From Meiothermus sp. Pnk-1 (GTDB lineage Bacteria; Deinococcota; Deinococci; Deinococcales; Thermaceae): DNA of 64,000 bases. Each line of letters begins with the position of its first letter. Position 1 is the stretch's first letter. The position numbers were made by a program, and so were the translations under genes. The stretch lies in assembly GCF_003226535.1 (NCBI RefSeq), contig NZ_QKOB01000004.1, forward strand, positions 124,001-188,000. Reading direction: 5' to 3'. This document shows, one piece after another, positions 1 to 64,000 of this stretch. A model generated the notes under the pieces. The model searched no databases, was not told the DNA's origin, and saw nothing but the letters and a program-made list of their open reading frames with translations.

Positions 1-723
1 CTGGGTGTTGGGATCGGGCACGATCTTGAACACGATCGAACTGATCTTGGGAGTACCGCCCCAGTACTTTTCGTACTTGACCAGACGTACGTAAGAGCCC
101 GGCACGAACTCGGCCACCTGGAAAGCCCCGGTGCCGATGGGGTTCTTCTTGTTAAAGCTGGCTACCTGAAGGGGATTGTCGGCGTTGCCTAAAACGTGCT
201 TGGGGAGGATGCCGGCATAATAGGCCAAGTAGTAGGGCAAAGAGGAAAAAGGCGCGTTGAGCACAAAGCGCACCGTGTAGGGGTTGACCACTTCCACGGT
301 TTTGACTTTGCTGAAGTTACCGGCGTTTTGCGCGCCCAACTTTTTATTGAGCACTACGTCGTTGAAGGTAAAAGCCACATCTTCCGCGGTGAAGGGCTTG
401 CCGTCGTGCCAGGTCACCCCTTTACGTAGGTGGAAGGTCCAGGAGAGCCCGTCTTGGGACACTTTCCAACTTGTAGCCAGACCGGGGGCTGGGCTCAGAT
501 CTTTCTTGTTGTAACGCACCAATTGATCGAAGACGATGGTGTTGATCAGGTTGGACTCCACCACGGCCCCCGGGGTCCAGGGGTTTAAGGTGGGGTCCGC
601 ATTGGTTGCCAGGTTTAAGGTCGCGCTGGGGTCATAATCCTGGGCCAGCACTCGGCTCAGGCTAAGCGTCCCTGCCAGCAACACCGCGCTTATACTGCCA
701 AACTTCCACCGTATACCTTTCAT
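1..723 (-). CDS. Peptide/nickel-type ABC transporter substrate-binding protein (SBP_bac_5), C-terminal part outside window
   Basis: This is the N-terminal 241 codons of a secreted solute-binding protein of the family 5 (DppA/OppA) type, which delivers peptides or similar solutes to a membrane ABC permease. It starts with a signal peptide (MKGIRWKFGS, hydrophobic core, then RVLAQD). The family hallmarks follow: DPTLNPWTPGAVVESN near the mature N-terminus, then GLATSWKVSQDG and TFHLRKGVTWHDGKPFTAEDVAFT. The start ATG at 723 has AGGAGG about 10 bases upstream. The gene lies 33 bases after the IclR gene on the same strand and is probably co-transcribed with it. The 3' end is cut by the window edge, so the permease genes that presumably follow cannot be seen. 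Family assignment is firm; the substrate is unknown. Confidence 0.93.
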   Translation of the reverse strand, partial: MKGIRWKFGSISAVLLAGTLSLSRVLAQDYDPSATLNLATNADPTLNPWTPGAVVESNLINTIVFDQLVRYNKKDLSPAPGLATSWKVSQDGLSWTFHLRKGVTWHDGKPFTAEDVAFTFNDVVLNKKLGAQNAGNFSKVKTVEVVNPYTVRFVLNAPFSSLPYYLAYYAGILPKHVLGNADNPLQVASFNKKNPIGTGAFQVAEFVPGSYVRLVKYEKYWGGTPKISSIVFKIVPDPNTQ

Positions 724-756
724 CACTATGAGCCTCCTCTTACTGAAGCCGTTCCT

Positions 757-1542
757 CTAAATGGGGTAGCCGAGCTGCCTTGAGATGGCCCGGGCTACCT
801 GGACAATGAGTTCAGTAAAGCGAGCCAGGGTTGGGTCATCCACCCGGAAGGCTGGCCCTCCCACGCTGATTCCACCGGTTACCTGGCCGCTGTGGTCGAA
901 GATAGCCGCTCCTACCCCGCGGGCAGCTAGATCAAAGTCCCCGTCGCTTACCGAATATCCTTGCTCCCGGATCTGGGTCAGTTCCTGCCGCAGTTTGGCT
1001 GGCTCCATCACGGTGCGCTCGGTATAGCGCGGATAGCTGGATAGTCGGCTCAGGATGCGTTCTCGCTCGGTCTCGGGGAGGTTAGCCAAGATGGCCTTGG
1101 GAACCGCTCCGGCGTGAAGCGGCACCGATTGGCCCAGCACCGAAGCCACCCGTACCCGCTGGGTGCTGTCCCGCCGATCAACGCATACTGCCAGTTCGCC
1201 TACCAGCACGAAGAGGTTAACCGACTCCCCGGTCTCGGCAGCCAGCCGATCCATGAACGGAGCTGCTATGTCTACTAGCGAAGATGGTTGGTTGCCTGCA
1301 GAGGCAGCGGCCAGTACCCCCAGGATTGGGGTTAGCGAAAAGCGTCCGTCGGCATCGGTGCGCAAGAAGCCAGCTTCTTCGAGGGTTTTTAAGGAACGGT
1401 ACACCTGGTTTTTCTCCAGACCCATCCTTTGGGTCACCTCGGTCAGGGTGAAGCGGTGCGGCGGGGCCGCAAAGGCGAGCAGCACCTGGAGGGTGCGGTA
1501 GGAAGAATTCATAACATACTGGTTCGGGCTCTGATTCACCAT
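757..1542 (-). CDS. IclR family transcriptional regulator
   Basis: This is an IclR-type regulator of about 261 residues. It has an N-terminal winged helix (FTLTEVTQRMGLEKNQVYRSLKTLEEAGFL) and a C-terminal effector-binding domain with the typical VNLFVLVG, SVPLHAGAVPKA, YSVSDGDFDLAARGVGAAIFDHSG and ISVGGPA blocks. I chose the ATG at 1542, which has AAAGG upstream. The reading frame extends to 1605, but that longer version would contain the promoter itself, and the 1542 start aligns with the neighbouring paralogue at 1750. The gene precedes the binding-protein gene in one transcription unit, so it probably controls that transporter. Two palindromic sites overlap its own start region, which fits autoregulation (inference). 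The effector is unknown. Confidence 0.93.
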   Translation of the reverse strand: MVNQSPNQYVMNSSYRTLQVLLAFAAPPHRFTLTEVTQRMGLEKNQVYRSLKTLEEAGFLRTDADGRFSLTPILGVLAAASAGNQPSSLVDIAAPFMDRLAAETGESVNLFVLVGELAVCVDRRDSTQRVRVASVLGQSVPLHAGAVPKAILANLPETERERILSRLSSYPRYTERTVMEPAKLRQELTQIREQGYSVSDGDFDLAARGVGAAIFDHSGQVTGGISVGGPAFRVDDPTLARFTELIVQVARAISRQLGYPI

Positions 1543-1566
1543 GTGATAACCTTTCACAATGTGAAA
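1535..1566. promoter_or_regulatory. Tandem palindromic operator, probable IclR site
   Basis: A perfect inverted repeat TTTCACA-A-TGTGAAA lies at 1552-1566. A second, imperfect copy of its core, TTCACCATGTGA, lies 18 bases away at 1535-1546. They sit between the promoter at 1577-1605 and the ribosome-binding region and start codon of the IclR gene, where a bound dimer would block transcription. That the local IclR protein is the binder is an inference. Confidence 0.55.
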
Positions 1567-1576
1567 ATTTCCTAAC

Positions 1577-1605
1577 AAGCTATTACAACCCTTTACATCT
1601 GTCAA
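1577..1605 (-). promoter_or_regulatory. Sigma-70-type promoter of the IclR/binding-protein operon
   Basis: On the minus strand there is a perfect -35 hexamer TTGACA (1605-1600), a 17-base spacer and a weak -10 TAGCTT (1582-1577). The predicted transcript start falls just before the palindromic sites at 1535-1566. This is a sequence match only. Confidence 0.6.
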
Positions 1606-1749
1606 GCCGAGATCTTCGATGCTTCGATGCTTCGAGGTTCCAAAGTTTTTCTGTCACTGCACTTTACGAAATTGAGTGGGTAGCGTATCATTGGGTAAAT
1701 CTGTTTTATTTAGTAAAGCACAAAGAGTTTCATCTAAGTGCTCCCCACC

Positions 1750-2562
1750 ATGGACCGATATGTCATTCAAGCGGCATACAAGACCTTACAAATACTGTTG
1801 GTGTTTGGTGAGGCGCCCCATCGCTTCACCGCAGCCCGCGTCGCGGAGCTGACCGGGATGGATCGCGGCCAGGTATTTCGTTCGTTGCGCACACTCGAGC
1901 GGGCCGGGTTGGTGCGGCTAGAGGACGACCAGCACTACGTTCTCTCGAGGGTGATCGGTACCCTAGCCCTGGCTGGGCACCGGGTTAATTCCTCCCTAAC
2001 TGAGCTGGCCCGGCCCTACTTGAACGAACTGGCTCGTTCGACCGGCGAGACCGCTGTGTTGGGGGCCCTCTCGGGGGAGAGCATGATCCTATTGGATCTA
2101 TGCGAGAGCAACCGGGTGGTGCGCTGGGCTTCGCTCATTGGCCACGCTTTCCCACTCCACGCTGGCGGGGCGCGGGCGGTGCTGCCTTATCTACCCAAAG
2201 CACAGTGGGAGCGCCTCCTGGAGCGGTTGCCCGAGTTGCCGGTCTACACCCCTTATACCCTTTCTCGCCCCGAATCTTTGCTGGAGGATATACAGCGCAC
2301 TTACAGGCAGGGCTATTCAGTAGGGGATCAAGATTATGACCTCGAGACCCGCTCGGTGAGCGCTCCCATCTTTAACCAGCAAGGCCGGGTGATCGGGGCG
2401 CTCAGCCTGGCGGGACCTTCGTATCGCTTTGCCCTCGAGTCCATTCCAGCTTATGCCCAGGCAGTGATGGAGTATGCCCAGCAGATCTCGCGGCAATCGG
2501 GGTACGCGGGACTTTATCCCAACCCCCATACCGAGCTTGCCCTGGAAGGGGGTGAGAACTGA
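1750..2562 (+). CDS. IclR family transcriptional regulator
   Basis: This is a second IclR-type regulator, about 270 residues, paralogous to the divergent one at 757-1542 (compare DRYVIQAAYKTLQILL with NQYVMNSSYRTLQVLL). The winged helix (FTAARVAELTGMDRGQVFRSLRTLERAGLV) is followed by the effector-binding domain with HAFPLHAGGARAVLPYLP, YSVGDQDYDLETRSVSAPIFN and LSLAGPSYRF. The ATG at 1750 is preferred by alignment, although an in-frame GTG exists at 1738; neither has a clear ribosome-binding site. It is followed on the same strand by the PQQ dehydrogenase gene after 71 bases, so it may control that gene. This link rests on position only. Confidence 0.93.
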   Translation: MDRYVIQAAYKTLQILLVFGEAPHRFTAARVAELTGMDRGQVFRSLRTLERAGLVRLEDDQHYVLSRVIGTLALAGHRVNSSLTELARPYLNELARSTGETAVLGALSGESMILLDLCESNRVVRWASLIGHAFPLHAGGARAVLPYLPKAQWERLLERLPELPVYTPYTLSRPESLLEDIQRTYRQGYSVGDQDYDLETRSVSAPIFNQQGRVIGALSLAGPSYRFALESIPAYAQAVMEYAQQISRQSGYAGLYPNPHTELALEGGEN

Positions 2563-2633
2563 ATAACATGGCTGAACACCCGGCTTAGCCCCGCGGTCGT
2601 GAGCATGGGAATTGGAAGGGGAGGGAGCATTAA

Positions 2634-4613
2634 ATGAGAAAGTGGGTCGCTAACCAAAGGAAAATCTGGCTGGCTTTAATCTTGGCCTTCGGTTCAGGGG
2701 CGCTAGCCCAAGCACAGGTAAGCTATACCGCCGCTCAAGCCAGCCAGGGGCAACAGATTTACCAGGCGCAGTGTGCTATGTGCCACGGGACGCAGCTTCA
2801 AGGGCAATCGGGGCCACCCCTCAAGGGAGATCAGTTCCTTAGTAAATGGCAGAAGAACTCGCTCGAGGACTTCTACTACATTATGTCCACCACCATGCCG
2901 CTGACTGCTCCCGGTAGCCTCAGCCAAGATCAATACCTCGCTATCTTGGCTCACGTCCTGAGCGCCAACGGTTTCAAACCCGGCGATAAGCCGCTGGCTA
3001 GGGCCAATCTTAAAGACCTCAAGTTCTCCGCTGCAGCCCAGGCCGCACAAGGACCGGCCACGGTGGTGAGCGCCCCGCTTCCAGTAAAGATCACCGGGCC
3101 CACCCAGGCCGAACTCAACAACTCTGAGTTTTCCCTGGACTCCTGGCTGATGAACAACAAAGGGTACATGAGCCAGCGCTTCGCCACCGCGATGAACATC
3201 AACCGCAGCAACGCCAAGAACCTGAAGCGAGTCTGCACTCTGGATCTGGGCGACCTGGGGGGCTTTCAGGCTACTCCAGTGGTCTACAAAGGCGTGATGT
3301 TTATCACCAAGGAAAACCGCACCATCGCGCTCGATGCCACCAACTGCAAAAAGTTCTGGGAGCACACTTATACCCCCAGCGGCCCGGTAGCGCTGGCCAC
3401 CAACCGTGGGGTGGCGATCTACAATGGGATGCTCTTCCGCGGGACCGGCGACGCCCACATCATCGCCCTCGATGCCAACACCGGCCAACTCTTGTGGGAC
3501 AAGAAGATCGAGGACTCCACTGACGGTTACTTCACCAGCTCAGCCCCCATTGTGTGGAACGACCTGGTCTTTATGGGCGAGGCCGGGGCGGACTGGGGCA
3601 TCAAAGCTAAGATGCACGCCTTCAACGTGAAGGATGGCTCGGAAGCCTGGAGCTTTGACGTAATTCCCACAGGGAATCAAGAAGGAGCGAATACTTGGGA
3701 AAACGCTGATTCCACCACTACCGGCGGCGGTTCTATGTGGACTACTTACAGCCTCGATCGGGAGAGCGGGTTGCTCTATATCTCGGTGGGTAACCCTGCC
3801 CCTGACTTTGCCGCCAACTATCGTCCCGGGGCCAACCTTTTCACTGATTCGGTGATCGTTTTGGATGCCAAAACCGGCAAGCTCAACCACTACTACCAGC
3901 AAATTCCCAACGACGATAAAGACTACGACACCTCGGTAGCCCCATTGCTTTTCCGGCTGAACGGCAAGCTGTACGCCAGTGTGCCCACCAAGGCTGGCTT
4001 CCTCTTCACCTACGATGAGAGCGCTAAGCAGCAAGTCTATAAGGTGCCCACCGTAACCATTAAGAATGCCGACCAGCCTCCCACTGCCGAGGGCACCCCG
4101 ATCTGCCCCAACTACACCGGAGGAAGCCAATGGTCCGGGCCGTCATTTTCGCCAGTGACCCGGCTTCTCTATGTCAACTCAATTGATTGGTGTGGGGTGG
4201 TAAAGCTAGGTGAGGTGCGTTACGTGCGCGGCCAGCTCTTCTTCGGCGGCTCAATGCAACTCGATCCCATTGAGAACTCTAAAGGCTACACCACCGCTTT
4301 CGATGCCCTCACCGGGAGGATGTTGTGGCGGCATACCACCGACGGGGGGGTTCGTAAGGCCAGTCCGGTGACCTCGACAGCGGGCGGCCTGGTGCTGGTA
4401 GGTGATACTGACGGTACCTTCTACGTACTGGACGCCAATAACGGCAGTGTGCTCTTCCAGGAGAACATCGATAAAGCCCCCATCGGGGCCGGGATCGCCA
4501 CCTACGTGGTGGGCGGCAAGCAGTACATCGCGGTGCCTGCCGGGAACACCTCGCGTGGGGCCACTGGGGTGAACGCGGTCCCCTCGAGGATCGCCATCTT
4601 CACCCTGCCTTAG
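2634..4613 (+). CDS. Secreted PQQ-dependent dehydrogenase with N-terminal cytochrome c domain
   Basis: This is a predicted quinohaemoprotein dehydrogenase of 659 residues acting outside the cytoplasmic membrane. A signal peptide (to about residue 27) precedes a cytochrome c domain with the haem-binding motif CAMCH at residues 47-51 and a candidate Met ligand at 88 (TTMP). From about residue 165 the protein is a PQQ-type beta-propeller with repeated blocks such as VALDATNCKKFWEH, IALDANTGQLLWDKK, TAFDALTGRMLWRHTTDGG and YVLDANNGSVLF. In many known alcohol dehydrogenases of this class the cytochrome domain is C-terminal; here it is N-terminal. The likely reaction is oxidation of an alcohol, aldehyde or sugar, with electrons passing from PQQ to haem. 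The substrate is unknown, and no PQQ biosynthesis gene lies in the window. Confidence 0.88.
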   Translation: MRKWVANQRKIWLALILAFGSGALAQAQVSYTAAQASQGQQIYQAQCAMCHGTQLQGQSGPPLKGDQFLSKWQKNSLEDFYYIMSTTMPLTAPGSLSQDQYLAILAHVLSANGFKPGDKPLARANLKDLKFSAAAQAAQGPATVVSAPLPVKITGPTQAELNNSEFSLDSWLMNNKGYMSQRFATAMNINRSNAKNLKRVCTLDLGDLGGFQATPVVYKGVMFITKENRTIALDATNCKKFWEHTYTPSGPVALATNRGVAIYNGMLFRGTGDAHIIALDANTGQLLWDKKIEDSTDGYFTSSAPIVWNDLVFMGEAGADWGIKAKMHAFNVKDGSEAWSFDVIPTGNQEGANTWENADSTTTGGGSMWTTYSLDRESGLLYISVGNPAPDFAANYRPGANLFTDSVIVLDAKTGKLNHYYQQIPNDDKDYDTSVAPLLFRLNGKLYASVPTKAGFLFTYDESAKQQVYKVPTVTIKNADQPPTAEGTPICPNYTGGSQWSGPSFSPVTRLLYVNSIDWCGVVKLGEVRYVRGQLFFGGSMQLDPIENSKGYTTAFDALTGRMLWRHTTDGGVRKASPVTSTAGGLVLVGDTDGTFYVLDANNGSVLFQENIDKAPIGAGIATYVVGGKQYIAVPAGNTSRGATGVNAVPSRIAIFTLP

Positions 4614-4626
4614 TGCCTATGGTTCG

Positions 4627-4668
4627 CTCGGCTACGCTCGAGTAGAACTCGATCCGAGCGTAGCCGAG
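4627..4668. other. 14-bp inverted repeat (hairpin) between two genes
   Basis: CTCGGCTACGCTCG at 4627-4640 is exactly complementary to CGAGCGTAGCCGAG at 4655-4668, with a 14-base loop. It lies between the PQQ dehydrogenase and the next gene and has no T-run after it. It could be a processing or attenuation hairpin rather than a classical intrinsic terminator. Confidence 0.6.
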
Positions 4669-4709
4669 ATTCCTAACCGCGGCCTGACCGACGAAGGAGG
4701 AAATCCCCC

Positions 4710-5432
4710 ATGCCCAAACGTACCCTGTTGGTTCTAACCGCGCTCGGCCTTTCTTTAGGCCCGGCGCTGGCTCTCCAGCCTGTTTTGACTACGGAAGAAA
4801 TACAAAGAGCCCTCAAAGAGGGCAGTGCGATGAATACCCCGCGCAACGGCTACATCTTGGGCGACTATCTGCTCAAGGAGTACAACGACGGGATCTCGCT
4901 CAAGCCGGGAGACGGGGAGGTGGACGCCATCATCGTAGCGACCCCTTACGAGCGGGTGCGCTACTTCGGCTACCTCGAGTCTATCCAGCGCAAGCTGGTT
5001 ACGGAGGCCGCCTTGAACGCTGTGGTGGAGCGCTACAAGAATAAGCTGACTTTCGTAATCTTCACTCACAGTCCTTATACGGTAGATCAAGAAGTTGAGC
5101 AGTGGACCAAGGCTTACGGCAGTAGCAAGATCACCGACGAGGAGGGGAAAACCCGCCAGCGGAGCTACCTCGACCAGTACCAGGAGGCTACGCTCGAGGT
5201 AGACGGCAAAACCTACACCGCCAAGCCCAGCGTGGACGGGCCCTACACTGACATCTTCTCGATCCAAGGTTCCCGCCCACAGTCGCGTTTTTTAGGGCTT
5301 ATCAGCTACAGCTTTGACTTAAGCGACCTCGCTGCAAACGGTAAGATTAGTGAAGTGGGAAAGTTTAGTTTCAAGGATAGTCAAGGCCAGACTACCTATA
5401 GCGAGACGGTAGACCTCGGCAAGTACTTTTAA
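4710..5432 (+). CDS. Secreted protein of unknown function
   Basis: This is a 240-residue protein with a clear signal peptide (MPKRTLLVLTALGLSLGPALA). It has GAAGGAGG upstream of the ATG at 4710. I do not recognise the family. The mature part is mixed alpha/beta with no cysteines and contains blocks such as VDAIIVATPYERVRYFGY and TYTAKPSVDGPYTDIFSIQGS. It follows the PQQ dehydrogenase on the same strand after 96 bases containing a strong hairpin. It may be an accessory or partner protein of that enzyme, or simply an independent exported protein. The assignment as a real gene rests on the signal peptide, the ribosome-binding site and the coding style. Confidence 0.75.
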   Translation: MPKRTLLVLTALGLSLGPALALQPVLTTEEIQRALKEGSAMNTPRNGYILGDYLLKEYNDGISLKPGDGEVDAIIVATPYERVRYFGYLESIQRKLVTEAALNAVVERYKNKLTFVIFTHSPYTVDQEVEQWTKAYGSSKITDEEGKTRQRSYLDQYQEATLEVDGKTYTAKPSVDGPYTDIFSIQGSRPQSRFLGLISYSFDLSDLAANGKISEVGKFSFKDSQGQTTYSETVDLGKYF

Positions 5433-5990
5433 CTGAATTTACGCGGCCTCCACCTGCACCGATAACAGAGGGCTCAAATCCAAGCTCAGCTTGCCTGCGA
5501 TCAGCCTCCGTCGGCATGGAAGGCTACTTTGCCCGTTAGGCAAACACGCCGAGTGGCATCTTGCTCGGCGAGACTACGCCCTTAGTCGGGGAATATATGA
5601 TCCAGTGAAGCTACACGTAGCCGCACTGAGCTTCGTGAATTAGAACTTTCACCCTCCCCGCTCATCTTCCCAACCCGCTTTCTCCCAGGGGATGTGGCCG
5701 AATACCCGGTAACCAAGGGTGTTTGAGCCTCGCCGGTTTCTCGGCGGGTGGCCCAGGTGCGGCGCCCGTCCTGGATGAGCGGGCCTTCCTTGGGAACCAC
5801 CTTCTCGTCTGCGCCCAGCCTGGGGGGCTGGGTGGAGGCGGTGCGCGAGACTGGCCCGGTAGGGGTGGGGGTTCAGGATCCGGCGATTGCGGCGGGGTGG
5901 CGCTGGCTGGGCAGGCGGCCCATCTCCTGTAGGCTTTTGCGTCCGCGGGTTGAAGGTAATCGCCGCCGGGGTGGCTTGGCTAGCGGTCCT
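5433..5990. other. 558-bp stretch without a convincing gene; decayed sequence
   Basis: No frame here looks like an intact gene. One short frame at about 5526-5636 reads LCPLGKHAEWHLARRDYALS, and its first part resembles the repeated ASPLGEHLE segment encoded near 53403. The DNA under that match folds into the hairpin TTTGCC-CGTTA-GGCAAA (5528-5544). A second hairpin, GCCGAG/CTCGGC, lies just downstream (5548-5569). The right half (5720-5990) is GC-rich like the neighbouring polymerase operon. It is probably gene or insertion-sequence debris. Confidence 0.4.
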
Positions 5991-8900
5991 TCAAGGGTTC
6001 AGGGCCACCGCGTCCCCCGGCTCCGCGGCCGCAGGGTGGCTCGAGACCGCCGTGGATTCCAGCGGAAGACCCCAGAGCCGCGCTACCTGGATGGCCAGCA
6101 AACCCCCGGCCGGCTGCACCCAGCCTTCCACCACCAACACCGGGGCGCTCTGCACCGTTCGGGCGTAGCGCTCCCATAGCGGCGGGGCCAGGATGAGCTG
6201 GGCCAGCTGCGCGCCGTCCTCCACGACCACGAAAGCAAACCCTCGAGCCGAGGGGGGCTTTTGCAGAAACTTGAACAGGCCCGCGGTGCGCACCGGGCCT
6301 CCTCCCCGCCGTTGCAGCGAGACCAGGGGCTTGCAGCCCAGCTCGAGCAGCCTCGAGCGCATCAGATCCAGCGGGTGCAGGGCCAGCTCGCTATAGCCCT
6401 TGGTCTGGTAGTCCCAGGCCATGCGCTCGGGGAGTTCCAGGGGAGGCAGGGCCGGGGTGGGGGGCAGGGGAGCTTCCAGCCAGGGCCGCGCCCCTTTGGG
6501 GTGGGTCTGCAGCAGGGCCTGGGCCTGGTACAGCGCGGCGCGCCGGTCCAGCATGGCATCGAAGGCCCCCGCCCGTACCAGGTTCATCCACACATCGCGC
6601 GGCAGGGCCACCCGCTGGTAGCAGTCCTCGGGGGAGGCGAAGGGGCGCTCCAGCCGCTCCAGCAGGATGGCTTCGGCCTGGGTTTGCGACAGGCCCCGGA
6701 CGGCGGTGAGGGGGAGGCGTACCCCTTTGCCCTGGGGGGTTTTCTCGCAGCGGTAGTGCAAGCCGCTGTGGTTGATGTCCAGGGGCAGCACCGCGAAGCC
6801 CTGCCGGTGGGCCATCTGGCGCAGGGTGTCGGCCGGCCAGAAGCCCGGCCGTTCGCTCATGAACGCGGCCCAGTACTCAGCCGGGTAGTGCCGCCGCAGC
6901 CAGGCGCTGGCGTAGGCGTGCTGGGCGAAGGCGTGGGCGTGGGAGGCGCAGAAGCCGTAACCGCGAAACTCGGCCACCATCTGCCAGATGGCCCGGGCCT
7001 GCGCGGGGGTGGCCCCCAGGGTGCGCTCGACGGCCTGGATGAACTGCGCGGCCTCCGCCTCGAGCGGCTCTCCCTCCTCGGCGCGGGCGATTCGCTTGCG
7101 CAGCCGTTCGGCCTCGGGCCAGCTGTAGCCGGCACACTCGTGCAGGATGCGCAGCTGCTGGTCCTGGTAGAGCAGCACCCCCCGGGTCGGCCCCAGGATG
7201 GGGGCTAGGGCCGGGTGCACCACCGACTCGGCCTCCAGCCCCTGGGCCCGCCGCAGGTAGGGATGCACGGTGCCCGACTGGATGGGGCCGGGGCGGATGA
7301 GGGCGATCTGGTGGGCCAGCTCGGTCCGGCTGCGGGGCTTGACCCGGGGGGAGGTCTGCATCTGGGCCGGGCTCTCGAGCTGAAACAGCATCAGCGTATC
7401 GCCCGCCTCCAGCGCGTCCCAGACCGCCGCCTCGTCGGGCAGGCGGAAGAGGTCCAGCCACACCCCCTCGCTGCGGTATACCTCCTCCCGGGCCCGTTCC
7501 AGCACGCCCAGCATCCTCAGGCCCAGCAGGTCGCACTTGATCAGGCCCATCTGCTCGACCCCGTCCTTGTCCAGTTGCAGGTGTACGATCCCCCCGCTGC
7601 TCCTTTGCAGGGGGGAGTAGTGGGTCAGGGGGTGGGCGGAGAGCACCACCCCGCCGCTGTGGGGGGCCAGGTGGCGCACGTGGCCCGGCTCGATCTGCTC
7701 CAGCAGCCACAGCAGCACTTCCTTGAGCGGACTGTCCCCCAGAACCTCGTCAAAGACGGCCTGGGCCCGGCGGGCCTGGTGGGGCCGCAGGTGGCGGTAG
7801 TCGCGGCCCAGCCGCCGGCTCAGCGCGGTGCGCTGGTGCGCGGGCAGGTCCAGGGCCCGGCCCAGGTCCTGCAGGGCGGAGGGCAGCCGGTAGGTGATGT
7901 AGTTGGCGGTCATGGCCTCCCGGCGCCCTCCGCCGAAGCGCCTTTCCACCCAGGCCAGCACCTCGTCGCGGCGGTGGGAGGCCAGGTCGATGTCCACGTC
8001 GGGGGTGGAGCGCCGCCCGGCGTGCAGGAAGCGCTCGAAGAGGAGGTCGTGCGCCAGGGGGTCCACCTGGGAGATGCCCAGGGTATAGCAGACCAGGCTG
8101 CCGGCGGCGCTGCCCCGTCCGGCCGCCAGGATGCCGCGGGAGCGGCAGTAGTCCACGATCTCCGCCTCGAGCAGGAAAAAGCCGGCCATCTCCATCTCCT
8201 CCACCACCCCCAGCTCGTACTCCAGCCGGGCCCGGGCGGCCTCCCGCGCGCTGGCGGGATAGCGCTGCTCCAGCCCGGCATAGCACCGCTGGCGCAGGTA
8301 GGCCGGGGCCGAGAGCCCGGGCGGTAGCCGGGGCGGGGCGGTCTCCAGGCGCTCGGGTAGCAGCTCGAAGGCGCAGGCCTGGGCCAGCCGGGCGGTGTTG
8401 GCCAGGGCCTCGGGAAAGGGAAAGCGGTCGCGCAGCTCGGCCAGGGAGGGCAGGTACTGGGCATCGTTTCGGACCGCCTGGGGGTGCGGGGTGTGGACGC
8501 TGATGCCCAGCCGGGCCGCGGTGAGGGCCTCGTGCAAAGGGTAGAGGGACTGGACCGCGTAGCGCACCTCCGGGGCCGCCACCACCGGCAGGGAGAGCTC
8601 GCCGGCGTAGGCCCGCAAGGCCCGCACCCGCCGGTCATCCTCGGGGTAGAACTCGTGGAACAGCCCGATCCACAGCCGCTCCGCAAACGCCCTGCGCAGG
8701 GTGGAGAGCAGGCCCTGCAAAACCGCGGACTTTCGCGCGGCCAGCAGGCGGCTGACCGGCCCGGCCCGGCCCCCGCTGAGCAGGTGCAGGTCCTCGGCGT
8801 GGGCGAGCAGTTCCTCGAGCTCGACATAGGGGGTCTCCCGCTCCCGGGCCAGGGTGATGAGCTCGCCGAGGTGGCCATAGCCCCGCCGCGAGGCCGCCAG

Positions 8901-9164
8901 CAACACCACCGGATAGATCTGCGCCTGCACCCGAAGCGGCACGGTGGCCCCGGTGAGGGGCTGCAGGCCCAGGCCGCGGCAGGCCTGGTGCAGCTCCACC
9001 GCGCCCGCCAGCGAAAGCCAGTCGGTCAGGGCCAGCGCCCCGTACCCGAGTTCGGCGGCCCGCCGGGCCAGCCGGGAGGGGCTGCTCACCCCACCCCCCT
9101 CGGAAAAGTAGGAGTGCACGTGCAAGGCCGCGGGCTTCAGTCGAGAATCCGGGTCAGCACCCAT
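5991..9164 (-). CDS. dnaE2: Error-prone DNA polymerase III alpha-type subunit (DnaE2/ImuC-like)
   Basis: This is a C-family DNA polymerase of about 1057 residues. It begins with a PHP domain (LHVHSYF, His15 and His17) and continues with the polymerase core: the catalytic triad motif PDVDIDL at about residues 388-394, GRGSAAGSLVCYTLGISQVDPL, and IRPGPIQSG. The helix-hairpin-helix region (LTAVRGLSQTQAEAI) and a C-terminal OB-like region (PVLVVEGWVQPAGG) follow. At about 1060 residues it is the length of DnaE2/ImuC and shorter than replicative DnaE (about 1160-1250). The ATG at 9164 overlaps the end of the DUF6504 gene by 28 bases. Its position after a LexA-like gene, an ImuB-like gene and DUF6504 points to damage-induced translesion synthesis (inference from the known lexA-imuB-dnaE2 cassettes). 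Confidence 0.88.
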   Translation of the reverse strand: MGADPDSRLKPAALHVHSYFSEGGGVSSPSRLARRAAELGYGALALTDWLSLAGAVELHQACRGLGLQPLTGATVPLRVQAQIYPVVLLAASRRGYGHLGELITLARERETPYVELEELLAHAEDLHLLSGGRAGPVSRLLAARKSAVLQGLLSTLRRAFAERLWIGLFHEFYPEDDRRVRALRAYAGELSLPVVAAPEVRYAVQSLYPLHEALTAARLGISVHTPHPQAVRNDAQYLPSLAELRDRFPFPEALANTARLAQACAFELLPERLETAPPRLPPGLSAPAYLRQRCYAGLEQRYPASAREAARARLEYELGVVEEMEMAGFFLLEAEIVDYCRSRGILAAGRGSAAGSLVCYTLGISQVDPLAHDLLFERFLHAGRRSTPDVDIDLASHRRDEVLAWVERRFGGGRREAMTANYITYRLPSALQDLGRALDLPAHQRTALSRRLGRDYRHLRPHQARRAQAVFDEVLGDSPLKEVLLWLLEQIEPGHVRHLAPHSGGVVLSAHPLTHYSPLQRSSGGIVHLQLDKDGVEQMGLIKCDLLGLRMLGVLERAREEVYRSEGVWLDLFRLPDEAAVWDALEAGDTLMLFQLESPAQMQTSPRVKPRSRTELAHQIALIRPGPIQSGTVHPYLRRAQGLEAESVVHPALAPILGPTRGVLLYQDQQLRILHECAGYSWPEAERLRKRIARAEEGEPLEAEAAQFIQAVERTLGATPAQARAIWQMVAEFRGYGFCASHAHAFAQHAYASAWLRRHYPAEYWAAFMSERPGFWPADTLRQMAHRQGFAVLPLDINHSGLHYRCEKTPQGKGVRLPLTAVRGLSQTQAEAILLERLERPFASPEDCYQRVALPRDVWMNLVRAGAFDAMLDRRAALYQAQALLQTHPKGARPWLEAPLPPTPALPPLELPERMAWDYQTKGYSELALHPLDLMRSRLLELGCKPLVSLQRRGGGPVRTAGLFKFLQKPPSARGFAFVVVEDGAQLAQLILAPPLWERYARTVQSAPVLVVEGWVQPAGGLLAIQVARLWGLPLESTAVSSHPAAAEPGDAVALNP

Positions 9165-9379
9165 AGGCCGCTTCCCTCCTGGTGGTAGATCTCCAGGGTC
9201 AGACCGCCCTCCACCTCGACCCACCAGTAGGCGCGGGGGCCCTCGCCCAGCACCCAGCGGCCCTTGCTGCGCCAGCGCCTCACATAGCGCAGCACCTCCC
9301 GCCGCCGGCGATAGACCACCGCCCTCGGCCGCCCGTCGGGGTGGGAATCCACCGCGACCGCCCGGCCCACCCGGCGCAT
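9137..9379 (-). CDS. DUF6504-type small protein of the mutagenesis operon
   Basis: This is an 80-residue basic protein (MRRVGRAVAVDSHPDGRPRA ... YWWVEVEGGL ... LWVLTRILD). It matches what I know of DUF6504, a small family found beside Y-family polymerases. Its ATG at 9379 shares one base with the TGA of the ImuB-like gene (TGATG), which implies translational coupling. Its end overlaps the start of dnaE2. The same reading frame extends upstream to 9997, but that part is antisense-quality, proline/alanine-rich sequence inside the polymerase gene and is not coding. The molecular role is unknown. By position it could replace the ImuA/RecA-like partner of the proteobacterial cassette. Confidence 0.8.
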   Translation of the reverse strand: MRRVGRAVAVDSHPDGRPRAVVYRRRREVLRYVRRWRSKGRWVLGEGPRAYWWVEVEGGLTLEIYHQEGSGLWVLTRILD

Positions 9380-10563
9380 CAGGGACCCCCCTCTACCACC
9401 CGGACCCAGACCGCCTGCTGATCCGCGGCCAGGGCGTAGGGATCGAGCTCCCGCACCCGTACCAGCGTCCCGGGGAACCGCTCGGCCACCGCCCGGGCGG
9501 CCGCGCCCTGCGGGCGGCTTTCCCACAAGGCCCCCTGGACCCCCGGGCGGCGCAGGTCCGAGAGTTCGAGGGCGATCTGCTGCAAAGGGAGGCCCAACGC
9601 CCCGGTGTCTTCCAGGGTCCGCCGGGCCAGGCGGTAGATGGGGCCCGGCTGCTGGAGCGGGACTTTGCTCTGGCGGGCGGCCTGGAAGGGGCGGCCGCCG
9701 GCCCTCACCCGTACCGTCAGCCGGAAGGCGGCCTTGCCCTGGCGCCCTAGCGCAGCGGATAGCTGCTCGCTCAGGCGCCCGAGGGCCGGCTCGAACGCTA
9801 AAGGCTCTCGGGCGGCCTCGGCGAAGGTGTGCTGCGCCCGCAGGGTCGCGGGAATCCTGGCCCGGCCTACCCGGGGGCTCCAGGGACCCCACAGATAGGG
9901 CTGCAGAACCCGGTACTCCGGCAGCGTGCGCTCCAGCTGCGGCGCGCTCCACTGCCGCAGGTCCCCCAGGGTGCGCTGCCCCAGCTGGCCCAGCCACTCC
10001 AGCGAGTGCGCCCCCAGGCCCAGCCCCTTGAGCAGGTACAGCGGCAGCCGATCCGTCCAGCCCTTTTCCTCCCCCCGGGGCACTGCCCGCACCTGGCCGG
10101 GGTAGGCCGATAGCGCCGCCAGCAGGGCCACCTCGCGGTAGCCGGAAAAACCCACCCTCACCCCGTAGGCTTCCGCCAGCGCCCGCGCCGCTGCCGGGTC
10201 CAACCGCAGCAGCACCCGACCCGGGCGGAGCGGCTCGACCCAGGGGCTGTGGGCCGGCATCTCCTCCAGCAGCGTCTCCCAGGTGGCCTGCAGCAGGGGG
10301 GTGCCCAGCGGGACCAGGTGCAGCCCGGCCAGCCGGGCCCGGGCGGCCGCGCCCCGCATACCCGGGCTCACCCCGGCTTTGCGCGCCGCAGGGCTGAGCG
10401 CGATCACCCGGTCGCCTACCGTGACCGCTACCGGCTCCTGGGGCAGCCCCGGGTTCAGCCGGTAGGCCACATACAGCGGCCAGGGGTCAAACAGCAGGGC
10501 CGCGACCCCCTCCGCGGAGGGGCTGGGGTCCGGTGCTGGGGGGTGGGAACGGCTTTTGGACAT
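9379..10563 (-). CDS. ImuB-like Y-family DNA polymerase homologue
   Basis: This is a 394-residue protein of the DinB/ImuB family. It has the N-terminal palm/fingers region (LLFDPWPLYVAYRLNPGLPQEPVAV), a helix-hairpin-helix-type stretch (LYLLKGLGLGAHSLEWLGQLGQRTLGDLRQWS) and the little-finger domain. The catalytic carboxylates look incomplete. The DxD-type first motif reads FDPWPLY, so the second acidic position is Trp, and the SIDE-type motif reads RLDPAAA, with the Glu replaced by Pro. That matches ImuB proteins, which act as non-catalytic adaptors between the beta clamp and DnaE2 (established for ImuB). The ATG at 10563 has AAAGGAG just upstream. It is the first gene of a tightly overlapped three-gene unit. 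Confidence 0.85.
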   Translation of the reverse strand: MSKSRSHPPAPDPSPSAEGVAALLFDPWPLYVAYRLNPGLPQEPVAVTVGDRVIALSPAARKAGVSPGMRGAAARARLAGLHLVPLGTPLLQATWETLLEEMPAHSPWVEPLRPGRVLLRLDPAAARALAEAYGVRVGFSGYREVALLAALSAYPGQVRAVPRGEEKGWTDRLPLYLLKGLGLGAHSLEWLGQLGQRTLGDLRQWSAPQLERTLPEYRVLQPYLWGPWSPRVGRARIPATLRAQHTFAEAAREPLAFEPALGRLSEQLSAALGRQGKAAFRLTVRVRAGGRPFQAARQSKVPLQQPGPIYRLARRTLEDTGALGLPLQQIALELSDLRRPGVQGALWESRPQGAAARAVAERFPGTLVRVRELDPYALAADQQAVWVRVVEGGP

Positions 10564-10690
10564 GCTCCTTTTCTGCTATACTGGCAAGACCAATAGAAGA
10601 CCGCTCCGGGGCAGAACCCTGGGGTGCTAGAGGGGAGGGCGCGCGATGGCGGGCAGGCTGAACGCGCCCTCAAGTCATGGGCCGGGCGGG

Positions 10691-11332
10691 TTACATAACC
10701 ACCCCCAGGGTGCGCAGCAGGTGCTCGGGGCTTCGGCCGCGCAGCATGTACTCGAACACCCCCAGCAGACGTAGCTCCCTAGCCGGCAGGGTAAAGCTGG
10801 GATACGCCGGGTTATGCGGCTCCAGCAGGACCCTATCCCCCTGAAGGGTTACATACTTGAGGGTGGCCCGGCCGGTCTCCGCATCGGAGACCGCGCAGAT
10901 CTCCCGGGAGCGGGGCGGGCGGGCCACCTTGCGCACCACCACCACGTCTCCCACCAGGAAGAAATCGGCCATCGAGTCGCTGTCCACCACAAAAGCGCAG
11001 GCCTCGGGGCTGCCGGGTAGCTCGAGCAGGCCCAGGTTGTGCTGCACCGCCGGGGTCATCGGTCCCGCCGCGATGTAGCCCAGGACGGGGATGCCCTGGC
11101 CCAACAGCAGCTTTCCCTGGGGGGTGAGGACGATCTCGGAGCTGCGACCTTGGCCCCGCGAGAGGACCTCGAGCAGCCCCTTGCGCTCCAGCGCGCCCAG
11201 GTGCTGCCGCAAGGCCTGGTAGGAGTAGCCCAGTGCGGCGCTGAGTTCGGGCACGCTGGGCATGCGCCCGAGCTTCCGCTTCAGCGCGGACATCTTCTGG
11301 ACTACCTGCTGTTGGCCCCTGGTGAGTTGCAT
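10691..11332 (-). CDS. lexA: LexA-like autocleaving repressor (S24 peptidase)
   Basis: This is a 213-residue repressor with an N-terminal winged-helix domain (MPSVPELSAALGYSYQALRQHLGALERKGLL) and a C-terminal S24 peptidase fold. The LexA residues are all visible: the cleavage site Ala89-Gly90 (GYIAAGP), the nucleophile Ser120 (VDSDSMADF) and the general-base Lys159 (RATLKY). It should therefore self-cleave when RecA filaments form. The helix-turn-helix is divergent from E. coli LexA, so a different operator is expected. The gene lies 127 bases upstream of the ImuB-like gene on the same strand. The inverted repeat TGTAA-CC-TTACA, 17 bases before its ATG, is a candidate autoregulatory site. Confidence 0.85.
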   Translation of the reverse strand: MQLTRGQQQVVQKMSALKRKLGRMPSVPELSAALGYSYQALRQHLGALERKGLLEVLSRGQGRSSEIVLTPQGKLLLGQGIPVLGYIAAGPMTPAVQHNLGLLELPGSPEACAFVVDSDSMADFFLVGDVVVVRKVARPPRSREICAVSDAETGRATLKYVTLQGDRVLLEPHNPAYPSFTLPARELRLLGVFEYMLRGRSPEHLLRTLGVVM

Positions 11333-11348
11333 CCGGTATCCCTATGCC

Positions 11349-11360
11349 TGTAAGGTTACA
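11349..11360. promoter_or_regulatory. Candidate LexA-like operator
   Basis: A perfect 5-bp inverted repeat TGTAA-GG-TTACA lies just upstream of the LexA-like start codon. Its half-site TGTAACC (minus strand) recurs inside the gene at 10848-10854 and over its stop codon at 10688-10694, the last being about 125 bases before the ImuB-like gene. The assignment is speculative. Confidence 0.35.
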
Positions 11361-11361
11361 A

Positions 11362-11588
11362 GTATTTGGTTCGAGAATACGCGCAAGCACCGCCTGGGGT
11401 CAAGAGCGGTGGCCCTGTTCGCACAGGCATTTTGGGAACGGCGTTTCCCCTGCACCCTGCCCCTCGGAGCAGGGGGTTCTATGGGGTAGTCCGACGGGGG
11501 AAACTCCCGACGAACACCGGGGGCATCCGCCCCGCCAGGGAGGAGCGGGAAGCAGGGTGCCCGCCTGCCGATACGGCGACCGGGTCTA
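11362..11588. other. Structured non-coding stretch between lexA-like gene and IS element
   Basis: No gene is evident. The sequence is GC-rich and foldable: GGGAA/TTCCC at 11434-11449, CCCTGC/GCAGGG at 11455-11474 and several further complementary G- and C-runs to 11580. It may hold the lexA-like promoter (minus strand), the end of an older mobile element, or a small RNA. I cannot decide which. Confidence 0.3.
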
Positions 11589-12461
11589 GAGCCTGTTAGG
11601 TAGCCATACATAATAGGGGGGCTGCTTTTGCAAGCATCAGAATGGAGAAGGCTAACCAGTGGTAACCTTCGAGGGTCTGTGTGAGTCGCTCGTAATCCCG
11701 TGCCAATCGCCTGAAACGCGAGGTCCAGGCGAAGGAGCGCTCCACTGACCAACGCTTGGGCAGAAGCACGAAGCCTTTGCTGGCCCCTGGCTTCTTGACC
11801 ACTTCCAGATGGATACCCTGTTCCTGGGCGGCGGCTTCGGCCTCGGAACCGGTATAGCCCGGGTCGACAAAGGCGATCTCCACCCGCTGACCGGTGACCG
11901 CTTGGATCGCCTCGGCCAGGGCCGCCACCTGCTTGCGGTCATCCTCATTGACCGGAGTGCTGCTCAGGGCTGGCAGTTGCCCCAAGGTGTGCACACCGAT
12001 ATACACCTTGGTGCTTTTACGGCGCTTGTGCCCGTTGTACTTGGCGCGATGCCCGCTCTCCGGGGTGCTCTGCATCACCCTCGAGTCCAGAACCGCTCTG
12101 CTAGGTTGAGCCGGTTTGTCCCTGTGCAATCTCAGGATCTCTCGCAGGCCGTGCACAATGTTCTCAAAGCAGTGGTTCTCGATCCAGCGTCGGGTCTGTT
12201 CGTAGATCACCCGCCAGGGAGGGAAGTCGTGGGGCATGAGCTCCCACTGGGCCCCGCTGCGCACCCACCCGCGCAGGGCGCCCCCACCTCGCGCAAGTCG
12301 TACTCAGACCGTTTTGCGTCCAGTGGTAAGAGCGTCAGATAGGGCACGACCAGGCTCCACTCTTCATCGCTCACGTCGCTGAGGTAGGGCTTTCGCCTCG
12401 AGTTCATCATGTCCCGAACATAACCGGTAGCCTATGTTTGGATAAGATTCCCAACAGCCTC
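11589..12461 (-). mobile_element. IS5-family insertion sequence, 873 bp
   Basis: The left end GAGCCTGTTAGG (11589-11600) and the complement of the right end, GAGGCTGTTGGG (12450-12461), form terminal inverted repeats matching at 10 of 12 positions. The element is flanked by TA on both sides (11587-11588 and 12462-12463) within CTAG-like contexts, the target typical of one IS5 subgroup. The transposase is in two frames. A related but clearly different element lies at 57149-58049. Confidence 0.85.
11596..12410 (-). pseudogene. IS5-family transposase, frameshifted
   Basis: The transposase is split over two frames: 12410-12207 (MMNSRRKPYLSDVSDEEWSL ... DLREV) and 12264-11596 ([13 protein letters not shown] onwards). 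The catalytic DDE residues are all in the second part ([30 protein letters not shown]). Alignment to the intact relative at 57200-58042 shows that a -1 shift at the run of five G (12285-12281, minus strand) restores an exactly collinear protein. This is either a one-base deletion or a site for -1 frameshifting. The stop codon lies inside the left terminal repeat. Confidence 0.8.
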
Positions 12462-12606
12462 TAGGGCATTCCGGGACTTTGCGGTTGCCCTGCATGGAGT
12501 ACCTCTTTCATTGAGCCAGTACACCCCTTTTTACCTAAACCCTTACACAAAATTCCTTACACGACTCTGCGTTGGCCGATCTCCCTAATTCTTGGCAAAA
12601 TATTTA

Positions 12607-12635
12607 TTGACTTAGCAAATAATATTTGCTACAGT
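12607..12635 (+). promoter_or_regulatory. Promoter with palindromic operator filling the spacer
   Basis: A -35 TTGACT (12607-12612) and a -10 TACAGT (12630-12635) are separated by 17 bases. The perfect inverted repeat TAGCAAAT-AAT-ATTTGCTA (12613-12631) fills the spacer and touches both hexamers. The start codon of the XRE-cupin gene follows at 12654 with AAAGG at 12643-12647. It is very probably the self-regulated promoter of the downstream operon. Confidence 0.75.
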
Positions 12636-12653
12636 CTTGCTTAAAGGTAACTC

Positions 12654-13193
12654 ATGGAGCTATCCGAGCTGATTCTCGCGCGGCGCATGCAGCTGCGATT
12701 GACTCTCACAGAGCTATCCAAGCGTACAGGCTTATCAGTGCCGTTTTTGTCTCAGGTAGAGAAAGGTGTTAGGGGATTGTCTTTGACTTCCTTAAAGAGC
12801 ATTGCTGAAGGGCTCGGCGTGAGCATGAACTACTTCCTCGATACCCACGACCAGGATGAGCGGGTACGCTCCATAGACGACCTGCATTTCTTCAGCCTCG
12901 ATGGTTCGAAGATCCGCTATGCCCGGCTGGGTTCAACCTCTAAAGGCCGTGAGTTGGAGCCTCTGTACGTGGTGATTCCTCCTAGGTATGACAGCAAGGA
13001 GATATCTAAACATCCGGGGGAGGAGTTCTTCTTCGTCCTGAAAGGCAAGCTCACTGTGCAGGTGGGTAAGAAAACCTATCACCTGGGGCCAGGCAACACT
13101 ATCCATTACAAGTCGGGACTGCGCCATGGCTGGCGAAACGATGGCGATGAAGAGGTTCACCTGATCTCGGTTACCAGTATGCCGCTTCTATAG
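12654..13193 (+). CDS. XRE family regulator with C-terminal cupin domain
   Basis: This is a 179-residue regulator. An XRE helix-turn-helix (residues about 8-62, LTELSKRTGLSVPFLSQVEKGVRGLSLTSL) is joined to a cupin barrel (about 105-175, with HPGEEFFFVLKGKLTV and YKSGLRHGWRNDGDEEVHL). In this family the cupin senses a small molecule and the HTH represses or activates a linked catabolic operon. It heads a ten-gene operon for a Dpp-type importer, a peptidase and HyuAB, so its effector is plausibly the imported compound or a product (inference). A palindrome within its own promoter spacer supports autoregulation. The ATG at 12654 has AAAGG at good spacing. Confidence 0.92.
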   Translation: MELSELILARRMQLRLTLTELSKRTGLSVPFLSQVEKGVRGLSLTSLKSIAEGLGVSMNYFLDTHDQDERVRSIDDLHFFSLDGSKIRYARLGSTSKGRELEPLYVVIPPRYDSKEISKHPGEEFFFVLKGKLTVQVGKKTYHLGPGNTIHYKSGLRHGWRNDGDEEVHLISVTSMPLL

Positions 13194-13201
13194 GAGGATG
13201 C

Positions 13202-13546
13202 ATGGAAGTTTTTAGGCTGAAATACCCGAGTGCTCCTGAGCGAGTGCTGTCGTTGCTGGAATTGGAGCCGGAGCAATGGGCGGGTCTTAAGATGGGCACG
13301 GTCCGTCTGAATAAGGGGGAGTGGGTTCCTTTAGAGGGCTATTCCAAGCACGAGCAGCATGAGCTGTCAGTAATTTTGAGTGGCGGGCTCGAGGTCGAAT
13401 GTGCCGGAGAACAGTCCATGCTTCAAGCGGGCGAGGTATCGCTAATCCCCGCGGGCGAAGAGCATAGGGCTCGGGCTACTGAGGACACTGAACTGATCTG
13501 GTTTTGGTTTGGCCGGGTTGAGCGGGTCTCAGAGGAGGACGTATGA
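13202..13546 (+). CDS. Cupin domain protein
   Basis: This is a small single-domain cupin of 114 residues, with KHEQHELSVILSGGLEVECAGEQ and LQAGEVSLIPAGEEHRARA forming the two cupin motifs. It sits 8 bases after the XRE-cupin gene, and its stop overlaps the ATG of the binding-protein gene by four bases (ATGA). It could be an isomerase, a ring-opening or binding protein, or a sensory partner of the XRE-cupin regulator. No catalytic function can be read from the sequence. Confidence 0.8.
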   Translation: MEVFRLKYPSAPERVLSLLELEPEQWAGLKMGTVRLNKGEWVPLEGYSKHEQHELSVILSGGLEVECAGEQSMLQAGEVSLIPAGEEHRARATEDTELIWFWFGRVERVSEEDV

Positions 13547-15132
13547 AGAAAGCAATTTGGTTGGTGGCCCTGGTAGTGCTAGCGAGCTTTAGTTTGGCGC
13601 AGCAGCGGGTGCTGCGGCTAGATAATTCAGCTCCAGGCGAACTTGATCCACACAAAGCCAACGACTACTCCGGCTCGGTGCTGGCCTATAACCTCTATGA
13701 CACGTTGGTAATGCCAGATCCGGAAAAGGGGGTGAAGCCTCACTTGGCTACGGCGTGGACGATATCCAATGGAGGGAAGACCTACACCTTCACCCTGCGT
13801 CGGGGGGTCAAGTTCCACGATGGCAGCGAACTCCAGGCTGATGATGTAGTTTTTAGTTACGAGCGGGTTAAAGCTTTGAACCAGGGCTTTGCTTTTTTGT
13901 TTTCGCAATGGGTGTCCTCGGTAAAGGCAATTAACCCCTATACTGTACAGTTCAACCTATCAGGGGTTTATGCGCCTTTTCTGGCCACCTTAGTGCGCCT
14001 TCCGGTGGTCAACAAGGACCTGGTGCTGAAAAACAAGAAGGAGGGCAAGTTTGGGGAGAATGGCGACTATGGACAAGCCTTTCTCTCTAGCAACGACGCC
14101 GGTTCGGGGGCCTACAAGGTAGTCTCCCATAATCCCCAAGAGCTTACCGTGATGGAGAAGTTCAAGGATTATTTCCTGGGCTTTTCTCCTAAGGCTCCGG
14201 ATATTGTGCGGCAGCGGTACTCTCTTGAATCTTCCACTATGCGTACCCTCATGGTCCGCAAAGAGCATGATATCTCCAGCCAATGGCATCCCCAGGAGGT
14301 TTTCAAGGCGCTGGCTGCCCAACCCGGGATCGAGCTAATCACTGAGGGTGGATCGGGCTCGTTGCTCCTTAAGCTCAACACTCAGCGGGCCCCCACCGAC
14401 GATGTTAACTTCCGCAAGGCCATGGCCCTGGCTTTTGACTACGAAGCTTTGCGGAGCACGCTAAAGATCACCGATACAGTCTCAAGCGGTAAACCTGCCC
14501 GTGGCCCTCTACCGGCGGGAGTTCCCGGTTATGACGCTTCCCTTCCTTTTCCTAAGCGTGACTTGGCTGCGGCTAAGGCGGCATTGGCCAAGTCCAAGTA
14601 CGCGAACCAACTCGGCAGTGTAGTGATCGATATGGCCTGGGTAGCTGAGGTTCCCGCTGAGGAGAAGATGGCGTTATTGTTCCAGCAGAACATGGCTGAA
14701 CTGGGCGTGAAGGTCAACATCACCAAGGTGCCCTGGACCGCTCTTACCGAGCGCTTTGCTAAACCTGAAACCACGCCCAACATTTATCCGCTTTTCACTG
14801 GCCTCAACTACCCCGATCCCGATGGCCTGCTGTACGTGATGTACAGCTCTAAAGCCGCCGGTACTTTCTGGTCGTCGAGTTGGCTCAGGGACGCCCAGGT
14901 TGACAGACTACTTGATGAGGCCCGGGCCACCTCGGATAACAGCAAGCGCATGGAGATGTACAAGCAAGTGCAAAAGCGCGTGGTGGATCTGCAAACCGAT
15001 ATCTTCGGCTACGACAACCTGGCCGTGTTCGCCAAACAAGCCAACATTAAGGTGCCTACCCTGGAGGATGAGTCTAAGTCTGTCTCTACTACCGGTGCCA
15101 ACTGGCTCTTCCGACTGATCGAGGTGAACTAG
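13543..15132 (+). CDS. Dpp/Opp-type ABC transporter substrate-binding protein
   Basis: This is a 529-residue family 5 solute-binding protein. The signal peptide MKKAIWLVALVVLASFSLAQ is followed by family motifs: LDNSAPGELDPHKANDYSGS, ATAWTISNGGKTYTFTLRRG, KFHDGSELQADDVVFSYERV, and GSGAYKVVSHNPQELTVMEK. It is the extracellular receptor of the importer encoded by the next four genes. The substrate could be a peptide, an amide or a cyclic dipeptide or hydantoin-like compound, judging from the downstream M24 peptidase and HyuAB. The start overlaps the cupin gene's stop. A strong hairpin separates it from the permease gene, an arrangement often linked to higher expression of the binding protein. 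Confidence 0.93.
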   Translation: MKKAIWLVALVVLASFSLAQQRVLRLDNSAPGELDPHKANDYSGSVLAYNLYDTLVMPDPEKGVKPHLATAWTISNGGKTYTFTLRRGVKFHDGSELQADDVVFSYERVKALNQGFAFLFSQWVSSVKAINPYTVQFNLSGVYAPFLATLVRLPVVNKDLVLKNKKEGKFGENGDYGQAFLSSNDAGSGAYKVVSHNPQELTVMEKFKDYFLGFSPKAPDIVRQRYSLESSTMRTLMVRKEHDISSQWHPQEVFKALAAQPGIELITEGGSGSLLLKLNTQRAPTDDVNFRKAMALAFDYEALRSTLKITDTVSSGKPARGPLPAGVPGYDASLPFPKRDLAAAKAALAKSKYANQLGSVVIDMAWVAEVPAEEKMALLFQQNMAELGVKVNITKVPWTALTERFAKPETTPNIYPLFTGLNYPDPDGLLYVMYSSKAAGTFWSSSWLRDAQVDRLLDEARATSDNSKRMEMYKQVQKRVVDLQTDIFGYDNLAVFAKQANIKVPTLEDESKSVSTTGANWLFRLIEVN

Positions 15133-15142
15133 AACCTTTTCC

Positions 15143-15175
15143 GGGTGACCTGTAGTGGTTTGTCTCAGGTCACCC
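15143..15175 (+). other. Intercistronic hairpin after the binding-protein gene
   Basis: GGGTGACCTG (15143-15152) pairs perfectly with CAGGTCACCC (15166-15175) across a 13-base loop; the flanks AGAACC and AAAGTTCT partly extend the stem. It lies 10 bases after the binding-protein stop within a longer operon. It is probably an mRNA-stability or partial-termination element. Confidence 0.55.
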
Positions 15176-15254
15176 AAAGTTCTGTGAGCTTCTCCCGCTC
15201 GGGAACGCCCGAACACACCTGGTTAATGCTGTTTGAAAATCCCTCAATGGAGAA

Positions 15255-16286
15255 GTGGTGACGAACTTTTTTGCCTATCTCGGCCATCGCCTGCTTACCT
15301 CAATAGGGGTGCTCCTCGGGGTATCGATTCTGATCTTCGTGATCGCCCGGGTGATCCCTGGAGATCCTGCCCGGATCGCTTTGGGGCCAATGGCCACGCA
15401 AGAGCAGGTGCAAAATCTGCGAAAAGAGCTTTATCTGGATCGACCTTTGCCACTGCAGTACTTAGAGTTCGTCAAACGTTTGGTTCAGGGTGACTTGGGC
15501 ATGTCGCTCTACACCAAGCGGGCGGTCACTACTGACCTCGCTGAGTTCTTCCCAGCCACGTTAGAACTAGTGCTGGTTGGCGGGTTAATGATGGTACTGG
15601 TGGGATTGCCGCTGGGTATCCTGGCTGCCTATTACCGCAACCGTTGGCCTGACAATTTGGCTCGGGTTTTCGCCTTGCTAGGGGTAGTTACACCGAACTT
15701 TGTGTGGGCTATTTTCCTGGTGTTGTTTTTTGCTTATTGGGTTTCGGTATTGCCAGTCGCGGGTCGGTTGGGTGACGCTTTCCTACCGCCGCCACGGATC
15801 AGTGGGATGATTACGCTGGACGCTTTGCTGGCGGGGCAGTGGGCTACATTCTGGGATGCACTCAAACACATGATTTTGCCCGCGACTGCCCTGGCTATGG
15901 CTGGGTTGGGCCAAGCTGCGCGGCTTACCCGGGCTAACATGCTCGACACCTATGGAAAGCCCTACATTGAAATGGCTCGGGCTTTTGGTCTTCGTGAGTC
16001 TACAATTGCCTTTAAGTATGCTTTACGTCCAGCGATGATCCCCACCCTTACCATCCTTGGACTAGATCTGGCAGCCATGTTGGGAGGGGCCTTCTTAGTG
16101 GAGGCGGTATTTAACTGGCCGGGCATGGCCCGCTATGCGGTACAAGCTATCATTCGCAAGGATCTGAATGCCATCGTTGGCACTACCCTGGTGATTGCGG
16201 CTTTCTTTTTGCTCATCAATATAGTGGTGGATCTGGTGGTGGGCTATGTGAACCCCCGCATTCGCTATCGTCAGGGGGATCACTGA
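15255..16286 (+). CDS. dppB: ABC transporter permease, DppB type
   Basis: This is an inner-membrane permease of 343 residues with six predicted membrane spans. The N-terminus carries the family signature (RLLTSIGVLLGVSILIFVIA RVIPGDPAR in two parts). The EAA-like loop is seen at ARAFGLRESTIAFKYALRPAMIPTLT, and the C-terminus reads NPRIRY. It pairs with the DppC-type permease whose ATG overlaps its stop (TGATG). The start is GTG at 15255, or a second GTG three bases later, after a weak AGAAG. It forms the translocation path for the solute bound by the protein at 13543. Confidence 0.93.
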   Translation: MVTNFFAYLGHRLLTSIGVLLGVSILIFVIARVIPGDPARIALGPMATQEQVQNLRKELYLDRPLPLQYLEFVKRLVQGDLGMSLYTKRAVTTDLAEFFPATLELVLVGGLMMVLVGLPLGILAAYYRNRWPDNLARVFALLGVVTPNFVWAIFLVLFFAYWVSVLPVAGRLGDAFLPPPRISGMITLDALLAGQWATFWDALKHMILPATALAMAGLGQAARLTRANMLDTYGKPYIEMARAFGLRESTIAFKYALRPAMIPTLTILGLDLAAMLGGAFLVEAVFNWPGMARYAVQAIIRKDLNAIVGTTLVIAAFFLLINIVVDLVVGYVNPRIRYRQGDH

Positions 16287-17134
16287 TGGTCGGCGTGTTC
16301 AGATCCAGGGCCTGGTACCGCTTCTCTCGGAACCCACTTTCGGTGGCGGGACTGATGCTAATCTTGTTGATCATGCTGCTAGCCATTCTGGCCCCATTTG
16401 TCACTCCCTATCCGGCCCATGCTGGCAGTTTCACTAACTTTACTGAGGCCTCGCTGCCCCCTTCGGCCAAGTACTGGTTCGGCACCGATACCATTGGGCG
16501 GGACATACTAACCCGGGTCATCTTTGGCTTTCGAGTTTCGCTCATGTTGGGGATAGTGGTTCTCTTGCTGGCGGTACCGGTAGGGGTGTTGCTAGGGCTG
16601 CTGGCAGGTTACTTCGGAGGGCGCACTGAAGCCATCATAATGCGCATTACTGACGTGTTTTTGTCTGTGCCTCCATTGGTGCTAGCCCTGGCTGTGCTAG
16701 GCTTTTTGCCGCCTAATCTGTTCAACGCGATGATAGCGGTTACGGTGATGTGGTGGCCTTGGTACACCCGCCTTGTCTACAACCTGACCCGCTCGGTGCG
16801 CACGGAAGGTTTTGTTATCGCTGCAGAGGTGATTGGAGCGCCCAAGTGGCACATCCTTTTCCGCGAAATACTTCCCAACTGCACCCCTTCGATCCTCACC
16901 AAGATGACCCTGGACATGGGTTTTGTAATCCTGATCGGCTCGAGCCTTTCCTTCCTTGGTTTGGGGGTACAGCCCCCAACCCCTGACCTTGGCTCGATGG
17001 TAGCTGAGGGAGCCAAGTACCTTCCTGACCAGTGGTGGATTTCAGTGTTTCCAGGGCTGGCTGTGCTGATTTGCGTATTGGGCTTTAACCTGCTAGGTGA
17101 TGGGTTGCGTGATCTGCTGGATGTGGAGGTGTAG
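16286..17134 (+). CDS. dppC: ABC transporter permease, DppC type
   Basis: This is the second permease of the importer, 282 residues. It has the DppC pattern: an N-terminal span after RFSRNPLSVAGLMLILLIM, then SAKYWFGTDTIGRDILTRVIFG. The EAA loop reads VIAAEVIGAPKWHILFREILPN, and the end is GFNLLGDGLRDLLDVEV. It overlaps dppB by one base at the start, and the ATPase gene begins directly at the next base after its stop. The family is certain; the substrate is not. Confidence 0.93.
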   Translation: MVGVFRSRAWYRFSRNPLSVAGLMLILLIMLLAILAPFVTPYPAHAGSFTNFTEASLPPSAKYWFGTDTIGRDILTRVIFGFRVSLMLGIVVLLLAVPVGVLLGLLAGYFGGRTEAIIMRITDVFLSVPPLVLALAVLGFLPPNLFNAMIAVTVMWWPWYTRLVYNLTRSVRTEGFVIAAEVIGAPKWHILFREILPNCTPSILTKMTLDMGFVILIGSSLSFLGLGVQPPTPDLGSMVAEGAKYLPDQWWISVFPGLAVLICVLGFNLLGDGLRDLLDVEV

Positions 17135-18109
17135 ATGGCAGCCTTGCTGCGAATTTCTGATCTCCATCTACACTTCAAACTTTTTGAAGGGATCTCCTAC
17201 GTGCTCAAGGGGGTGAACCTCGAGGTTGGCCGGGGCGAGCGGGTAGCTTTGGTGGGAGAGTCTGGATGTGGCAAGTCGGTCACTTTGCGGCTCATCTTGG
17301 GGTTGGTACGGCAAAACAACGCACAAATTAAAGGTCACATTGAATTTGACGGACTGGATCTGCTTCATAGCCCAGCGGCCAAGCTGCGGGAACTGCGGGG
17401 ACGACGCATTAGCCCTATTTTCCAGGACCCCATGGCTTCCTTGAACCCCACGTTTACCATCTTCGACCAGATGAGTGCGGTGATCCGCCGCGGAGGCAAA
17501 GCCCGCCGCCGGGCCGAGGTTTTCGAACTGGCCCGCTCGGCTTTGCGGCAGGTTGCCATCACCGACCCAGAGCGAGTGTTGGGGGCCTATCCCTTTCAGC
17601 TCTCGGGGGGTCTTAACCAGCGTGTGTTGATTGCCATGGCTTTGGTAAACCAGCCAGACCTGATCCTGGCTGACGAGCCTGGCACTGCGCTCGATGTGAC
17701 GGTACAGGAGCAGACGCTACGGCTCATGCGACGGCTTACTGAGGAGACCCACTCGGCGGTACTGCTGATTACCCATAACTTAGGGGTGGTGCGCGAGTTT
17801 GCCGAAAGAGTGTATGTGATGTATGCCGGAAGCGTGGTAGAGGAGGGGCTAACCAAGCAAATCTTCGCTAGCCCCAAACATCCTTATACCCGGGCTCTCC
17901 TAGCCTCAGTTCCCAAGCTGAGTGGGGGAGAACTTCCTCAGGGTATCGAGGGATTTGTGCCTGATTACACCAAACCGCCCTCCGGATGCCGCTTTCATCC
18001 GCGCTGCCCCCACGTCCACGCCGCTTGTCAGCGAGATCAGCCCCTGCGTGACCTGGGCAACGGTCATCGCGTGGCCTGTGTCCTTTATGAAGAGGTGAGC
18101 CGTGCCTGA
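17135..18109 (+). CDS. dppD: ABC transporter ATP-binding protein, DppD type
   Basis: This is a 324-residue ATPase of the oligopeptide importer type. The Walker A motif GESGCGKS is at residues 41-48. The signature is LSGGLNQRVLIAMAL, slightly unusual in having LN where MRQ is common, and Walker B is LILADEPGTALD. The C-terminal oligopeptide-transporter extension carries the cysteine cluster (CRFHPRCPHVHAAC) associated with an iron-sulfur site in this family. It overlaps the following DppF-type gene by eight bases. It may also serve the second Dpp-type system at 25057-28551, which has no ATPase genes of its own. Confidence 0.93.
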   Translation: MAALLRISDLHLHFKLFEGISYVLKGVNLEVGRGERVALVGESGCGKSVTLRLILGLVRQNNAQIKGHIEFDGLDLLHSPAAKLRELRGRRISPIFQDPMASLNPTFTIFDQMSAVIRRGGKARRRAEVFELARSALRQVAITDPERVLGAYPFQLSGGLNQRVLIAMALVNQPDLILADEPGTALDVTVQEQTLRLMRRLTEETHSAVLLITHNLGVVREFAERVYVMYAGSVVEEGLTKQIFASPKHPYTRALLASVPKLSGGELPQGIEGFVPDYTKPPSGCRFHPRCPHVHAACQRDQPLRDLGNGHRVACVLYEEVSRA

Positions 18110-19079
18110 GGCTTTACTCGAGATCCGTGGGCTGAGCAAGCACTACGTGACCCGCACGGGCGTGGTCAAAGCCCTTGATGGGGTGACCCTGGATGTGTTT
18201 CCTGGTGAGACCCTGGCGGTGGTGGGTGAGTCCGGCTCGGGCAAGACGACCCTGGCCAATCTGGTGCTGGGTGCTGAAGGGCCGACGAGTGGTAGTCTCA
18301 GGTTTCAAGGCCAGGAACTCGGTACAAACCGGGCCCTGGGTCTGCGCCGTCAGATTCAGTACGTCCAGCAAAATCCCATGACCACCCTGAATCCTCGTCG
18401 CACCATCTTTCAGAGCATTCAGGTCCCCCTACAGACTCACCGGGTGGGTTTGACGAACGATCATCGTAAGCGGGCGGCTGAGCTATTACAGGTAGTAGGG
18501 ATGAGCCCGGAATACCTCGACCGCTTCCCCTCTGCTCTCTCTGGCGGCCAGAGGCAGCGGGTGGCTATTGCCCGAGCCCTGGCGGTCGAGCCAAAGCTGC
18601 TGGTGCTGGACGAGCCTACCAGTGCCCTGGACGTGAGCGTGCAGGCCAAGGTGCTGGCCCTGCTGATCGAGCTTCAGGCCCGATTCAGGCTCACTTATGT
18701 CTTTATCACTCACGACCTCTCGGTAGTGCGCAACATCGCGGATCGGGTGATGGTGATGTATCGAGGCAAGGTGGCCGAGATCGGCCCCACGGCTGAGCTC
18801 TTTCGTGACCCCGAGCACCCCTATACCCGCATGCTCATTTCCTCGATTCCGGTTGTCTCTGAGGAAGAAGAAGCACTCAAGCCGCAGTGGCCCTGGGAGC
18901 GAAACCTGGCTCTCGATAGCGCTGCGGTCTCACAGGGCTGTCCTTTTGCCCCCCGCTGTCCATTTGCCGAGCAAGCCTGCTGGGCGCAGCTCCCGCCGCT
19001 CACTATGGTCCGCGAGGATCACTACTCGGCTTGCCACATGGTGAGCGGAGAGATCCCCAACAAGCTGGTCAAGACATGA
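18102..19079 (+). CDS. dppF: ABC transporter ATP-binding protein, DppF type
   Basis: This is the partner ATPase, 325 residues, starting at GTG 18102 within the dppD gene. It has Walker A GESGSGKTT, signature LSGGQRQRVAIARAL and Walker B LLVLDEPTSALD. The C-terminal extension has QGCPFAPRCPFAEQACW, again the cysteine-rich OppF/DppF tail. With DppD it forms the ATPase heterodimer driving the importer. The M24 peptidase gene begins 10 bases after its stop. Confidence 0.93.
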   Translation: MPEALLEIRGLSKHYVTRTGVVKALDGVTLDVFPGETLAVVGESGSGKTTLANLVLGAEGPTSGSLRFQGQELGTNRALGLRRQIQYVQQNPMTTLNPRRTIFQSIQVPLQTHRVGLTNDHRKRAAELLQVVGMSPEYLDRFPSALSGGQRQRVAIARALAVEPKLLVLDEPTSALDVSVQAKVLALLIELQARFRLTYVFITHDLSVVRNIADRVMVMYRGKVAEIGPTAELFRDPEHPYTRMLISSIPVVSEEEEALKPQWPWERNLALDSAAVSQGCPFAPRCPFAEQACWAQLPPLTMVREDHYSACHMVSGEIPNKLVKT

Positions 19080-19089
19080 AAGGATTGCC

Positions 19090-20262
19090 ATGATCGGACA
19101 GAAACTCCCTGAGGTTCAGGAATTCCTGCGTGAGGCCGAGATTGATGGCTGGCTGGTATACGACTTCCGCGGCACCAACCCCTTCGCCGCCAGGGTGTTT
19201 GGCCATAGAGGAACCCTGCTTACCCGGCGCTGGTTCTTGTGGATACCGGCTCGAGGTGAACCACAGGTTCTGGTACACGACATTGAGTTCGGTTCCTTCC
19301 CGCGGGCAGGCTACGCGCTGCACAAGTACAACAGCCGGCAGACCCTGCTCCAGCAACTGCGCAACCTGCTCGGCGCAGCCAGGAGGGTGGCCATGGAGTA
19401 TTCTCCCAACGGCAATATCCCCTATGTCTCCAGGGTGGATGGGGGAACCCTCGAGCTCATTCGCTCCCTGGGTGTGGAGGTGGTGAGTTCAGGCGATGTG
19501 TTGCAGCTTTTCCTAATCTGGACACCCGAGCAACTGGCCAACCACCTCAAGGCTGCCGAAGTGCTCACCCGCACCAAGGACGCAGCGCTAGAGCTGTTGG
19601 TCCAGCACATTGCCCGCCGGGAGCCCATCGACGAGTACCGGCTTCAGCAATACATGAACCGCTTCATCGCAGAACAGGGCATGGACCCCGACCACCCGCC
19701 TATCGTGGGCTTCGGGCCGGGAGCAGGGGACCCGCACTACGTGCCCTCGGCCAGCCGCTCCAAGACCCTCGAACCCGGCGATGCCATCCTGATGGACCTG
19801 TGGTGCAAGGTGCCGGGCGACAATCCCTTCGCCGACATCACCTGGATGGCCTTCTACGGCTCACCTAGCCCAGAGTTCCTGCAGGCTTTCAAGACGGTGC
19901 TGGCCGCGCGCGATACCGGAGTAGAGTTGCTGCAAAACCGCCTTTCGGCCGGGCAGGCCGTGCGGGGAAACGAGGTGGATCGAGTCGTGCGCGAGGTGCT
20001 CATTAATGGGGGCTTCGCAGCCAATCTCAAGCACCGCACTGGGCACAGCCTAGGCATACAGACCGTCCACGGAGAGGCCGTCCACTTCGACGACTTCGAG
20101 ACGCTGGATGAGCGAGCGGTGCTGCCTGGTCTGGGCTTCACTATCGAACCGGGAGTCTACTTCCCCGAGTACGGCGTGCGCAGCGAGATCAATGTCTACA
20201 GCACTGCCACAGGCATCGAGATCACCACCGCCAGGCAGACTGAGCTGGACGTGCTGGGCTGA
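19090..20262 (+). CDS. M24 family metallopeptidase (Xaa-Pro peptidase-like)
   Basis: This is a 390-residue M24 (pita-bread fold) enzyme of the Xaa-Pro aminopeptidase/creatinase group. It has an N-terminal creatinase-like domain (GWLVYDFRGTNPFA) and a C-terminal catalytic domain. All five metal ligands can be found: Asp in LMDLWCK, Asp in ADITWM, His in RTGHSLG, Glu in FTIEPG and Glu in RSEINV. It should be a dinuclear metal hydrolase of the cytoplasm, cleaving proline-type or related amide bonds in the imported solute. The context between a Dpp importer and HyuAB suggests processing of a peptide or N-carbamoyl/lactam-containing compound (inference). Confidence 0.9.
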   Translation: MIGQKLPEVQEFLREAEIDGWLVYDFRGTNPFAARVFGHRGTLLTRRWFLWIPARGEPQVLVHDIEFGSFPRAGYALHKYNSRQTLLQQLRNLLGAARRVAMEYSPNGNIPYVSRVDGGTLELIRSLGVEVVSSGDVLQLFLIWTPEQLANHLKAAEVLTRTKDAALELLVQHIARREPIDEYRLQQYMNRFIAEQGMDPDHPPIVGFGPGAGDPHYVPSASRSKTLEPGDAILMDLWCKVPGDNPFADITWMAFYGSPSPEFLQAFKTVLAARDTGVELLQNRLSAGQAVRGNEVDRVVREVLINGGFAANLKHRTGHSLGIQTVHGEAVHFDDFETLDERAVLPGLGFTIEPGVYFPEYGVRSEINVYSTATGIEITTARQTELDVLG

Positions 20263-20292
20263 GGCCCGGCCCAGCAGGCGATAGGAGGAAGC

Positions 20293-22374
20293 ATGAAACC
20301 ATCGATCATTCGCGCGGCTAGCGATGTTGGAGGCACTTTCACCGATCTGGTGTATTTCTACACCGACCCTGCCACGGGCCGCCAGGAGATCGTCACCGCT
20401 AAGTCCGACACCACCCCGCCCAATTTTGAGCAGGGGGTGATGAACGTGATTCACAAGGTGGGCCTTACGCTGAGCGACATCGACTTCTTGGCCCACGGTA
20501 CCACCGTGGTGATCAATGCCCTGACCGAGCGTAAGGGCGTCAAGACCGCCCTCATCACCACTCAGGGGTTTCGCGACGTGCTCGAGATTGCCCGGGGCAA
20601 CCGCCCGGATTTCTTCAACCTCTTCTACAAGAAACCCGAACCCTTTGTACCGCGTTACCTGCGCCGGGAAGTGCCGGGCCGCCTCTCTCCTCAAGGGGAA
20701 GAGCGCCAGCCGCTCGACTTGAGCGGATTGCCGGGGATTCTCGAGGACTTCAAGAAGGAGGGAGTGCAGGCGATTGCCATCTGCCTGCTGCATTCCTACG
20801 CCAACCCTGCCCACGAGCAGAGGGTGCTGGAGCGAATGCGCGAACTCTGGCCCGAGGTCGCGGTGGTGGCGTCCCATCAAATTACACGGGAATGGCGGGA
20901 GTATGAGCGCAGCAGCACTGCGGTGCTGTCAGCCTACGTTCAGCCCATTGCCGAGCGCTATCTGAGCCGCCTCGAGCAAGGCAGCAAGGCGGAGGGTTTC
21001 GCTGGACAACTCTACATTATGCAGTCCAACTGTGGCGTGGACTCTACCGAGCGGGTCAAGCAGATCCCAATTACCATGGTGGAATCTGGCCCGGCTAGCG
21101 GCTTTTGGGGAGCGGCTGAACTTGGCCGCTTGATTGGTGAGTCCAATGTGTTGGCCCTGGATATTGGTGGCACCACTGCCAAGTGCTCCCTGATCGAGGG
21201 CGGTCACGTCAAGATCATCTCTGATTACTGGATCGAGCGCAGCCAGAAATCGGCGGGCTATCCCATCATGGTTCCGGTGGTGGATCTGGTAGAAATCGGC
21301 AACGGTGGAGGGAGCATCGCCTGGGTGGATGATTTCGGCAAGCTTCACGTGGGACCTCAGTCTGCCGGGGCCGTACCTGGGCCAGCAGCGTATGGTCGGG
21401 GCGGGGAAAACGCCACTACGACCGATGCTAACCTGGCTCTGGGCCGGATCAACAAAGACTTTTTCTGTGGCGGCGAGATCAAGGCTGACGTGGAGGCCAT
21501 GAACCGGGCGCTCGACCGGATTGCAGCTCAATTGGGGGTCACGCGAGAGGAAGCCGCCCGTGGCATTGTTCGCATCGCCAACAACAACATGGTCAATGCC
21601 CTCAAGCTGGTCTCGGTGAACCGGGGCTACGATCCTCGGGATTTCACGCTGGTGGCCTTCGGCGGTGGCGGTGCCATGCACGCCGTGGCCCTGGCGAGCG
21701 AACTGGGGATGCGCAAAGTCGTCATCCCTCGGGCTGCTGACGTTTTCTCGGCCTGGGGCATGCTGATGAGCGACCTGCGGCGGGATTTCTTCGTCACCCG
21801 CATTGTAAGTCTGCGCCCGGAAAATGCAGGCGCCATAAACACCTTGCTGGAAGAGGTGACCGCCAACGCACTCAAGCAATTCGCTACCGAGCAGATTGGG
21901 GCTGAGCAGGTGCGTTTCCTGCGATATGCCAAGCTGCGCTACGAGAACCAGGAGCACGCTGTCGAGATCCCGCTCCCCGAAGGTCCTATAGAGGCTGGTA
22001 CTATCGCCATGATCGCTGATACGTTTCACCAGTCCTATGAGCGTGAGTACACCTATCGGCTCCACGCCCCCATCGAGTTCGTGGGAACCCACGTGGTGGC
22101 TTTCGCTGCTGTAGGCAAGCTGGAGCCAGCCAAGCTTCCAGTAACCGGCCGCAGCCTGGGGGATGCCAAAAAGGGTCAGCGCGAGGTGGACTTCGCCTTA
22201 GAAGGAATCCACCTCTCGGATATCTATGATGGACACCTGCTTGAGCCGGGTATGAGCTTCTCTGGTCCGGCCATCATCGAGACTCGCGGGACCACCATGG
22301 TGATCCACCCCGGCAACCGTGTGCGGGTGGATGATTATGGCAATGTGCACATCACCCTTCAGCAGAACGTTTGA
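20293..22374 (+). CDS. hyuA: Hydantoinase/oxoprolinase subunit A (HyuA type)
   Basis: This is a 693-residue ATP-dependent ring-opening subunit. It has the two phosphate-binding motifs of the ASKHA fold (DVGGTFTDLVYF near the N-terminus and ALDIGGTTAKCS in the middle). The family blocks GTTVVINALTERKG, QSNCGVDS and VESGPASGFWGA are present, as are GNGGGSIAWVD, GPQSAGAVPGPAAYGRGG and FGGGGAMHA. It acts with HyuB encoded next. Known members hydrolyse 5-oxoproline, hydantoins or, in related acetone carboxylases, carboxylate ketones; the specificity here cannot be read off. The ATG at 20293 is preceded by AGGAGG. Confidence 0.93.
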   Translation: MKPSIIRAASDVGGTFTDLVYFYTDPATGRQEIVTAKSDTTPPNFEQGVMNVIHKVGLTLSDIDFLAHGTTVVINALTERKGVKTALITTQGFRDVLEIARGNRPDFFNLFYKKPEPFVPRYLRREVPGRLSPQGEERQPLDLSGLPGILEDFKKEGVQAIAICLLHSYANPAHEQRVLERMRELWPEVAVVASHQITREWREYERSSTAVLSAYVQPIAERYLSRLEQGSKAEGFAGQLYIMQSNCGVDSTERVKQIPITMVESGPASGFWGAAELGRLIGESNVLALDIGGTTAKCSLIEGGHVKIISDYWIERSQKSAGYPIMVPVVDLVEIGNGGGSIAWVDDFGKLHVGPQSAGAVPGPAAYGRGGENATTTDANLALGRINKDFFCGGEIKADVEAMNRALDRIAAQLGVTREEAARGIVRIANNNMVNALKLVSVNRGYDPRDFTLVAFGGGGAMHAVALASELGMRKVVIPRAADVFSAWGMLMSDLRRDFFVTRIVSLRPENAGAINTLLEEVTANALKQFATEQIGAEQVRFLRYAKLRYENQEHAVEIPLPEGPIEAGTIAMIADTFHQSYEREYTYRLHAPIEFVGTHVVAFAAVGKLEPAKLPVTGRSLGDAKKGQREVDFALEGIHLSDIYDGHLLEPGMSFSGPAIIETRGTTMVIHPGNRVRVDDYGNVHITLQQNV

Positions 22375-22388
22375 GAAGGAGGTGGCCC

Positions 22389-24047
22389 ATGATCAAGACT
22401 TCTGACCCCATCACGCTCGAGATCATCCAGAACTCACTGCAGGCTATCAGCGATGAGATGTTCGCGGCCATGCGCAAGACCGCCATGAGCGCCATCATCT
22501 ACGAAGTGTTGGACATGGGCACCGGTATTACCGATGGGCAGGGGCAGATGGTGACTTCGGGTGCGGGGATTCCTTCTTTTGTAGGGGTATTGGACAAAGC
22601 GGTCCAGCGCATTCTCGATATCCATTCGGGTGACATCCAGCTCGGCGATGTATTTGTTACTAATGACCCCTACTACGGAGGCGTCACTCATCTCAACGAC
22701 GTGGTGTTGGCCATGCCGGTGTTTGCCGGTGGGGAGCTGGTCGCTTGGACCGCTAACATCGCCCACTGGAACGATGTTGGAGGGATGGTCCCAGGTTCGA
22801 TGTCGAGCAGCGCGACCGAGATTTTCCAGGAGGGGTTGCGCTTGCCAGCGGTCAAGATCATCGAAGAGGGCAAGCCGATCCAGTCGGTGATAGAGATCAT
22901 GAAGGCCAATAGCCGCCTGCCGGATTTTCTAGAGGGTGACCTATGGGCGGGGATCGCTGCTGTGCGGATTGGTGAGAGGCGAATTCTAGAGCTGGTCGAG
23001 AAGTACGGGGTGGAGACGTTCAAAATCGCTCTCGAGCAATACCTTGACTATGGCGAGCAGGTAGCGCTTGCTGCGCTTGCAACCCTTCCCAAGGGAAGGT
23101 TCAGTCTCGAGGAAGAGCAGGAAAACGGAGCCATCTACAAAGTGGTGGTGGAGATCAGCGACCGCACGTTCACCGTGGACCTGCGGGACAACCCACCCCA
23201 GGATAAAGGTCCCTACAACACCTCGAGGGACGGTGCCCTGGTTTCGACCCAAATGATCTTCAAGGCTATTACCGATAGTAGCCGCACAGCCAATGCTGGG
23301 CATTTTCGACCCCTGCGCCTGCTGACCATGCCCGGCACGGTCTTTGACGTGCAGGAACCGGGAGCCTCTGGGTATATCTTCGAGGTGCGAATGCGTTTGT
23401 ACGACTTGATCTGGCGCTGCTTGGCACCACACCTGGGGCCTGAGCGCTTGCCGGCAGGCCACTTCGCTTCGATTTGTGGGACTGTGATTGGCGGGACCCA
23501 CCCGGACACTGGGCGGTACTTCACCATCGTAGAGCCACAGATTGGGGGCTGGGGGGCATCGGCCTGGAGTGATGGGATCAGTGCCACTTACAGCGCCGTT
23601 CATGGGGAAACCCTTCGGTGCCCCGTGGAGGTAGCTGAGGTCAGGTATGGCCTCTACGTTGACCAGCTCAGGCTAAACGACGAGCCGGGCGGCGAAGGGC
23701 AATATCGCGGGGGCAAGGGCATTGTGCTGGACTACCAGGTGCGCTCAGACAATTGCTTCCTTACCCTTTCCTATACTCGCAGCAAGTTCAAGCCTTGGGG
23801 GTTGAAAGGTGCGCGAGAAGGTTCGGCTAATTATGTAGAGATCATTCGCGGCGATGGGCGACGCGAGATGTACTCTACAGTCACATCCTTGAGGCTCTAC
23901 AAAGGTGACGTGATCCGAATCTACACTGCCAATGGAGGGGGCTACGGAGATCCACGGAAACGTTCCAGAGATAAGGTACTCGAAGACCTCAAGAATGGTT
24001 ATATCGCCAAAGAGCAGGCCAGAGATGTTTATGGGCTTGAGGTGTAG
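22389..24047 (+). CDS. hyuB: Hydantoinase/oxoprolinase subunit B (HyuB type)
   Basis: This is the 552-residue partner of HyuA, with the family opening DPITLEIIQNSLQAISDEM, then DMGTGITDGQGQMVTSGAGIPSF, VTNDPYYGGVTHLNDV and the glycine-rich C-terminal GGGYGDPRKR. The ATG at 22389 follows a strong GAAGGAGGTGG; the frame is open 18 bases further upstream but only through the ribosome-binding site. It is the last gene of the operon starting at 12654. Together the A and B subunits open a lactam or hydantoin ring with ATP in characterised members. Confidence 0.93.
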   Translation: MIKTSDPITLEIIQNSLQAISDEMFAAMRKTAMSAIIYEVLDMGTGITDGQGQMVTSGAGIPSFVGVLDKAVQRILDIHSGDIQLGDVFVTNDPYYGGVTHLNDVVLAMPVFAGGELVAWTANIAHWNDVGGMVPGSMSSSATEIFQEGLRLPAVKIIEEGKPIQSVIEIMKANSRLPDFLEGDLWAGIAAVRIGERRILELVEKYGVETFKIALEQYLDYGEQVALAALATLPKGRFSLEEEQENGAIYKVVVEISDRTFTVDLRDNPPQDKGPYNTSRDGALVSTQMIFKAITDSSRTANAGHFRPLRLLTMPGTVFDVQEPGASGYIFEVRMRLYDLIWRCLAPHLGPERLPAGHFASICGTVIGGTHPDTGRYFTIVEPQIGGWGASAWSDGISATYSAVHGETLRCPVEVAEVRYGLYVDQLRLNDEPGGEGQYRGGKGIVLDYQVRSDNCFLTLSYTRSKFKPWGLKGAREGSANYVEIIRGDGRREMYSTVTSLRLYKGDVIRIYTANGGGYGDPRKRSRDKVLEDLKNGYIAKEQARDVYGLEV

Positions 24048-24190
24048 GAGGTGTAGATAGATATCGGCTGTCTGGATGTGAAGGGCTCGATCACGTGAAG
24101 GCTGCCCTGAACTTTATGCGCCTGCGGAAATTTGAACTTGCGGCCCGACCTCCTGAGGCTCCCGCTGGAACCCTCGGCCTATAACGAGTA

Positions 24191-24219
24191 TTGACAGGCC
24201 CTATTCCGCTGTCTACACT
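24191..24219 (+). promoter_or_regulatory. Sigma-70-type promoter of the IclR/second Dpp operon
   Basis: A perfect TTGACA (24191-24196), a 17-base spacer and TACACT (24214-24219) lie 28 bases upstream of the IclR start codon, giving a short leader. The start region holds the small palindrome GAAC-GTAT-GTTC (24241-24252) covering the ATG, which could be an operator. Confidence 0.65.
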
Positions 24220-24246
24220 ATTTTTACTTTCCGATATACAGAACGT

Positions 24247-25041
24247 ATGTTCTATTCAGTGGAACAACCCGTCCCTCAGTCCGGAGATAACCCCGGGGCC
24301 CTCGATAAGCTCCTGATTACGTTGCTGGCCTTTGAACAGCAGCCCTGTTGGAGGTTGAGCGATCTTGCACGAGCCCTCAAGATTCCTAAGGGAACCATGC
24401 ACCGGCTCCTCCTAAAGCTAGTTTCGTATGGCTTTCTGTATCGACAGCCCGCGACTGAGGCCTACTGCCTGGGGTCAAGAATCAGGGTACTGGCTGCTCG
24501 GGGCTGGCCATTTCAGTTCTTGTCCGACTTCGCTCATCCTTATCTGGAACAGTTAGCCCTAACTACGGGTGAAACCGCCTTTCTAACTGTTGTAGAGGGG
24601 TTTTACTGCTTGTGCGTGGGCCGGGTGGAAGGAAATCAGCCCTTGCGGTTGACCATGACTGTGGGCGAGAAATCCCCTCTACATCTGGGGGCTTCCAACC
24701 AGATCATGCTCGCCTACCTCCCCGAATCTACCCAAGCCGAGATATTAAGGTACTGGATCCCTGAGGAATCCCGACGGCTCGAGATGCAGGAAACCCTCAA
24801 AAGCATTCGGAAGAATGGGCACATCTACACCGCTGGACAGCTCACCCCCGGAGTAGCTGCACTGGGAGTTCCTGTGCTGGATGAGGCACATAACCTGCTG
24901 GCTGGACTGAGTCTCGCAGGACCTGCCGATCGCTTTTCAATCGAAGTAGCGTATAAGACTTTACCTCTTCAACAACAAGCGGCGTCGGCCATCGCCAGGG
25001 AGTTGAAAAGATTGAGCCCTCAAAGCAACGGCCAGAGATAG
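24247..25041 (+). CDS. IclR family transcriptional regulator
   Basis: This is a 264-residue IclR regulator. The winged helix (RLSDLARALKIPKGTMHRLLLKLVSYGFL, first residue adapted) precedes the effector domain with TTGETAFLTVVEGFYCLCVGR, KSPLHLGASNQIMLAYLPE and LSLAGPADRF. It starts at ATG 24247 shortly after a near-consensus promoter; no clear Shine-Dalgarno is seen. The binding-protein gene follows after 15 bases, so the regulator is the first gene of the second transporter operon. Self-control and control of the DUF917/DUF1177/AroM genes are likely (inference). Confidence 0.92.
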   Translation: MFYSVEQPVPQSGDNPGALDKLLITLLAFEQQPCWRLSDLARALKIPKGTMHRLLLKLVSYGFLYRQPATEAYCLGSRIRVLAARGWPFQFLSDFAHPYLEQLALTTGETAFLTVVEGFYCLCVGRVEGNQPLRLTMTVGEKSPLHLGASNQIMLAYLPESTQAEILRYWIPEESRRLEMQETLKSIRKNGHIYTAGQLTPGVAALGVPVLDEAHNLLAGLSLAGPADRFSIEVAYKTLPLQQQAASAIARELKRLSPQSNGQR

Positions 25042-25056
25042 GGAGGTGTTGAGGAC

Positions 25057-26667
25057 ATGCGAATGACACGGATATTTTGGTTGGCTAGCGTTCTAGTGTG
25101 GGTAGTCCTAATAGGGAGTGTACAGGCCCAAGTCACGTTCACTTACCTGGAGGGGCAGGAAATACCTACCATCGACCCCGCCAAGCATACTGATGAGAGT
25201 TCAATGCATGGTGTAATTAACCTGTACGATCCACTACTCTACCCTAAGGTGTCACAGGGTTCTATGGCTCCGGGGCCTCATGTAGCGGAATCTTGGAAAG
25301 TAGATCCCGATGGGCGGACTTATACTTTCAAGATTCGCAGGGGTATCAAATTCCATGATGGAACTGAACTCACGGCCGATGACGTGGTTTTCTCGATGCA
25401 GCGAATGCTGGCCCTGAAAAAAGGGTTCTCCTGGCTGTGGCTGAATCTTTTGGACCCCAAGGACGTCAAGGCCCTGGATCGCAACACCGTGCAGTTTAGG
25501 TTGTCCCAGCCTTTCGCCCCCTTCCTCTCCACTTTGACTCAGCTATTCGTGGTCAACAAAAAGCTGGTGCTAGCTAATAAAAAGGCGGGACCTTATGGCG
25601 ATAACGGCGACTACGGCGAGGCCTATCTGACCAATGCGGAGGCTGGGTCAGGACCCTTCCAGCTCAGCAGCTACGAGCGTTCGACAATCCTCGAACTCAA
25701 GCGCTTCCCCGACTACTGGAGGGGCTGGAAGCCTGGGCAGATAGAGAAGGTGGTGTACCGCGTGGTTAAGGAAGAGGCCACTATGCGTACGCTTCTCACC
25801 AGCGGACAGGCGGACATGATTGATCAATGGCGTACCCCTGTGACTTACGAACAGCTAGCAAAGGCCCCGGGTGTCGTGGTAGATGAGAAGCCCAGTGCCC
25901 AACTTTTTCATATCCAGATGAACACCCAGCGAACTCCGCTCAACAACATCCACGTGCGCAAGGCCATTGCGATGGCCTTCGATTACGACACCGCCATAAA
26001 GCAGATTTTTAAAGGAGCGCTCCAGGCCAGAGGTCCGGTGCCCTTAGCGGCCTGGGAATCCTACGATATAAGTAGCAAAGATCTGGATAAGTATGGGATC
26101 GTAGCTTACAAGTACGATCTCGAGGGAGCCAAAAAGGAACTGCAACTCTCCGGCTTCAAGCCTGGCCAGATCCAGCTCAACTATGTCTTTCCCGAAGGCG
26201 GCAACTTGCAGCGCCAGGCCGGGTTACTGTTACAAAGTAGCCTCAACCAGCTTGGCATCAAGCTAAACCTGCAGGAGCTTCCCTGGGCTCGAATTGTGGA
26301 GATGTCAGCTTCCGAGTCTAGCACACCGGATCTGGCAGCCATTTTTGATACCCTCAAGTACCCCCATCCGGATAGCCACACTTACGGCATGTACCACCCG
26401 AGTGCCTGGGGAAGCTACCGCACCATTAGCCGCTACAGCTACCCTGTTGTGACAGCCCTCCTGGAGCGGGCACGGCGGGCTACGGATCCTGAAAAGCAGA
26501 TGGAACTCTATCTCCAGGCTACGGGTCTGGTCGTTAAGGACTATCCAAGTATTTACGTGGCGAACCCCATGCACCGCGTAGCTTTGCGTGATAACGTCAA
26601 AGGCTACCGCTACGTGGGGCTTCTAGGCTACGATGTGGCTTTCTATGATTTCACCGTGAGTAGGTAA
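25057..26667 (+). CDS. Dpp/Opp-type ABC transporter substrate-binding protein
   Basis: This is a second family 5 binding protein, 536 residues, with signal peptide ending VQAQ. It resembles the one at 13543 throughout (for example KFHDGTELTADDVVFSMQRM and the ANKKAGPYGDNGDYGEAYL block), so the two are paralogues and may bind similar solutes. GGGAGGTG lies 14 bases upstream of the ATG at 25057. It works with the two permeases encoded next. No ATPase gene is present in this operon. Confidence 0.93.
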   Translation: MRMTRIFWLASVLVWVVLIGSVQAQVTFTYLEGQEIPTIDPAKHTDESSMHGVINLYDPLLYPKVSQGSMAPGPHVAESWKVDPDGRTYTFKIRRGIKFHDGTELTADDVVFSMQRMLALKKGFSWLWLNLLDPKDVKALDRNTVQFRLSQPFAPFLSTLTQLFVVNKKLVLANKKAGPYGDNGDYGEAYLTNAEAGSGPFQLSSYERSTILELKRFPDYWRGWKPGQIEKVVYRVVKEEATMRTLLTSGQADMIDQWRTPVTYEQLAKAPGVVVDEKPSAQLFHIQMNTQRTPLNNIHVRKAIAMAFDYDTAIKQIFKGALQARGPVPLAAWESYDISSKDLDKYGIVAYKYDLEGAKKELQLSGFKPGQIQLNYVFPEGGNLQRQAGLLLQSSLNQLGIKLNLQELPWARIVEMSASESSTPDLAAIFDTLKYPHPDSHTYGMYHPSAWGSYRTISRYSYPVVTALLERARRATDPEKQMELYLQATGLVVKDYPSIYVANPMHRVALRDNVKGYRYVGLLGYDVAFYDFTVSR

Positions 26668-26690
26668 GCCAGACTGGGGAGGGGCTGACG

Positions 26691-27695
26691 GTGGGTGCCC
26701 ATGAATTCGCTATCCGAAGATTAGTCCAGTTGGTCCCTACCCTCCTCGGCCTCTTGGTCCTGATATTCTTGATCGCTCGGGTGATGCCGGGCGATCCCGT
26801 GCGTTTGGCTCTTGGCCCCGAGGCTACTGCTGAGCAAGTCGCAGCCCTGCGGAACCAATTAGGCCTGGACCAGCCCTTGCCGGTTCAGTTTGTCAACTAC
26901 TTGATTGGCTTGGTACGGGGAGATTTCGGTGTATCCCTACGCACCCTGCGCGGAGTTGGATCAGACATCGCGGGATTGCTCCCGGCTACGCTCGAGCTGG
27001 TTACTGTATCGCTGCTTTTTTCGATTCTGTTGGGGGTTACCGCAGGGATTTTCTCGGCGCTCTATCAGAACAGCTGGGTGGATAACCTGGTACGGCTGAC
27101 CTCGATCTCGGGCGTGGCTCTGCCTCGTTTTTGGGTCGGCATCCTGTTCCAGATCTTCCTAGCCTCCAAGCTCGGCCTATTCCCCATCATCGGCCGAGCG
27201 GCCGCCCCCATTCATGGGCCAACAGGCTTCTATACCCTCGATGCCCTGTTGGCTGGGAACCTACCGGGATTCTTCGACTCCCTATGGCACCTCGTTCTTC
27301 CCGCCCTGACCCTTGCCCTTCCTACCGCAGCTCAGCTGGCTCGGCTGAGCCGGGCTAGCATGATCGAGGTGCTCAGACAGCAGTACGTTCTGGTGCACCG
27401 AGCATATGGTGTTCCGACCTCAAGATTGGTGCTGCGCTATGCCCTGCGCAACAGTCTCACTTCGGTACTCACCTTGCTGGGCCTGAGCTTTGGTTCTTTG
27501 ATCGAGAACGCCTTTTTGGTGGAGGTGGTGTTTTCCTGGCCGGGGATCTCGGCCTATGGCGCAGCAGCTGTTCTGGCTAAAGACTTCAATGCAGTTGTAG
27601 CGGTGACGCTGATCGTCGGGTTGGCTTTTATGCTGGCCAATCTGATTGTAGACCTGCTCTACGGAGTGCTGGATCCAAGAGTGCGCTATGACTGA
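26691..27695 (+). CDS. ABC transporter permease, DppB type
   Basis: This is a 334-residue inner-membrane permease, paralogous to the one at 15255. It has the N-terminal signature LIARVMPGDPVRLALGPEA, the loop VHRAYGVPTSRLVLRYALRN and the ending DPRVRYD. It starts at GTG 26691 after GGGGAGGGG, and its end overlaps the next permease gene by eight bases. It forms the channel with the DppC-type protein. Confidence 0.93.
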   Translation: MGAHEFAIRRLVQLVPTLLGLLVLIFLIARVMPGDPVRLALGPEATAEQVAALRNQLGLDQPLPVQFVNYLIGLVRGDFGVSLRTLRGVGSDIAGLLPATLELVTVSLLFSILLGVTAGIFSALYQNSWVDNLVRLTSISGVALPRFWVGILFQIFLASKLGLFPIIGRAAAPIHGPTGFYTLDALLAGNLPGFFDSLWHLVLPALTLALPTAAQLARLSRASMIEVLRQQYVLVHRAYGVPTSRLVLRYALRNSLTSVLTLLGLSFGSLIENAFLVEVVFSWPGISAYGAAAVLAKDFNAVVAVTLIVGLAFMLANLIVDLLYGVLDPRVRYD

Positions 27696-28551
27696 GGCAG
27701 TTCGTCAAAAGGTACCCTCGCGGGTACTCCGGCGATTCTTACGCAGCCCGCTTTCGCTGGTGGGTGTGGTTGTCGTGACAGCAACGCTGATATGTGCACT
27801 TCTAGCTCCCTGGGTCGCTCCCTATCCCCAAGATGCGGGGGCGGTGGTGCATTTTGACCAGTCTATGCAAGCTCCCAGTGTTGCTCACTGGTTCGGTACG
27901 GACGAGGTGGGCCGTGATATCCTCTCCCGCGTGATTTTTGGCACACGGCCTGCCCTCCTCTTCGTAATAGTAGTACTAGGTATTGCCTTGACCGTGGGCA
28001 TTGTCACTGGATTGGTAGCTGGATATTGGCCTGGCAGTCGTCTTGCCGCCCTGATCTTACGAGTGACCGATATTTTCCTGTCTATTCCACCTCTAGCCTT
28101 GGCACTTGCGGTGACTGTGGCTTTCAATCCCAGCCTGGCGACAGCCATGATTGCGGTGTCTTTTACCTGGTGGCCTTGGTATACCCGGTTGGTTTACGGT
28201 GAGGTTCTCAAACTTCGTAACGAGCTGTTTGTAGACGCGGCAAGGGCCTTGGGACAGAGAGATTCAGTCATCATGTTGCGGCATATCCTTCCCAACATGA
28301 TCTCTCCTATCGTGGTCAAGGCTACGCTAGACATCAGCTTCGTGATCCTCTTGGGAAGCAGCTTGTCCTTCCTAGGCATTGGTGCACAAGAACCCACGCC
28401 GGACTGGGGAGCCATGGTAGCTAGGGGTCGGGTATATCTGCCCGATGGCTGGTGGGTCAGCACCATGCCCGGCCTAGCCATATTCGTGGTAGTAGTAGGC
28501 TTCAACCTACTAGGCGATGCACTGCGTGATGCGTTGGACGTGCGGAGTTGA
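27688..28551 (+). CDS. ABC transporter permease, DppC type
   Basis: This is a 287-residue permease. The pattern is RFLRSPLSLVGVVVVTATL, then VAHWFGTDEVGRDILSRVIFG, the loop VDAARALGQRDSVIMLRHILPN and the C-terminal GFNLLGDALRDALDVRS. It overlaps the preceding gene by eight bases. In the paralogous operon the same position is followed directly by two ATPase genes; here a DUF917 gene follows instead. The importer presumably borrows ATPases encoded elsewhere. Confidence 0.93.
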   Translation: MTEAVRQKVPSRVLRRFLRSPLSLVGVVVVTATLICALLAPWVAPYPQDAGAVVHFDQSMQAPSVAHWFGTDEVGRDILSRVIFGTRPALLFVIVVLGIALTVGIVTGLVAGYWPGSRLAALILRVTDIFLSIPPLALALAVTVAFNPSLATAMIAVSFTWWPWYTRLVYGEVLKLRNELFVDAARALGQRDSVIMLRHILPNMISPIVVKATLDISFVILLGSSLSFLGIGAQEPTPDWGAMVARGRVYLPDGWWVSTMPGLAIFVVVVGFNLLGDALRDALDVRS

Positions 28552-28579
28552 GCTGAAAGGGAAATCTGGAGGAATTTCC

Positions 28580-29644
28580 ATGATTGTAATTGACCGGGAG
28601 ACAGCAGAAGCCCTGGCTCTAGGTGGAGGCGTGCTCGGGGCAGGCGGAGGTGGGAACTGGCGTGAGGGATTGCGCTACCTACAGTTGGCCATGGAAATTG
28701 GACGGCCACACCTGGTGAGCCTGGATGCTCTGCCGCCCGAAGCTACCGTTGTGACGGTCTCGGGGGTGGGGTCTCCGGCCGCTACCGAGCGAGACGTACG
28801 GGTTTCAGATTACCTGGAGGCCCTCGAGTTGCTGATAGAGAGGGCAGGAATTCAGCCTGGCGGTCTCATTTCTTCGGAGAACGGCGGGGCTTCCTCAGCC
28901 AACGGCTTCGTGCAGTCGGCCCTCACCGGCATCCCGGTGGTGGATGCCCCGGCTAATGGCCGGGCCCACCCCACAGGGGTGATGGGATCCATGGGTTTAC
29001 ACCGCCTACCGGGTTATCTGGCTCGGCAAACTGCAGTTGGTGGAACCCCTGAGCGCCGAGTGTGCCTCTATGTTGAGGGAAGTTTAGCTTCGGTGGATCA
29101 CGTTGTCCGGCAGGCCGCCGTGTCTGCTGGTGGGCTGGTGGCAGTGGCGCGCAACCCGGTGGCTGCTGATTACGTGCGTGAGAACGGGGCTCCGGGGGCC
29201 CTTACATTGGCTATTGAATTGGGCCGGTTGATCCTTTCCCATAAGGACCAGGGTGGAATGCGCCTAGCAGAGGTCCTCCTCGAGTACTTTGGTGCTGGAG
29301 AATGTTTGGGGCCAGCTATAGTTCAAGAAGTGGCACTCGAGACCAGGGGTGGCTACGATATTGGTCAAATCCGAATTGGCGAGGCTGAAACCCGCTTCTG
29401 GAACGAATTTATGACTGTGGAGATATCAGGGGTACGCAAAGCTAGCTTCCCCGACTTGATTTTTGCCCTAGGGGCCGAGGATGGGCTTCCGTACAATACT
29501 GCCGAGTTGCGGCCCGGGAATGAGGTGGTACTGGTATGGATATCTAAAGAGCGGCTGCCCTTGGGGACAGGGGTGCGTGGACCTGACGCGCTCAAAAGTG
29601 TGGAAACAGCTCTTGGTGTTTCTCTTACCACACAGGAGGCGTGA
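28580..29644 (+). CDS. DUF917 family protein
   Basis: This is a 354-residue DUF917 protein. The family features are LALGGGVLGAGGGGNWREG near the start, SENGGASSANGFVQSALTGIPVVDAPANGRAHPTGVMGS in the middle, and a glycine-rich C-terminal half. The ATG at 28580 follows GGAGG; the frame is open upstream into the permease gene, but only as overlap. DUF917 proteins have been linked to S-methyl-thiohydantoin desulfurase-type activity and occur with hydantoinase-like genes. The precise reaction here is unknown. Its stop codon overlaps the start of the DUF1177 gene (TGATG). Confidence 0.88.
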   Translation: MIVIDRETAEALALGGGVLGAGGGGNWREGLRYLQLAMEIGRPHLVSLDALPPEATVVTVSGVGSPAATERDVRVSDYLEALELLIERAGIQPGGLISSENGGASSANGFVQSALTGIPVVDAPANGRAHPTGVMGSMGLHRLPGYLARQTAVGGTPERRVCLYVEGSLASVDHVVRQAAVSAGGLVAVARNPVAADYVRENGAPGALTLAIELGRLILSHKDQGGMRLAEVLLEYFGAGECLGPAIVQEVALETRGGYDIGQIRIGEAETRFWNEFMTVEISGVRKASFPDLIFALGAEDGLPYNTAELRPGNEVVLVWISKERLPLGTGVRGPDALKSVETALGVSLTTQEA

Positions 29645-30585
29645 TGCTCAAGCAGGTTTTGCAGGTATTGGATGTACTGGATGACCCCTTGGCTTCAGGA
29701 GAGGCTGTGGCTGCCCTCTTCCGCTCAGTGGACTCCGGAATGCATGTGGAGGTGCAGAGAGTTGCCGGGGATAGGGGGTTCACAGAGTTCGTAAAGGTGC
29801 GCTTTCCTGGCAGCGCAGGCAAGATCAAGGGGGGATCATCGCCTACTCTCGGGATTATCGGGCGTTTAGGGGGTATTGGGGCCCGTCCCCATAAAGTGGG
29901 CCTGGTATCCGATGCCGATGGGGCCGCTGCTGCCCTCAGTGCCGGGCTTAAGCTAGCAGAAATGGCTCGCCGGGGTGATTGGCTCCAGGGAGATGTGATC
30001 GTAGCTACTCATGTCTGCCCTAATGCACCCATGATCCCGCATGAACCAGTGCCCTTCATGGGTTCGCCAGTGGACATGCTAACTATGAACCGCTACGAGG
30101 TAGACCCGCAGATGGACGCCATTCTCAGCATCGACACTACTCGGGGTAACCGCATTTTGAACCGCAAAGGCATCGCCATCACACCCACTGCCAAGGAAGG
30201 CTGGCTCCTGCGCCCAAGCCCTGACCTGTTGGGGATTCTTGAGCGGGTGACCGGGGAACTACCGGCGGTGCTTCCCCTCTCCATGGCCGACATCACCCCC
30301 TACGGCAACGGGGTTTACCACATCAACAGCCTAATGCAACCGGCCACGTCCACCTCTGCGCCTGTGGTGGGGGTGCCGATCACCGCACAGACCGTAGTGG
30401 CTGGCAGCGCTACGGGAGCCAGTCACGAGGTAGATATTGCTCTGGCTGCCCGATTTGCTCTGGAGGTGGCTAAGGACTTTGGCGCAGGTCTGGCCCGCTT
30501 CTACGACCCGGGCGAGTTCGATCGGTTGGTGGCACTTTACGGCGAGATGCGTCAACTGCAGACCTTGGGGAGTCAAAAAACGTGA
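29644..30585 (+). CDS. DUF1177 family protein
   Basis: This is a 313-residue protein of the DUF1177 type, recognised from VRFPGSAGKIKGG, GIIGRLGGIGARP, VGLVSDADGA, GDVIVATHVCPNAPMIPHEPVPFMGSP and DITPYGNGVYHINS. Several His, Asp and Glu residues in these blocks could bind metal, but the function is not established. It starts at ATG 29644 after AGGAGG, coupled to the DUF917 stop, and overlaps the AroM-family gene by four bases. Tight coupling of DUF917, DUF1177 and AroM suggests one pathway. Confidence 0.85.
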   Translation: MLKQVLQVLDVLDDPLASGEAVAALFRSVDSGMHVEVQRVAGDRGFTEFVKVRFPGSAGKIKGGSSPTLGIIGRLGGIGARPHKVGLVSDADGAAAALSAGLKLAEMARRGDWLQGDVIVATHVCPNAPMIPHEPVPFMGSPVDMLTMNRYEVDPQMDAILSIDTTRGNRILNRKGIAITPTAKEGWLLRPSPDLLGILERVTGELPAVLPLSMADITPYGNGVYHINSLMQPATSTSAPVVGVPITAQTVVAGSATGASHEVDIALAARFALEVAKDFGAGLARFYDPGEFDRLVALYGEMRQLQTLGSQKT

Positions 30586-31256
30586 GAATTGGCTTAATCA
30601 CGATTGGTCAATCCCCTCGAGATGACCTAGTGCCAGACCTGCGACCTTTGCTGCCGGGTGTGGAGATCATCGAGCGGGGGGCGCTGGATGGCTTGAGCCC
30701 AGAGGAACTCGCCGGGCTTGCTCGAGACCCCAGAGGTAGTCTGCTGGTCACCCGATTGCGGGATGGCCAGGGGGTGGTGGTAGGGAAGACCGACCTGCTT
30801 CCTAAGGTCAGGGCCTGCGTAGAGCAGCTTGCTGAGGAGGGCGTAGATTTGATAGGGCTGCTGTGTACTGGCTCATTCCCGCCCTTTAGCGTTGGAGCCC
30901 CGGTGCTTTACCCCGAGCGCCTACTCATGCACTTCGTAGCCGCTGTCAGCCAGGGTAGCCGCGTAGGAATCCTCACTCCGGAAGCAGGCCAGATGGCTGA
31001 TCAACACCGGCGCTGGGCTAGAGCTGGACTGGCCGATCTTGAGGTGGCCCCAGTCAACCCCTACACGCCCGACAGCGCTCGACAGATTCGCGAGGCCGCA
31101 GAGCGGCTGGCGGCCTGGAAGGCCGACTTAGTGGTGATGGACTGCCTCGGCTATACCGAGGTCATGCGCCAAGTTGTTCGCAAAAAGCTTCGACGGCCGG
31201 TAATTCTAGCTAGGACTGTGCTGGCGCGAGCCATTGCAGAACTGCTCAGCCTCTAG
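30582..31256 (+). CDS. AroM family protein
   Basis: This is a 224-residue protein of the AroM family. The opening MRIGLITIGQSPRDDLVPDL is characteristic, followed by LLCTGSFPPF, a conserved Cys likely in an Asp/Glu racemase-like fold, and MDCLGYTEVMRQVVR with a second Cys, as in cysteine-dependent racemases. The name comes from the aromatic biosynthesis operon of E. coli, but no role in that pathway is proven. A racemase-like or isomerase activity on the imported compound is a reasonable guess. It starts at GTG 30582 within the end of the DUF1177 gene and is the last gene of the operon. Confidence 0.85.
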   Translation: MRIGLITIGQSPRDDLVPDLRPLLPGVEIIERGALDGLSPEELAGLARDPRGSLLVTRLRDGQGVVVGKTDLLPKVRACVEQLAEEGVDLIGLLCTGSFPPFSVGAPVLYPERLLMHFVAAVSQGSRVGILTPEAGQMADQHRRWARAGLADLEVAPVNPYTPDSARQIREAAERLAAWKADLVVMDCLGYTEVMRQVVRKKLRRPVILARTVLARAIAELLSL

Positions 31257-31338
31257 CGCTAATGCGCAAAATTCCTTCCTTCGTGTGCTACCTCATATCT
31301 CCATCCCGGCCATCTTGTTGCTTTACCTGAAGGGCAAG

Positions 31339-32998
31339 CCCACATTCCGCACCCCCCTTACCCCAGGAGGTAATATCGCTGTGCCCCCAGCAGGCGCACC
31401 GCGGTTTCGTGATGGGGGGCCAGGTTCAGCACCAGGGGCCGGTCGTCCAGCCAGGCCAGGCGCACCCAGATGAAGAGCTGGAAGACCCAGCGCAGGGTGG
31501 GTCTTTGGGTAGGCTTGCCCTTCTGGTTCGGCAGGCTGGATGCCGTTTCTTCAAGCCGCTGCCGCAGCTCCCACTCCCCCAGGGCGTACACCAAAAGGGC
31601 CAGGGCCATCACCATCCCCAGGGCCATCACCCGCTCGGGCCGCTTCAGGAAGGTGCTCCCCGTGAAGAACAGGGGGTCTTTTAGAAAACGGAACCCCCGC
31701 TCCACCGTCCGGGCCTGGTCCTTGTACCGCCCCAGCACCTCCCCGGCCGGCAGGGCCTCCCGGTCTAGGACGTCCGTGGCCAGGAGGAAGCGCCCCAGCC
31801 CCCGCCTCGCCCGCTCCAGCTTCCCCTCGTCCACCTCCAAGCGGGCCAGGAGACGGTAGTGCACCGCCACCGGGGCCTCCCCCTTCCTCGGACGCCCCAC
31901 CCTCCCCCGCCGCCTTTCCTCCCGCACCCCCAGGTACACCAGGCGGTGGTAGGGAAGCCCCCGGCTCACCCCCTCCAGGGCCTTCCAGGCGTCCGCCTCG
32001 CAAGAGAACTCCCGGGCTAAAAGCCTCCCCAGGGCCTTCCGGGCTTCCCCCTCCGCCCGCGCCACCCGCCGCCAGAGGCCTTCCTCCTCCGCCCTGGCCC
32101 GCTCCTGGCTCTCCAAGAGGAGCCAGCGCTGCCTCACTCCCCCGTACGCCCTCTCCACCTCCACCCCCGGTACCCCGGGAGAAGAGGGATCCAGGCTGCC
32201 TCAGGAAACTCCCCCTCCAGGAGGGCCCGGGCCTCCCGCAAGGTGGCGGGGACCCGCAGGACCCAGGAGAACCCCTCTAGGGCCCTGAGGTTCTCCCGGG
32301 TGTAGTTCGCCCCGTCCAGCACCCCCACCGCCCCTAGCTCCAGGCTCTGGCGGTAGCGGGCTAATAGAGGCACCAGGGCCTCCTGATCTGACTGGTTTCC
32401 ATCCCCGGGGGCAAAGAGCAGCGGTATCCCCCCGGTGTCGGCGCAGACCAGGTTCATCACCCACTGCTGGAGGTCGGGGCGGTGGTCCCGGCTGTAGCCG
32501 TGGGTGATGCGGATAGCCCCGGCCTCTTCCTCCGTCCCCTCGTACCGCCCGTGCACGTGAAAGCGGGTGGCGTCCACATGCAGGGCCCGCACCGGGAAGG
32601 GAAAGGCCTGGCGGGCCCTCTTGGCCACCTCCAGGAACACCTCGGTGACCCCCGCCTCGTAGAGGCTGTCCAGCATCCGGCCCATACGGTCGTCGTTCAA
32701 AAGCTCGGGAGTGACGCCCTCCCCCAGGAGCCACTCCGTGGGTTTACCCTCCCAGTAGTGGCCGAAGAGGTAGAGGGGGGAGGTGACAAAGCCCAGAGCG
32801 TTCAGGATGGCGGCCTTGAGGGCCACCCCCGTGCTCACCTTTTCTCCCAGGCGGGGGCCTATCCGTTCGTCCACCAGGGGGACCAGCCCAATACGGTCCA
32901 CGATGCCGGCTACCAGGCCCAGGTGGCCGAGGTCGTACACCTGTAGGTCTTCCATCCCAAAATCCTAACGCAGGGGGAGGAGGGGTGCGGAATGTGGG
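31339..32998 (-). mobile_element. IS1634-like insertion sequence, 1660 bp
   Basis: Perfect 17-bp terminal inverted repeats bound the element: CCCACATTCCGCACCCC at 31339-31355 and its complement at 32982-32998. Inside is a frameshifted transposase on the minus strand. No matching target duplication is seen outside the ends, so a later rearrangement or target drift is possible. Its codon use is strongly G-rich and Thermus-like compared with the flanking genes, which suggests transfer. Confidence 0.85.
31358..32955 (-). pseudogene. IS1634-family transposase, frameshifted
   Basis: The N-terminal part (32955-32134, MEDLQVYDLGHLGLVAGIVD) and the C-terminal part (32164-31358, starting MEVERAYGG) together make a protein of about 530 residues of the IS1634 transposase type. 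DDE-fold blocks include LHVDATRFHVHG, GVLDGANYT and ERGFRFLKDP. The frames join at a run of five G (32168-32164, minus strand); one extra G gives YRGVEVERAYGG without a break. It may be a deletion in a homopolymer or a frameshift site. Confidence 0.8.
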
Positions 32999-33018
32999 TC
33001 GCGTATCACGTTTTTTGA

Positions 33019-34260
33019 TTAATTCCCAGAGTACGAATCAGCCCTCTGATCTTCCCTATAGCGAATCTGGCCGTTCTGAACGACCAAGATTACCGCCCCT
33101 AGATGGGAAAGGTCGTGTAGGGGCCTCCCTCTCACCAGCATCAGATCTGCCCGCAGACCTGGTTTTATCGAGCCAATCTCTCCCTCAAGTCCCAAGATTT
33201 TGGCTGCACTTCCCGTGGCTGCCCTTAGAGCCTCCTCCGGCGTAAAGCCAGCATCCACCAGGCATGCTATCTCTTCTATCAGCGAAGGGTGAGGGGTCAG
33301 TGGCGATCCTGCATCGGAGCCTGCACCAACCAGCAGTCCCTTTTCTCGTGCCATGAGTACAGCACGTCTATGCTGTTCGACAATGTTTCTGGCTTTTGCT
33401 CGAGCATATGCAGGAATTCCCTCTGCCTCAGCAATCCTCCGATAGACATAGAGGGTCGGTACCAGAGCACTCCCTTTGGCTACCATAACTTCAGCCTGCT
33501 CTTGGGTAAGGAAATGTCCATGTTCAATGGTATCGACACCGGCTTCGAGGCAGTTGGCAATGCTCGACTCTGAGATGGCATGGGCTGCCACCTTCAACCC
33601 TAAACGGTGAGCCTCCTCCACAATCGCTTTGAGTTCATCCAGCCGAAGCTCACTGTTTTCTACCTGTTCACCCCTTGCACGGCCATATACCCCCCCTGAG
33701 GCTGAAACCTTGATGACCCCAGCCCCAGCAAAGATTTGGGTCCGCACGGCCTTGAGTGCTTCATCGGGTCCGTCCACCATGATTCCCCAAAAGGGGTCGT
33801 GCCCCCCGGTCATGATGAGAGTTCGCCCCGAGGCGATTATCCGTGGACCTGTGATCCAGCCACGCTCTATGGCAACTGCTACGTGGATGGCTGCATCCCC
33901 GCTCGATCCCAAATCCCGAACGGTAGTGATGCCCCTGCGCACGTATTTCTCAGCTACTCCAGCAGCCCAAAGCAGCGTTTCCTCGGGCTTCTGAAGGAGC
34001 AAAGTGCTGACAGGATCGGTGCTACCATCCCATACCAAATGTATATGTAAGTCGATCAGTCCAGGTAACAAGGTCGAATCCTCGGCTTCGTAGAGCCGCC
34101 CTGTCTGGCGTACGCTTTGGAGAAGTGCTTCCGGTGCCTGAGATGACGGAAACACTTGTTCAATGCGCGTCCCCTGCACCACTATTGTGTAAATCCCCGG
34201 CAACTCGCGCTCACCGTCAAATACCCTAGCACCATGGATCACCAATGGTAATTCAGCCAT
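33019..34260 (-). CDS. Metal-dependent amidohydrolase (imidazolonepropionase/prolidase-like)
   Basis: This is a 413-residue amidohydrolase with a composite beta-sandwich/TIM barrel. The metal-binding HxH is in GLIDLHIHLVWDG. A probable carboxylated Lys is in VIKVSASGGVYG, His residues are in VAAHAISES and TIEHGHFL, and the catalytic Asp is in GAGSDAGSPLTPHP. Such enzymes include Xaa-Pro and Xaa-Arg dipeptidases and related amide hydrolases. The ATG at 34260 lies eight bases inside the end of the PxpA-type gene. It is a paralogue of the enzyme at 39572-40780, at the other end of the same operon. Confidence 0.9.
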   Translation of the reverse strand: MAELPLVIHGARVFDGERELPGIYTIVVQGTRIEQVFPSSQAPEALLQSVRQTGRLYEAEDSTLLPGLIDLHIHLVWDGSTDPVSTLLLQKPEETLLWAAGVAEKYVRRGITTVRDLGSSGDAAIHVAVAIERGWITGPRIIASGRTLIMTGGHDPFWGIMVDGPDEALKAVRTQIFAGAGVIKVSASGGVYGRARGEQVENSELRLDELKAIVEEAHRLGLKVAAHAISESSIANCLEAGVDTIEHGHFLTQEQAEVMVAKGSALVPTLYVYRRIAEAEGIPAYARAKARNIVEQHRRAVLMAREKGLLVGAGSDAGSPLTPHPSLIEEIACLVDAGFTPEEALRAATGSAAKILGLEGEIGSIKPGLRADLMLVRGRPLHDLSHLGAVILVVQNGQIRYREDQRADSYSGN

Positions 34261-35107
34261 CGGTTCTCTCCCGCTGTGGAGCCCCCACCGAGATTTTGGA
34301 GGCCTCGAGGGCGCGCCGCAACCATCGGCACGCCAGGGCGGCCTTGGATGTATCTGGATGGATACAGAGAGTATCGACCCTAAGCGCGTAGAAACTGCCA
34401 CTGATGGTCTGCACCCGGCCCTCTACCACCATGGCCATTCCCCGCCTGGCTACCTCTTCCGGCTTCGCAATTACCGCTTCAGGCTGGGAGCGCGGTTGCA
34501 ACCGCCCGTCGGGCAGGTAGGCGCGGTCTGGAAACCCCTCGCGGCAGAAGGGAAGCCCCCGGGCTTTACACGTCGCTTGTAGAGGGCTTTCGGGCAGGCC
34601 GAAGACAAAAAGCTCTGGATTATATTGGGCCACCGCTATGCCAACCGCCTCGGCAACCTCCAGCTTGGCGTGTGCATCGTGATAGAGAGCACCGTGCAGC
34701 TTAACGTGATTCAGCCGCCCGCCCAGCATGCGCACGAGCCCATCCAAAGCTGCGATCTGGTACTGCAGCACGGCCAACAGATCGTCGAAGCAAAGGCTCA
34801 TTGAGCGGTTGCCGAAGCCGGCTGAATCCGGGTAGGCGGGGTGAGCTCCAATTGCTACCCCCCGTGCGAGGCACGCTTCTATATAGCGCTTAAGGGAAAA
34901 AGGGTCTCCAGCATGAAACCCACAGGCCAGGTTGGCCGAGGATATCGATTCCAAGATGCTGTTGAGGTCTGGACCAGTCAGGGGATCATCCGGAGCCAAG
35001 TTCTTTTCACCTCGCTCCCAATTGGCCCGCCAGACTTGCTGAGGTCCAGGATATACGCCCCAGGCCTCACCTAGATCCGCGTTGATATCAATGGTTCCTT
35101 GCATCAT
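34253..35107 (-). CDS. pxpA: LamB/YcsF family protein, PxpA-type 5-oxoprolinase subunit
   Basis: This is a 284-residue LamB/YcsF protein. Typical blocks are IDINADLGEAWG, SSANLACGFHAGDP, GVAIGAHPAYPDSAGFG, HVKLHGALYHDA and FPDRAYLPDGRLQPRS. In E. coli and B. subtilis PxpA acts with PxpB and PxpC to hydrolyse 5-oxoproline; neither partner is encoded in the window. There is an extra segment of roughly 25 residues between LGEAWG and SSANLACGF compared with E. coli PxpA. It sits in the Liv operon between the LivF gene (5-base gap) and an amidohydrolase. Confidence 0.88.
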   Translation of the reverse strand: MMQGTIDINADLGEAWGVYPGPQQVWRANWERGEKNLAPDDPLTGPDLNSILESISSANLACGFHAGDPFSLKRYIEACLARGVAIGAHPAYPDSAGFGNRSMSLCFDDLLAVLQYQIAALDGLVRMLGGRLNHVKLHGALYHDAHAKLEVAEAVGIAVAQYNPELFVFGLPESPLQATCKARGLPFCREGFPDRAYLPDGRLQPRSQPEAVIAKPEEVARRGMAMVVEGRVQTISGSFYALRVDTLCIHPDTSKAALACRWLRRALEASKISVGAPQRERTDG

Positions 35108-35112
35108 CGTTT

Positions 35113-35838
35113 TTACACGCTGTGGACGGTACCTCCCAGGTAAAGCTCGCCCATTGCCGGGTGAGCCAAAAGGTCTTGGCCGCTACCGCTCAAGGCATTT
35201 CTCCCCGTGTCCAGAACGTAGGCGCGGTCACTGATCTCCAGGGCGCGACGGACATTTTGCTCCACCAACAAGATCGCGGTGCCCCCAACGCGGATATCCA
35301 GAATCTTCTGAAAGATTTGCTTAGCCAGTAGAGGCGAAAGGGCTGCGGTCGGCTCATCCAGGAGAATTAAAGCCGGAGCTGTTACGAGTGCCCGGGCGAA
35401 GGCTAGCATCTGGCGCTCCCCTCCCGAGAGCAGACCTGCCCGCATCGATAGCTTGGGCTTTAGAGTAGGAAACATATTCAGCACACGTCCAAACTGCGCC
35501 TTAATATCGCCCCTCATTTTGCGGCCAAAGAGCAGCAGGTTCTCATATACGGTTAAGGAGGGGAAGACGTTATTGACCTGTGGTACGTAGGCAATGCCCT
35601 GGTCAATAAGCAGCTCGGTAGGCTGTCCGAGCAGCGAGGCCCCATAGAACCGGATATCACCACCACGGACCTTCAGAAGGCCCATGACGGCCTTTAGGAC
35701 GGTAGACTTTCCTGCTCCGTTAGGGCCGATGATAGTGACTACCTCTCCCTCATTAACGTTGAGGCTTACCCCGTGAAGGATATCAGCGTCGCCGTAGCCG
35801 CACACGAGCTCCTGGATCTCCAGTAAATGTGGCATCAA
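35113..35838 (-). CDS. livF: Branched-chain amino acid-type ABC transporter ATPase, LivF
   Basis: This is a 241-residue ATPase with Walker A GPNGAGKST, signature LSGGERQMLAFARALV, Walker B LILLDEPTAALSP and the H-loop region ILLVEQN VRRALEI typical of LivF. It overlaps the LivG gene by four bases. It forms the ATPase pair with LivG for an importer of the hydrophobic amino acid uptake family, whose members also move amides and urea. Confidence 0.93.
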   Translation of the reverse strand: MMPHLLEIQELVCGYGDADILHGVSLNVNEGEVVTIIGPNGAGKSTVLKAVMGLLKVRGGDIRFYGASLLGQPTELLIDQGIAYVPQVNNVFPSLTVYENLLLFGRKMRGDIKAQFGRVLNMFPTLKPKLSMRAGLLSGGERQMLAFARALVTAPALILLDEPTAALSPLLAKQIFQKILDIRVGGTAILLVEQNVRRALEISDRAYVLDTGRNALSGSGQDLLAHPAMGELYLGGTVHSV

Positions 35839-36590
35839 TAACTCCCCAGGTAGGCTTCTAGTACTCGAGCATCTTTACGGATCTCTTGAGGTTCGTTGCG
35901 AGTGAGGATACTGCCATCCACCATCACATAGACCACATCACTTAGGGCATTTATCGCATACATATTGTGCTCTACCACTAAAAGAGTCAGGCCGCGCCTG
36001 CGCAATTCCAGGAGCTGTTCTATAAGCTGGTCGATCAAAGCCGGGTTGACCCCGGCGAAGGGCTCATCCAAAAGGAGGAGTTGAGGCTCAAGCATCAGGA
36101 TACGCCCTAGCTCCAAGAGCTTCTTTTGCCCTCCGGAAAGTCGCTTGGCGGGTAGATCGCACATAGCATCGAGCTTGAGGAACTGCAAGATGTTCCGTGC
36201 TTGCGCGGAAAGCTCCTTCTCCTGCTGGTTTACTAACCCGAATCGAAACCAGGCGTTCCATATGCTCTCTCCCGCTTGAGACTTGGCTGCGACCAGCAGG
36301 TTCTCCAATACGGTGAGCTCTCCAAACTCCCTAGGCACCTGGAAAGTGCGGCTCATACCCATGCGGGCAAGCTTGTCAGGAGGCGTTCGACTGATGTCGT
36401 GCTGCTGGAATACGATTCGGCCATGGTCAGGGGTAATAAACTTGCTCAGCACCGCGAGGAAAGTGGACTTCCCCGCCCCATTGGGACCGATCAGGCCGAC
36501 GATTTGCCCTTGTTCGACCTCAATCCATGCGTCGCGGAGAACCTGAACCCCGTCGAAACTCTTCCATATACCACGGGCCTCGAGAACCAC
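35835..36590 (-). CDS. livG: Branched-chain amino acid-type ABC transporter ATPase, LivG
   Basis: This is a 251-residue ATPase with Walker A GPNGAGKST, the LivG-type stretch GMSRTFQVPREFGELTVLENL, signature LSGGQKKLLELGRIL, Walker B LLLLDEPFAGVNP and LTLLVVEHNM. It lies one base after the LivM gene stop and overlaps LivF by four bases. It supplies one of the two motor subunits. Confidence 0.93.
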   Translation of the reverse strand: MVLEARGIWKSFDGVQVLRDAWIEVEQGQIVGLIGPNGAGKSTFLAVLSKFITPDHGRIVFQQHDISRTPPDKLARMGMSRTFQVPREFGELTVLENLLVAAKSQAGESIWNAWFRFGLVNQQEKELSAQARNILQFLKLDAMCDLPAKRLSGGQKKLLELGRILMLEPQLLLLDEPFAGVNPALIDQLIEQLLELRRRGLTLLVVEHNMYAINALSDVVYVMVDGSILTRNEPQEIRKDARVLEAYLGSY

Positions 36591-36591
36591 C

Positions 36592-37476
36592 TTAGATTTC
36601 CTTTCTTCCCCAGATCCCCTGGGGCCGATACAGCATCAACAGGATCAACGCGACCCCCACCACCATGAAGCGCAAAGCAGCGAGTTGAACGTCGGTGAAG
36701 AGGGGCACGAAATCCTTGACAAAGCGGGTGCCCTCGAGGAATACGAGCAGCAACAGTGTTCCCAGCACCACCCCCTTATTCGAGCCTGCACCCCCCAGGA
36801 TCATTGCCACCCATATGTAGAAGGTGACTAGAGGGATAAACTGGTCGGGAACAACGTAGTTGATGTAGTGCGCGTAAGCTGCGCCAGCCAAGCCAGCTAT
36901 GGCAGCTCCAATCATAAAAGAACGCATTTTAAAGTTAGCAATAGTCTTGCCCAGACTCACAGCGGCTTCCTCGTTCTCACGAATCGCTCTAAGCGTCCGG
37001 CCGAAAGGTGCGCGACCCAGTCGTTCGATGGCTAGATAGATAATCACGAGTAACCCAGACATCAGGCCCAAGTAAGCCAGTTCATTAGCCCCGGTGGGCA
37101 ACTGACTGAACGGGCGAGGAATGTTGCTGATGCCATGGGTTCCTCGGGTAAGCCAGGCTTCGTTGACCAGAATGGCGCGGATTACTTCGCTAAAGCCGAG
37201 GGTTACAATGGCCAAATAGTCTGTGCGTAGGCGCAGACTCACCAGACCGAGCGGATAGGCAGCAATCCCAGCGGCAAGCAACGCCAACGCAAACCCCATA
37301 GGGATGGGAAGTCCCAGGGCAGTGGTCACGAGAGCAGAGGTGTAGGCTCCGATGGCGAAGAAGGCCACGTGGCCGAAGTTGACCAGTCCTGTATACCCAT
37401 AGTGCAGGTTCAAACCCAAGGCCATCAAAGCATAGATACATCCCAGGATAAGCATGGCGCTAAGGTAGGCGATCAC
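36592..37476 (-). CDS. livM: Branched-chain amino acid-type ABC transporter permease, LivM
   Basis: This is a 294-residue membrane protein of the LivM type, with GLNLHYGYTGLVNFGHVAFFAIGAY near the start. The family loop is GRTLRAIRENEEAAVSLGK, and near the end is MILGGAGSNKGVVLGTLLLLV. Its start overlaps the LivH gene by four bases. It forms the permease heterodimer with LivH. Confidence 0.93.
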   Translation of the reverse strand: MIAYLSAMLILGCIYALMALGLNLHYGYTGLVNFGHVAFFAIGAYTSALVTTALGLPIPMGFALALLAAGIAAYPLGLVSLRLRTDYLAIVTLGFSEVIRAILVNEAWLTRGTHGISNIPRPFSQLPTGANELAYLGLMSGLLVIIYLAIERLGRAPFGRTLRAIRENEEAAVSLGKTIANFKMRSFMIGAAIAGLAGAAYAHYINYVVPDQFIPLVTFYIWVAMILGGAGSNKGVVLGTLLLLVFLEGTRFVKDFVPLFTDVQLAALRFMVVGVALILLMLYRPQGIWGRKEI

Positions 37477-38333
37477 CGCACCGCCTCCTTGCGGCCTAGC
37501 AATCCTGTTGGTTTGTAGAGCAGCATCAATGCTAGGATGACGAATGCAATTGCTGACTTGTAGGTTTCGCTAACCCATAATACTGCTAGATCTTGACTGA
37601 TGCCGATAACCAGCGCTCCTAAGATAGCCCCATAGGGGTTGCCCAAGCCCCCCAGGATTGCGGCAGCGAACGCCGGGATTAGTACGTCCCAGCCCAGATA
37701 GGGCTGAATAACTGTTCGTGCCCCCAGCAGCATTCCAGCCAAAGCGGCAAGCGCCAGGGCCACTACCCACATCGTCACGTAGACTCGGCTGGCGCGGATA
37801 CCGCTGACTCGAGCTAGCTCGGGATTATCCGCCACAGCCCGCATCTCACGTCCCAAACCGGTGTACCTCAACAGGAGGTGAACCAGAGTAATTGCCGACA
37901 GGCTTATAGCAACGACTGCCAAGTCTGTTGGAATAATGCGCAAATCGCCAATACGCCAGGCTCGGTACAGAGGCAGGTCATAGGTTTGCTGCCCAGTACC
38001 TGCTATGAAGATAATCGCGTGGCGTACGAGGAGTGCAATCCCAATAGAAGCCACCAAAGCAGCAATGCTGGAACGGATGAGTTTCCTGAAGACCAATTGG
38101 TGGAAGAAAAGGCCCAGGACAATAGTAGCCACCACTCCTACAAGCGCAGCTAGAGGTACGGTAAGCTTCAGACCCTGAGATGCCCAGAATGTCGCATAGG
38201 CGCCAAACGTGAGGTAGTCGCCATGGGCTACGTTAAGCAGGCGAGAAACTGCGAAGACTACGGTTAATCCCAAGGCGACTAGGGCAATCACTGAACCTTC
38301 AACCACGCCGTTTGCGATAGCCTGAAGCACCAT
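37473..38333 (-). CDS. livH: Branched-chain amino acid-type ABC transporter permease, LivH
   Basis: This is a 286-residue LivH-type permease. It opens with AIANGVVEGSVIALVALGLTVV, has LLNVAHGDYLTFGAYATF, the loop GREMRAVADNPELARVSGI and the C-terminal LGGLGNPYGAILGALVIGI. It lies 14 bases after the binding-protein gene. It works with LivM. Confidence 0.93.
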   Translation of the reverse strand: MVLQAIANGVVEGSVIALVALGLTVVFAVSRLLNVAHGDYLTFGAYATFWASQGLKLTVPLAALVGVVATIVLGLFFHQLVFRKLIRSSIAALVASIGIALLVRHAIIFIAGTGQQTYDLPLYRAWRIGDLRIIPTDLAVVAISLSAITLVHLLLRYTGLGREMRAVADNPELARVSGIRASRVYVTMWVVALALAALAGMLLGARTVIQPYLGWDVLIPAFAAAILGGLGNPYGAILGALVIGISQDLAVLWVSETYKSAIAFVILALMLLYKPTGLLGRKEAVR

Positions 38334-38347
38334 GGAAACAACCTGTA

Positions 38348-39556
38348 TTAGGGCTTGATGATGTACTTGAGATTAATTTTGCCTTTTTCCACCTTGTAAA
38401 CGCCAAAGGCCGGACGCACGTCTCCTGACTCGTCGAAGTCAATTGCGCTGCTCGCTCCTTCGTAGTTGATGGCTTTACCACTCTTAAGTGCTGTCACTCC
38501 TTCTGCAAAACTGTATACCCTTTGGCCAGGAGGGCCAGAGACATCTCGTATGTACTTCTTAAAGACAGCAGGGTCTGTACTTTTTGCAGCCTCGATAGCT
38601 AGGGCTAGCACGGTAGTAGCGTCGTAAACCATGGCTGAGTAAGGGTTCTCAGTTACTTTTTGCCCGGTAGCTTTCTGGTACGCCTCGGCGAAGCGCGCAT
38701 AGCTCTTTGAACCAAAGTTAGGTACGGCATCGACTGCGTAGACCCCTTCCGCCACCTCTGCACCCACTGATTTGATCAGTCGATCGTTCACTGCCCAGGC
38801 AGGGGCGATAAAATGCATAGGTTCGTTTAGCTGGTACCATTCCTTGAGAATTATAGTGGTGTCTGGCAAATAGGAGCCCATCACTATAACCTCTGGCTTG
38901 GAACTAAGGGCCTTCTCCAGCTCGGAGCGGTACGTAGTCCGACCTCCCTCGTACACCACCGAGGCAGTGATGACGCCACCAGCAGCCACAAAGTTCTTAG
39001 CAAACTCCTGTGTGTTGCCGAGGCCTGAGGGGTTGTTGAAAGCCATGGTGGCCGCCCTCTTGAAACCCTCTTTCAAGGCTACCTTGGAGAAAACCACCCC
39101 GAAGAGAGTGTTCGAAGCCTGGGTACGATAGACTAGTCCAGTCTCCTTCCCAATTTTAGAAATCTCGGGTGCTCCAGAGGTGTTCATCTCAATAATTCCA
39201 GCTTTGGTCGTCAGGGGCAGGACCGCCATAGTTACACCACTGGACCAGGTTCCGATGATGGCAGACACCCGATTGACCTCGATCAGTTTCTTAGCCGCCC
39301 GTACCGCAGCTTCGGGGTCGGTCTGATCGTCTTCGCTGATTACCACCACCTTTTTGCCCAGCACCCCCCCAGCCTGGTTGATCTCTTCAACAGCTAGCTT
39401 AATGGCTGCGAGCATGCCAGGACCATAAGGGCTGCCTGCCCCTGTGAGAGGAGTAAGTGCACCGATACGAAACTCGTTCTCCTGCGCGAGCGCTATCGAG
39501 CCTAGCGCAGCCAAGGTCACCAAAGTAAGAAACTTCGAACGCCTATAAACCCTCAT
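38348..39556 (-). CDS. Liv-type ABC transporter substrate-binding protein
   Basis: This is a 402-residue periplasmic-type receptor with a signal peptide (to about residue 24, ...GSIALAQ). The ligand-binding fold shows the family pattern: FRIGALTPLTGAGSPYGPGMLAAIKLAVEEINQAGGVLGKKV, then EDDQTDPEAAVRAAKKLIE and NAIIGTWSS-like sequence (VSAIIGTWSSGVTMA). Members bind amino acids, amides or short-chain amide compounds. The enzymes in the operon (two amidohydrolases and PxpA) argue for an amide or lactam ligand (inference). Ribosome-binding site AGGGGG precedes the ATG at 39556. Confidence 0.92.
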   Translation of the reverse strand: MRVYRRSKFLTLVTLAALGSIALAQENEFRIGALTPLTGAGSPYGPGMLAAIKLAVEEINQAGGVLGKKVVVISEDDQTDPEAAVRAAKKLIEVNRVSAIIGTWSSGVTMAVLPLTTKAGIIEMNTSGAPEISKIGKETGLVYRTQASNTLFGVVFSKVALKEGFKRAATMAFNNPSGLGNTQEFAKNFVAAGGVITASVVYEGGRTTYRSELEKALSSKPEVIVMGSYLPDTTIILKEWYQLNEPMHFIAPAWAVNDRLIKSVGAEVAEGVYAVDAVPNFGSKSYARFAEAYQKATGQKVTENPYSAMVYDATTVLALAIEAAKSTDPAVFKKYIRDVSGPPGQRVYSFAEGVTALKSGKAINYEGASSAIDFDESGDVRPAFGVYKVEKGKINLKYIIKP

Positions 39557-39571
39557 CTCCTGACCCCCTTT

Positions 39572-40780
39572 TTAGCCCAGTAGAGTTTTGGACCAGACGG
39601 TGCCGCCGCCTGCCACCTGTGCCCCCCTCTGGAAAATTGCCTCGGGATGATGCAGTACGGTGATATCCTCCAAAGGGTTAGAACGATAGACCACAAAATC
39701 AGCCCAGTAACCCTGTTGAATGCGACCGATCTCCTGCTCGAGCCCTACTGCTTCAGCCGCTCCTAACGTGGCCGCCCGCAAGATCGCCGGGGCCGGGATA
39801 TTGGCAAGACTCTGCCAGAGCCAAGCCTCAAAGGGTACTGTGGGATGCGGGATACCCGGCGAACCAGCATCGGTCCCTAAGGCAATACGCACCCCGGCAG
39901 CGAAAGCCATTTGAAGAGAGGTAGGGTAATGCTCCATCACCTGCTCGGATTTGACTACGGCATAGTCTGGCACCCCCATTTCGCGTCCACGGGTCGCCAT
40001 CAAGTAGTAAGGAGCCAAGGTGGGAACCATGAAAGCACCTGTTGTGCAGAATGCATCGAGGTTACGCTTGCTGAGCAGCGCGGCATGCTCGACAGTAGTG
40101 ACCCCGGCTTCAAGGGCGTTCTGGATGGCTTGCTCGGGTAGAGCGTGTGCAGCAACGCGTCGCTCAGCGGCCTTCGCCTCTTCTACTGCCGCTCGAATCT
40201 CTGCTGGGGTGAGCTGGGTAGCATGAATCGACTCTCCTCGAGTGTAGGCCCCGCCCGAGCACATTAGCTTGATGAGGTGGGCTCCGGCCTTAATCTGGCG
40301 CCGTACCGCCTTGCGCACCTCATCTGGACCATCGGCTTCCTCGCTAATGCTGTAGACATGTCCGCCTGTCTGTACTACTGGTGATCCAGCTGCCAGCACT
40401 CGAGCTCCTTGGCTAATCCCTTGCTCGATTGCCTCCGCTAATGCGATAGAGATCCCATGAGGTCCACCAACGTCCCGTACGGTGGTCACTCCGCCCTCTA
40501 GGTTACGCCACGCGCTACGTGCTGCACGATAAGCGGTCATAGCCACAGACTCGCGCAGGCTAAAGCTATTAGGATCGGGCTGCCCTTCCCATACCAAGTG
40601 CACATGGGCATCCACCAGACCCGGGCATAGAAATGCCCCCCTAAAGGAAATAGCCTCTCCCCCTACTGGGCTGCGGGTAACGTCTACGATCCGGCCGTTC
40701 TCGATAACTATCGCTTGACCCTCGATCAGGGTGCTAGCCTCCACATCCACGATGTTTACTTCTTTCAAAACTTTTATCAC
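39572..40780 (-). CDS. Metal-dependent amidohydrolase (imidazolonepropionase/prolidase-like)
   Basis: This is a 402-residue amidohydrolase paralogous to the one at 33019-34260. The HxH site is in LVDAHVHLVWEG, the Lys in HLIKLMCSGGAYTRG, His in VAAHALPEQ and TVEHAALL, and Asp in ALGTDAGSPGIPHP. It is the first gene of the Liv operon, upstream of the binding protein. Having two related enzymes at the two ends of one transport operon suggests consecutive or alternative hydrolysis of imported amide-like compounds. The true substrate is unknown. Confidence 0.9.
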   Translation of the reverse strand: MIKVLKEVNIVDVEASTLIEGQAIVIENGRIVDVTRSPVGGEAISFRGAFLCPGLVDAHVHLVWEGQPDPNSFSLRESVAMTAYRAARSAWRNLEGGVTTVRDVGGPHGISIALAEAIEQGISQGARVLAAGSPVVQTGGHVYSISEEADGPDEVRKAVRRQIKAGAHLIKLMCSGGAYTRGESIHATQLTPAEIRAAVEEAKAAERRVAAHALPEQAIQNALEAGVTTVEHAALLSKRNLDAFCTTGAFMVPTLAPYYLMATRGREMGVPDYAVVKSEQVMEHYPTSLQMAFAAGVRIALGTDAGSPGIPHPTVPFEAWLWQSLANIPAPAILRAATLGAAEAVGLEQEIGRIQQGYWADFVVYRSNPLEDITVLHHPEAIFQRGAQVAGGGTVWSKTLLG

Positions 40781-40818
40781 GTTTTCCTCTCTGAATCTAA
40801 AGAGATACTCCAGGGTTT

Positions 40819-40890
40819 GTTTCGTCTAACGAAACGCTATATCGTATTGTGATATAGAGTAGTCTAGGGTTAAGCGTCGAAGGTTGTCAA
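40819..40890 (-). promoter_or_regulatory. Promoter and two palindromic sites in the divergent Liv/IclR region
   Basis: On the minus strand TTGACA (40890-40885), an 18-base spacer and TAGACT (40866-40861) form a promoter for the amidohydrolase-Liv operon. Just downstream lie two inverted repeats: CTATATC-7-GATATAG (40837-40857), on the expected transcript start, and GTTTCGT-CTA-ACGAAAC (40819-40835). Both are good candidate sites for the divergently encoded IclR protein. Confidence 0.6.
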
Positions 40891-40912
40891 GCAAACCATT
40901 ACGAGGAAGTCT

Positions 40913-41731
40913 ATGAAGAAGATTTTGGACTCTAACAAAAAGGAGCAGTACATCGTCCAGTCCGTAGTAGCAGCGATGCAGCTTTTAGAGGAGGTGGCCG
41001 AGAACCCGTGGCAAAGTGTTTCTTCACTGGCAAAAGCCAAAAAGATGACCAAAAGCCAGGCTTTTCGTCTGCTAACGACCCTAGAACATCTGGGCTACGT
41101 AATTAAGGAAGGCCAGGCCTATCGCCTGGGATACCGTGGCCTCTATATAGGTCACCTAGCAGAGCGATCAATGCCGATTGTAGCCTTATCCCGAGATGTG
41201 CTGGATTGGCTAATGACAGAAAGCCAAGAGAGCGTCCACCTAGTTGAGAGAAGGGGGGATGTGCGGTTTATCGTAGATATGCGAGAATCACCACAGCCCC
41301 TACGAACCTTTGCACCAATTGGCCAGATTGATCCCCTCACTGTAGGGGGCACAGGGATGGTCATTTTAGCTTATTCTGATCCCACGTTCATTGAACGTAT
41401 TCTCTCGCAACCGCTTAAAAAAGTTACCCCTAAGACCCTTGTTGATCCGGAAAGAATCCGTCAGATACTGCGGCGGATTCGCGCTGAGGGAGTTTACACT
41501 GCCAGAGAAGACTTTGATCCCGGAGCCTTCAGCGTAGCCGCTCCCATCCATAACCCGGATGGCTCAGTAACCTGCGCCATCTGCGTTTCCGGTCCTCTTT
41601 CCCGGCTGGACGCCTCACAAGAAGAGAAGCACAAGGAGCTTGTCCTTAAGGCAGCGCAAATTATCTCAGATCGACTTAGGAGAAACACCCAGACAACCCC
41701 CCGTAGTGAGGCAGCGCCGAGCCTCGGCTAG
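40913..41731 (+). CDS. IclR family transcriptional regulator
   Basis: This is a 272-residue IclR regulator. The winged helix (QSVSSLAKAKKMTKSQAFRLLTTLEHLGYV) is followed by the effector domain with SQESVHLVERRGDVRFIVDM, LTVGGTGMVILAYSD and FSVAAPIHNPDGSVTCAICVSGP. The ATG at 40913 follows GAGGAA. It is transcribed away from the Liv/amidohydrolase operon, with a 132-base intergenic region holding a promoter and two palindromes, so it very probably controls that operon and itself. Confidence 0.92.
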   Translation: MKKILDSNKKEQYIVQSVVAAMQLLEEVAENPWQSVSSLAKAKKMTKSQAFRLLTTLEHLGYVIKEGQAYRLGYRGLYIGHLAERSMPIVALSRDVLDWLMTESQESVHLVERRGDVRFIVDMRESPQPLRTFAPIGQIDPLTVGGTGMVILAYSDPTFIERILSQPLKKVTPKTLVDPERIRQILRRIRAEGVYTAREDFDPGAFSVAAPIHNPDGSVTCAICVSGPLSRLDASQEEKHKELVLKAAQIISDRLRRNTQTTPRSEAAPSLG

Positions 41732-41784
41732 CGGGAACACCCTCAACCTTAGGAGTGAAACTCGGCGACACAGCCGTATTCTGT

Positions 41785-42495
41785 TTACTCGATATATACC
41801 GCGTCGTGAAAAGCGATCTCCCACTCCAGCACCTCTCGGAAAATACGGGCCAGTCGCTGCTGAACTTCCTCAGGATGGACTGGGCCCAGCTGATCTAGCT
41901 GCTTTAGCATCCAGAAGACGTTTTTCTTGAAGGCCCCTCCCGCGTGCAACCTGATCCAGTATGCATAGGCGGGTTTGGCAGGCAGGCGTTTAGCTCCAAC
42001 CTGGCACCAGGTGTAGTACATCCACTCTGCCCCGATAAGAGCAGCCAAGATCTCCACATAGCTGCTGTGTGCCCCATTCTGCAGCATCCATTCGGCGAAT
42101 GCGCGGGGCGTACCAGAGACGCTCTCTGAGGTCACCGCGTCGGGTGAAAGGCCGTAGCGCTTCAACACCCTCTGGAAGTAACGGGTCTGCACCCCGGTCA
42201 GATCAAGGGCCATTCCGGCGAAGCGGTGGCGTTGCGGAACCCCTGGAGCCTTGGCAATGGCATAGCCCAGCACACCGGAGCAGGCCTGAACGAAAGCGTA
42301 TTCCTGTACCAAGTAGCGTTTGAAAGCCCATTCCGACAGCGTGCCCTCAGTCATTTCACGCATAAAGCGGTGACGGACACACTGCGCCCATGCCCGCTCC
42401 GCGTTCATACGCATCCACTGGGTGAACCGCAACCTATAGCCCCGCGCCCTGAGCTCGCCAAAGCCCTCGCCCTCGGCTAATGTCAGTTCGTGCAT
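41785..42495 (-). CDS. TenA family protein, cysteine-less (TenA_E-like) type
   Basis: This is a 236-residue all-helical TenA/thiaminase II-like protein. Recognisable parts are WAQCVRHRFMREMTEGTLSEWAFKRYLVQEYAFVQACSGVLGYAIAKAP and the helix ALIGAEWMYYTWC. The classical active-site Cys of TenA is replaced by the AEWMY sequence seen in TenA_E proteins, which are described as salvaging thiamine breakdown products (aminopyrimidines and formamidopyrimidines). It is the last gene of the GntR operon, 31 bases after the PfkB kinase gene. Its presence suggests that an amino-pyrimidine or similar amine is released or hydrolysed in this pathway (inference). Confidence 0.82.
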   Translation of the reverse strand: MHELTLAEGEGFGELRARGYRLRFTQWMRMNAERAWAQCVRHRFMREMTEGTLSEWAFKRYLVQEYAFVQACSGVLGYAIAKAPGVPQRHRFAGMALDLTGVQTRYFQRVLKRYGLSPDAVTSESVSGTPRAFAEWMLQNGAHSSYVEILAALIGAEWMYYTWCQVGAKRLPAKPAYAYWIRLHAGGAFKKNVFWMLKQLDQLGPVHPEEVQQRLARIFREVLEWEIAFHDAVYIE

Positions 42496-42526
42496 CTACT
42501 TCCCCCACCGATTCCAATCCTGGACC

Positions 42527-43435
42527 TCAAGCTGAGCCCTCAAAAGCCTGCCGGATCGCCTCCAGTCCGCCGCGGGCTCCCTGGTACTGCACCGAGACTG
42601 CCGCGGCCTTTGTTGCCGCTTCAATAGAAGCTTCGATAGACTTTTCAGCAGCCCAGTAGGCTACAAAAACTCCAGAGAACACATCCCCTGCGCCTATGGT
42701 ATCCAAGACGCACCCGACAGGAGGTACCGGAAAATCCCGGCTTTCTGAAGGGGTGAAAAGGCGAACCCTCTCCGCTCCCTGGGTAAGGATTACCACACCA
42801 ACCTGACTCAATAGCTGCTGGCAACCCTTCTCGGGAGCTAGATCCTCAAACAGGTTGGCCAGCACCGCCCGGTTGACAAGGGCCACGTCAACCTGAACCA
42901 GGTGAGCCAGCAGTTCATCCGGCGTGTAGGTGTCCGGCCCCCCGTCCAGATCGCAGAATATTCGGAGACCCAGCGCTCTGGCCAGGCGCAGCTCCTCTGC
43001 GATCATCCCCAGGTGGTAGCCGTCGACGTAGAGGACTCCACCCCTGAGCCGGTCTCCGGCTTGGGTGAGGTATTGCCGCAACGGCCCACTATCGAAGTTA
43101 GAGGGCTCACTGACGATGAAGCGCTCTCCGTCGGGGTAGACCAGAATCACGCAGGTCGTCGTGTACGGAGCCGTTACAGCCGCCGGACAGAGTTCTACCC
43201 CAAAGCGGCGAAAGTCTGTAAGAAGAAGCTCGCCGAAGGAGTCTCCACCTACCAGGCCGCAGAAAACCGCCTGGCTGCCCACCGCAGCGGCTGCGCAGGC
43301 CGCGTTGGCCGCCATGCCTCCAGGCAGCTTGTGGATCCGCTCGACCGTAAGGCGTCCGCCCCGCTCCACAGGCCCCCGTAGTCGTACGATTACGTCTACG
43401 TTGGCGTAACCCACAAAGAGGGTTCGACCCACCAT
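42527..43435 (-). CDS. PfkB/ribokinase family kinase
   Basis: This is a 302-residue ribokinase-family kinase. It has the N-terminal motif IHKLPGGMAANAACAAAAVGSQAVFCGLVGGD and the C-terminal motif DTIGAGDVFSGVFVAYW with the catalytic Asp. It should phosphorylate a sugar, a nucleoside or a hydroxymethyl compound in the cytoplasm. It lies three bases after the BtpA gene and before the TenA gene. The neighbours (ribose-type importer, BtpA, lactonase-like hydrolase) leave sugar, nucleoside and pyrimidine alcohol substrates all possible. Confidence 0.9.
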   Translation of the reverse strand: MVGRTLFVGYANVDVIVRLRGPVERGGRLTVERIHKLPGGMAANAACAAAAVGSQAVFCGLVGGDSFGELLLTDFRRFGVELCPAAVTAPYTTTCVILVYPDGERFIVSEPSNFDSGPLRQYLTQAGDRLRGGVLYVDGYHLGMIAEELRLARALGLRIFCDLDGGPDTYTPDELLAHLVQVDVALVNRAVLANLFEDLAPEKGCQQLLSQVGVVILTQGAERVRLFTPSESRDFPVPPVGCVLDTIGAGDVFSGVFVAYWAAEKSIEASIEAATKAAAVSVQYQGARGGLEAIRQAFEGSA

Positions 43436-43438
43436 GGG

Positions 43439-44281
43439 CTAATCTCCTCTTGATACCCGGACAATCTCCATGAAGCGGCGAACTCTAGCCTCCGAAACCG
43501 GATTCCACCAGACCCCCTCTTCTTTGAGAGCGCTGGCGATGATGATTCCATCGACCAGCGGCAGGATCTCGGCCACATTAACCTCGTCCACCCCGCTACC
43601 CACCAGCAGCGGCAACTGGGAACCGCTGCGGATAGCCTGGATCTCTTCAATCACCGGAGCGTCACCGGTGCGTTGGCCGGTAGCGATAACTGCGTCAGCT
43701 GCGAAGAACTCTACATCCCTGGCTAACTCTGGCACACTGCGATCGGCCACAATAGCATGGGAGCCATGCTTTACATGAGCATCGGCAAAAATGCGCACTG
43801 CCTTTGCCCCAATGCGGGCTCGATATCGCATGGCCCGGGCCGCTGCTCCCTCGACCAACCCTTCGTTGGCCACATAAGCATTGGCCCACTGGTTAACTCG
43901 GATGAAAGCGCAGCCTGCGGCATGAGCGACCGCCAGTGCTGGGATGGCCGCGTTGGCTAGGACATTGATACCCATGGGCAGGTCCACAGTCTCTCGAATC
44001 TTGCGGGCAGCTACAGCCATCACCGCCGAGGTCTCGTGACCAATCTCATCAGGCTTGACAAAGGGGATATCCCCGTGGTTCTCCAGGATCAGCCCGTCAA
44101 CCCCACCGCTGCGGTAACTGAGAGCATCCTGAAGTGCAGCTTGGTAAATGGTTTCCACCGGTTCCCCGGTATACTCCGGAGAGCCCGGCAGCGGCCGCAT
44201 GTGAATCACCCCAATGACAACTTTCTTTCTGCCGAAGATTGTCAGCAGGGCATCCTCCTTGGGTTTATACACTCCGGCCAT
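43439..44281 (-). CDS. BtpA/SgcQ family protein
   Basis: This is a 280-residue BtpA-family protein with a TIM-barrel-like pattern: VVIGVIHMRPLPGSPEY, GGVDGLILENHGDIPFVK, INVLANAAIPALAVAHAAGCAFIRVNQWANAYVANEGLVEG and LPLLVGSGVDEVNVAEIL. E. coli SgcQ of the sgc carbohydrate operon belongs here, and BtpA itself was tied to photosystem I stability; no reaction is proven. In this operon it probably acts as an aldolase, epimerase or lyase on the phosphorylated product of the adjacent kinase (inference). Confidence 0.85.
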   Translation of the reverse strand: MAGVYKPKEDALLTIFGRKKVVIGVIHMRPLPGSPEYTGEPVETIYQAALQDALSYRSGGVDGLILENHGDIPFVKPDEIGHETSAVMAVAARKIRETVDLPMGINVLANAAIPALAVAHAAGCAFIRVNQWANAYVANEGLVEGAAARAMRYRARIGAKAVRIFADAHVKHGSHAIVADRSVPELARDVEFFAADAVIATGQRTGDAPVIEEIQAIRSGSQLPLLVGSGVDEVNVAEILPLVDGIIIASALKEEGVWWNPVSEARVRRFMEIVRVSRGD

Positions 44282-44335
44282 ACCTGTACCCCTGTTTTTA
44301 CCGCTGCGATTAGCGGCAGTAGAACAATGCAGTAC

Positions 44336-45367
44336 CTATGTCCCAGCTAGCACCCGACGAGGGTTTTCTATTAGTAGTTGATCGATCTCCTTTCTGCTCA
44401 ACCCATGCCGCTTTAAGCGTGGGACAAAGTGGCGCAGGATGTAGGCGTAGCCGTTGCCTCCATAGCGCGTCAGCATCATCTTGATGAATACATCCTGACT
44501 GAGCACGACCTTGTGACCGTAGCCTGCCCGGACTAGACCAACAATGGCTCTGGCATTCTCCTCGTCCGAAGGACTCTGTGCGTCTTGGTCGGCATAGTAG
44601 TAGTCCATGCCGATCATGTCGTAGGACAGGTAGGCTCCGCGATCCGCCAGCGCCATCTGGTATTCCAAATCGGTGCCGCTGGGGTTCATGTGATTGAGGA
44701 CAACCCGGTTGAGGTCACCACCCTCCTCTGCGACTACGTCCAGTACTCGGTGAGCCAGCCGCTCCCAACCTGGCAGGTGCACGCTCAGTGCTACTTGAGT
44801 CTGCCGCTGGGCGCGGGCCGCTGCACGCAGCACCTTCTCCTCCTGAGAGGTGAAGTCCTTGCTGATGCCGATTTCACCAATGTGACCGGCCTTGATCTCC
44901 GTACCCTCCGCACCCTCCAGCACATCAGCTATTATTCGTGCTGCCAGATCTTCGACTGTGGCTGACCGAATCCAATCCGGATGGGTACGCTCCAGGTAAT
45001 ATCCGGCCCCCATGACAATCTGGAGGCCGGTGCGCTCTGCGATGCGCCGCAGGGCTAATGGATCACGACCGATGTTTGCCGAGGTCGCATCCACCACAGT
45101 CCTACCTCCAAGTAGCTTGAACTGCATTACCTCCTCAGAGGCCACTTCCTCATCGAATAAACCGCAATTGTCCAGATTGACGAAGGGGTCCTGGCGCAGT
45201 TCGTGCAATATCTCTGCAGAGACTGGCTGGTGTGCCAGGTGAATGCGGCTGGCTTCTTGTGGGTTGCGCCAGTACCGACGGGCGTCGATCAATAGGTGCT
45301 CATGGAGCAATGTGACACCTAGGGTATTAGCGTCTACTGGGCCAGTTACCGTTTGTACTGAAGCCAT
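44336..45367 (-). CDS. Phosphotriesterase-family (PTE-like) hydrolase
   Basis: This is a 343-residue PTE/Php-family TIM-barrel enzyme. The metal ligands are recognisable: HEH in TLLHEHLLID, an acidic bridge in IGEIGIS where phosphotriesterase has a carboxylated Lys, His in ALSVHLPGW, His in VVLNHMN and Asp in VLSQDVF. Family members are mostly lactonases or sugar-lactone/phospho-ester hydrolases. The ATG at 45367 starts two bases after the permease stop with GGGAGGG upstream. In the pathway it could open a lactone or ester of the imported compound. Confidence 0.87.
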   Translation of the reverse strand: MASVQTVTGPVDANTLGVTLLHEHLLIDARRYWRNPQEASRIHLAHQPVSAEILHELRQDPFVNLDNCGLFDEEVASEEVMQFKLLGGRTVVDATSANIGRDPLALRRIAERTGLQIVMGAGYYLERTHPDWIRSATVEDLAARIIADVLEGAEGTEIKAGHIGEIGISKDFTSQEEKVLRAAARAQRQTQVALSVHLPGWERLAHRVLDVVAEEGGDLNRVVLNHMNPSGTDLEYQMALADRGAYLSYDMIGMDYYYADQDAQSPSDEENARAIVGLVRAGYGHKVVLSQDVFIKMMLTRYGGNGYAYILRHFVPRLKRHGLSRKEIDQLLIENPRRVLAGT

Positions 45368-45368
45368 C

Positions 45369-46376
45369 TCAATCCCTCCCCCGGCCACTGCCCGCTCCAC
45401 TCAGTCGACGATTGAGCCAGATAGCCAGCAGAATCACAGTGCCGCCAATGATCTGTTCGTAAAAGGGAGAAATCCCCTTGAGGATCAGTACATTGCCAAT
45501 GGTGGCGAGGAAGAGAGCACCTAAAATCGTACCCACCACGCTACCCTTACCACCGAATAAACTGGTACCCCCAATAATCACGGCGGCGATAGCCTGGAGT
45601 TCAAACCCCACTCCTGTATATGAGCTGCCGGAAGCCAGCCGTGCTGCAGTGACCATTCCACTTACCGCCACCGCCAGCCCACTGAGCACATAAACCAGCA
45701 GAATGACTTGGCGTACGTTTACGCCAGAACGGCGCACGGCTTCCATGTTGCTACCAATTCCCTTGATATACACCCCAAATCGGGTCCATTCCAGGATACC
45801 GTGGGCAGCCAACACTGCTATAGCTGCGATGACCACCGGCACTGGTATGCCCAGTACCCATCCTCGCCCCAACGCCAGGAAGGGGCTTTCAGGATCGATG
45901 GGAATCGAGTAACCCTGGGTCAGCAGCAAGGCTAGACCGCGGAGAATTGATAAAGCCGCCAGGGTCACGATGAAGGCAGGAATCCCCTGGTAGCTAATGA
46001 AGTAACCATTGATTGCGCCGATTAGAACCCCCAGAATCGCCATAGCGGGTAGAACCAGCCAGACCGGCCATCCTGCTGCGAGTGCCATGGCTGAAAGCAC
46101 CGCTACCACTGCTAGTCCGGAGCCCACCGAAAGATCGATGCCTGCCAGGGTAATCACCAGAGTCATGGCTGCGGCCACGATCATGGTAGGAGCCGCTTGC
46201 CGCAACACGTTCAGGAGATTCTCTGGCGTGATGAAGTTGGGCACCAGGAACGCTGCCAAGATGAACACAGCCAGGAACACCAGAAACAAGGTAGTCTGGT
46301 AAGCTAGAGGCCCGCCCTTCAGCGTTCCCACGGCTGTGGTGTCCTGCTTACCAGGCCCGGAATTCATGCGATTCAT
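45369..46376 (-). CDS. ABC transporter permease, ribose (RbsC) type
   Basis: This is a 335-residue permease of the monosaccharide importer family, with the typical MTLVITLAGIDLSVGSGLAVVAVLSAM, GYFISYQGIPAFIVTLAALSILRGLALLLTQG and GGTSLFGGKGSVVGTILGALFLATIGNVL. About nine or ten membrane spans are predicted. It works with the ATPase at 46392 and the binding protein at 47213. Such permeases carry pentoses, other sugars, autoinducer-2 and nucleosides. Confidence 0.92.
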   Translation of the reverse strand: MNRMNSGPGKQDTTAVGTLKGGPLAYQTTLFLVFLAVFILAAFLVPNFITPENLLNVLRQAAPTMIVAAAMTLVITLAGIDLSVGSGLAVVAVLSAMALAAGWPVWLVLPAMAILGVLIGAINGYFISYQGIPAFIVTLAALSILRGLALLLTQGYSIPIDPESPFLALGRGWVLGIPVPVVIAAIAVLAAHGILEWTRFGVYIKGIGSNMEAVRRSGVNVRQVILLVYVLSGLAVAVSGMVTAARLASGSSYTGVGFELQAIAAVIIGGTSLFGGKGSVVGTILGALFLATIGNVLILKGISPFYEQIIGGTVILLAIWLNRRLSGAGSGRGRD

Positions 46377-46391
46377 CTCCTCTCCTAAGAG

Positions 46392-47153
46392 TCAACGGGT
46401 CCCCTCGGGCGCAGCCACGCCCTCGATCAGCTTGATAATTTCTGGGATACTGGTCTCTTTAGCCTTTCGTTCAGCTATGTTGCGGCCTTCGTACAGCACC
46501 ACAAGGCGGTCACAGACTTGAAGTACATCGTGGAGGCGGTGGCTAACAAAGACTACCCCCACCCCTGCGGAGGCCAGCCTGCGCGTGAGGCTGAGTACCT
46601 CCTCCACTTCCCTGGCTGCCAACGCCGAGGTGGGCTCGTCCAGGATCAGCACCTTTGGCTGGAAGGAAATGGCCCGGCCGATGGCGATGGCCTGGCGCTG
46701 ACCGCCCGAGAGATTTTCCACCATGAGCCGTGTAGATGGAATGCGAATGTGTAGTTCGTAGAGGATTTTTTCAGCTTTTTGATGAAGAGTATTGCGATCC
46801 AGAATCGATATCCTCAGGAACTGGCGGGTAGGCTCACGGCCCAGGAAGAGGTTGGTAGCAACATCGAGCGTGTCACACAGCGAAAGGTCTTGGTAGACCA
46901 TCTCGATGCCCTGTTGCCGGGCATCCTGCGGAGATCGAAAAGTGACGGGGTTTCCCTCCAGGTATAACTGTCCCTTATCCGGAACTACAGCTCCGCTGAG
47001 AATTTTCAGAAAAGTAGATTTACCTGCGCCGTTATCACCGATAATCCCCAACACCTCGCCGCGATTTAGATGCAGGCTCACACCCCTAAGGGCCTGTATA
47101 GCACCAAATCGCTTCTCAATATTTCTGGCTTCCAGCAAAGGAATCTGGTTCAT
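46392..47153 (-). CDS. ABC transporter ATP-binding protein, single-domain sugar type
   Basis: This is a 253-residue ATPase with Walker A GDNGAGKST, signature LSGGQRQAIAIGRAI, Walker B VLILDEPTSALA and SHRLHDVLQVCDRLVVL. Many ribose-type importers use a fused double ATPase of about 500 residues; this one is a single domain, like FrcA-type proteins, and presumably works as a homodimer. The start at 47153 (MNQIPLLEARNIEKRFG) is preferred to the longer frame because homology begins there. Confidence 0.9.
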   Translation of the reverse strand: MNQIPLLEARNIEKRFGAIQALRGVSLHLNRGEVLGIIGDNGAGKSTFLKILSGAVVPDKGQLYLEGNPVTFRSPQDARQQGIEMVYQDLSLCDTLDVATNLFLGREPTRQFLRISILDRNTLHQKAEKILYELHIRIPSTRLMVENLSGGQRQAIAIGRAISFQPKVLILDEPTSALAAREVEEVLSLTRRLASAGVGVVFVSHRLHDVLQVCDRLVVLYEGRNIAERKAKETSIPEIIKLIEGVAAPEGTR

Positions 47154-47212
47154 GGTATCTCTTAGCAAACCGAATGGGGGGTGGGAGTTATCCACCCACC
47201 CCCTGTCAGAAC

Positions 47213-48136
47213 TTACTTGAAGAGAGCCCGGTACTTGTCTACATTCTCCTTTGTGACGATGGTAGTGGGTATTAAGATTTCAGCGGGAATTTTTTCACCG
47301 GCAATAAGCTTGAGTGCATTGAGCACTGCCTGATAGCCCTCCTGGTAGGGATCTTGCTGAACCACAGCTAGCACATACCCCTTATCCAATCCCTCGATGG
47401 CCTGCTTGGTGAGATCCCATCCCACCACCTTGACCCGATCTGTCACCTTCTGAGACTGTACCGCTGCAATTACCCCAATCAAAGCGGGTTCACCGGTGGC
47501 GTAAACGAAGTCTAGATTGCGATTCGCAGTAATGAGGTTTTCAGCAGCACTGAGGGCGATTTCCTGAACATTCTGGCCGTCGACGGTGGCTACCACACGG
47601 ATACCAGGAGCTTCTTGAAGGGCTTTGAGGAAGCCGTCTCGTCGTTGATTCTGAATGAAAGAGTTAAGGGCACCCACAATGCCTACGTTGGCTTTGCCGC
47701 CCATCTTATCTCGAACGTATTTGACCAGCCACTCTCCAATTTCCACACCCGCTTTATAGTTGTCGACACCGATGAAGGTACTCGCGGGCGGTACCGCTAC
47801 TTTGGCGTCGATGGCTATGACAGGTATCTTGGCTTTCTGCGCAGCTTCCACGGCAGGTCTTATGCCATTGACATCGATAGCCAGGACGATGATGGCCCCA
47901 ACTTTCTGAGCCACAAATGTTTCGATGGCACGAACTTGCTTGGCGGGGTCGTTCTGTCCATCTACGATAACCAGGTCGACACCCTTCTCAGCCGCAGCTT
48001 TCTTAGCCCCGTCATTAACCTGATTGAAAAAGAGGGCCTGGAGGTTGATGGTCACCAGCCCAACCTTGGGTTTGCTTTGGGCTAATCCCAGCGTGCCTAG
48101 AACCATAATTACTAAGAGCAACAATCTTACCAGCAT
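47213..48136 (-). CDS. Ribose-type ABC transporter substrate-binding protein
   Basis: This is a 307-residue periplasmic-type binding protein of the type 1 sugar fold, with a signal peptide (MLVRLLLLVIMVLGTLGLAQ). Its pattern is VGLVTINLQALFFNQVNDGAKKAAAEKGVDLVIVDGQNDPAKQVRAIETFVAQKVGAIIVLAIDVNG, then VDNYKAGVEIGEWLVKYV and VDGQNVQEIALSAAENLITANRNLDFVYATGEPALIG. The ligand is presumably a sugar or nucleoside-like compound; no sequence feature decides it. It is the receptor of the GntR-operon importer. Confidence 0.92.
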   Translation of the reverse strand: MLVRLLLLVIMVLGTLGLAQSKPKVGLVTINLQALFFNQVNDGAKKAAAEKGVDLVIVDGQNDPAKQVRAIETFVAQKVGAIIVLAIDVNGIRPAVEAAQKAKIPVIAIDAKVAVPPASTFIGVDNYKAGVEIGEWLVKYVRDKMGGKANVGIVGALNSFIQNQRRDGFLKALQEAPGIRVVATVDGQNVQEIALSAAENLITANRNLDFVYATGEPALIGVIAAVQSQKVTDRVKVVGWDLTKQAIEGLDKGYVLAVVQQDPYQEGYQAVLNALKLIAGEKIPAEILIPTTIVTKENVDKYRALFK

Positions 48137-48231
48137 AGCTCACTCCCTTCGGCATTCGTTGCCGCCTCTGTGTGCCTAAACCTATACCCGTGGGTAAGAA
48201 TCGTGTGCATGGTTAGACAAGCGATCACCCC

Positions 48232-48990
48232 CTAAGCAGCCAGCCATTTGACGAGGTTTTGCCAGAAACGGGCGTAGTGCTCCCATCCCACGAACTCCGG
48301 GGGTCCCCAATGGGGCCCACAGTCAGAGGCGAAAGCTGCGCACTTCCCCTGGCCGTAAGTGCCCACGGCGAGAAAGACGTCTTCGCCAATCCTGGCCAGA
48401 ACCCGGCCGCCCTCGCGGGGGAGCAGTTGGTTGTAACCCAGGAACCTGGGCCAGTCAGGGCCAATACCTGCGAATATGCTGTGTTCGGGCTCTACGATCT
48501 CCGGAGTAACCCCCTCAGGGCACTCCACCCGGTCGTCTCCTTCCACCATCGTCACCGGCAGTACCTCACGCAGGGCAGTTCGGCCGTAGCGAGCTTTGCC
48601 ATCGATGCCGGAAAAGGACATGTAGCCTCCGATCATGATCAGCCCACCCCCTTGCCGCACATACTCGGCGATAAGCTCGCAGCGGTCTGCCACGCGCATT
48701 GATTTAGAGAAAGTGTCCGGGTGCAGGAGGAGGGTGTTGCTGCCGATGTCGCTGAGGATGACTACCCTATACTTGCGGAGTGCCTCGATGGAGGCAGGAA
48801 ATTTGCGTGCAGCTTCATGGTTTGGCAGAAAGTCCACGGCAGCGCCGCCACTCTCTAGGGCAGTTATAAGCCAGGAAGCTCCTTCGGCATATTCGCTAGT
48901 GGTGAAGCTGTCAAACCCTTTGACGTGGATAGTGTGGCTCACCCAGCTTTCCCCAGCCAGAAGGACCCTTACATCAGCCGCGTCACCCAT
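48232..48990 (-). CDS. GATase1-like (DUF1355/ThuA-like) cytoplasmic protein
   Basis: This is a 252-residue protein of the putative glutamine amidotransferase-like (class I GATase fold) group, seen from VRVLLAGESWVSHTIHVKGFDSFTTSEY, then LRKYRVVILSDIGSNTLLL, VRQGGGLIMIGGYMSFSGI and AVGTYGQGKCAAFASDCGPHWGP. No canonical Cys-His-Glu triad is evident, so it may bind rather than hydrolyse. The ATG at 48990, with GGAGG nine bases upstream, is coupled to the end of the GntR gene. Similar proteins often accompany sugar catabolic operons; its reaction is unknown. Confidence 0.82.
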   Translation of the reverse strand: MGDAADVRVLLAGESWVSHTIHVKGFDSFTTSEYAEGASWLITALESGGAAVDFLPNHEAARKFPASIEALRKYRVVILSDIGSNTLLLHPDTFSKSMRVADRCELIAEYVRQGGGLIMIGGYMSFSGIDGKARYGRTALREVLPVTMVEGDDRVECPEGVTPEIVEPEHSIFAGIGPDWPRFLGYNQLLPREGGRVLARIGEDVFLAVGTYGQGKCAAFASDCGPHWGPPEFVGWEHYARFWQNLVKWLAA

Positions 48991-48992
48991 AG

Positions 48993-49745
48993 TCAAATAC
49001 CTCCTGTTTGCTGCACATAGAACCGGTAGCGGTCGGCTCTATAAAAAATTTCAGCATATTCAACTGCGTCGCCAGTTTGTGCGAAGGTATAACGTTCAAC
49101 GTAAAGCAAAGGTGTACCGATGGGTACGCCGAGCAAGCCTGCCTGCTCCTTGTCAGCTGCCCTGGCCATAATGATTTCGTCTGCACTGGCGATAGTGACG
49201 CCGAAATCCTGAGCAAGCAGGGTATAGAGTGATCCATTAGCCAATCGTTCCCTGGGAAATGCCAGGCGTTCAGAGAGGTAGCAGGTTTGTATGGCTATTG
49301 CCTCCTCATCAGCCAGCCTCAGGCGAACAATCTTCAAAAGGCGCTGGGTGTTCTTGCCGAAGTGGCGCTCCATATTGCCAGAGGGCGGCACGTAGTCGAA
49401 CTCCAGGATCTGAGCACTTGCCTTCAGGCCTCGCGAGGCCATGTCCTGTGTGAAACTGGAGAGGCGTTTAGCATCGAAGGCCTCATACGAGCGAGCCACA
49501 AAGGTTCCCTGGCCACGATGCCGCATGACATACCCCTCCCGGACTAAGCGCTCTAAGGCTAGGCGGGCGGTTACCCGGCTTACATGAAAGGTGGTCTCGA
49601 TTTCCTTCTCTGTAAGGAACCTGTCGCCAGAAGAGTACTGACCGCTTAAAAGCAACTGCTTAAGGGCTTCGTACAGTTGGTAATAAACAGGAGTCTTCCT
49701 GTCGAAATGAGTGAACACGTATGGTGTAGGAGTTGGCTTTGTCAT
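48993..49745 (-). CDS. GntR family regulator with UTRA effector domain
   Basis: This is a 250-residue HutC/UTRA-type GntR regulator. The DNA-binding domain reads PVYYQLYEALKQLLLSGQYSSGDRFLTEKEIETTFHVSRVTARLALERLVREGYV, and the UTRA domain includes FAYERLS-like KIVRLRLADEEAIAIQTCYL, FPRERLANGSLYTLL and GTPLLYVERYTFAQTGDAVEYAEIFYRADRYRF. It is the first gene of the nine-gene operon ending at 41785. Its ATG at 49745 lies almost on the transcript start predicted from the promoter, next to a palindrome, so autoregulation is likely. The effector is probably a phosphorylated intermediate, as in related proteins. Confidence 0.92.
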   Translation of the reverse strand: MTKPTPTPYVFTHFDRKTPVYYQLYEALKQLLLSGQYSSGDRFLTEKEIETTFHVSRVTARLALERLVREGYVMRHRGQGTFVARSYEAFDAKRLSSFTQDMASRGLKASAQILEFDYVPPSGNMERHFGKNTQRLLKIVRLRLADEEAIAIQTCYLSERLAFPRERLANGSLYTLLAQDFGVTIASADEIIMARAADKEQAGLLGVPIGTPLLYVERYTFAQTGDAVEYAEIFYRADRYRFYVQQTGGI

Positions 49746-49792
49746 ATTGTTGTAACAATCTAACAATAATCCCTGCTTTCAAACCATGTCAA
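49746..49792 (-). promoter_or_regulatory. Promoter and operator of the GntR operon
   Basis: On the minus strand TTGACA (49792-49787), an 18-base spacer and TATTGT (49768-49763) precede the start codon at 49745 very closely. Transcription would begin roughly 10 bases before the ATG, so the mRNA may be nearly leaderless; no Shine-Dalgarno is visible. The inverted repeat ATTGTT-GT-AACAAT (49746-49759) covers that start point and is the likely GntR operator. Confidence 0.6.
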
Positions 49793-49883
49793 GCGGCTTG
49801 ATCCAGTGTCGCGCGGGCATGGTGATTGGGGTTCCTCACTACTTTCATGCTGCACCCCCTTTCCCGGCGTATCCTGGTATCCG

Positions 49884-51302
49884 GTGTCCGGGGTTTTGCG
49901 CTATGACCGGGGTACATTGCTCCTGGTGGGGACTCCCGCTCCTCCCGCGTTGCCTTCCGTGTTTCGCTGGGACGCCCGGGTAGAGGCCTGGCGGGCCCCG
50001 GCTTACCGCTACTTCGAGGTGGCGAGCGAGCTGCGCGGACAGCTCCAGGCCAACCGCGCTCCTCAGTACCGGCGGCTAGCGCTGGACTACACCCCGCCCT
50101 ATGCCCTGCACCCCCACCAGCGGGAAGCGCTCGCGGCCTGGAAGCAAAACCGTGGGCGGGGCCTGGTAGAGCTCCCCACCGGCGCGGGTAAAACCGCGCT
50201 GGGTCTGCTAGCCCTCTCCTGGGCAGGCCGCTCGGCGCTGGTGGTCGTGCCCACCCGGGTGCTGATGCATCAGTGGTACGCGGAGCTGCGCTCCGCTTTC
50301 CCGGATCTGCCGGTGGGCCTCATCGGCGATGGCGAGCACGAGGTCTTCGACCTGGCGGTGGCCACCTACGACAGCGCGGCCATCCATGCCGAGGGGCTGG
50401 GCAATCGCTACGGCTGCCTGATCCTCGACGAGGTGCATCACCTGCCCACCGACTTCTATAGCCCCATCGCCACCTACTCCCTGGCCCCGTACCGGCTGGG
50501 GCTCACCGCTTCGCTCGAGCGCAGCGATGGGCGCCAGGAGCTCCTGTACGAGTACGTGGGGCCGCTGGTGTACCGCAAAGAAGCCGCGGAACTCAAGGGC
50601 AGTGTGCTGGCCGACTACCGCATCGAGGAAGTCCGGGTGGCCCTGTCCCCTTCCGAGCGGGCCGCTTACCGCCAGGCGCTCGAGGTGCGCAACGCCTTCG
50701 TGCAGGCCCAGGGCATCGACCTGGGCACCCTGGCGGGCTGGGCGGAGTTCGTCCGGCGCTCCTCCCGCAGCGAATCGGGCCGCCGGGCCATGCGGGCTCA
50801 CCGCGAAGCGGCCCGTATCGCCACCGCCGCTCCGGCCAAGCTGCGGGCGCTGGAGGTCATCCTGACCCGCCACAGCGGGCAGAAGACCCTGATCTTCACC
50901 AAGGAAAACGACCTGGCCTACCAGGTCAGTCAGGCCTTCCTGCTCCCCTGCATCACCCACCAGACCCCCATCAAAGAGCGGCAGGCCCTCCTGGAGGGCT
51001 TCGCCTCGGGCCGCTACCTGGCCATCGTGAGCAGCAACGTGATGAACGAGGGGATCAACCTTCCCGACGCCGCGGTGGCGGTGAACCTCTCGGGATCGGC
51101 GGTGGAGCGAGAGTTCATCCAGCGGCTGGGCCGGGTGTTGCGCCGCTCGGGAGACAAGCGGGCGGTGCTGTACGAGATCTTCACCGAGGCCACGCGCGAA
51201 CAGCGGGCCTCCTTGCAGCGGCGCGGCCTGGAGCGTCCGGCCCACCCCGTCAGCCCCCTCCCGTCGCGGCCGCTTTCCTGGGAGGATCTGGGGGAGGGAT
51301 AG
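49884..51302 (+). CDS. XPB-type DNA helicase (superfamily 2)
   Basis: This is an SF2 helicase of the archaeal/bacterial XPB group, about 470-500 residues. Helicase motifs are present in order: LPTGAGKTALG (I), VVVPTRVLMHQW (Ia), LILDEVHHLP (II), RLGLTAS (III), KTLIFTKENDLAY (IV), VSSNVMNEGINLP (V) and QRLGRVLRRSG (VI). The N-terminus is uncertain. The frame is open from 49806, but homology begins around VLRYDRG, so GTG 49884 is my choice; TTG 49896 is possible. The DUF790 gene follows at once. In archaea XPB works with the Bax1 nuclease, which belongs to DUF790, in nucleotide-excision-type DNA processing. Confidence 0.87.
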   Translation: MSGVLRYDRGTLLLVGTPAPPALPSVFRWDARVEAWRAPAYRYFEVASELRGQLQANRAPQYRRLALDYTPPYALHPHQREALAAWKQNRGRGLVELPTGAGKTALGLLALSWAGRSALVVVPTRVLMHQWYAELRSAFPDLPVGLIGDGEHEVFDLAVATYDSAAIHAEGLGNRYGCLILDEVHHLPTDFYSPIATYSLAPYRLGLTASLERSDGRQELLYEYVGPLVYRKEAAELKGSVLADYRIEEVRVALSPSERAAYRQALEVRNAFVQAQGIDLGTLAGWAEFVRRSSRSESGRRAMRAHREAARIATAAPAKLRALEVILTRHSGQKTLIFTKENDLAYQVSQAFLLPCITHQTPIKERQALLEGFASGRYLAIVSSNVMNEGINLPDAAVAVNLSGSAVEREFIQRLGRVLRRSGDKRAVLYEIFTEATREQRASLQRRGLERPAHPVSPLPSRPLSWEDLGEG

Positions 51303-51318
51303 GGTTCGGGGAGTGGCC

Positions 51319-52509
51319 GTGCTCAAGAGCGAACACCTCGCCTACACCGTGCGCTCAGGTCGGGCCTATCCCCGCTTCGTCCGGCCGGATCGCGGGCTGC
51401 CCTGGGCCGAGGCGGTGCTGGGGGTCATCGCGGAACACCACCGGCTGCGCCGGGGCGAGCTGATGGAGGCCCTGCACGCCCTGGAGGGGGACTCTCCGGA
51501 CTACAACCTGGTGCGCGGCCTGGCCCACCTGGCCCTCAGCGAGGCGGAGTTCGCCCTGGGGACTTCCCTCGAGCCGGCCCGGCTGCGCGAGGAAGCGTTC
51601 GCCCTCGCGGCGCAGCGGGGATACGGCACCCCCACCACGCAGGGGGTGCTAAGGGATCTGGCGGAGCGCCACGCGCTGGAGGCGAGCCAGATACCGGCCC
51701 TGCTATACGCCGACCTGCCGGAGAACCACCTGCTGGTGCGCCTGCCCGACCTCACCCCCGCCCAGCTTTTGGACCGCTATAACCTGGCCCAGGCCCAGGG
51801 CCTGCTCTATTCGGCCACCCACCTGGTCCTGCAGGTGCACCGCAACGAGGTGGGGGAGTATAAGAAGCTCTTCCGCTACCTGAAGTTCTACCGCCTCATG
51901 TTCACCGTGGAAGGCGACCTGGATAGCGGCTACCGGATCCACGTGGACGGGCCCGCCTCGCTGTTTCAGGCTACCCGGCGCTACGGGGTGCGCATGGCGG
52001 CCCTGCTTCCGGCCTTGCTGCACGTAACCCGCTGGGAGTTGACGGCGCGGCTTTGGCTGCAGGGCCAGGCCGTGGAGTATGCCCTCGACTGGCGCGCCGT
52101 GAGCCAGCGATTGCGCTCGCACTATCCCCGCCCCCCGGAGTTCGACTCGGTGCTCGAGGCCACCTTCGCCCGGCGCTGGGAGAAGCTTCAGACTCCCTGG
52201 CGGCTCGAGCGGGAGGTGGAGGTGGTGGACCTCAAGGGCACGGTTTTTCTGCCCGACTTCGCCCTGCGCCACCCGGACGGGCGGCGGGTATATCTGGAGA
52301 TCGTGGGCTTCTGGCATCCGGAGTATTTGCGGCGCAAGCTGGAGAAGGTACGGGCGGCGCGAATGGACCACCTCATTCTGGCGGTCTCCCGGCGCCTGGC
52401 CCTGAGCCAGGAGGCACTGGCCGACCTGCCGGGGCGGGTGCTGTGGTTCAAGGGGCAGATCCAGCCTGAGGCTGTGCTGGAGATGCTTGAACCCATCCCC
52501 GAGGGCTGA
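51319..52509 (+). CDS. DUF790 family nuclease (Bax1-like)
   Basis: This is a DUF790 protein of about 396 residues, homologous to archaeal Bax1, the nuclease partner of XPB. The C-terminal nuclease core is visible as VFLPDFALRHPDGRRVYLEIVGFWHPEYLRRKLEKV, with Asp and Glu of a PD-(D/E)xK-like site. The start is GTG 51319 with GGGGAG at good distance; a GTG six bases earlier is also in frame. It lies about 16 bases after the helicase gene. The pair probably acts as helicase-nuclease in DNA repair (inference from the archaeal system). Confidence 0.87.
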   Translation: MLKSEHLAYTVRSGRAYPRFVRPDRGLPWAEAVLGVIAEHHRLRRGELMEALHALEGDSPDYNLVRGLAHLALSEAEFALGTSLEPARLREEAFALAAQRGYGTPTTQGVLRDLAERHALEASQIPALLYADLPENHLLVRLPDLTPAQLLDRYNLAQAQGLLYSATHLVLQVHRNEVGEYKKLFRYLKFYRLMFTVEGDLDSGYRIHVDGPASLFQATRRYGVRMAALLPALLHVTRWELTARLWLQGQAVEYALDWRAVSQRLRSHYPRPPEFDSVLEATFARRWEKLQTPWRLEREVEVVDLKGTVFLPDFALRHPDGRRVYLEIVGFWHPEYLRRKLEKVRAARMDHLILAVSRRLALSQEALADLPGRVLWFKGQIQPEAVLEMLEPIPEG

Positions 52510-52526
52510 GCGCGAAGATACGGGTC

Positions 52527-52625
52527 TGTTGGGAATGTTGAGAGTTGGGTTTAGCTAAAAACAAAAACTCCCAACACGGTAAATAGCCTCCAGAACGTTA
52601 TTTTTGCCCTCTTGTTGGGAGTTTT
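52527..52625. repeat. Cluster of TGTTGGGA-like repeats upstream of a membrane/winged-helix gene
   Basis: TGTTGGGA occurs at 52527-52534 and 52613-52620, its complement TCCCAACA at 52569-52576, and the near-copies TGTTGAGA at 52536-52543 and AGTTGGGT at 52543-52550. The outer pair extends to a perfect 13-bp inverted repeat AAAACTCCCAACA (52564-52576) and TGTTGGGAGTTTT (52613-52625). It could be a multi-site operator or an iteron-like array; the right arm ends 73 bases before the next start codon. Confidence 0.6.
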
Positions 52626-52698
52626 GGTGAGGTACCCCTTTTACATTTCTTCGGAAGAGGAGGGCGTACTATATTCCTTTGTACGGTAACATATTGCT

Positions 52699-53682
52699 AT
52701 GCGCTGGCAAGCGGCTTTGCTCTCCCTCATCGCGGCTCTGGCCCTGCCGGTGGTTGGACTGGTCACGGGCCGGGTGGTGGGAGATTTCTTCCTCGAGGTG
52801 TTCGCTCCGCGAAGCAGCCGTGGAGACCTGATCGGTGCTGTAGGCGCTGGCTTTGGCGTGTTGGTGTACGCCCTGGCGCTGGCCTCCTCCTACTCGCACC
52901 TGCGCCACTACTACCGGGGCTACGAGGCCCAGGGGGTGCGGGCCTCGTGGGCGCTGGCCCTCGCGGTCGAGGTTGCGACCTTCTATATGAGCTTTGCGTA
53001 TGTAGTCATTCACTCCCCGTGGGCCTTCTGGGGCAGCCTTATCGGGGCCTTCGTGGTGTTCTGGGGCAACTTCTCCAGCATGTACGAGGCTCGGATTGAA
53101 CGGGCTGGGGACACCGACCTGTGTGGAGAAACCACCACACAGCCCGCTCGCACGTCGGTAGTCGCTGCTTCCCCGGTAGGGGAACACCTTGAAGCAGCCC
53201 AACTGCACGGCGCATTCCCCGAGCAAACACTTCAGGCGTTTGTTTCGGCGGAGGCTGTGGAGACCAGGATCCGCCAGGTAAGGCAGGAAGTCCGGGCGGT
53301 CAGGAAGACGGACGATCCCCTGTCGGGACGGATGGCTAATGCCACTGTTCACCGGACGGTAGATGAGCCCTTGCCGAAACAGACTGCTCACGCAGCTCAT
53401 CCCGCTGCTTCGCCGTTAGGCGAACACCTTGAGGTCAGGCCGGTAACCTTACCCACCCAGGAAGGACACGAGGCTCCCTCAAGGGGGCCAGATTTCCCCC
53501 TCTCCGAGGTTGATCGGAAGGTGCTCCGCCTGGCTGCGGCAGGGCCTGTGGGCCCCTCGAGCGTCAGCCGGGCGCTCGGAATCGCTAAGAGTTCCGCAGG
53601 GGACAGGCTCCGGCGTCTAGAACGCATGGGGCTGTTGGTGAAGCAGGGCTCGAGCTACGTGATTGCCGTTAAAGGAAATTAA
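52699..53682 (+). CDS. Membrane protein with C-terminal winged-helix domain
   Basis: This is a 327-residue protein I cannot assign to a named family. The first 135 residues contain about four hydrophobic spans (for example LSLIAALALPVVGLVTG and WGSLIGAFVVFWGNF). A long polar linker follows, and the last 60 residues form a winged helix (VDRKVLRLAAAGPVGPSSVSRALGIAKSSAGDRLRRLERMGLLV). The linker contains two copies of an ASPxGEHLE segment whose DNA folds into hairpins with compensating base changes. It resembles membrane-anchored regulators carried by plasmids or phages of actinobacterial type, but this is only an impression. A cluster of short repeats precedes it. Confidence 0.75.
   Translation: MRWQAALLSLIAALALPVVGLVTGRVVGDFFLEVFAPRSSRGDLIGAVGAGFGVLVYALALASSYSHLRHYYRGYEAQGVRASWALALAVEVATFYMSFAYVVIHSPWAFWGSLIGAFVVFWGNFSSMYEARIERAGDTDLCGETTTQPARTSVVAASPVGEHLEAAQLHGAFPEQTLQAFVSAEAVETRIRQVRQEVRAVRKTDDPLSGRMANATVHRTVDEPLPKQTAHAAHPAASPLGEHLEVRPVTLPTQEGHEAPSRGPDFPLSEVDRKVLRLAAAGPVGPSSVSRALGIAKSSAGDRLRRLERMGLLVKQGSSYVIAVKGN
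53164..53190 (+). repeat. Coding hairpin repeat, copy 1
   Basis: TTCCCC (53169-53174), loop GGTA and GGGGAA (53179-53184), followed by CACCTTGA, lie in the linker of the membrane/winged-helix gene. The same form recurs at 53403-53430 with different but still complementary stem bases. Confidence 0.55.
53403..53430 (+). repeat. Coding hairpin repeat, copy 2
   Basis: TTCGCC (53409-53414), loop GTTA and GGCGAA (53419-53424), followed by CACCTTGA. Compared with copy 1 one stem pair has changed from C-G to G-C on both sides through synonymous codon changes. Confidence 0.55.
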
Positions 53683-53742
53683 CCCGTTGTGCGGCAGATG
53701 CAGCAAAGCAGCTCTGCCCTTCAGGGCGGAGAGGATTTCAAA

Positions 53743-54615
53743 CTACGGTCTACGATCCCAGAGATCTGGCTTCCCAGCCACCTGGACCCAGCCTTTGGCG
53801 CTTCCCTTGGCTTTAGTGGAGGCCTGGCTGGCCAGGTTGATCAGGTCGTCAGCAGTGGCCGCCGGGTTCTCTGGCACCCGGCCCGAGTGGCGCTGTCCCC
53901 CAGATATGCCCAGGGAGAAGGACAGCGGCGGCAGGCCCTCCACCTTCAGCGTTCCTAATTCTTGCCGCAGCGCTTCCAATAGGGGTAGCACCTCGCTGCG
54001 GGGGCGGGGGAATAGCAGCACGAACTCGTCACCGGCGTAGCGGAAGGCTTCCCCGCCGTGGGTGCGGGCAAAATTCCCCAGCAACTGGCCTAGCGCCCGC
54101 AGGGCCCGGTCTGCTGCCACGTGGCCATGGGCTTTGTTGAGGGCGCCGAATCCGTCCAGGTCGGCAAAGATCAACGTAGGATCCAACCCTCCCTGCAGAT
54201 ACCCTTCGAGGGTGTGCCGCAGCCAGTCGGCGCGGGCCAGCCCGGTCAGGGGATCTTGGCTGGCGCCCAGGGCGTACAGAAGCGTACCCTTGGTCAGCAC
54301 CCCCACCAATTTCTCCTCCTCCACCACCAGCAGCCGCTCCACCCCCTCCTGCTGCATCCGCTCGAAGGCCTCGAAGAGGCTAGCCTCGGGGGAGATGGTG
54401 AGGGGATCTTTGCGCATGGCGTCCAGTACCAGGCGGTTGGGGTGGGCCGCCCGCACGTCCCGGGAGGTCAACAAGCCCACCAGCCGCCCCCCCACCAGCA
54501 CCGGCAGGCCACCCACCCGGTGCTGGTTCATCAGGCGGGCCGCCTCGGCCACGCTTAGCTCACCTTCTACCACCCGGGGATCCCGGGTCATGGCATCGAC
54601 AACACGGCGCTGCAT
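53743..54615 (-). CDS. Diguanylate cyclase with two CBS domains
   Basis: This is a 290-residue protein. Two CBS domains (about residues 1-60 and 62-118, with VGGLPVLVGGRLVGLLTSRDV and ERLLVVEEEKLVGVLTKG) precede a GGDEF domain. The signature is AGDEF at 194-198, an accepted active variant, and the substrate Asp region reads DLDGFGALNKAHGH. No RxxD inhibitory site is seen before the signature. It should make c-di-GMP under the control of an adenine nucleotide or similar ligand bound by the CBS pair. It follows the 122-residue unknown gene after 14 bases. Confidence 0.9.
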   Translation of the reverse strand: MQRRVVDAMTRDPRVVEGELSVAEAARLMNQHRVGGLPVLVGGRLVGLLTSRDVRAAHPNRLVLDAMRKDPLTISPEASLFEAFERMQQEGVERLLVVEEEKLVGVLTKGTLLYALGASQDPLTGLARADWLRHTLEGYLQGGLDPTLIFADLDGFGALNKAHGHVAADRALRALGQLLGNFARTHGGEAFRYAGDEFVLLFPRPRSEVLPLLEALRQELGTLKVEGLPPLSFSLGISGGQRHSGRVPENPAATADDLINLASQASTKAKGSAKGWVQVAGKPDLWDRRP

Positions 54616-54629
54616 ACGCTGGACGGATT

Positions 54630-54998
54630 TTACCTTAACCGTAGAGTGCGCCGGGCCTGCAACTCCGGGTCCAGGTGCACCCGGATCACCGTTTCCTCAT
54701 CGAGCATCTGTGCGCACTCCTCCAGCAGGAGCTGCACCAGGCTTTCCCCTTCCACCAGCTGCAGCAGCTTCTTGCGCACCAGGCAGGCCTCGATGACCGG
54801 CCCCTCCAGAGGGATCAGTTCGTACTGGCCGGGGGATAGGCTTTCGGCCATCCGCCGAGCCGCCTCTGGACCGATGGGAGCCCGACAGCCGATCAGGAGG
54901 GCATCCCACAGGGGAGGAATCTCGAAAGGCTGCGCCCGCAGGCTTAGATGTAGTTGTTTTTGACCGTGCTCGCGAGGGGCGGATTTGCTCATGATCAT
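54630..54998 (-). CDS. Small protein of unknown function, co-transcribed with CBS-GGDEF
   Basis: This is a 122-residue protein I do not recognise. It contains ALLIGCRAPIGPEAARRMAESLSPGQYELIPLEGPVIEACLVRKKLLQLVEGESLVQLLLEECAQ in its middle, with mixed beta strands and an amphipathic helix, and no signal peptide. The start is ATG 54998 or 54992. The CBS-GGDEF gene begins 14 bases after its stop, so the two are one transcription unit and it may modulate the cyclase. Confidence 0.65.
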   Translation of the reverse strand: MIMSKSAPREHGQKQLHLSLRAQPFEIPPLWDALLIGCRAPIGPEAARRMAESLSPGQYELIPLEGPVIEACLVRKKLLQLVEGESLVQLLLEECAQMLDEETVIRVHLDPELQARRTLRLR

Positions 54999-55105
54999 CT
55001 GCAGTCTAATTGGAATGCAGGATGGCGGAAGTGATATTCGGGCCGTTGACGCTACGGCGGCTTCAGCAAAGAGCCGGTAGCCCCGTTTGAGGCTCGCGCG
55101 TGGCT

Positions 55106-56380
55106 TTATGGCAGCAGGGCGACGGCCTCGGCGATCGGCAGCGGATGCCCCAGTAGATAGCCCTGGGCCATGTCAACCTGCAGCCTGTGCAAGGTATCGC
55201 GCTCGGCCACGGTCTCCACCCCCTCGGCGACGATCCTGCTCCCGGTCTCCTGCGCGAAGCGGATGAGCGCTGCCGCCAGCGAGCGGCGCGTGCGATCGGT
55301 ATCGATGTTGCGGGTGAGCGTGGTGTCGAGCTTGATCAGGTCGGGGTCGAGCTGGAGAATGTGGCTGAAGCTGGCGTAGCCAGCGCCGGCGTCATCGACC
55401 GCCAGGCGTAAGTCCTGGCTGCGCAGGGGCTTAAGGACCGCGGCGAATCTTGAATAGTCAGGGATGGGGACGTGTTCGGTCACCTCGAGCACGATGCGGC
55501 CCAGCGGCATGCCCTCGAGTACGCGGGCGACCGCGCCGCTGAGGAGGTGGGCCGGGGAGACGTTGAGCGAGAGGAAGAGTTCAGGGGGCAGGTGCTCGAG
55601 CCCGGCCAGGGCCTTTGTGACCACCGCCATCTCGAGTCGCTCGCCTAGGCCGACTTCAGCCGCCTCGTTGAACCAGACGTCGGGACTGCGGGCGGGTGTG
55701 GCCGAGAACCGCGTCAGGGCCTCGAAGCCCAGGATCCTCCCCTCCGCGAGGTGAAAAATCGGCTGGTAGACGGTGCTGAAAGCTTCGGCCTCGAGCACCG
55801 ACGAGACCCGCTCGACCATCGCCTGCCGGGCGTGCTCGGCCTCCAGCCGCCGTTCGATCTGCTGGGAAACGAAGCTGGCGAACAGGTGCAGCAGGGCCAG
55901 GTCGCGCTCGCCCAGGGTGGGGTCGGGCTTGGAGCTGAAGCAGCAGATGGTGCCGTAGATCTGGCCGTTGCTCAGGCGCAGGGCGGTGCTCAGGTGGGCT
56001 CCCACCGGCAAGGCGGTGGTGGCCGGCAACTCCAGCGCCGCTGGTAGCTGCGAGGCGTCGCGGATCAGCTCGGGAAGCCGTCCATCGACGACGCGCTGGC
56101 AGTAAGACTCCTCGAGGGGATCGGAGTCACCCGCGGCGATGGGGGGGTCTGCCGAGGAGGAATCGACGAAGCGGAAGTAGTGTCTACCGTCGTGGAATTG
56201 CGACACGAACGCCACCTCCATGCCCAGGTGCTCGCGGATGGCGCGTAGGGCGTCCAGCACGATCACGTCGACGGAGGCATCGCTGGTCCTGGAAGCGGAG
56301 AGGAGGATGTCCGGCATCGGGAAGGGCCTGCCGGGTAAAGGCGTGGAGGCAGGGTTCGCTCGCTTGTTTTTCGGCTCCAT
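55106..56380 (-). CDS. c-di-GMP phosphodiesterase with GAF domain (GAF-EAL)
   Basis: This is a 424-residue protein. A GAF domain (about residues 30-180, with GMEVAFVSQFHDGRHYFRFVDSS and GAHLSTALRLSNGQIYGTICCFSS) precedes an EAL domain (about 190-424). The EAL motif reads GFEALTRF, followed by SLNVSPAHLL, LEVTEHVP and VDDAGAGYASFSH with the metal-binding Asp pair, then IKLDTTLTRNID and VAEGVET. The Asp pair context is DDAGAGY rather than the usual DDFGTGY, but the ligands are kept, so it is probably an active phosphodiesterase. It lies between a cyclase operon and an insertion sequence. Confidence 0.9.
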   Translation of the reverse strand: MEPKNKRANPASTPLPGRPFPMPDILLSASRTSDASVDVIVLDALRAIREHLGMEVAFVSQFHDGRHYFRFVDSSSADPPIAAGDSDPLEESYCQRVVDGRLPELIRDASQLPAALELPATTALPVGAHLSTALRLSNGQIYGTICCFSSKPDPTLGERDLALLHLFASFVSQQIERRLEAEHARQAMVERVSSVLEAEAFSTVYQPIFHLAEGRILGFEALTRFSATPARSPDVWFNEAAEVGLGERLEMAVVTKALAGLEHLPPELFLSLNVSPAHLLSGAVARVLEGMPLGRIVLEVTEHVPIPDYSRFAAVLKPLRSQDLRLAVDDAGAGYASFSHILQLDPDLIKLDTTLTRNIDTDRTRRSLAAALIRFAQETGSRIVAEGVETVAERDTLHRLQVDMAQGYLLGHPLPIAEAVALLP

Positions 56381-56553
56381 CCGGCACCGCCTTTTCAGGT
56401 CACTATGGGCTTTGGGCGACCCAACCGCCTTCGGCTCTAACCCCCATTCTTCCGCGCCATCGGCCCCAGCGCCCGATCACGTCTGCTGGGCCAGCGTGGC
56501 TGAGGCGCATATCTGGATTGTATAGACCTTTATGCTGAGAATTCGGTTAGGAC

Positions 56554-57146
56554 TTACGCAGTTGAGGCAAACTCATAGACACGATGCGCCAGGTAGGTTC
56601 GGATGGCGTCGCGAACTATCGCTGTCTTGGCCTCATACCAACTCACCCCCACCTTCAACCGATAGGCCTCCAACCTTAGAAAGGCTCGTATCGAAAGCAA
56701 AAGGTGGTTGAGAAGGGCCACCGCTTTGCGAACCTGGGCCTTCTCCACCCCACAACACTGCTTGAGCCCCCGATGATAAACCTCTATGCCCCATCCCCGC
56801 CGCTCCAACGCCGCCTGCTCCTCTTCGCTCATCCCCAGATCGTTCGTGGCCCAGTGTTCCGCGTCCCCGTCTTTAGAAACCGTCCGGAACACCCGGACGA
56901 ACCCGAAACCCCGAAGATGAACCACCCGCCCCTCCCCAGGGATTTCCACCCCACCGATGGGTACATTTCCCTTCCCATCCGGGTTGACTAGGCGGTTGCC
57001 CTTCAGCCGCGTCAGAAATAGCCAGCCCAGGTCCCGGATTCGCTTGAGGTTCTCCAAGCCGGCATACCAGCTATCCATCAGGACACATTCCGGCGCAAAC
57101 CCTCTCTTCTTGGCCTGCTGGAGCATCTGCTGAAAGTGGTCGTTTT
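56554..57146 (-). pseudogene. IS701-like transposase, C-terminal part (interrupted)
   Basis: This is the C-terminal two-thirds of an IS701-type transposase (NDHFQQMLQQAKKRGFAPEC to EFASTA), carrying catalytic Asp in VLMDSWYAG and Glu in GWGIEVYHRGLKQCCG. Joined to the piece at 58052-58479, the protein reads PQDGQT-KNDHFQQ without a gap, which shows that the gene was intact before the IS5-family insertion. Confidence 0.85.
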
Positions 57147-57148
57147 TA

Positions 57149-58049
57149 GAGGCTACTAAGAACCTATCCCAAACGCGGTAGGCAGATTATGTTTAGGACA
57201 TGAAGCCAACCATACGCAAGCCATACCCATCCGACGTAAGCGATGAGGCGTTGTTTCGCGGCGTTAGCCGGGTGGAGTGGGCCTTTGTGATGCCCTACCT
57301 GACCCTGTTGCCCCTGGATGCACGGCAGCGCAAATACGACCTGCGGGAAGTATTCAACGCCCTGCGTTGGCTGGTAAGAACCGGCGCTCAGTGGGAGTAC
57401 TTGCCCCACGACTTCCCACCCCCCCAGATTGTCAGCGAACAAGCCAGGCGCTGGATGAACAGGGGCGTATTTGAGGATTTGGTGCATGACCTGCGGGAAA
57501 CGCTGCGGCTATTGCAGGGCCGAGCGGCTCAGCCCAGCGCAGCCATCTATGATGGTCGAACCTTGCAATCAAGTCCTGAGAGCGGTGAGCGAGCAGGTTA
57601 TGACGGGGCTAAGAAGCGCAAAGGGAGCAAGGTGCACATGGCCGTAGATACGCTGGGGCACCTGCTGGCGATGGTGGTCACCCCGGCCAATGAGCAGGAG
57701 CGTGCCCAGGTAGCGGAACTCTCTAAAGCGGTGCAAGCCGTTGCCAACCGGCAAGTCGAAATCGCCTTTGTGGATCAGGGCTATACGGGCTCCGAAGCTG
57801 AGCAAGCGGCTGCCCAAGAGGGGATCGCCCTATGTGTGGTCAAGCTAGAAGAGAGCAAGAAGGGTTTCGTCCTGCTTCCCCGGCGCTGGGTGGTCGAACG
57901 CAGCTTTGCCTGGATGGCTCGTTTTCGCCGTCTGGCTCGTGACTATGAGCGTCTTACTGAGACCCTCAAGGGTTTTCACTGGCTGGCTTTCTCCATTCTG
58001 CTTTTACCGAAAGTTCTGGATGGTTTACGTATTGCTTCCTAGCAGGCTC
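57149..58049 (+). mobile_element. IS5-family insertion sequence, 901 bp, inside the IS701-like element
   Basis: The left end GAGGCTACTAAGAA (57149-57162) and the complement of the right end, GAGCCTGCTAGGAA (58036-58049), match at 11 of 14 positions. TA is duplicated at 57147-57148 and 58050-58051. The transposase inside is intact, so the element may still move. It is related to, but clearly different from, the element at 11589-12461. Confidence 0.88.
57200..58042 (+). CDS. IS5-family transposase, intact
   Basis: This is a 280-residue DDE transposase. It begins [19 protein letters not shown], has the [28 protein letters not shown] block and the catalytic residues in [25 protein letters not shown] and [20 protein letters not shown]. 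It is full length and in one frame, unlike its relative at 11596-12410. Its stop lies close to the right terminal repeat. Confidence 0.92.
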
Positions 58050-58051
58050 TA

Positions 58052-58479
58052 GTCTGCCCATCCTGGGGCTTGTCGTAGACCCGAAAGTCGCAAGGGATCA
58101 GGGCCTGCCCCACCCCGCTACGCGGCGAAACAGGCATCTCTGTCCACAGCAGGGTCAACAGGGCGATCCCTTTGACGACCCCCTGATGCTTACCGCTCCA
58201 GTGGTAAGTCACCAGATCCATCCTCCGGGCGTACGGTTTGTCCAGGGTAGTGTCATCCAGGATCAGCAGTCCCTTCCTGAGGTTGACGAATGCCTTGGCT
58301 TCCTGCCACAACGCCGCCGTGTCGGGCGGCTGTCTTTGCAGCAGGCGGGTAAAGGCATCGTGGGCCGGGGCCTGATCCCCTTCCGGCTGACACCTCGCCG
58401 CCTCAGTACAGGTGAAGACCCGTTGAGCGGCGATAAGGAAGTGGATGTAGTCCAGGTCATCGCACTTTGGTCGGTTCAT
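58052..58479 (-). pseudogene. IS701-like transposase, N-terminal part (interrupted)
   Basis: This is the N-terminal part of the IS701-type transposase (MNRPKCDDLDYIHFLIAAQR to YDKPQDGQT), with the first catalytic Asp in LILDDTTLDKPYA. The ATG at 58479 has AGGAGG eight bases upstream. The frame runs into the IS5-family element and ends there. Confidence 0.85.
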
Positions 58480-58571
58480 AGGCATCACCTCCTTTGGAGA
58501 AGGTTAGCTAAGCTCTATCCTCCTAGCGCATTGAAGAATACCCGGTCAACTGCGTAACTCCTATTCGGTAA

Positions 58572-60686
58572 TTGGTCACCGGGTGGGTTATCCAGCACAG
58601 CTATTATCTGCAAGCAATTTTACACTACGATACTGTGCACAAAGCCCGATTGTTCCCGTATCCTGGCTTCCCCTACCGGCGGCTTGGGTGGGTTGCGCTC
58701 GCTATCGCTACCTATGTTGTCTTGTTTCTGGTGCTTTTCCCTCACATGGGCTTGGGGGTCGCGGCCCTCAGCGCGGTCTGGGTGGGGTTGGCTGGTTGGC
58801 TGCTGGGGATGAGGGGAGGGCTGGTGCTGGCGGCAGTGAACTTTCCTTTGCACGTATGGCTGTTCAGCCAGGTAGGGGAGCCGCTACTGATGACCCTCAA
58901 AGGGCCCGGCTTCTACGTGGGACTGCTGCTGGGGGCGGCCAGCGGCTGGGTGCGGGGACTGGTGGACAGGCTGGAAGCCAGCGAAGGGCGCTACCGCAGC
59001 CTGGTGGAGATGGCTCCTGTAGGGGTGCTGGTGCACGACGGGGAGCGCATCCTCTATGTCAATCCGGAGGCCGGACGCATGTTGGGGGCCCGGCACCCTA
59101 AGGAATTGCTGGGGCGCTCGGTGCGGAGCCTGGTGGGGCCTGAAAGCCTGCCCCTGGTGCCTACGCCCGTGGAGACCCTCGTATCGCCGCGAGAAAGTAG
59201 CGAGTTCCCGGGGGCGGGACGGCCAGGGGCCGAACGGGTGGAGGTGAGGTGGCGCCGCCTCGACGGTACTCCCGTCACGGCCGAGGTCAGCGGGGCGAGG
59301 GTGTGGTACGCGGACCGGGCGGCCATCCAGCTAACCCTGCGCGACCTGAGCGCCCAGCAGCAGTTACAGCATAGCCTCGAGCGCCTGACCTACCACGATC
59401 CGGTGACCGGGTTGCCCAACCGCGCGGCGCTGCTCCAGGAAGGGGCCAGGATACTGGCCCTGGCCCGCCGCCAGGGCTGGGGGGTAGCGGTCTTGTGGCT
59501 GGGGCTGGAGGGCTTTGCCTCCTTGCGGGAGGTGCTGAGCCAGCGCCAGGCCGACCTGCTGCTGCAGCGCGCAGGAGAGCGCTTGCGGCGGGTTACCCGC
59601 GAGCAGGACTACCTGGTCTCCTGCGGGGGAGGGGAGTTCGCCCTGGTAGCGCAAAACGCCATCCCCAGCGGGGTGTTGCGCCTGGCCCGGCGGCTGCAAC
59701 GAGCCCTGGAGGCCCCCTTTTTTCTGGGGGACCGGCCCGTCCACCTCACCCCCAGCGTGGGCATCGCCTGCTATCCCAAGAACGCCCTCGACCTGGAGGG
59801 GCTGCTCTCGGCGGCCTACGCTGCCATGCAGCGGGCCCGAAGCGAGGACTGTCGGATGGCCCTGTTTGACCCCGAGGAAGCCCGCCGGACCCGCGAATAT
59901 ATGGTTCTGGAGGAAGCGCTGCGCCGGGCGCTAGCCGAAGGGGAACTCATCCTGCACTACCAGCCGGTGCTGGACCTGGGCAGCGGGCAGGTCGCGGGGG
60001 TGGAAGCGCTGGTGCGCTGGCAGCATCCTACCCGGGGGTTCATTTCCCCCGAGGTCTTCATCCCCCTGGCCGAGGAACGCGGCCTTATCCGCGAACTCGA
60101 CCGCTACGTGCTGCGCCGGGCGCTGGGGGAGGCCGCCGGCCTGCCGGGCTGGGTGGCAGTCAACCTCGCCCCCCAGAGCTTCCGCGAGCCGGGGTTTGTG
60201 CGCTTCCTGCAGGAGAGCCTGGAGCAGACCACGACCGCCCCAGACAAGCTGGTGCTGGAGATCACCGAGCGCACCCTGGCCGATCCCGCTGCCGCTCAGC
60301 CGGTGCTGAAGCGGCTCAGGGCGCTGGGGGTACGGGTAGCGGTGGACGACTTTGGCACCGGCTACTCCTCGCTGACGTACCTGCGGAGCTTTGCGCTCGA
60401 CCACCTCAAGGTCGACCGCAGCTTCGTACAGGGGATCGGAAGCCATCCTCAGGACCAGGCTATCCTGCAGGGCGTCTTCTTCCTGGCCAGGAACCTGGGC
60501 TTAGAGTGTGTGGCCGAGGGGGTGGAGACCGCCGAGCAGGTGGAGTGGCTGCGGGCTGAGGGTTGTGCCCTGGCTCAGGGCTATCACTTCGCCCGGCCCA
60601 TGCCCCTTGAGCAGTTGCGAACCTGGCTTCATAGCCACAACTCCCCGCGCTCGAGCTCCTCGGCTGGAGACAACCCCGGGAAGTGA
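58572..60686 (+). CDS. Membrane PAS-GGDEF-EAL protein, probable c-di-GMP phosphodiesterase
   Basis: This protein has up to 704 residues. Three or four N-terminal membrane spans (LAIATYVVLFLVLF, LSAVWVGLAGWLLG) are followed by a PAS domain (VEMAPVGVLVHDGERILYVNPEAGRML). The GGDEF domain has a degenerate signature, SCGGGEF with Gly in place of the catalytic Asp. The EAL domain has intact motifs (GVEALVRWQHP, LEITERTL, VDDFGTGYSSLTYL, KVDRSFV, AEGVETAEQ). It therefore probably degrades c-di-GMP, with the GGDEF part as a GTP sensor. The frame opens at TTG 58572, two bases after the duplicated IS701 target, and has no ribosome-binding site there; GTG 58635 is another start. The IS insertion may have removed the native start or promoter. 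Confidence 0.88.
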   Translation: MVTGWVIQHSYYLQAILHYDTVHKARLFPYPGFPYRRLGWVALAIATYVVLFLVLFPHMGLGVAALSAVWVGLAGWLLGMRGGLVLAAVNFPLHVWLFSQVGEPLLMTLKGPGFYVGLLLGAASGWVRGLVDRLEASEGRYRSLVEMAPVGVLVHDGERILYVNPEAGRMLGARHPKELLGRSVRSLVGPESLPLVPTPVETLVSPRESSEFPGAGRPGAERVEVRWRRLDGTPVTAEVSGARVWYADRAAIQLTLRDLSAQQQLQHSLERLTYHDPVTGLPNRAALLQEGARILALARRQGWGVAVLWLGLEGFASLREVLSQRQADLLLQRAGERLRRVTREQDYLVSCGGGEFALVAQNAIPSGVLRLARRLQRALEAPFFLGDRPVHLTPSVGIACYPKNALDLEGLLSAAYAAMQRARSEDCRMALFDPEEARRTREYMVLEEALRRALAEGELILHYQPVLDLGSGQVAGVEALVRWQHPTRGFISPEVFIPLAEERGLIRELDRYVLRRALGEAAGLPGWVAVNLAPQSFREPGFVRFLQESLEQTTTAPDKLVLEITERTLADPAAAQPVLKRLRALGVRVAVDDFGTGYSSLTYLRSFALDHLKVDRSFVQGIGSHPQDQAILQGVFFLARNLGLECVAEGVETAEQVEWLRAEGCALAQGYHFARPMPLEQLRTWLHSHNSPRSSSSAGDNPGK

Positions 60687-60787
60687 CGACTCCTTGGGCT
60701 AAAACACCAATTACCTAGTTCTCGAAGAGGTCGGGGAAGTTGGATACTATTATGGCATAAAGCGAATTTTCCCTTGAAGGAGGCCCG

Positions 60788-61801
60788 ATGCGCTCTTTGT
60801 CCTTGCTGGTTGTAGTTTTGCTCACTCTCCTTAGCCTGGCCTGGGGCCAAGGCACCCCGGAACTGCTGGCCCAGAACCTGCAGGGTTACTTGGGGGCGGA
60901 GGCCCGCCTGCTGGCTCAGGCGATACCCGGCACCGGGGTGGTGGTTCTAGCCCAGACCGACCGCACCGATCTGGAGCGCCTCCAGACGGCTGCTGATTTG
61001 GGTGCACTGCTCAGAGAGACCGCCCGGAGTGTGGGAGGTGTACCACCACTGGAGCGCTGGATCGTGGCACTGGCAGGCCCAGGTTGGAACCTCACCCTAA
61101 CGCTGAGTGGCTCGACGGATTCGATCCTGACCACGGTGGACAACCAGGTGAACCCCCCCCTCCCGCTAGCCCGGGTCAGTGGGGGCGCCGCCGAAGCCCC
61201 TGTTCCCTTATCCTCCATTGATGGGGAGACCGGTGTGGAGCTCGACGCCGGGCCGCAGGGAGCTTATACCGTACTTGAGGACCCTCAGGGGCGGGTGCTG
61301 GAAACCCTGGACCTGTCGCCGGGGGAGTACTTCGCCACATACAGCAAGCCGGGCTATCGTACTACACGGGTGAGCTTCCGTGTCGAGCGGGGTAAAAAGA
61401 CCCTGCTGCAGGCACCAGCCCTGGCCCAGGATGCTAACTACACGGCTAGGGCCGGGCTCGAGCTCAACCTGGCAGGCGTCACCTACCTGGTGCTGTTGTG
61501 GGATGCTCGTAACCAGCCAGTGCGCGACCTGTCCCGGCTGGAAGAGGGCCTGTACTACGTCACCTTCTACGACGGTGCTGTGCGGCTCACCCAGAGCCTG
61601 CTGCTCGAGGCGGGCAAGACCACGGTGGTCCGGGTCCCAGATTGGGTCTACCGGCCTCGCAGCCTCACCGCCGAACCCACCCCGGCAACAAGCCCTGCCG
61701 CCAGCCCCGCTCCTGCCGTGCCCAGCTCAGGAAAGTGCTGGGTGAACGGCTATTACCGCAAAAACGGCACCTATGTCAGCGGGTACTGGCGCAGTTGCTG
61801 A
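60788..61801 (+). CDS. Secreted protein with PEGA-like domain and aromatic C-terminal tag
   Basis: This is a 337-residue exported protein with signal peptide MRSLSLLVVVLLTLLSLAWG and AAGGAGG upstream of the ATG. The middle (about residues 165-215) resembles a PEGA domain: VLETLDLSPGEYFATYSKPGYRTTRVSFRVERGKK. A Pro/Ala/Ser-rich linker leads to the tail CWVNGYYRKNGTYVSGYWRSC, a short aromatic/glycine motif found at the ends of some exported proteins. The function is unknown; surface attachment or binding is a guess. The thermonuclease gene follows after 12 bases. Confidence 0.75.
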   Translation: MRSLSLLVVVLLTLLSLAWGQGTPELLAQNLQGYLGAEARLLAQAIPGTGVVVLAQTDRTDLERLQTAADLGALLRETARSVGGVPPLERWIVALAGPGWNLTLTLSGSTDSILTTVDNQVNPPLPLARVSGGAAEAPVPLSSIDGETGVELDAGPQGAYTVLEDPQGRVLETLDLSPGEYFATYSKPGYRTTRVSFRVERGKKTLLQAPALAQDANYTARAGLELNLAGVTYLVLLWDARNQPVRDLSRLEEGLYYVTFYDGAVRLTQSLLLEAGKTTVVRVPDWVYRPRSLTAEPTPATSPAASPAPAVPSSGKCWVNGYYRKNGTYVSGYWRSC

Positions 61802-61813
61802 GCAACTGGAGAT

Positions 61814-62461
61814 ATGAAACCTTGGTTTGTTTTTTTGTTGGCCCTGGTGGGGTTGTCTCTAGCTCAGAGTATTCTGGTGGGCCGCTCGAGTGTGATTGAC
61901 GGGGACACCCTGGAGATCCAGGGGGTTCGCATCCGCTTGTGGGGCGTGGACGCGGTGGAGTCTTCGCAAACCTGCCTGGACGCGGCGGGGAAGCCCTGGC
62001 CCTGTGGCAGGCGGGCGGCTTTTGCCCTGGCGGACTTCCTGGGGCAACGCACCGTGCACTGTGAGCAGAAAGACACCGACCGCTACGGGCGCACGGTGGC
62101 GGTGTGCAGCGTGGGCGGCACCGAAGTCAACCGCTGGCTGGTGGCAGAGGGTTGGGCGCTGGCCTACGTAGAGTATGGCGGCAGCGTGTACCTCGAGGCC
62201 CAGCGACAGGCCCAGGCCGCACGGCGCGGGGTGTGGCAGGGGAGCTTCCAGGCCCCGTGGGAGTACCGCAGAAACCCGGCCAACCCCCCCACTGCCGGGA
62301 CGCCGCGGCCCTCGAGTCCCTCCACCCCCGTGCCCGCGGGCGCCTACTACCGCAATTGCACCGAGGCCCGCGCGGCTGGGGCCGCTCCCATCTACCGAGG
62401 GCAGCCGGGATATTGGAAGGGGCTGGATCGGGACGGCGACGGGGTGGCGTGTGAGCGCTGA
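61814..62461 (+). CDS. Secreted thermonuclease (SNase) homologue with Excalibur domain
   Basis: This is a 215-residue protein. The signal peptide (to about LSLAQ) is followed by a staphylococcal nuclease domain. The catalytic region is VIDGDTLEIQGVRIRLWGVDAVES (Asp, Arg and Glu of the active site) and DRYGRTVAVCSVGG (second Arg). After a Pro/Ser/Thr linker comes an Excalibur calcium-binding domain (YYRNCTEARAAGAAP and GLDRDGDGVACE, the DxDxDGxxCE loop). It should degrade extracellular DNA or RNA in a calcium-dependent way. It overlaps the next small gene by 11 bases. Confidence 0.92.
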   Translation: MKPWFVFLLALVGLSLAQSILVGRSSVIDGDTLEIQGVRIRLWGVDAVESSQTCLDAAGKPWPCGRRAAFALADFLGQRTVHCEQKDTDRYGRTVAVCSVGGTEVNRWLVAEGWALAYVEYGGSVYLEAQRQAQAARRGVWQGSFQAPWEYRRNPANPPTAGTPRPSSPSTPVPAGAYYRNCTEARAAGAAPIYRGQPGYWKGLDRDGDGVACER

Positions 62462-62747
62462 GCCGCTGCTCGGGCCGCAAGGACGCGGGCTCGAGGCTGT
62501 TCTGCGCAAAGCGCTCGAGGAGACCAAAAGTCTGGAAGAGAATATCCAGAAAGCTCTGGTGGCGCTCGAGGCCCTGGAGCAGGAAGACCGAGCCCTCGGC
62601 CTGCTGTACGCCTCCATACCTCGCCTGGGGCACAAAGTTCTCGAAGAAATCCTTCTGGAGATCCAGCCGCGGCTGGTGGCGCTCTGCCACCCCCTTCAGG
62701 AGGTGCTGGAAGAAGTATCAGCGGGACGGGGCGAGGGGGGTGCATAA
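62451..62747 (+). CDS. Small helical protein of unknown function
   Basis: This is a 98-residue protein from GTG 62451, which lies inside the last codons of the thermonuclease gene in another frame. It is almost entirely helical and acidic (LEAVLRKALEETKSLEENIQKALVALEALEQEDRALGLLYA), with possible coiled-coil character. The same frame is open further upstream, but there it reads as low-quality Pro/Arg-rich sequence antisense in style and is not coding. The end overlaps the truncated transposase reading frame on the other strand. No function is recognised; it could be a chance frame. Confidence 0.5.
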   Translation: MSAEPLLGPQGRGLEAVLRKALEETKSLEENIQKALVALEALEQEDRALGLLYASIPRLGHKVLEEILLEIQPRLVALCHPLQEVLEEVSAGRGEGGA

Positions 62748-63217
62748 CCCACTAGCATCCGCTCCACCTCCACCCACACCCCCCGGCTGACCCAGTTCCT
62801 ATAGTGCCAGTAGACCATCTTCCCCGGTGGGTAACCCGGAGGGGTATCCCCCCAGGGCCGCCCCTCCCGCAACACCAGGAAGATGGCCTCCACGAGGGAG
62901 CGCTTGGCGTAGCGGGGAGGGGCTCCCTTGCCTTTGCCCTGAACCAGGGGCGCTAACCGCTGCCATAGCGCATCGGGGAGGGGATAGGGGTAGTGGGGGT
63001 CGGGCTCCCGCTTCGGACGAACACGCTTCCCGTATACCCACCTCCAGGCTGTCCCACTGCTCACCCCATACTTCCGGGCCAGGCTGCGGGGGCTGGCCCC
63101 TGTCCGGCGGTGCTCCTCAATCAGGGCAACCCGAACCTCTCCTTTCTCCGACGGCCCCGGCTTCTTGCGGGGAAGAACGTACCCCACCTGAGCGGGAATA
63201 CCCCGATTGCCCTGCAC
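62696..63217 (-). pseudogene. Truncated IS5-like transposase with N-terminal helix-turn-helix
   Basis: The frame encodes an N-terminal helix-turn-helix (VALIEEHRRTGASPRSLARKYGVSSGTAWRWVYG). It is followed by the DUF4096-type start of an IS5-like transposase (LPDALWQRLAPLVQGKGKGAPPRYAKRSLVEAIFLVLREGRPWGDTP, KMVYWHYRNWVSRGVW). It then runs into unrelated sequence after MLVG, and no catalytic DDE domain is encoded downstream. It is either the first half of a two-frame transposase cut at its 3' end, or a decayed element. Confidence 0.7.
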
Positions 63218-63405
63218 ACGCCTGCCATTACCACGATACTATCAGCTCAGTAAGCCCACGAAACCCGAACGTGGGCCGCGCAAAGACAAGCTGCCTTTCC
63301 ACTGTAGGAGAACCTCTAGAGCTTTTCCCCCTATCAGGCGGGCTAGGGGGGCACCCAGGCAATAGTGGATCTCTCCGCCAAAGGCCGCTGTACGCTCCAA
63401 CTTCC

Positions 63406-63858
63406 TTAGTCAAGCCGGTTCGGATCGCTCATCCAGCTGGGATCACGGTTAGCCGAGCCCAGGACTAGGTACACGACTTGGCCCTGCTCGATCCATTTAC
63501 CCTGAAGAGCGAAGCTCTCGGTTGCCCAGCGGCCAACGATTTGTACGGGGCTTTCGAAGCGCAGGAGTTCCTGGACGGCGTAGCCGAGCAGCTGCGGATC
63601 CTCCCTGAGCAGCTTGAGCTGGTCCGGGTGGCTCAAGAGTACCAGCACGCTGTTCGTAATGAAGTCAGCGGTGGTCTGGGTACCAGCGTCGAGCAAGGCC
63701 AGCAGGTTCGCGACGAATTCTGTTTGGCTGACCTGTCCTGATTCCCGCGCAGCTAACATGCCAGCCAGCACGGTTCCCTGGGGGCTCCCCCCAGCCTCCC
63801 CCGTGAGTCCTTCTACCAGCTGGCTATACTCGGCCACCGCCCGGTTGGCTCTTAGCAA
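63406..63858 (-). pseudogene. Cytochrome P450 fragment
   Basis: The frame (150 codons, TTG start) contains the P450 I-helix (LLALLDAGTQTTADFITNSVLVLLSHPDQ) with AGxxTT and the K-helix ExxR (VQELLRFESPVQIVGR). It ends at ANRDPSWMSDPNRLD, before the haem-binding cysteine loop that any functional P450 needs. The N-terminal 200 or so residues are also missing, because another gene end lies directly upstream. It is a remnant of a class I-type bacterial P450 gene. Confidence 0.85.
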
Positions 63859-63874
63859 AGTCGCAACAGGCTCT

Positions 63875-64000
63875 TCAGACCCTGATCACGAATCTTCCAT
63901 ACGGAGCTAGCGCCTCATCCACACTCATCAGCCCCAGCCCCTCGACGGTGGCCTGGGCCAGCAGGATGCGGTCGAAGGGGTCGCGGTGATGCCACGGCAG
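63875..64000 (-). CDS. PIN-domain (VapC-type) toxin, C-terminal end
   Basis: The last 41 codons of a PIN-domain protein run in from the window edge: LPWHHRDPFDRILLAQATVEGLGLMSVDEALAPYGRFVIRV. HRDPFDRILLAQA carries the conserved acidic residues of the VapC active site. VapC toxins are Mg-dependent RNases paired with a VapB antitoxin, which should lie outside the window on the right. Confidence 0.85.
   Translation of the reverse strand: MPWHHRDPFDRILLAQATVEGLGLMSVDEALAPYGRFVIRV

Follow-up and report, generated by a model that had tools for sequence, protein, structure and literature searches.

In the window, that is, the whole stretch of 64,000 nucleotides of Meiothermus sp. Pnk-1 DNA analyzed here, a lexA-like gene precedes genes for an ImuB-like protein, a small DUF6504 protein and a DnaE2-type polymerase. 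The question raised by this locus is whether it constitutes a damage-inducible mutagenesis cassette and, if so, what became of ImuA. The sequence-only reading had seen in it a mutagenesis cassette under LexA control that encodes an ImuB-like protein and DnaE2. Our analysis supports this core, with a predicted operator beside the predicted promoter and intact LexA and DnaE2 active sites, and we consider with high confidence that this is a Deinococcus-type SOS mutagenesis cassette, lexA-imuY-imuB-C-dnaE2, which is complete and probably functional.

Gene layout and active sites

The four-gene content and the limits of the locus had been read exactly: lexA, imuY, imuB-C and dnaE2 lie in that order on the same strand and precisely span positions 5991-11332 (-) (Table 1). 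The three genes following lexA overlap, as had also been noted, imuY and imuB-C by 1 nt (TGATG) and imuB-C and dnaE2 by 28 nt, and 127 nt separate lexA from imuY, a gap that the sequence-only reading left unmentioned. All four reading frames are open, and those of the cassettes in M. luteus and Thermus are intact as well. The names given by that reading accord with Pfam and NCBIfam, apart from DUF6504, whose match is sub-threshold.

Table 1. Features of the cassette (positions in the window)
Feature	Position	Strand	Description and basis
lexA, 213 aa	10691..11332	(-)	SOS repressor; winged HTH and S24 protease (Pfam, NCBIfam)
imuY, 394 aa	9379..10563	(-)	Y-family polymerase predicted to be catalytically dead, i.e., iPolY or ImuB without C-terminal domain (IMS/IMS_C)
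imuB-C / DUF6504, 80 aa	9137..9379	(-)	Stand-alone counterpart of the ImuB C-terminal domain
dnaE2, 1057 aa	5991..9164	(-)	Error-prone C-family polymerase (PRK05672)
Conserved lexA-imuY element, 127 nt	10564..10690	(-)	9-bp inverted repeat GAGGGCGCG...CGCGCCCTC
Predicted lexA-operon promoter	11374..11403	(-)	TTGACC-18-TATTCT, sigma-70-like (promoter scan)
Predicted LexA operator	11346..11362	(-)	Inverted repeat CTTGTAA-CC-TTACAGG; core TGTAACCTTACA at 11349-11360

LexA matched Peptidase_S24 (E 4.7e-13) and LexA_DNA_bind (E 1.7e-6) in Pfam, and its score for NCBIfam TIGR00498 was 69 bits, under the cut-off of 111. Alignment to E. coli LexA structures placed the Ala89-Gly90 cleavage site and the Ser120/Lys159 dyad, which bears out the earlier description of a LexA-like protein with intact cleavage and catalytic residues. 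It is the only full-length LexA homologue in the 3.51-Mb genome, and it is 86% identical to the M. luteus protein and about 48-50% identical to the Thermus orthologues. DnaE2 was closer to the error-prone polymerase model PRK05672 (762 bits, below the cut-off of 939) than to the DnaE model PRK05673 (575 bits), and the catalytic residues Asp389, Asp391 and Asp545 are kept in the alignment with E. coli DnaE. The genome encodes two DnaE proteins, the other being a separate replicative DnaE1 which carries an intein.

ImuY is the single Y-family protein of the genome. It matched IMS (E 4.7e-8) and IMS_C (E 1.1e-7) in Pfam; a sequence search of the PDB gave no match, and the structural model (pLDDT 67, best in palm and thumb) matched the DinB, Dbh and Dpo4 structures in Foldseek at E ~1e-14. 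In the hhalign alignment with E. coli DinB, the catalytic residues D103/E104 are replaced by G115/R116, and ImuY is thus predicted to lack polymerase activity. The first motif, where D8 would fall, reads LLFDPWP by extension just outside the hhalign range.

Towards the C-terminus, ImuY presents the sequence QGALW from Q343, which, as in ImuB, we take to be a sliding-clamp motif. Among 17 homologues, L346 and an aromatic residue at position 347 were found in all, and Q343 in 15; in the ImuY of locus L008 the motif is QLSLW. A predicted helix-strand segment AAARAVAERFPGTLVRV (approximately residues 355-371) follows, at the place expected for a RecA-NT motif. When the C-terminal part of ImuY was compared by profile with 14 RecA N-termini, the register was the expected one, but the match was not significant, as 32 of 200 shuffles reached an equal score.

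ImuB-C, the absence of ImuA and known cassettes

The 80-residue protein scored 18.3 bits against DUF6504 (PF20114), under the cut-off of 24.2, and was missed by the whole-genome family search. The sequence-only reading was still right to name it DUF6504, since the D. deserti protein at the corresponding place exceeds the cut-off (30.0 bits) and is 34% identical to it over the full length (E 1.8e-11). We made a seven-way alignment for ImuB-C. The model was beta-rich and of low confidence (pLDDT 60), and Foldseek searches with this weak model gave no meaningful matches. The literature describes such a protein as a stand-alone ImuB-C, in which the C-terminal domain of ImuB is split off, and presumes that RecA substitutes for ImuA (PMC8072749, PMC6511836, PMC12926913).

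The earlier proposal that DUF6504 replaces ImuA has therefore to be corrected, the literature having DUF6504 as ImuB-C. The canonical imuA-imuB-dnaE2 cassette of Caulobacter, Mycobacterium and Pseudomonas does share with the window a dead Y-family scaffold and a DnaE2 under LexA control, and the window ImuY adjoins DnaE2 as ImuB does. One could thus suppose a canonical cassette whose ImuA is elsewhere or replaced by DUF6504. This supposition is largely refuted and scarcely credible. In the canonical cassette, ImuB-C is fused to ImuB, which works with ImuA, whereas the 394-aa ImuY ends before a separate 80-aa gene. Also, a search of the genome with NF033429 found no ImuA above the cut-off and matched only RecA and RadA, both below it, and PF00154 recovered one RecA and one RadA-like protein. 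Lastly, the 80-aa DUF6504 protein, beta-rich in the model, corresponds to the ImuB C-terminal domain and not to a RecA homologue (PMC8072749). ImuB is split here into ImuY and ImuB-C, and ImuA is simply absent. The cassette offers a compact system for asking if RecA truly takes the place of ImuA.

This architecture is already known from Deinococcus. D. deserti plasmid 1, D. ficus pDFI3 and D. grandis pDEGR-1 each carry these four genes, identically ordered. Compared with the window proteins, identity is 28-31% for LexA, 34-41% for ImuY (37% with that of D. deserti, E 3e-52), 34-37% for the small protein and 49-51% for DnaE2 (51% with that of D. deserti). As in the window, the Deinococcus cassette has an 80-aa DUF6504/ImuB-C between imuY and dnaE2, an overlap at the imuY/imuB-C junction and no imuA. 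It differs by the 2-bp lexA-imuY gap of D. deserti, where the window has the 127-nt element. The wider class, described as inactive PolY, ImuB-C, DnaE2 and presumed RecA (PMC6511836, PMC12926913), includes the DnaE2X-iPolY-ImuB-C-RecA class (PMC12926913) and the Kyrpidia tusciae operon (PMC6511836), which like the window combine an inactive PolY, a stand-alone ImuB-C and DnaE2 in a genome without ImuA. By gene content, the window cassette matches the DnaE2X-iPolY-ImuB-C-RecA class, and its DnaE2 may belong to the DnaE2X sub-group.

In D. deserti, loss of ImuY, DnaE2 or RecA abolishes UV mutagenesis, and it is in Deinococcus only that RecA-dependent damage induction and UV mutagenesis have been shown for this type of cassette (PMC8072749). 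The claim that inducible mutagenesis is poorly described in the Thermus group holds in that, among the papers searched, we found none on the cassette in Thermus or Meiothermus, but in Deinococcus, the sister group, this type of cassette has been thoroughly described, with mutants in D. deserti and D. ficus. By analogy with the Deinococcus work and published models, LexA would occupy its operator, immediately downstream of the promoter from which the operon is read. Damage to DNA would lead to RecA loading, and RecA filaments would trigger LexA self-cleavage, so that the operon would be transcribed. ImuY, as a dead Y-family polymerase, would serve as a platform to which the sliding clamp is bound via QGALW, and would also bind ImuB-C and DnaE2, and probably RecA via its C-terminal RecA-NT-like segment. 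DnaE2 would then copy across the lesion with errors.

Predicted promoter and operator, and the intergenic element

The predicted operator lies directly before lexA, just downstream of the predicted promoter. Promoter and operator are invariant in three related loci, namely the window, M. luteus and a genome (G027) with an incomplete cassette, and DNA farther upstream of the promoter falls to chance-level identity (37% with M. luteus and 36% with G027). The Thermus orthologues carry CCTGTTATATAACAGG-type operators at this place, unlike the window. The operator also differs from that of D. deserti, and since LexA of this Thermaceae genome is about 29% identical to the D. deserti repressor, regulation is not established by homology.

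The 3.51-Mb genome contains one exact YTGTWANNTWACAR site, the operator before lexA; this pattern was partly derived from the lexA-upstream site, and the conservation across genera is independent evidence. Because this exact site is single, the simplest reading is that the predicted LexA probably controls its own operon only. Members of the LexA family commonly act on several targets, and this protein could accordingly regulate repair genes more broadly in the SOS response, with the cassette as merely one target. We consider such a regulon unlikely: besides the sole exact site, one-mismatch sites in the whole genome were at background level (8, against 6 in the backwards control). Also, the induction of recA in D. 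deserti is under IrrE/DdrO and not LexA (PMC8072749). A second candidate operator, GGTTATGTAACC at the lexA stop, was rejected, as it is encoded by VVM-stop and broken in G027.

The 127-nt element between lexA and imuY is 80% identical to that of M. luteus and 69% to that of G027, the corresponding values for lexA coding DNA being 85% and 65%; it is thus about as conserved as the neighbouring coding DNA. It was found in three Meiothermus-group cassettes only. There was no convincing score elsewhere among the 111 genomes of the phylum, the Thermus cassettes lack it, and Rfam returned no match. As the folding of the element was no stabler than that of shuffles (z -0.73 to -0.05), an RNA structure is unsupported beyond the shared hairpin.

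Distribution and probable transfer among Thermaceae

ImuY homologues (E <= 0.001) were found in 39 of the 111 genomes of the phylum, a few of them being fragments or spurious, such as the match in G031, which is antisense to an FtsH-like gene. For the contig scan we used a Thermaceae-only ImuY alignment, the 17-sequence alignment being too diverse. Within the family, complete four-gene orthologous operons were present in Meiothermus luteus KCTC 52599 (L055; genome G029) and in Thermus, including T. altitudinis (L056), T. brockianus (L058), where the cassette is on the megaplasmid pTB1, and T. caliditerrae (L059). ImuY is present in seven Thermus genomes.

DNA identity between the window and M. 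luteus is 85.6% and ends at the cassette edges. At conserved residues of this pair, 68-78% of codons are identical in the cassette genes, compared to 53.5% in dnaE1 and 50.0% in recA, and the cassette thus appears younger than these core genes. These data point to a transfer of the cassette between two Thermaceae genera, later than the divergence of core genes. The tree of ImuY plus DnaE2 nonetheless keeps the cassettes of the Meiothermus group, of Thermus and of Deinococcus in separate clades, consistent with a cassette that is old in the phylum, has been lost in places and has at times been transferred.

An accessory cassette gained by transfer might no longer be used, and the locus would then be a decaying or silent remnant. 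The distribution is indeed patchy: the cassette is missing from the congener G023 and from most Meiothermus and Thermus genomes, and G027 retains just lexA and an imuY stub of 48 codons fused to foreign sequence. An IS4/5-type transposase gene also lies upstream of lexA in the window. However, the four open frames with intact active sites, the promoter and operator conserved between genera beside upstream DNA at chance, and a DnaE2 88% identical to that of M. luteus, which points to selection, make such a remnant very improbable, and we retain a functional Deinococcus-type cassette.

More speculatively, the Meiothermus-group cassette might be a self-contained mobile mutator module. Its own LexA would control nothing else, and its private 127-nt element would separately set the level of the mutasome genes as an attenuator, an RNA hairpin or a second regulatory site. 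Such a module would spread across thermophile genera independently of the host repair regulon; we put this forward tentatively, as a possibility less probable than not.

The new points are modest: the cassette occurs in Thermaceae, has a dedicated predicted operator and an intergenic element of its own, and was apparently transferred between genera. Such exchange suggests that, among hot-spring bacteria, inducible mutators are passed around as accessory modules. Also, the SOS-mutagenesis system tested in Deinococcus now extends to thermophilic members of the Thermaceae, among them Thermus brockianus, for which genome and megaplasmid sequences exist.

Apparently accessory DNA in the window

A large share of the window appears, from DNA comparison, to be accessory, since nearly 20 kb of it (Table) is almost without a match in the congener G023 and in two Meiothermus genomes. 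A gene for an IS4/5-type transposase lies upstream of the promoter of the lexA-imuY-imuB-C-dnaE2 cassette.

Coordinates of the features discussed
Feature	Genome or locus	Position
lexA-imuY intergenic element	window	10564-10690
IS4/5-type transposase gene	window	11596-12264
Nearly unmatched DNA	window	24000-43900
Replicative dnaE1 (L003)	window's genome	G000:C28:2699-6421
Cassette deletion remnant	G027 contig 53, L060	1550-2578
recA match	G050	G050:C1:727112-727896

The lexA-imuY gap and variant cassettes

The 127-nt gap between lexA and imuY is non-coding and contains a 9-bp inverted repeat. Its conservation across the window's genome, M. luteus and G027 is at a level like that of coding DNA, and a search of 111 genomes of the phylum gave no convincing match beyond these three. 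The G027 locus is a deletion remnant of the cassette, in which lexA is intact and the operator present; imuY is truncated past ~48 codons and runs into what resembles the terminal part of a ComM/Mg-chelatase-like gene. The Thermus brockianus GE-1 cassette (L063/L066) is located at 149-151 kb on megaplasmid pTB1; in the record's annotation imuY is stretched to cover imuB-C, which has no gene entry of its own.

dnaE1 and recA

In the window's genome, the replicative DnaE1 is interrupted by an intein that includes a LAGLIDADG domain. The recA match of G050, a genome of the window's family, is divided between two frames, which may reflect a frameshift or a sequencing error, and the matches in G081 and G083 (L084, L085, L088, L089) end at ~55 residues, possibly at inserted elements or contig ends.
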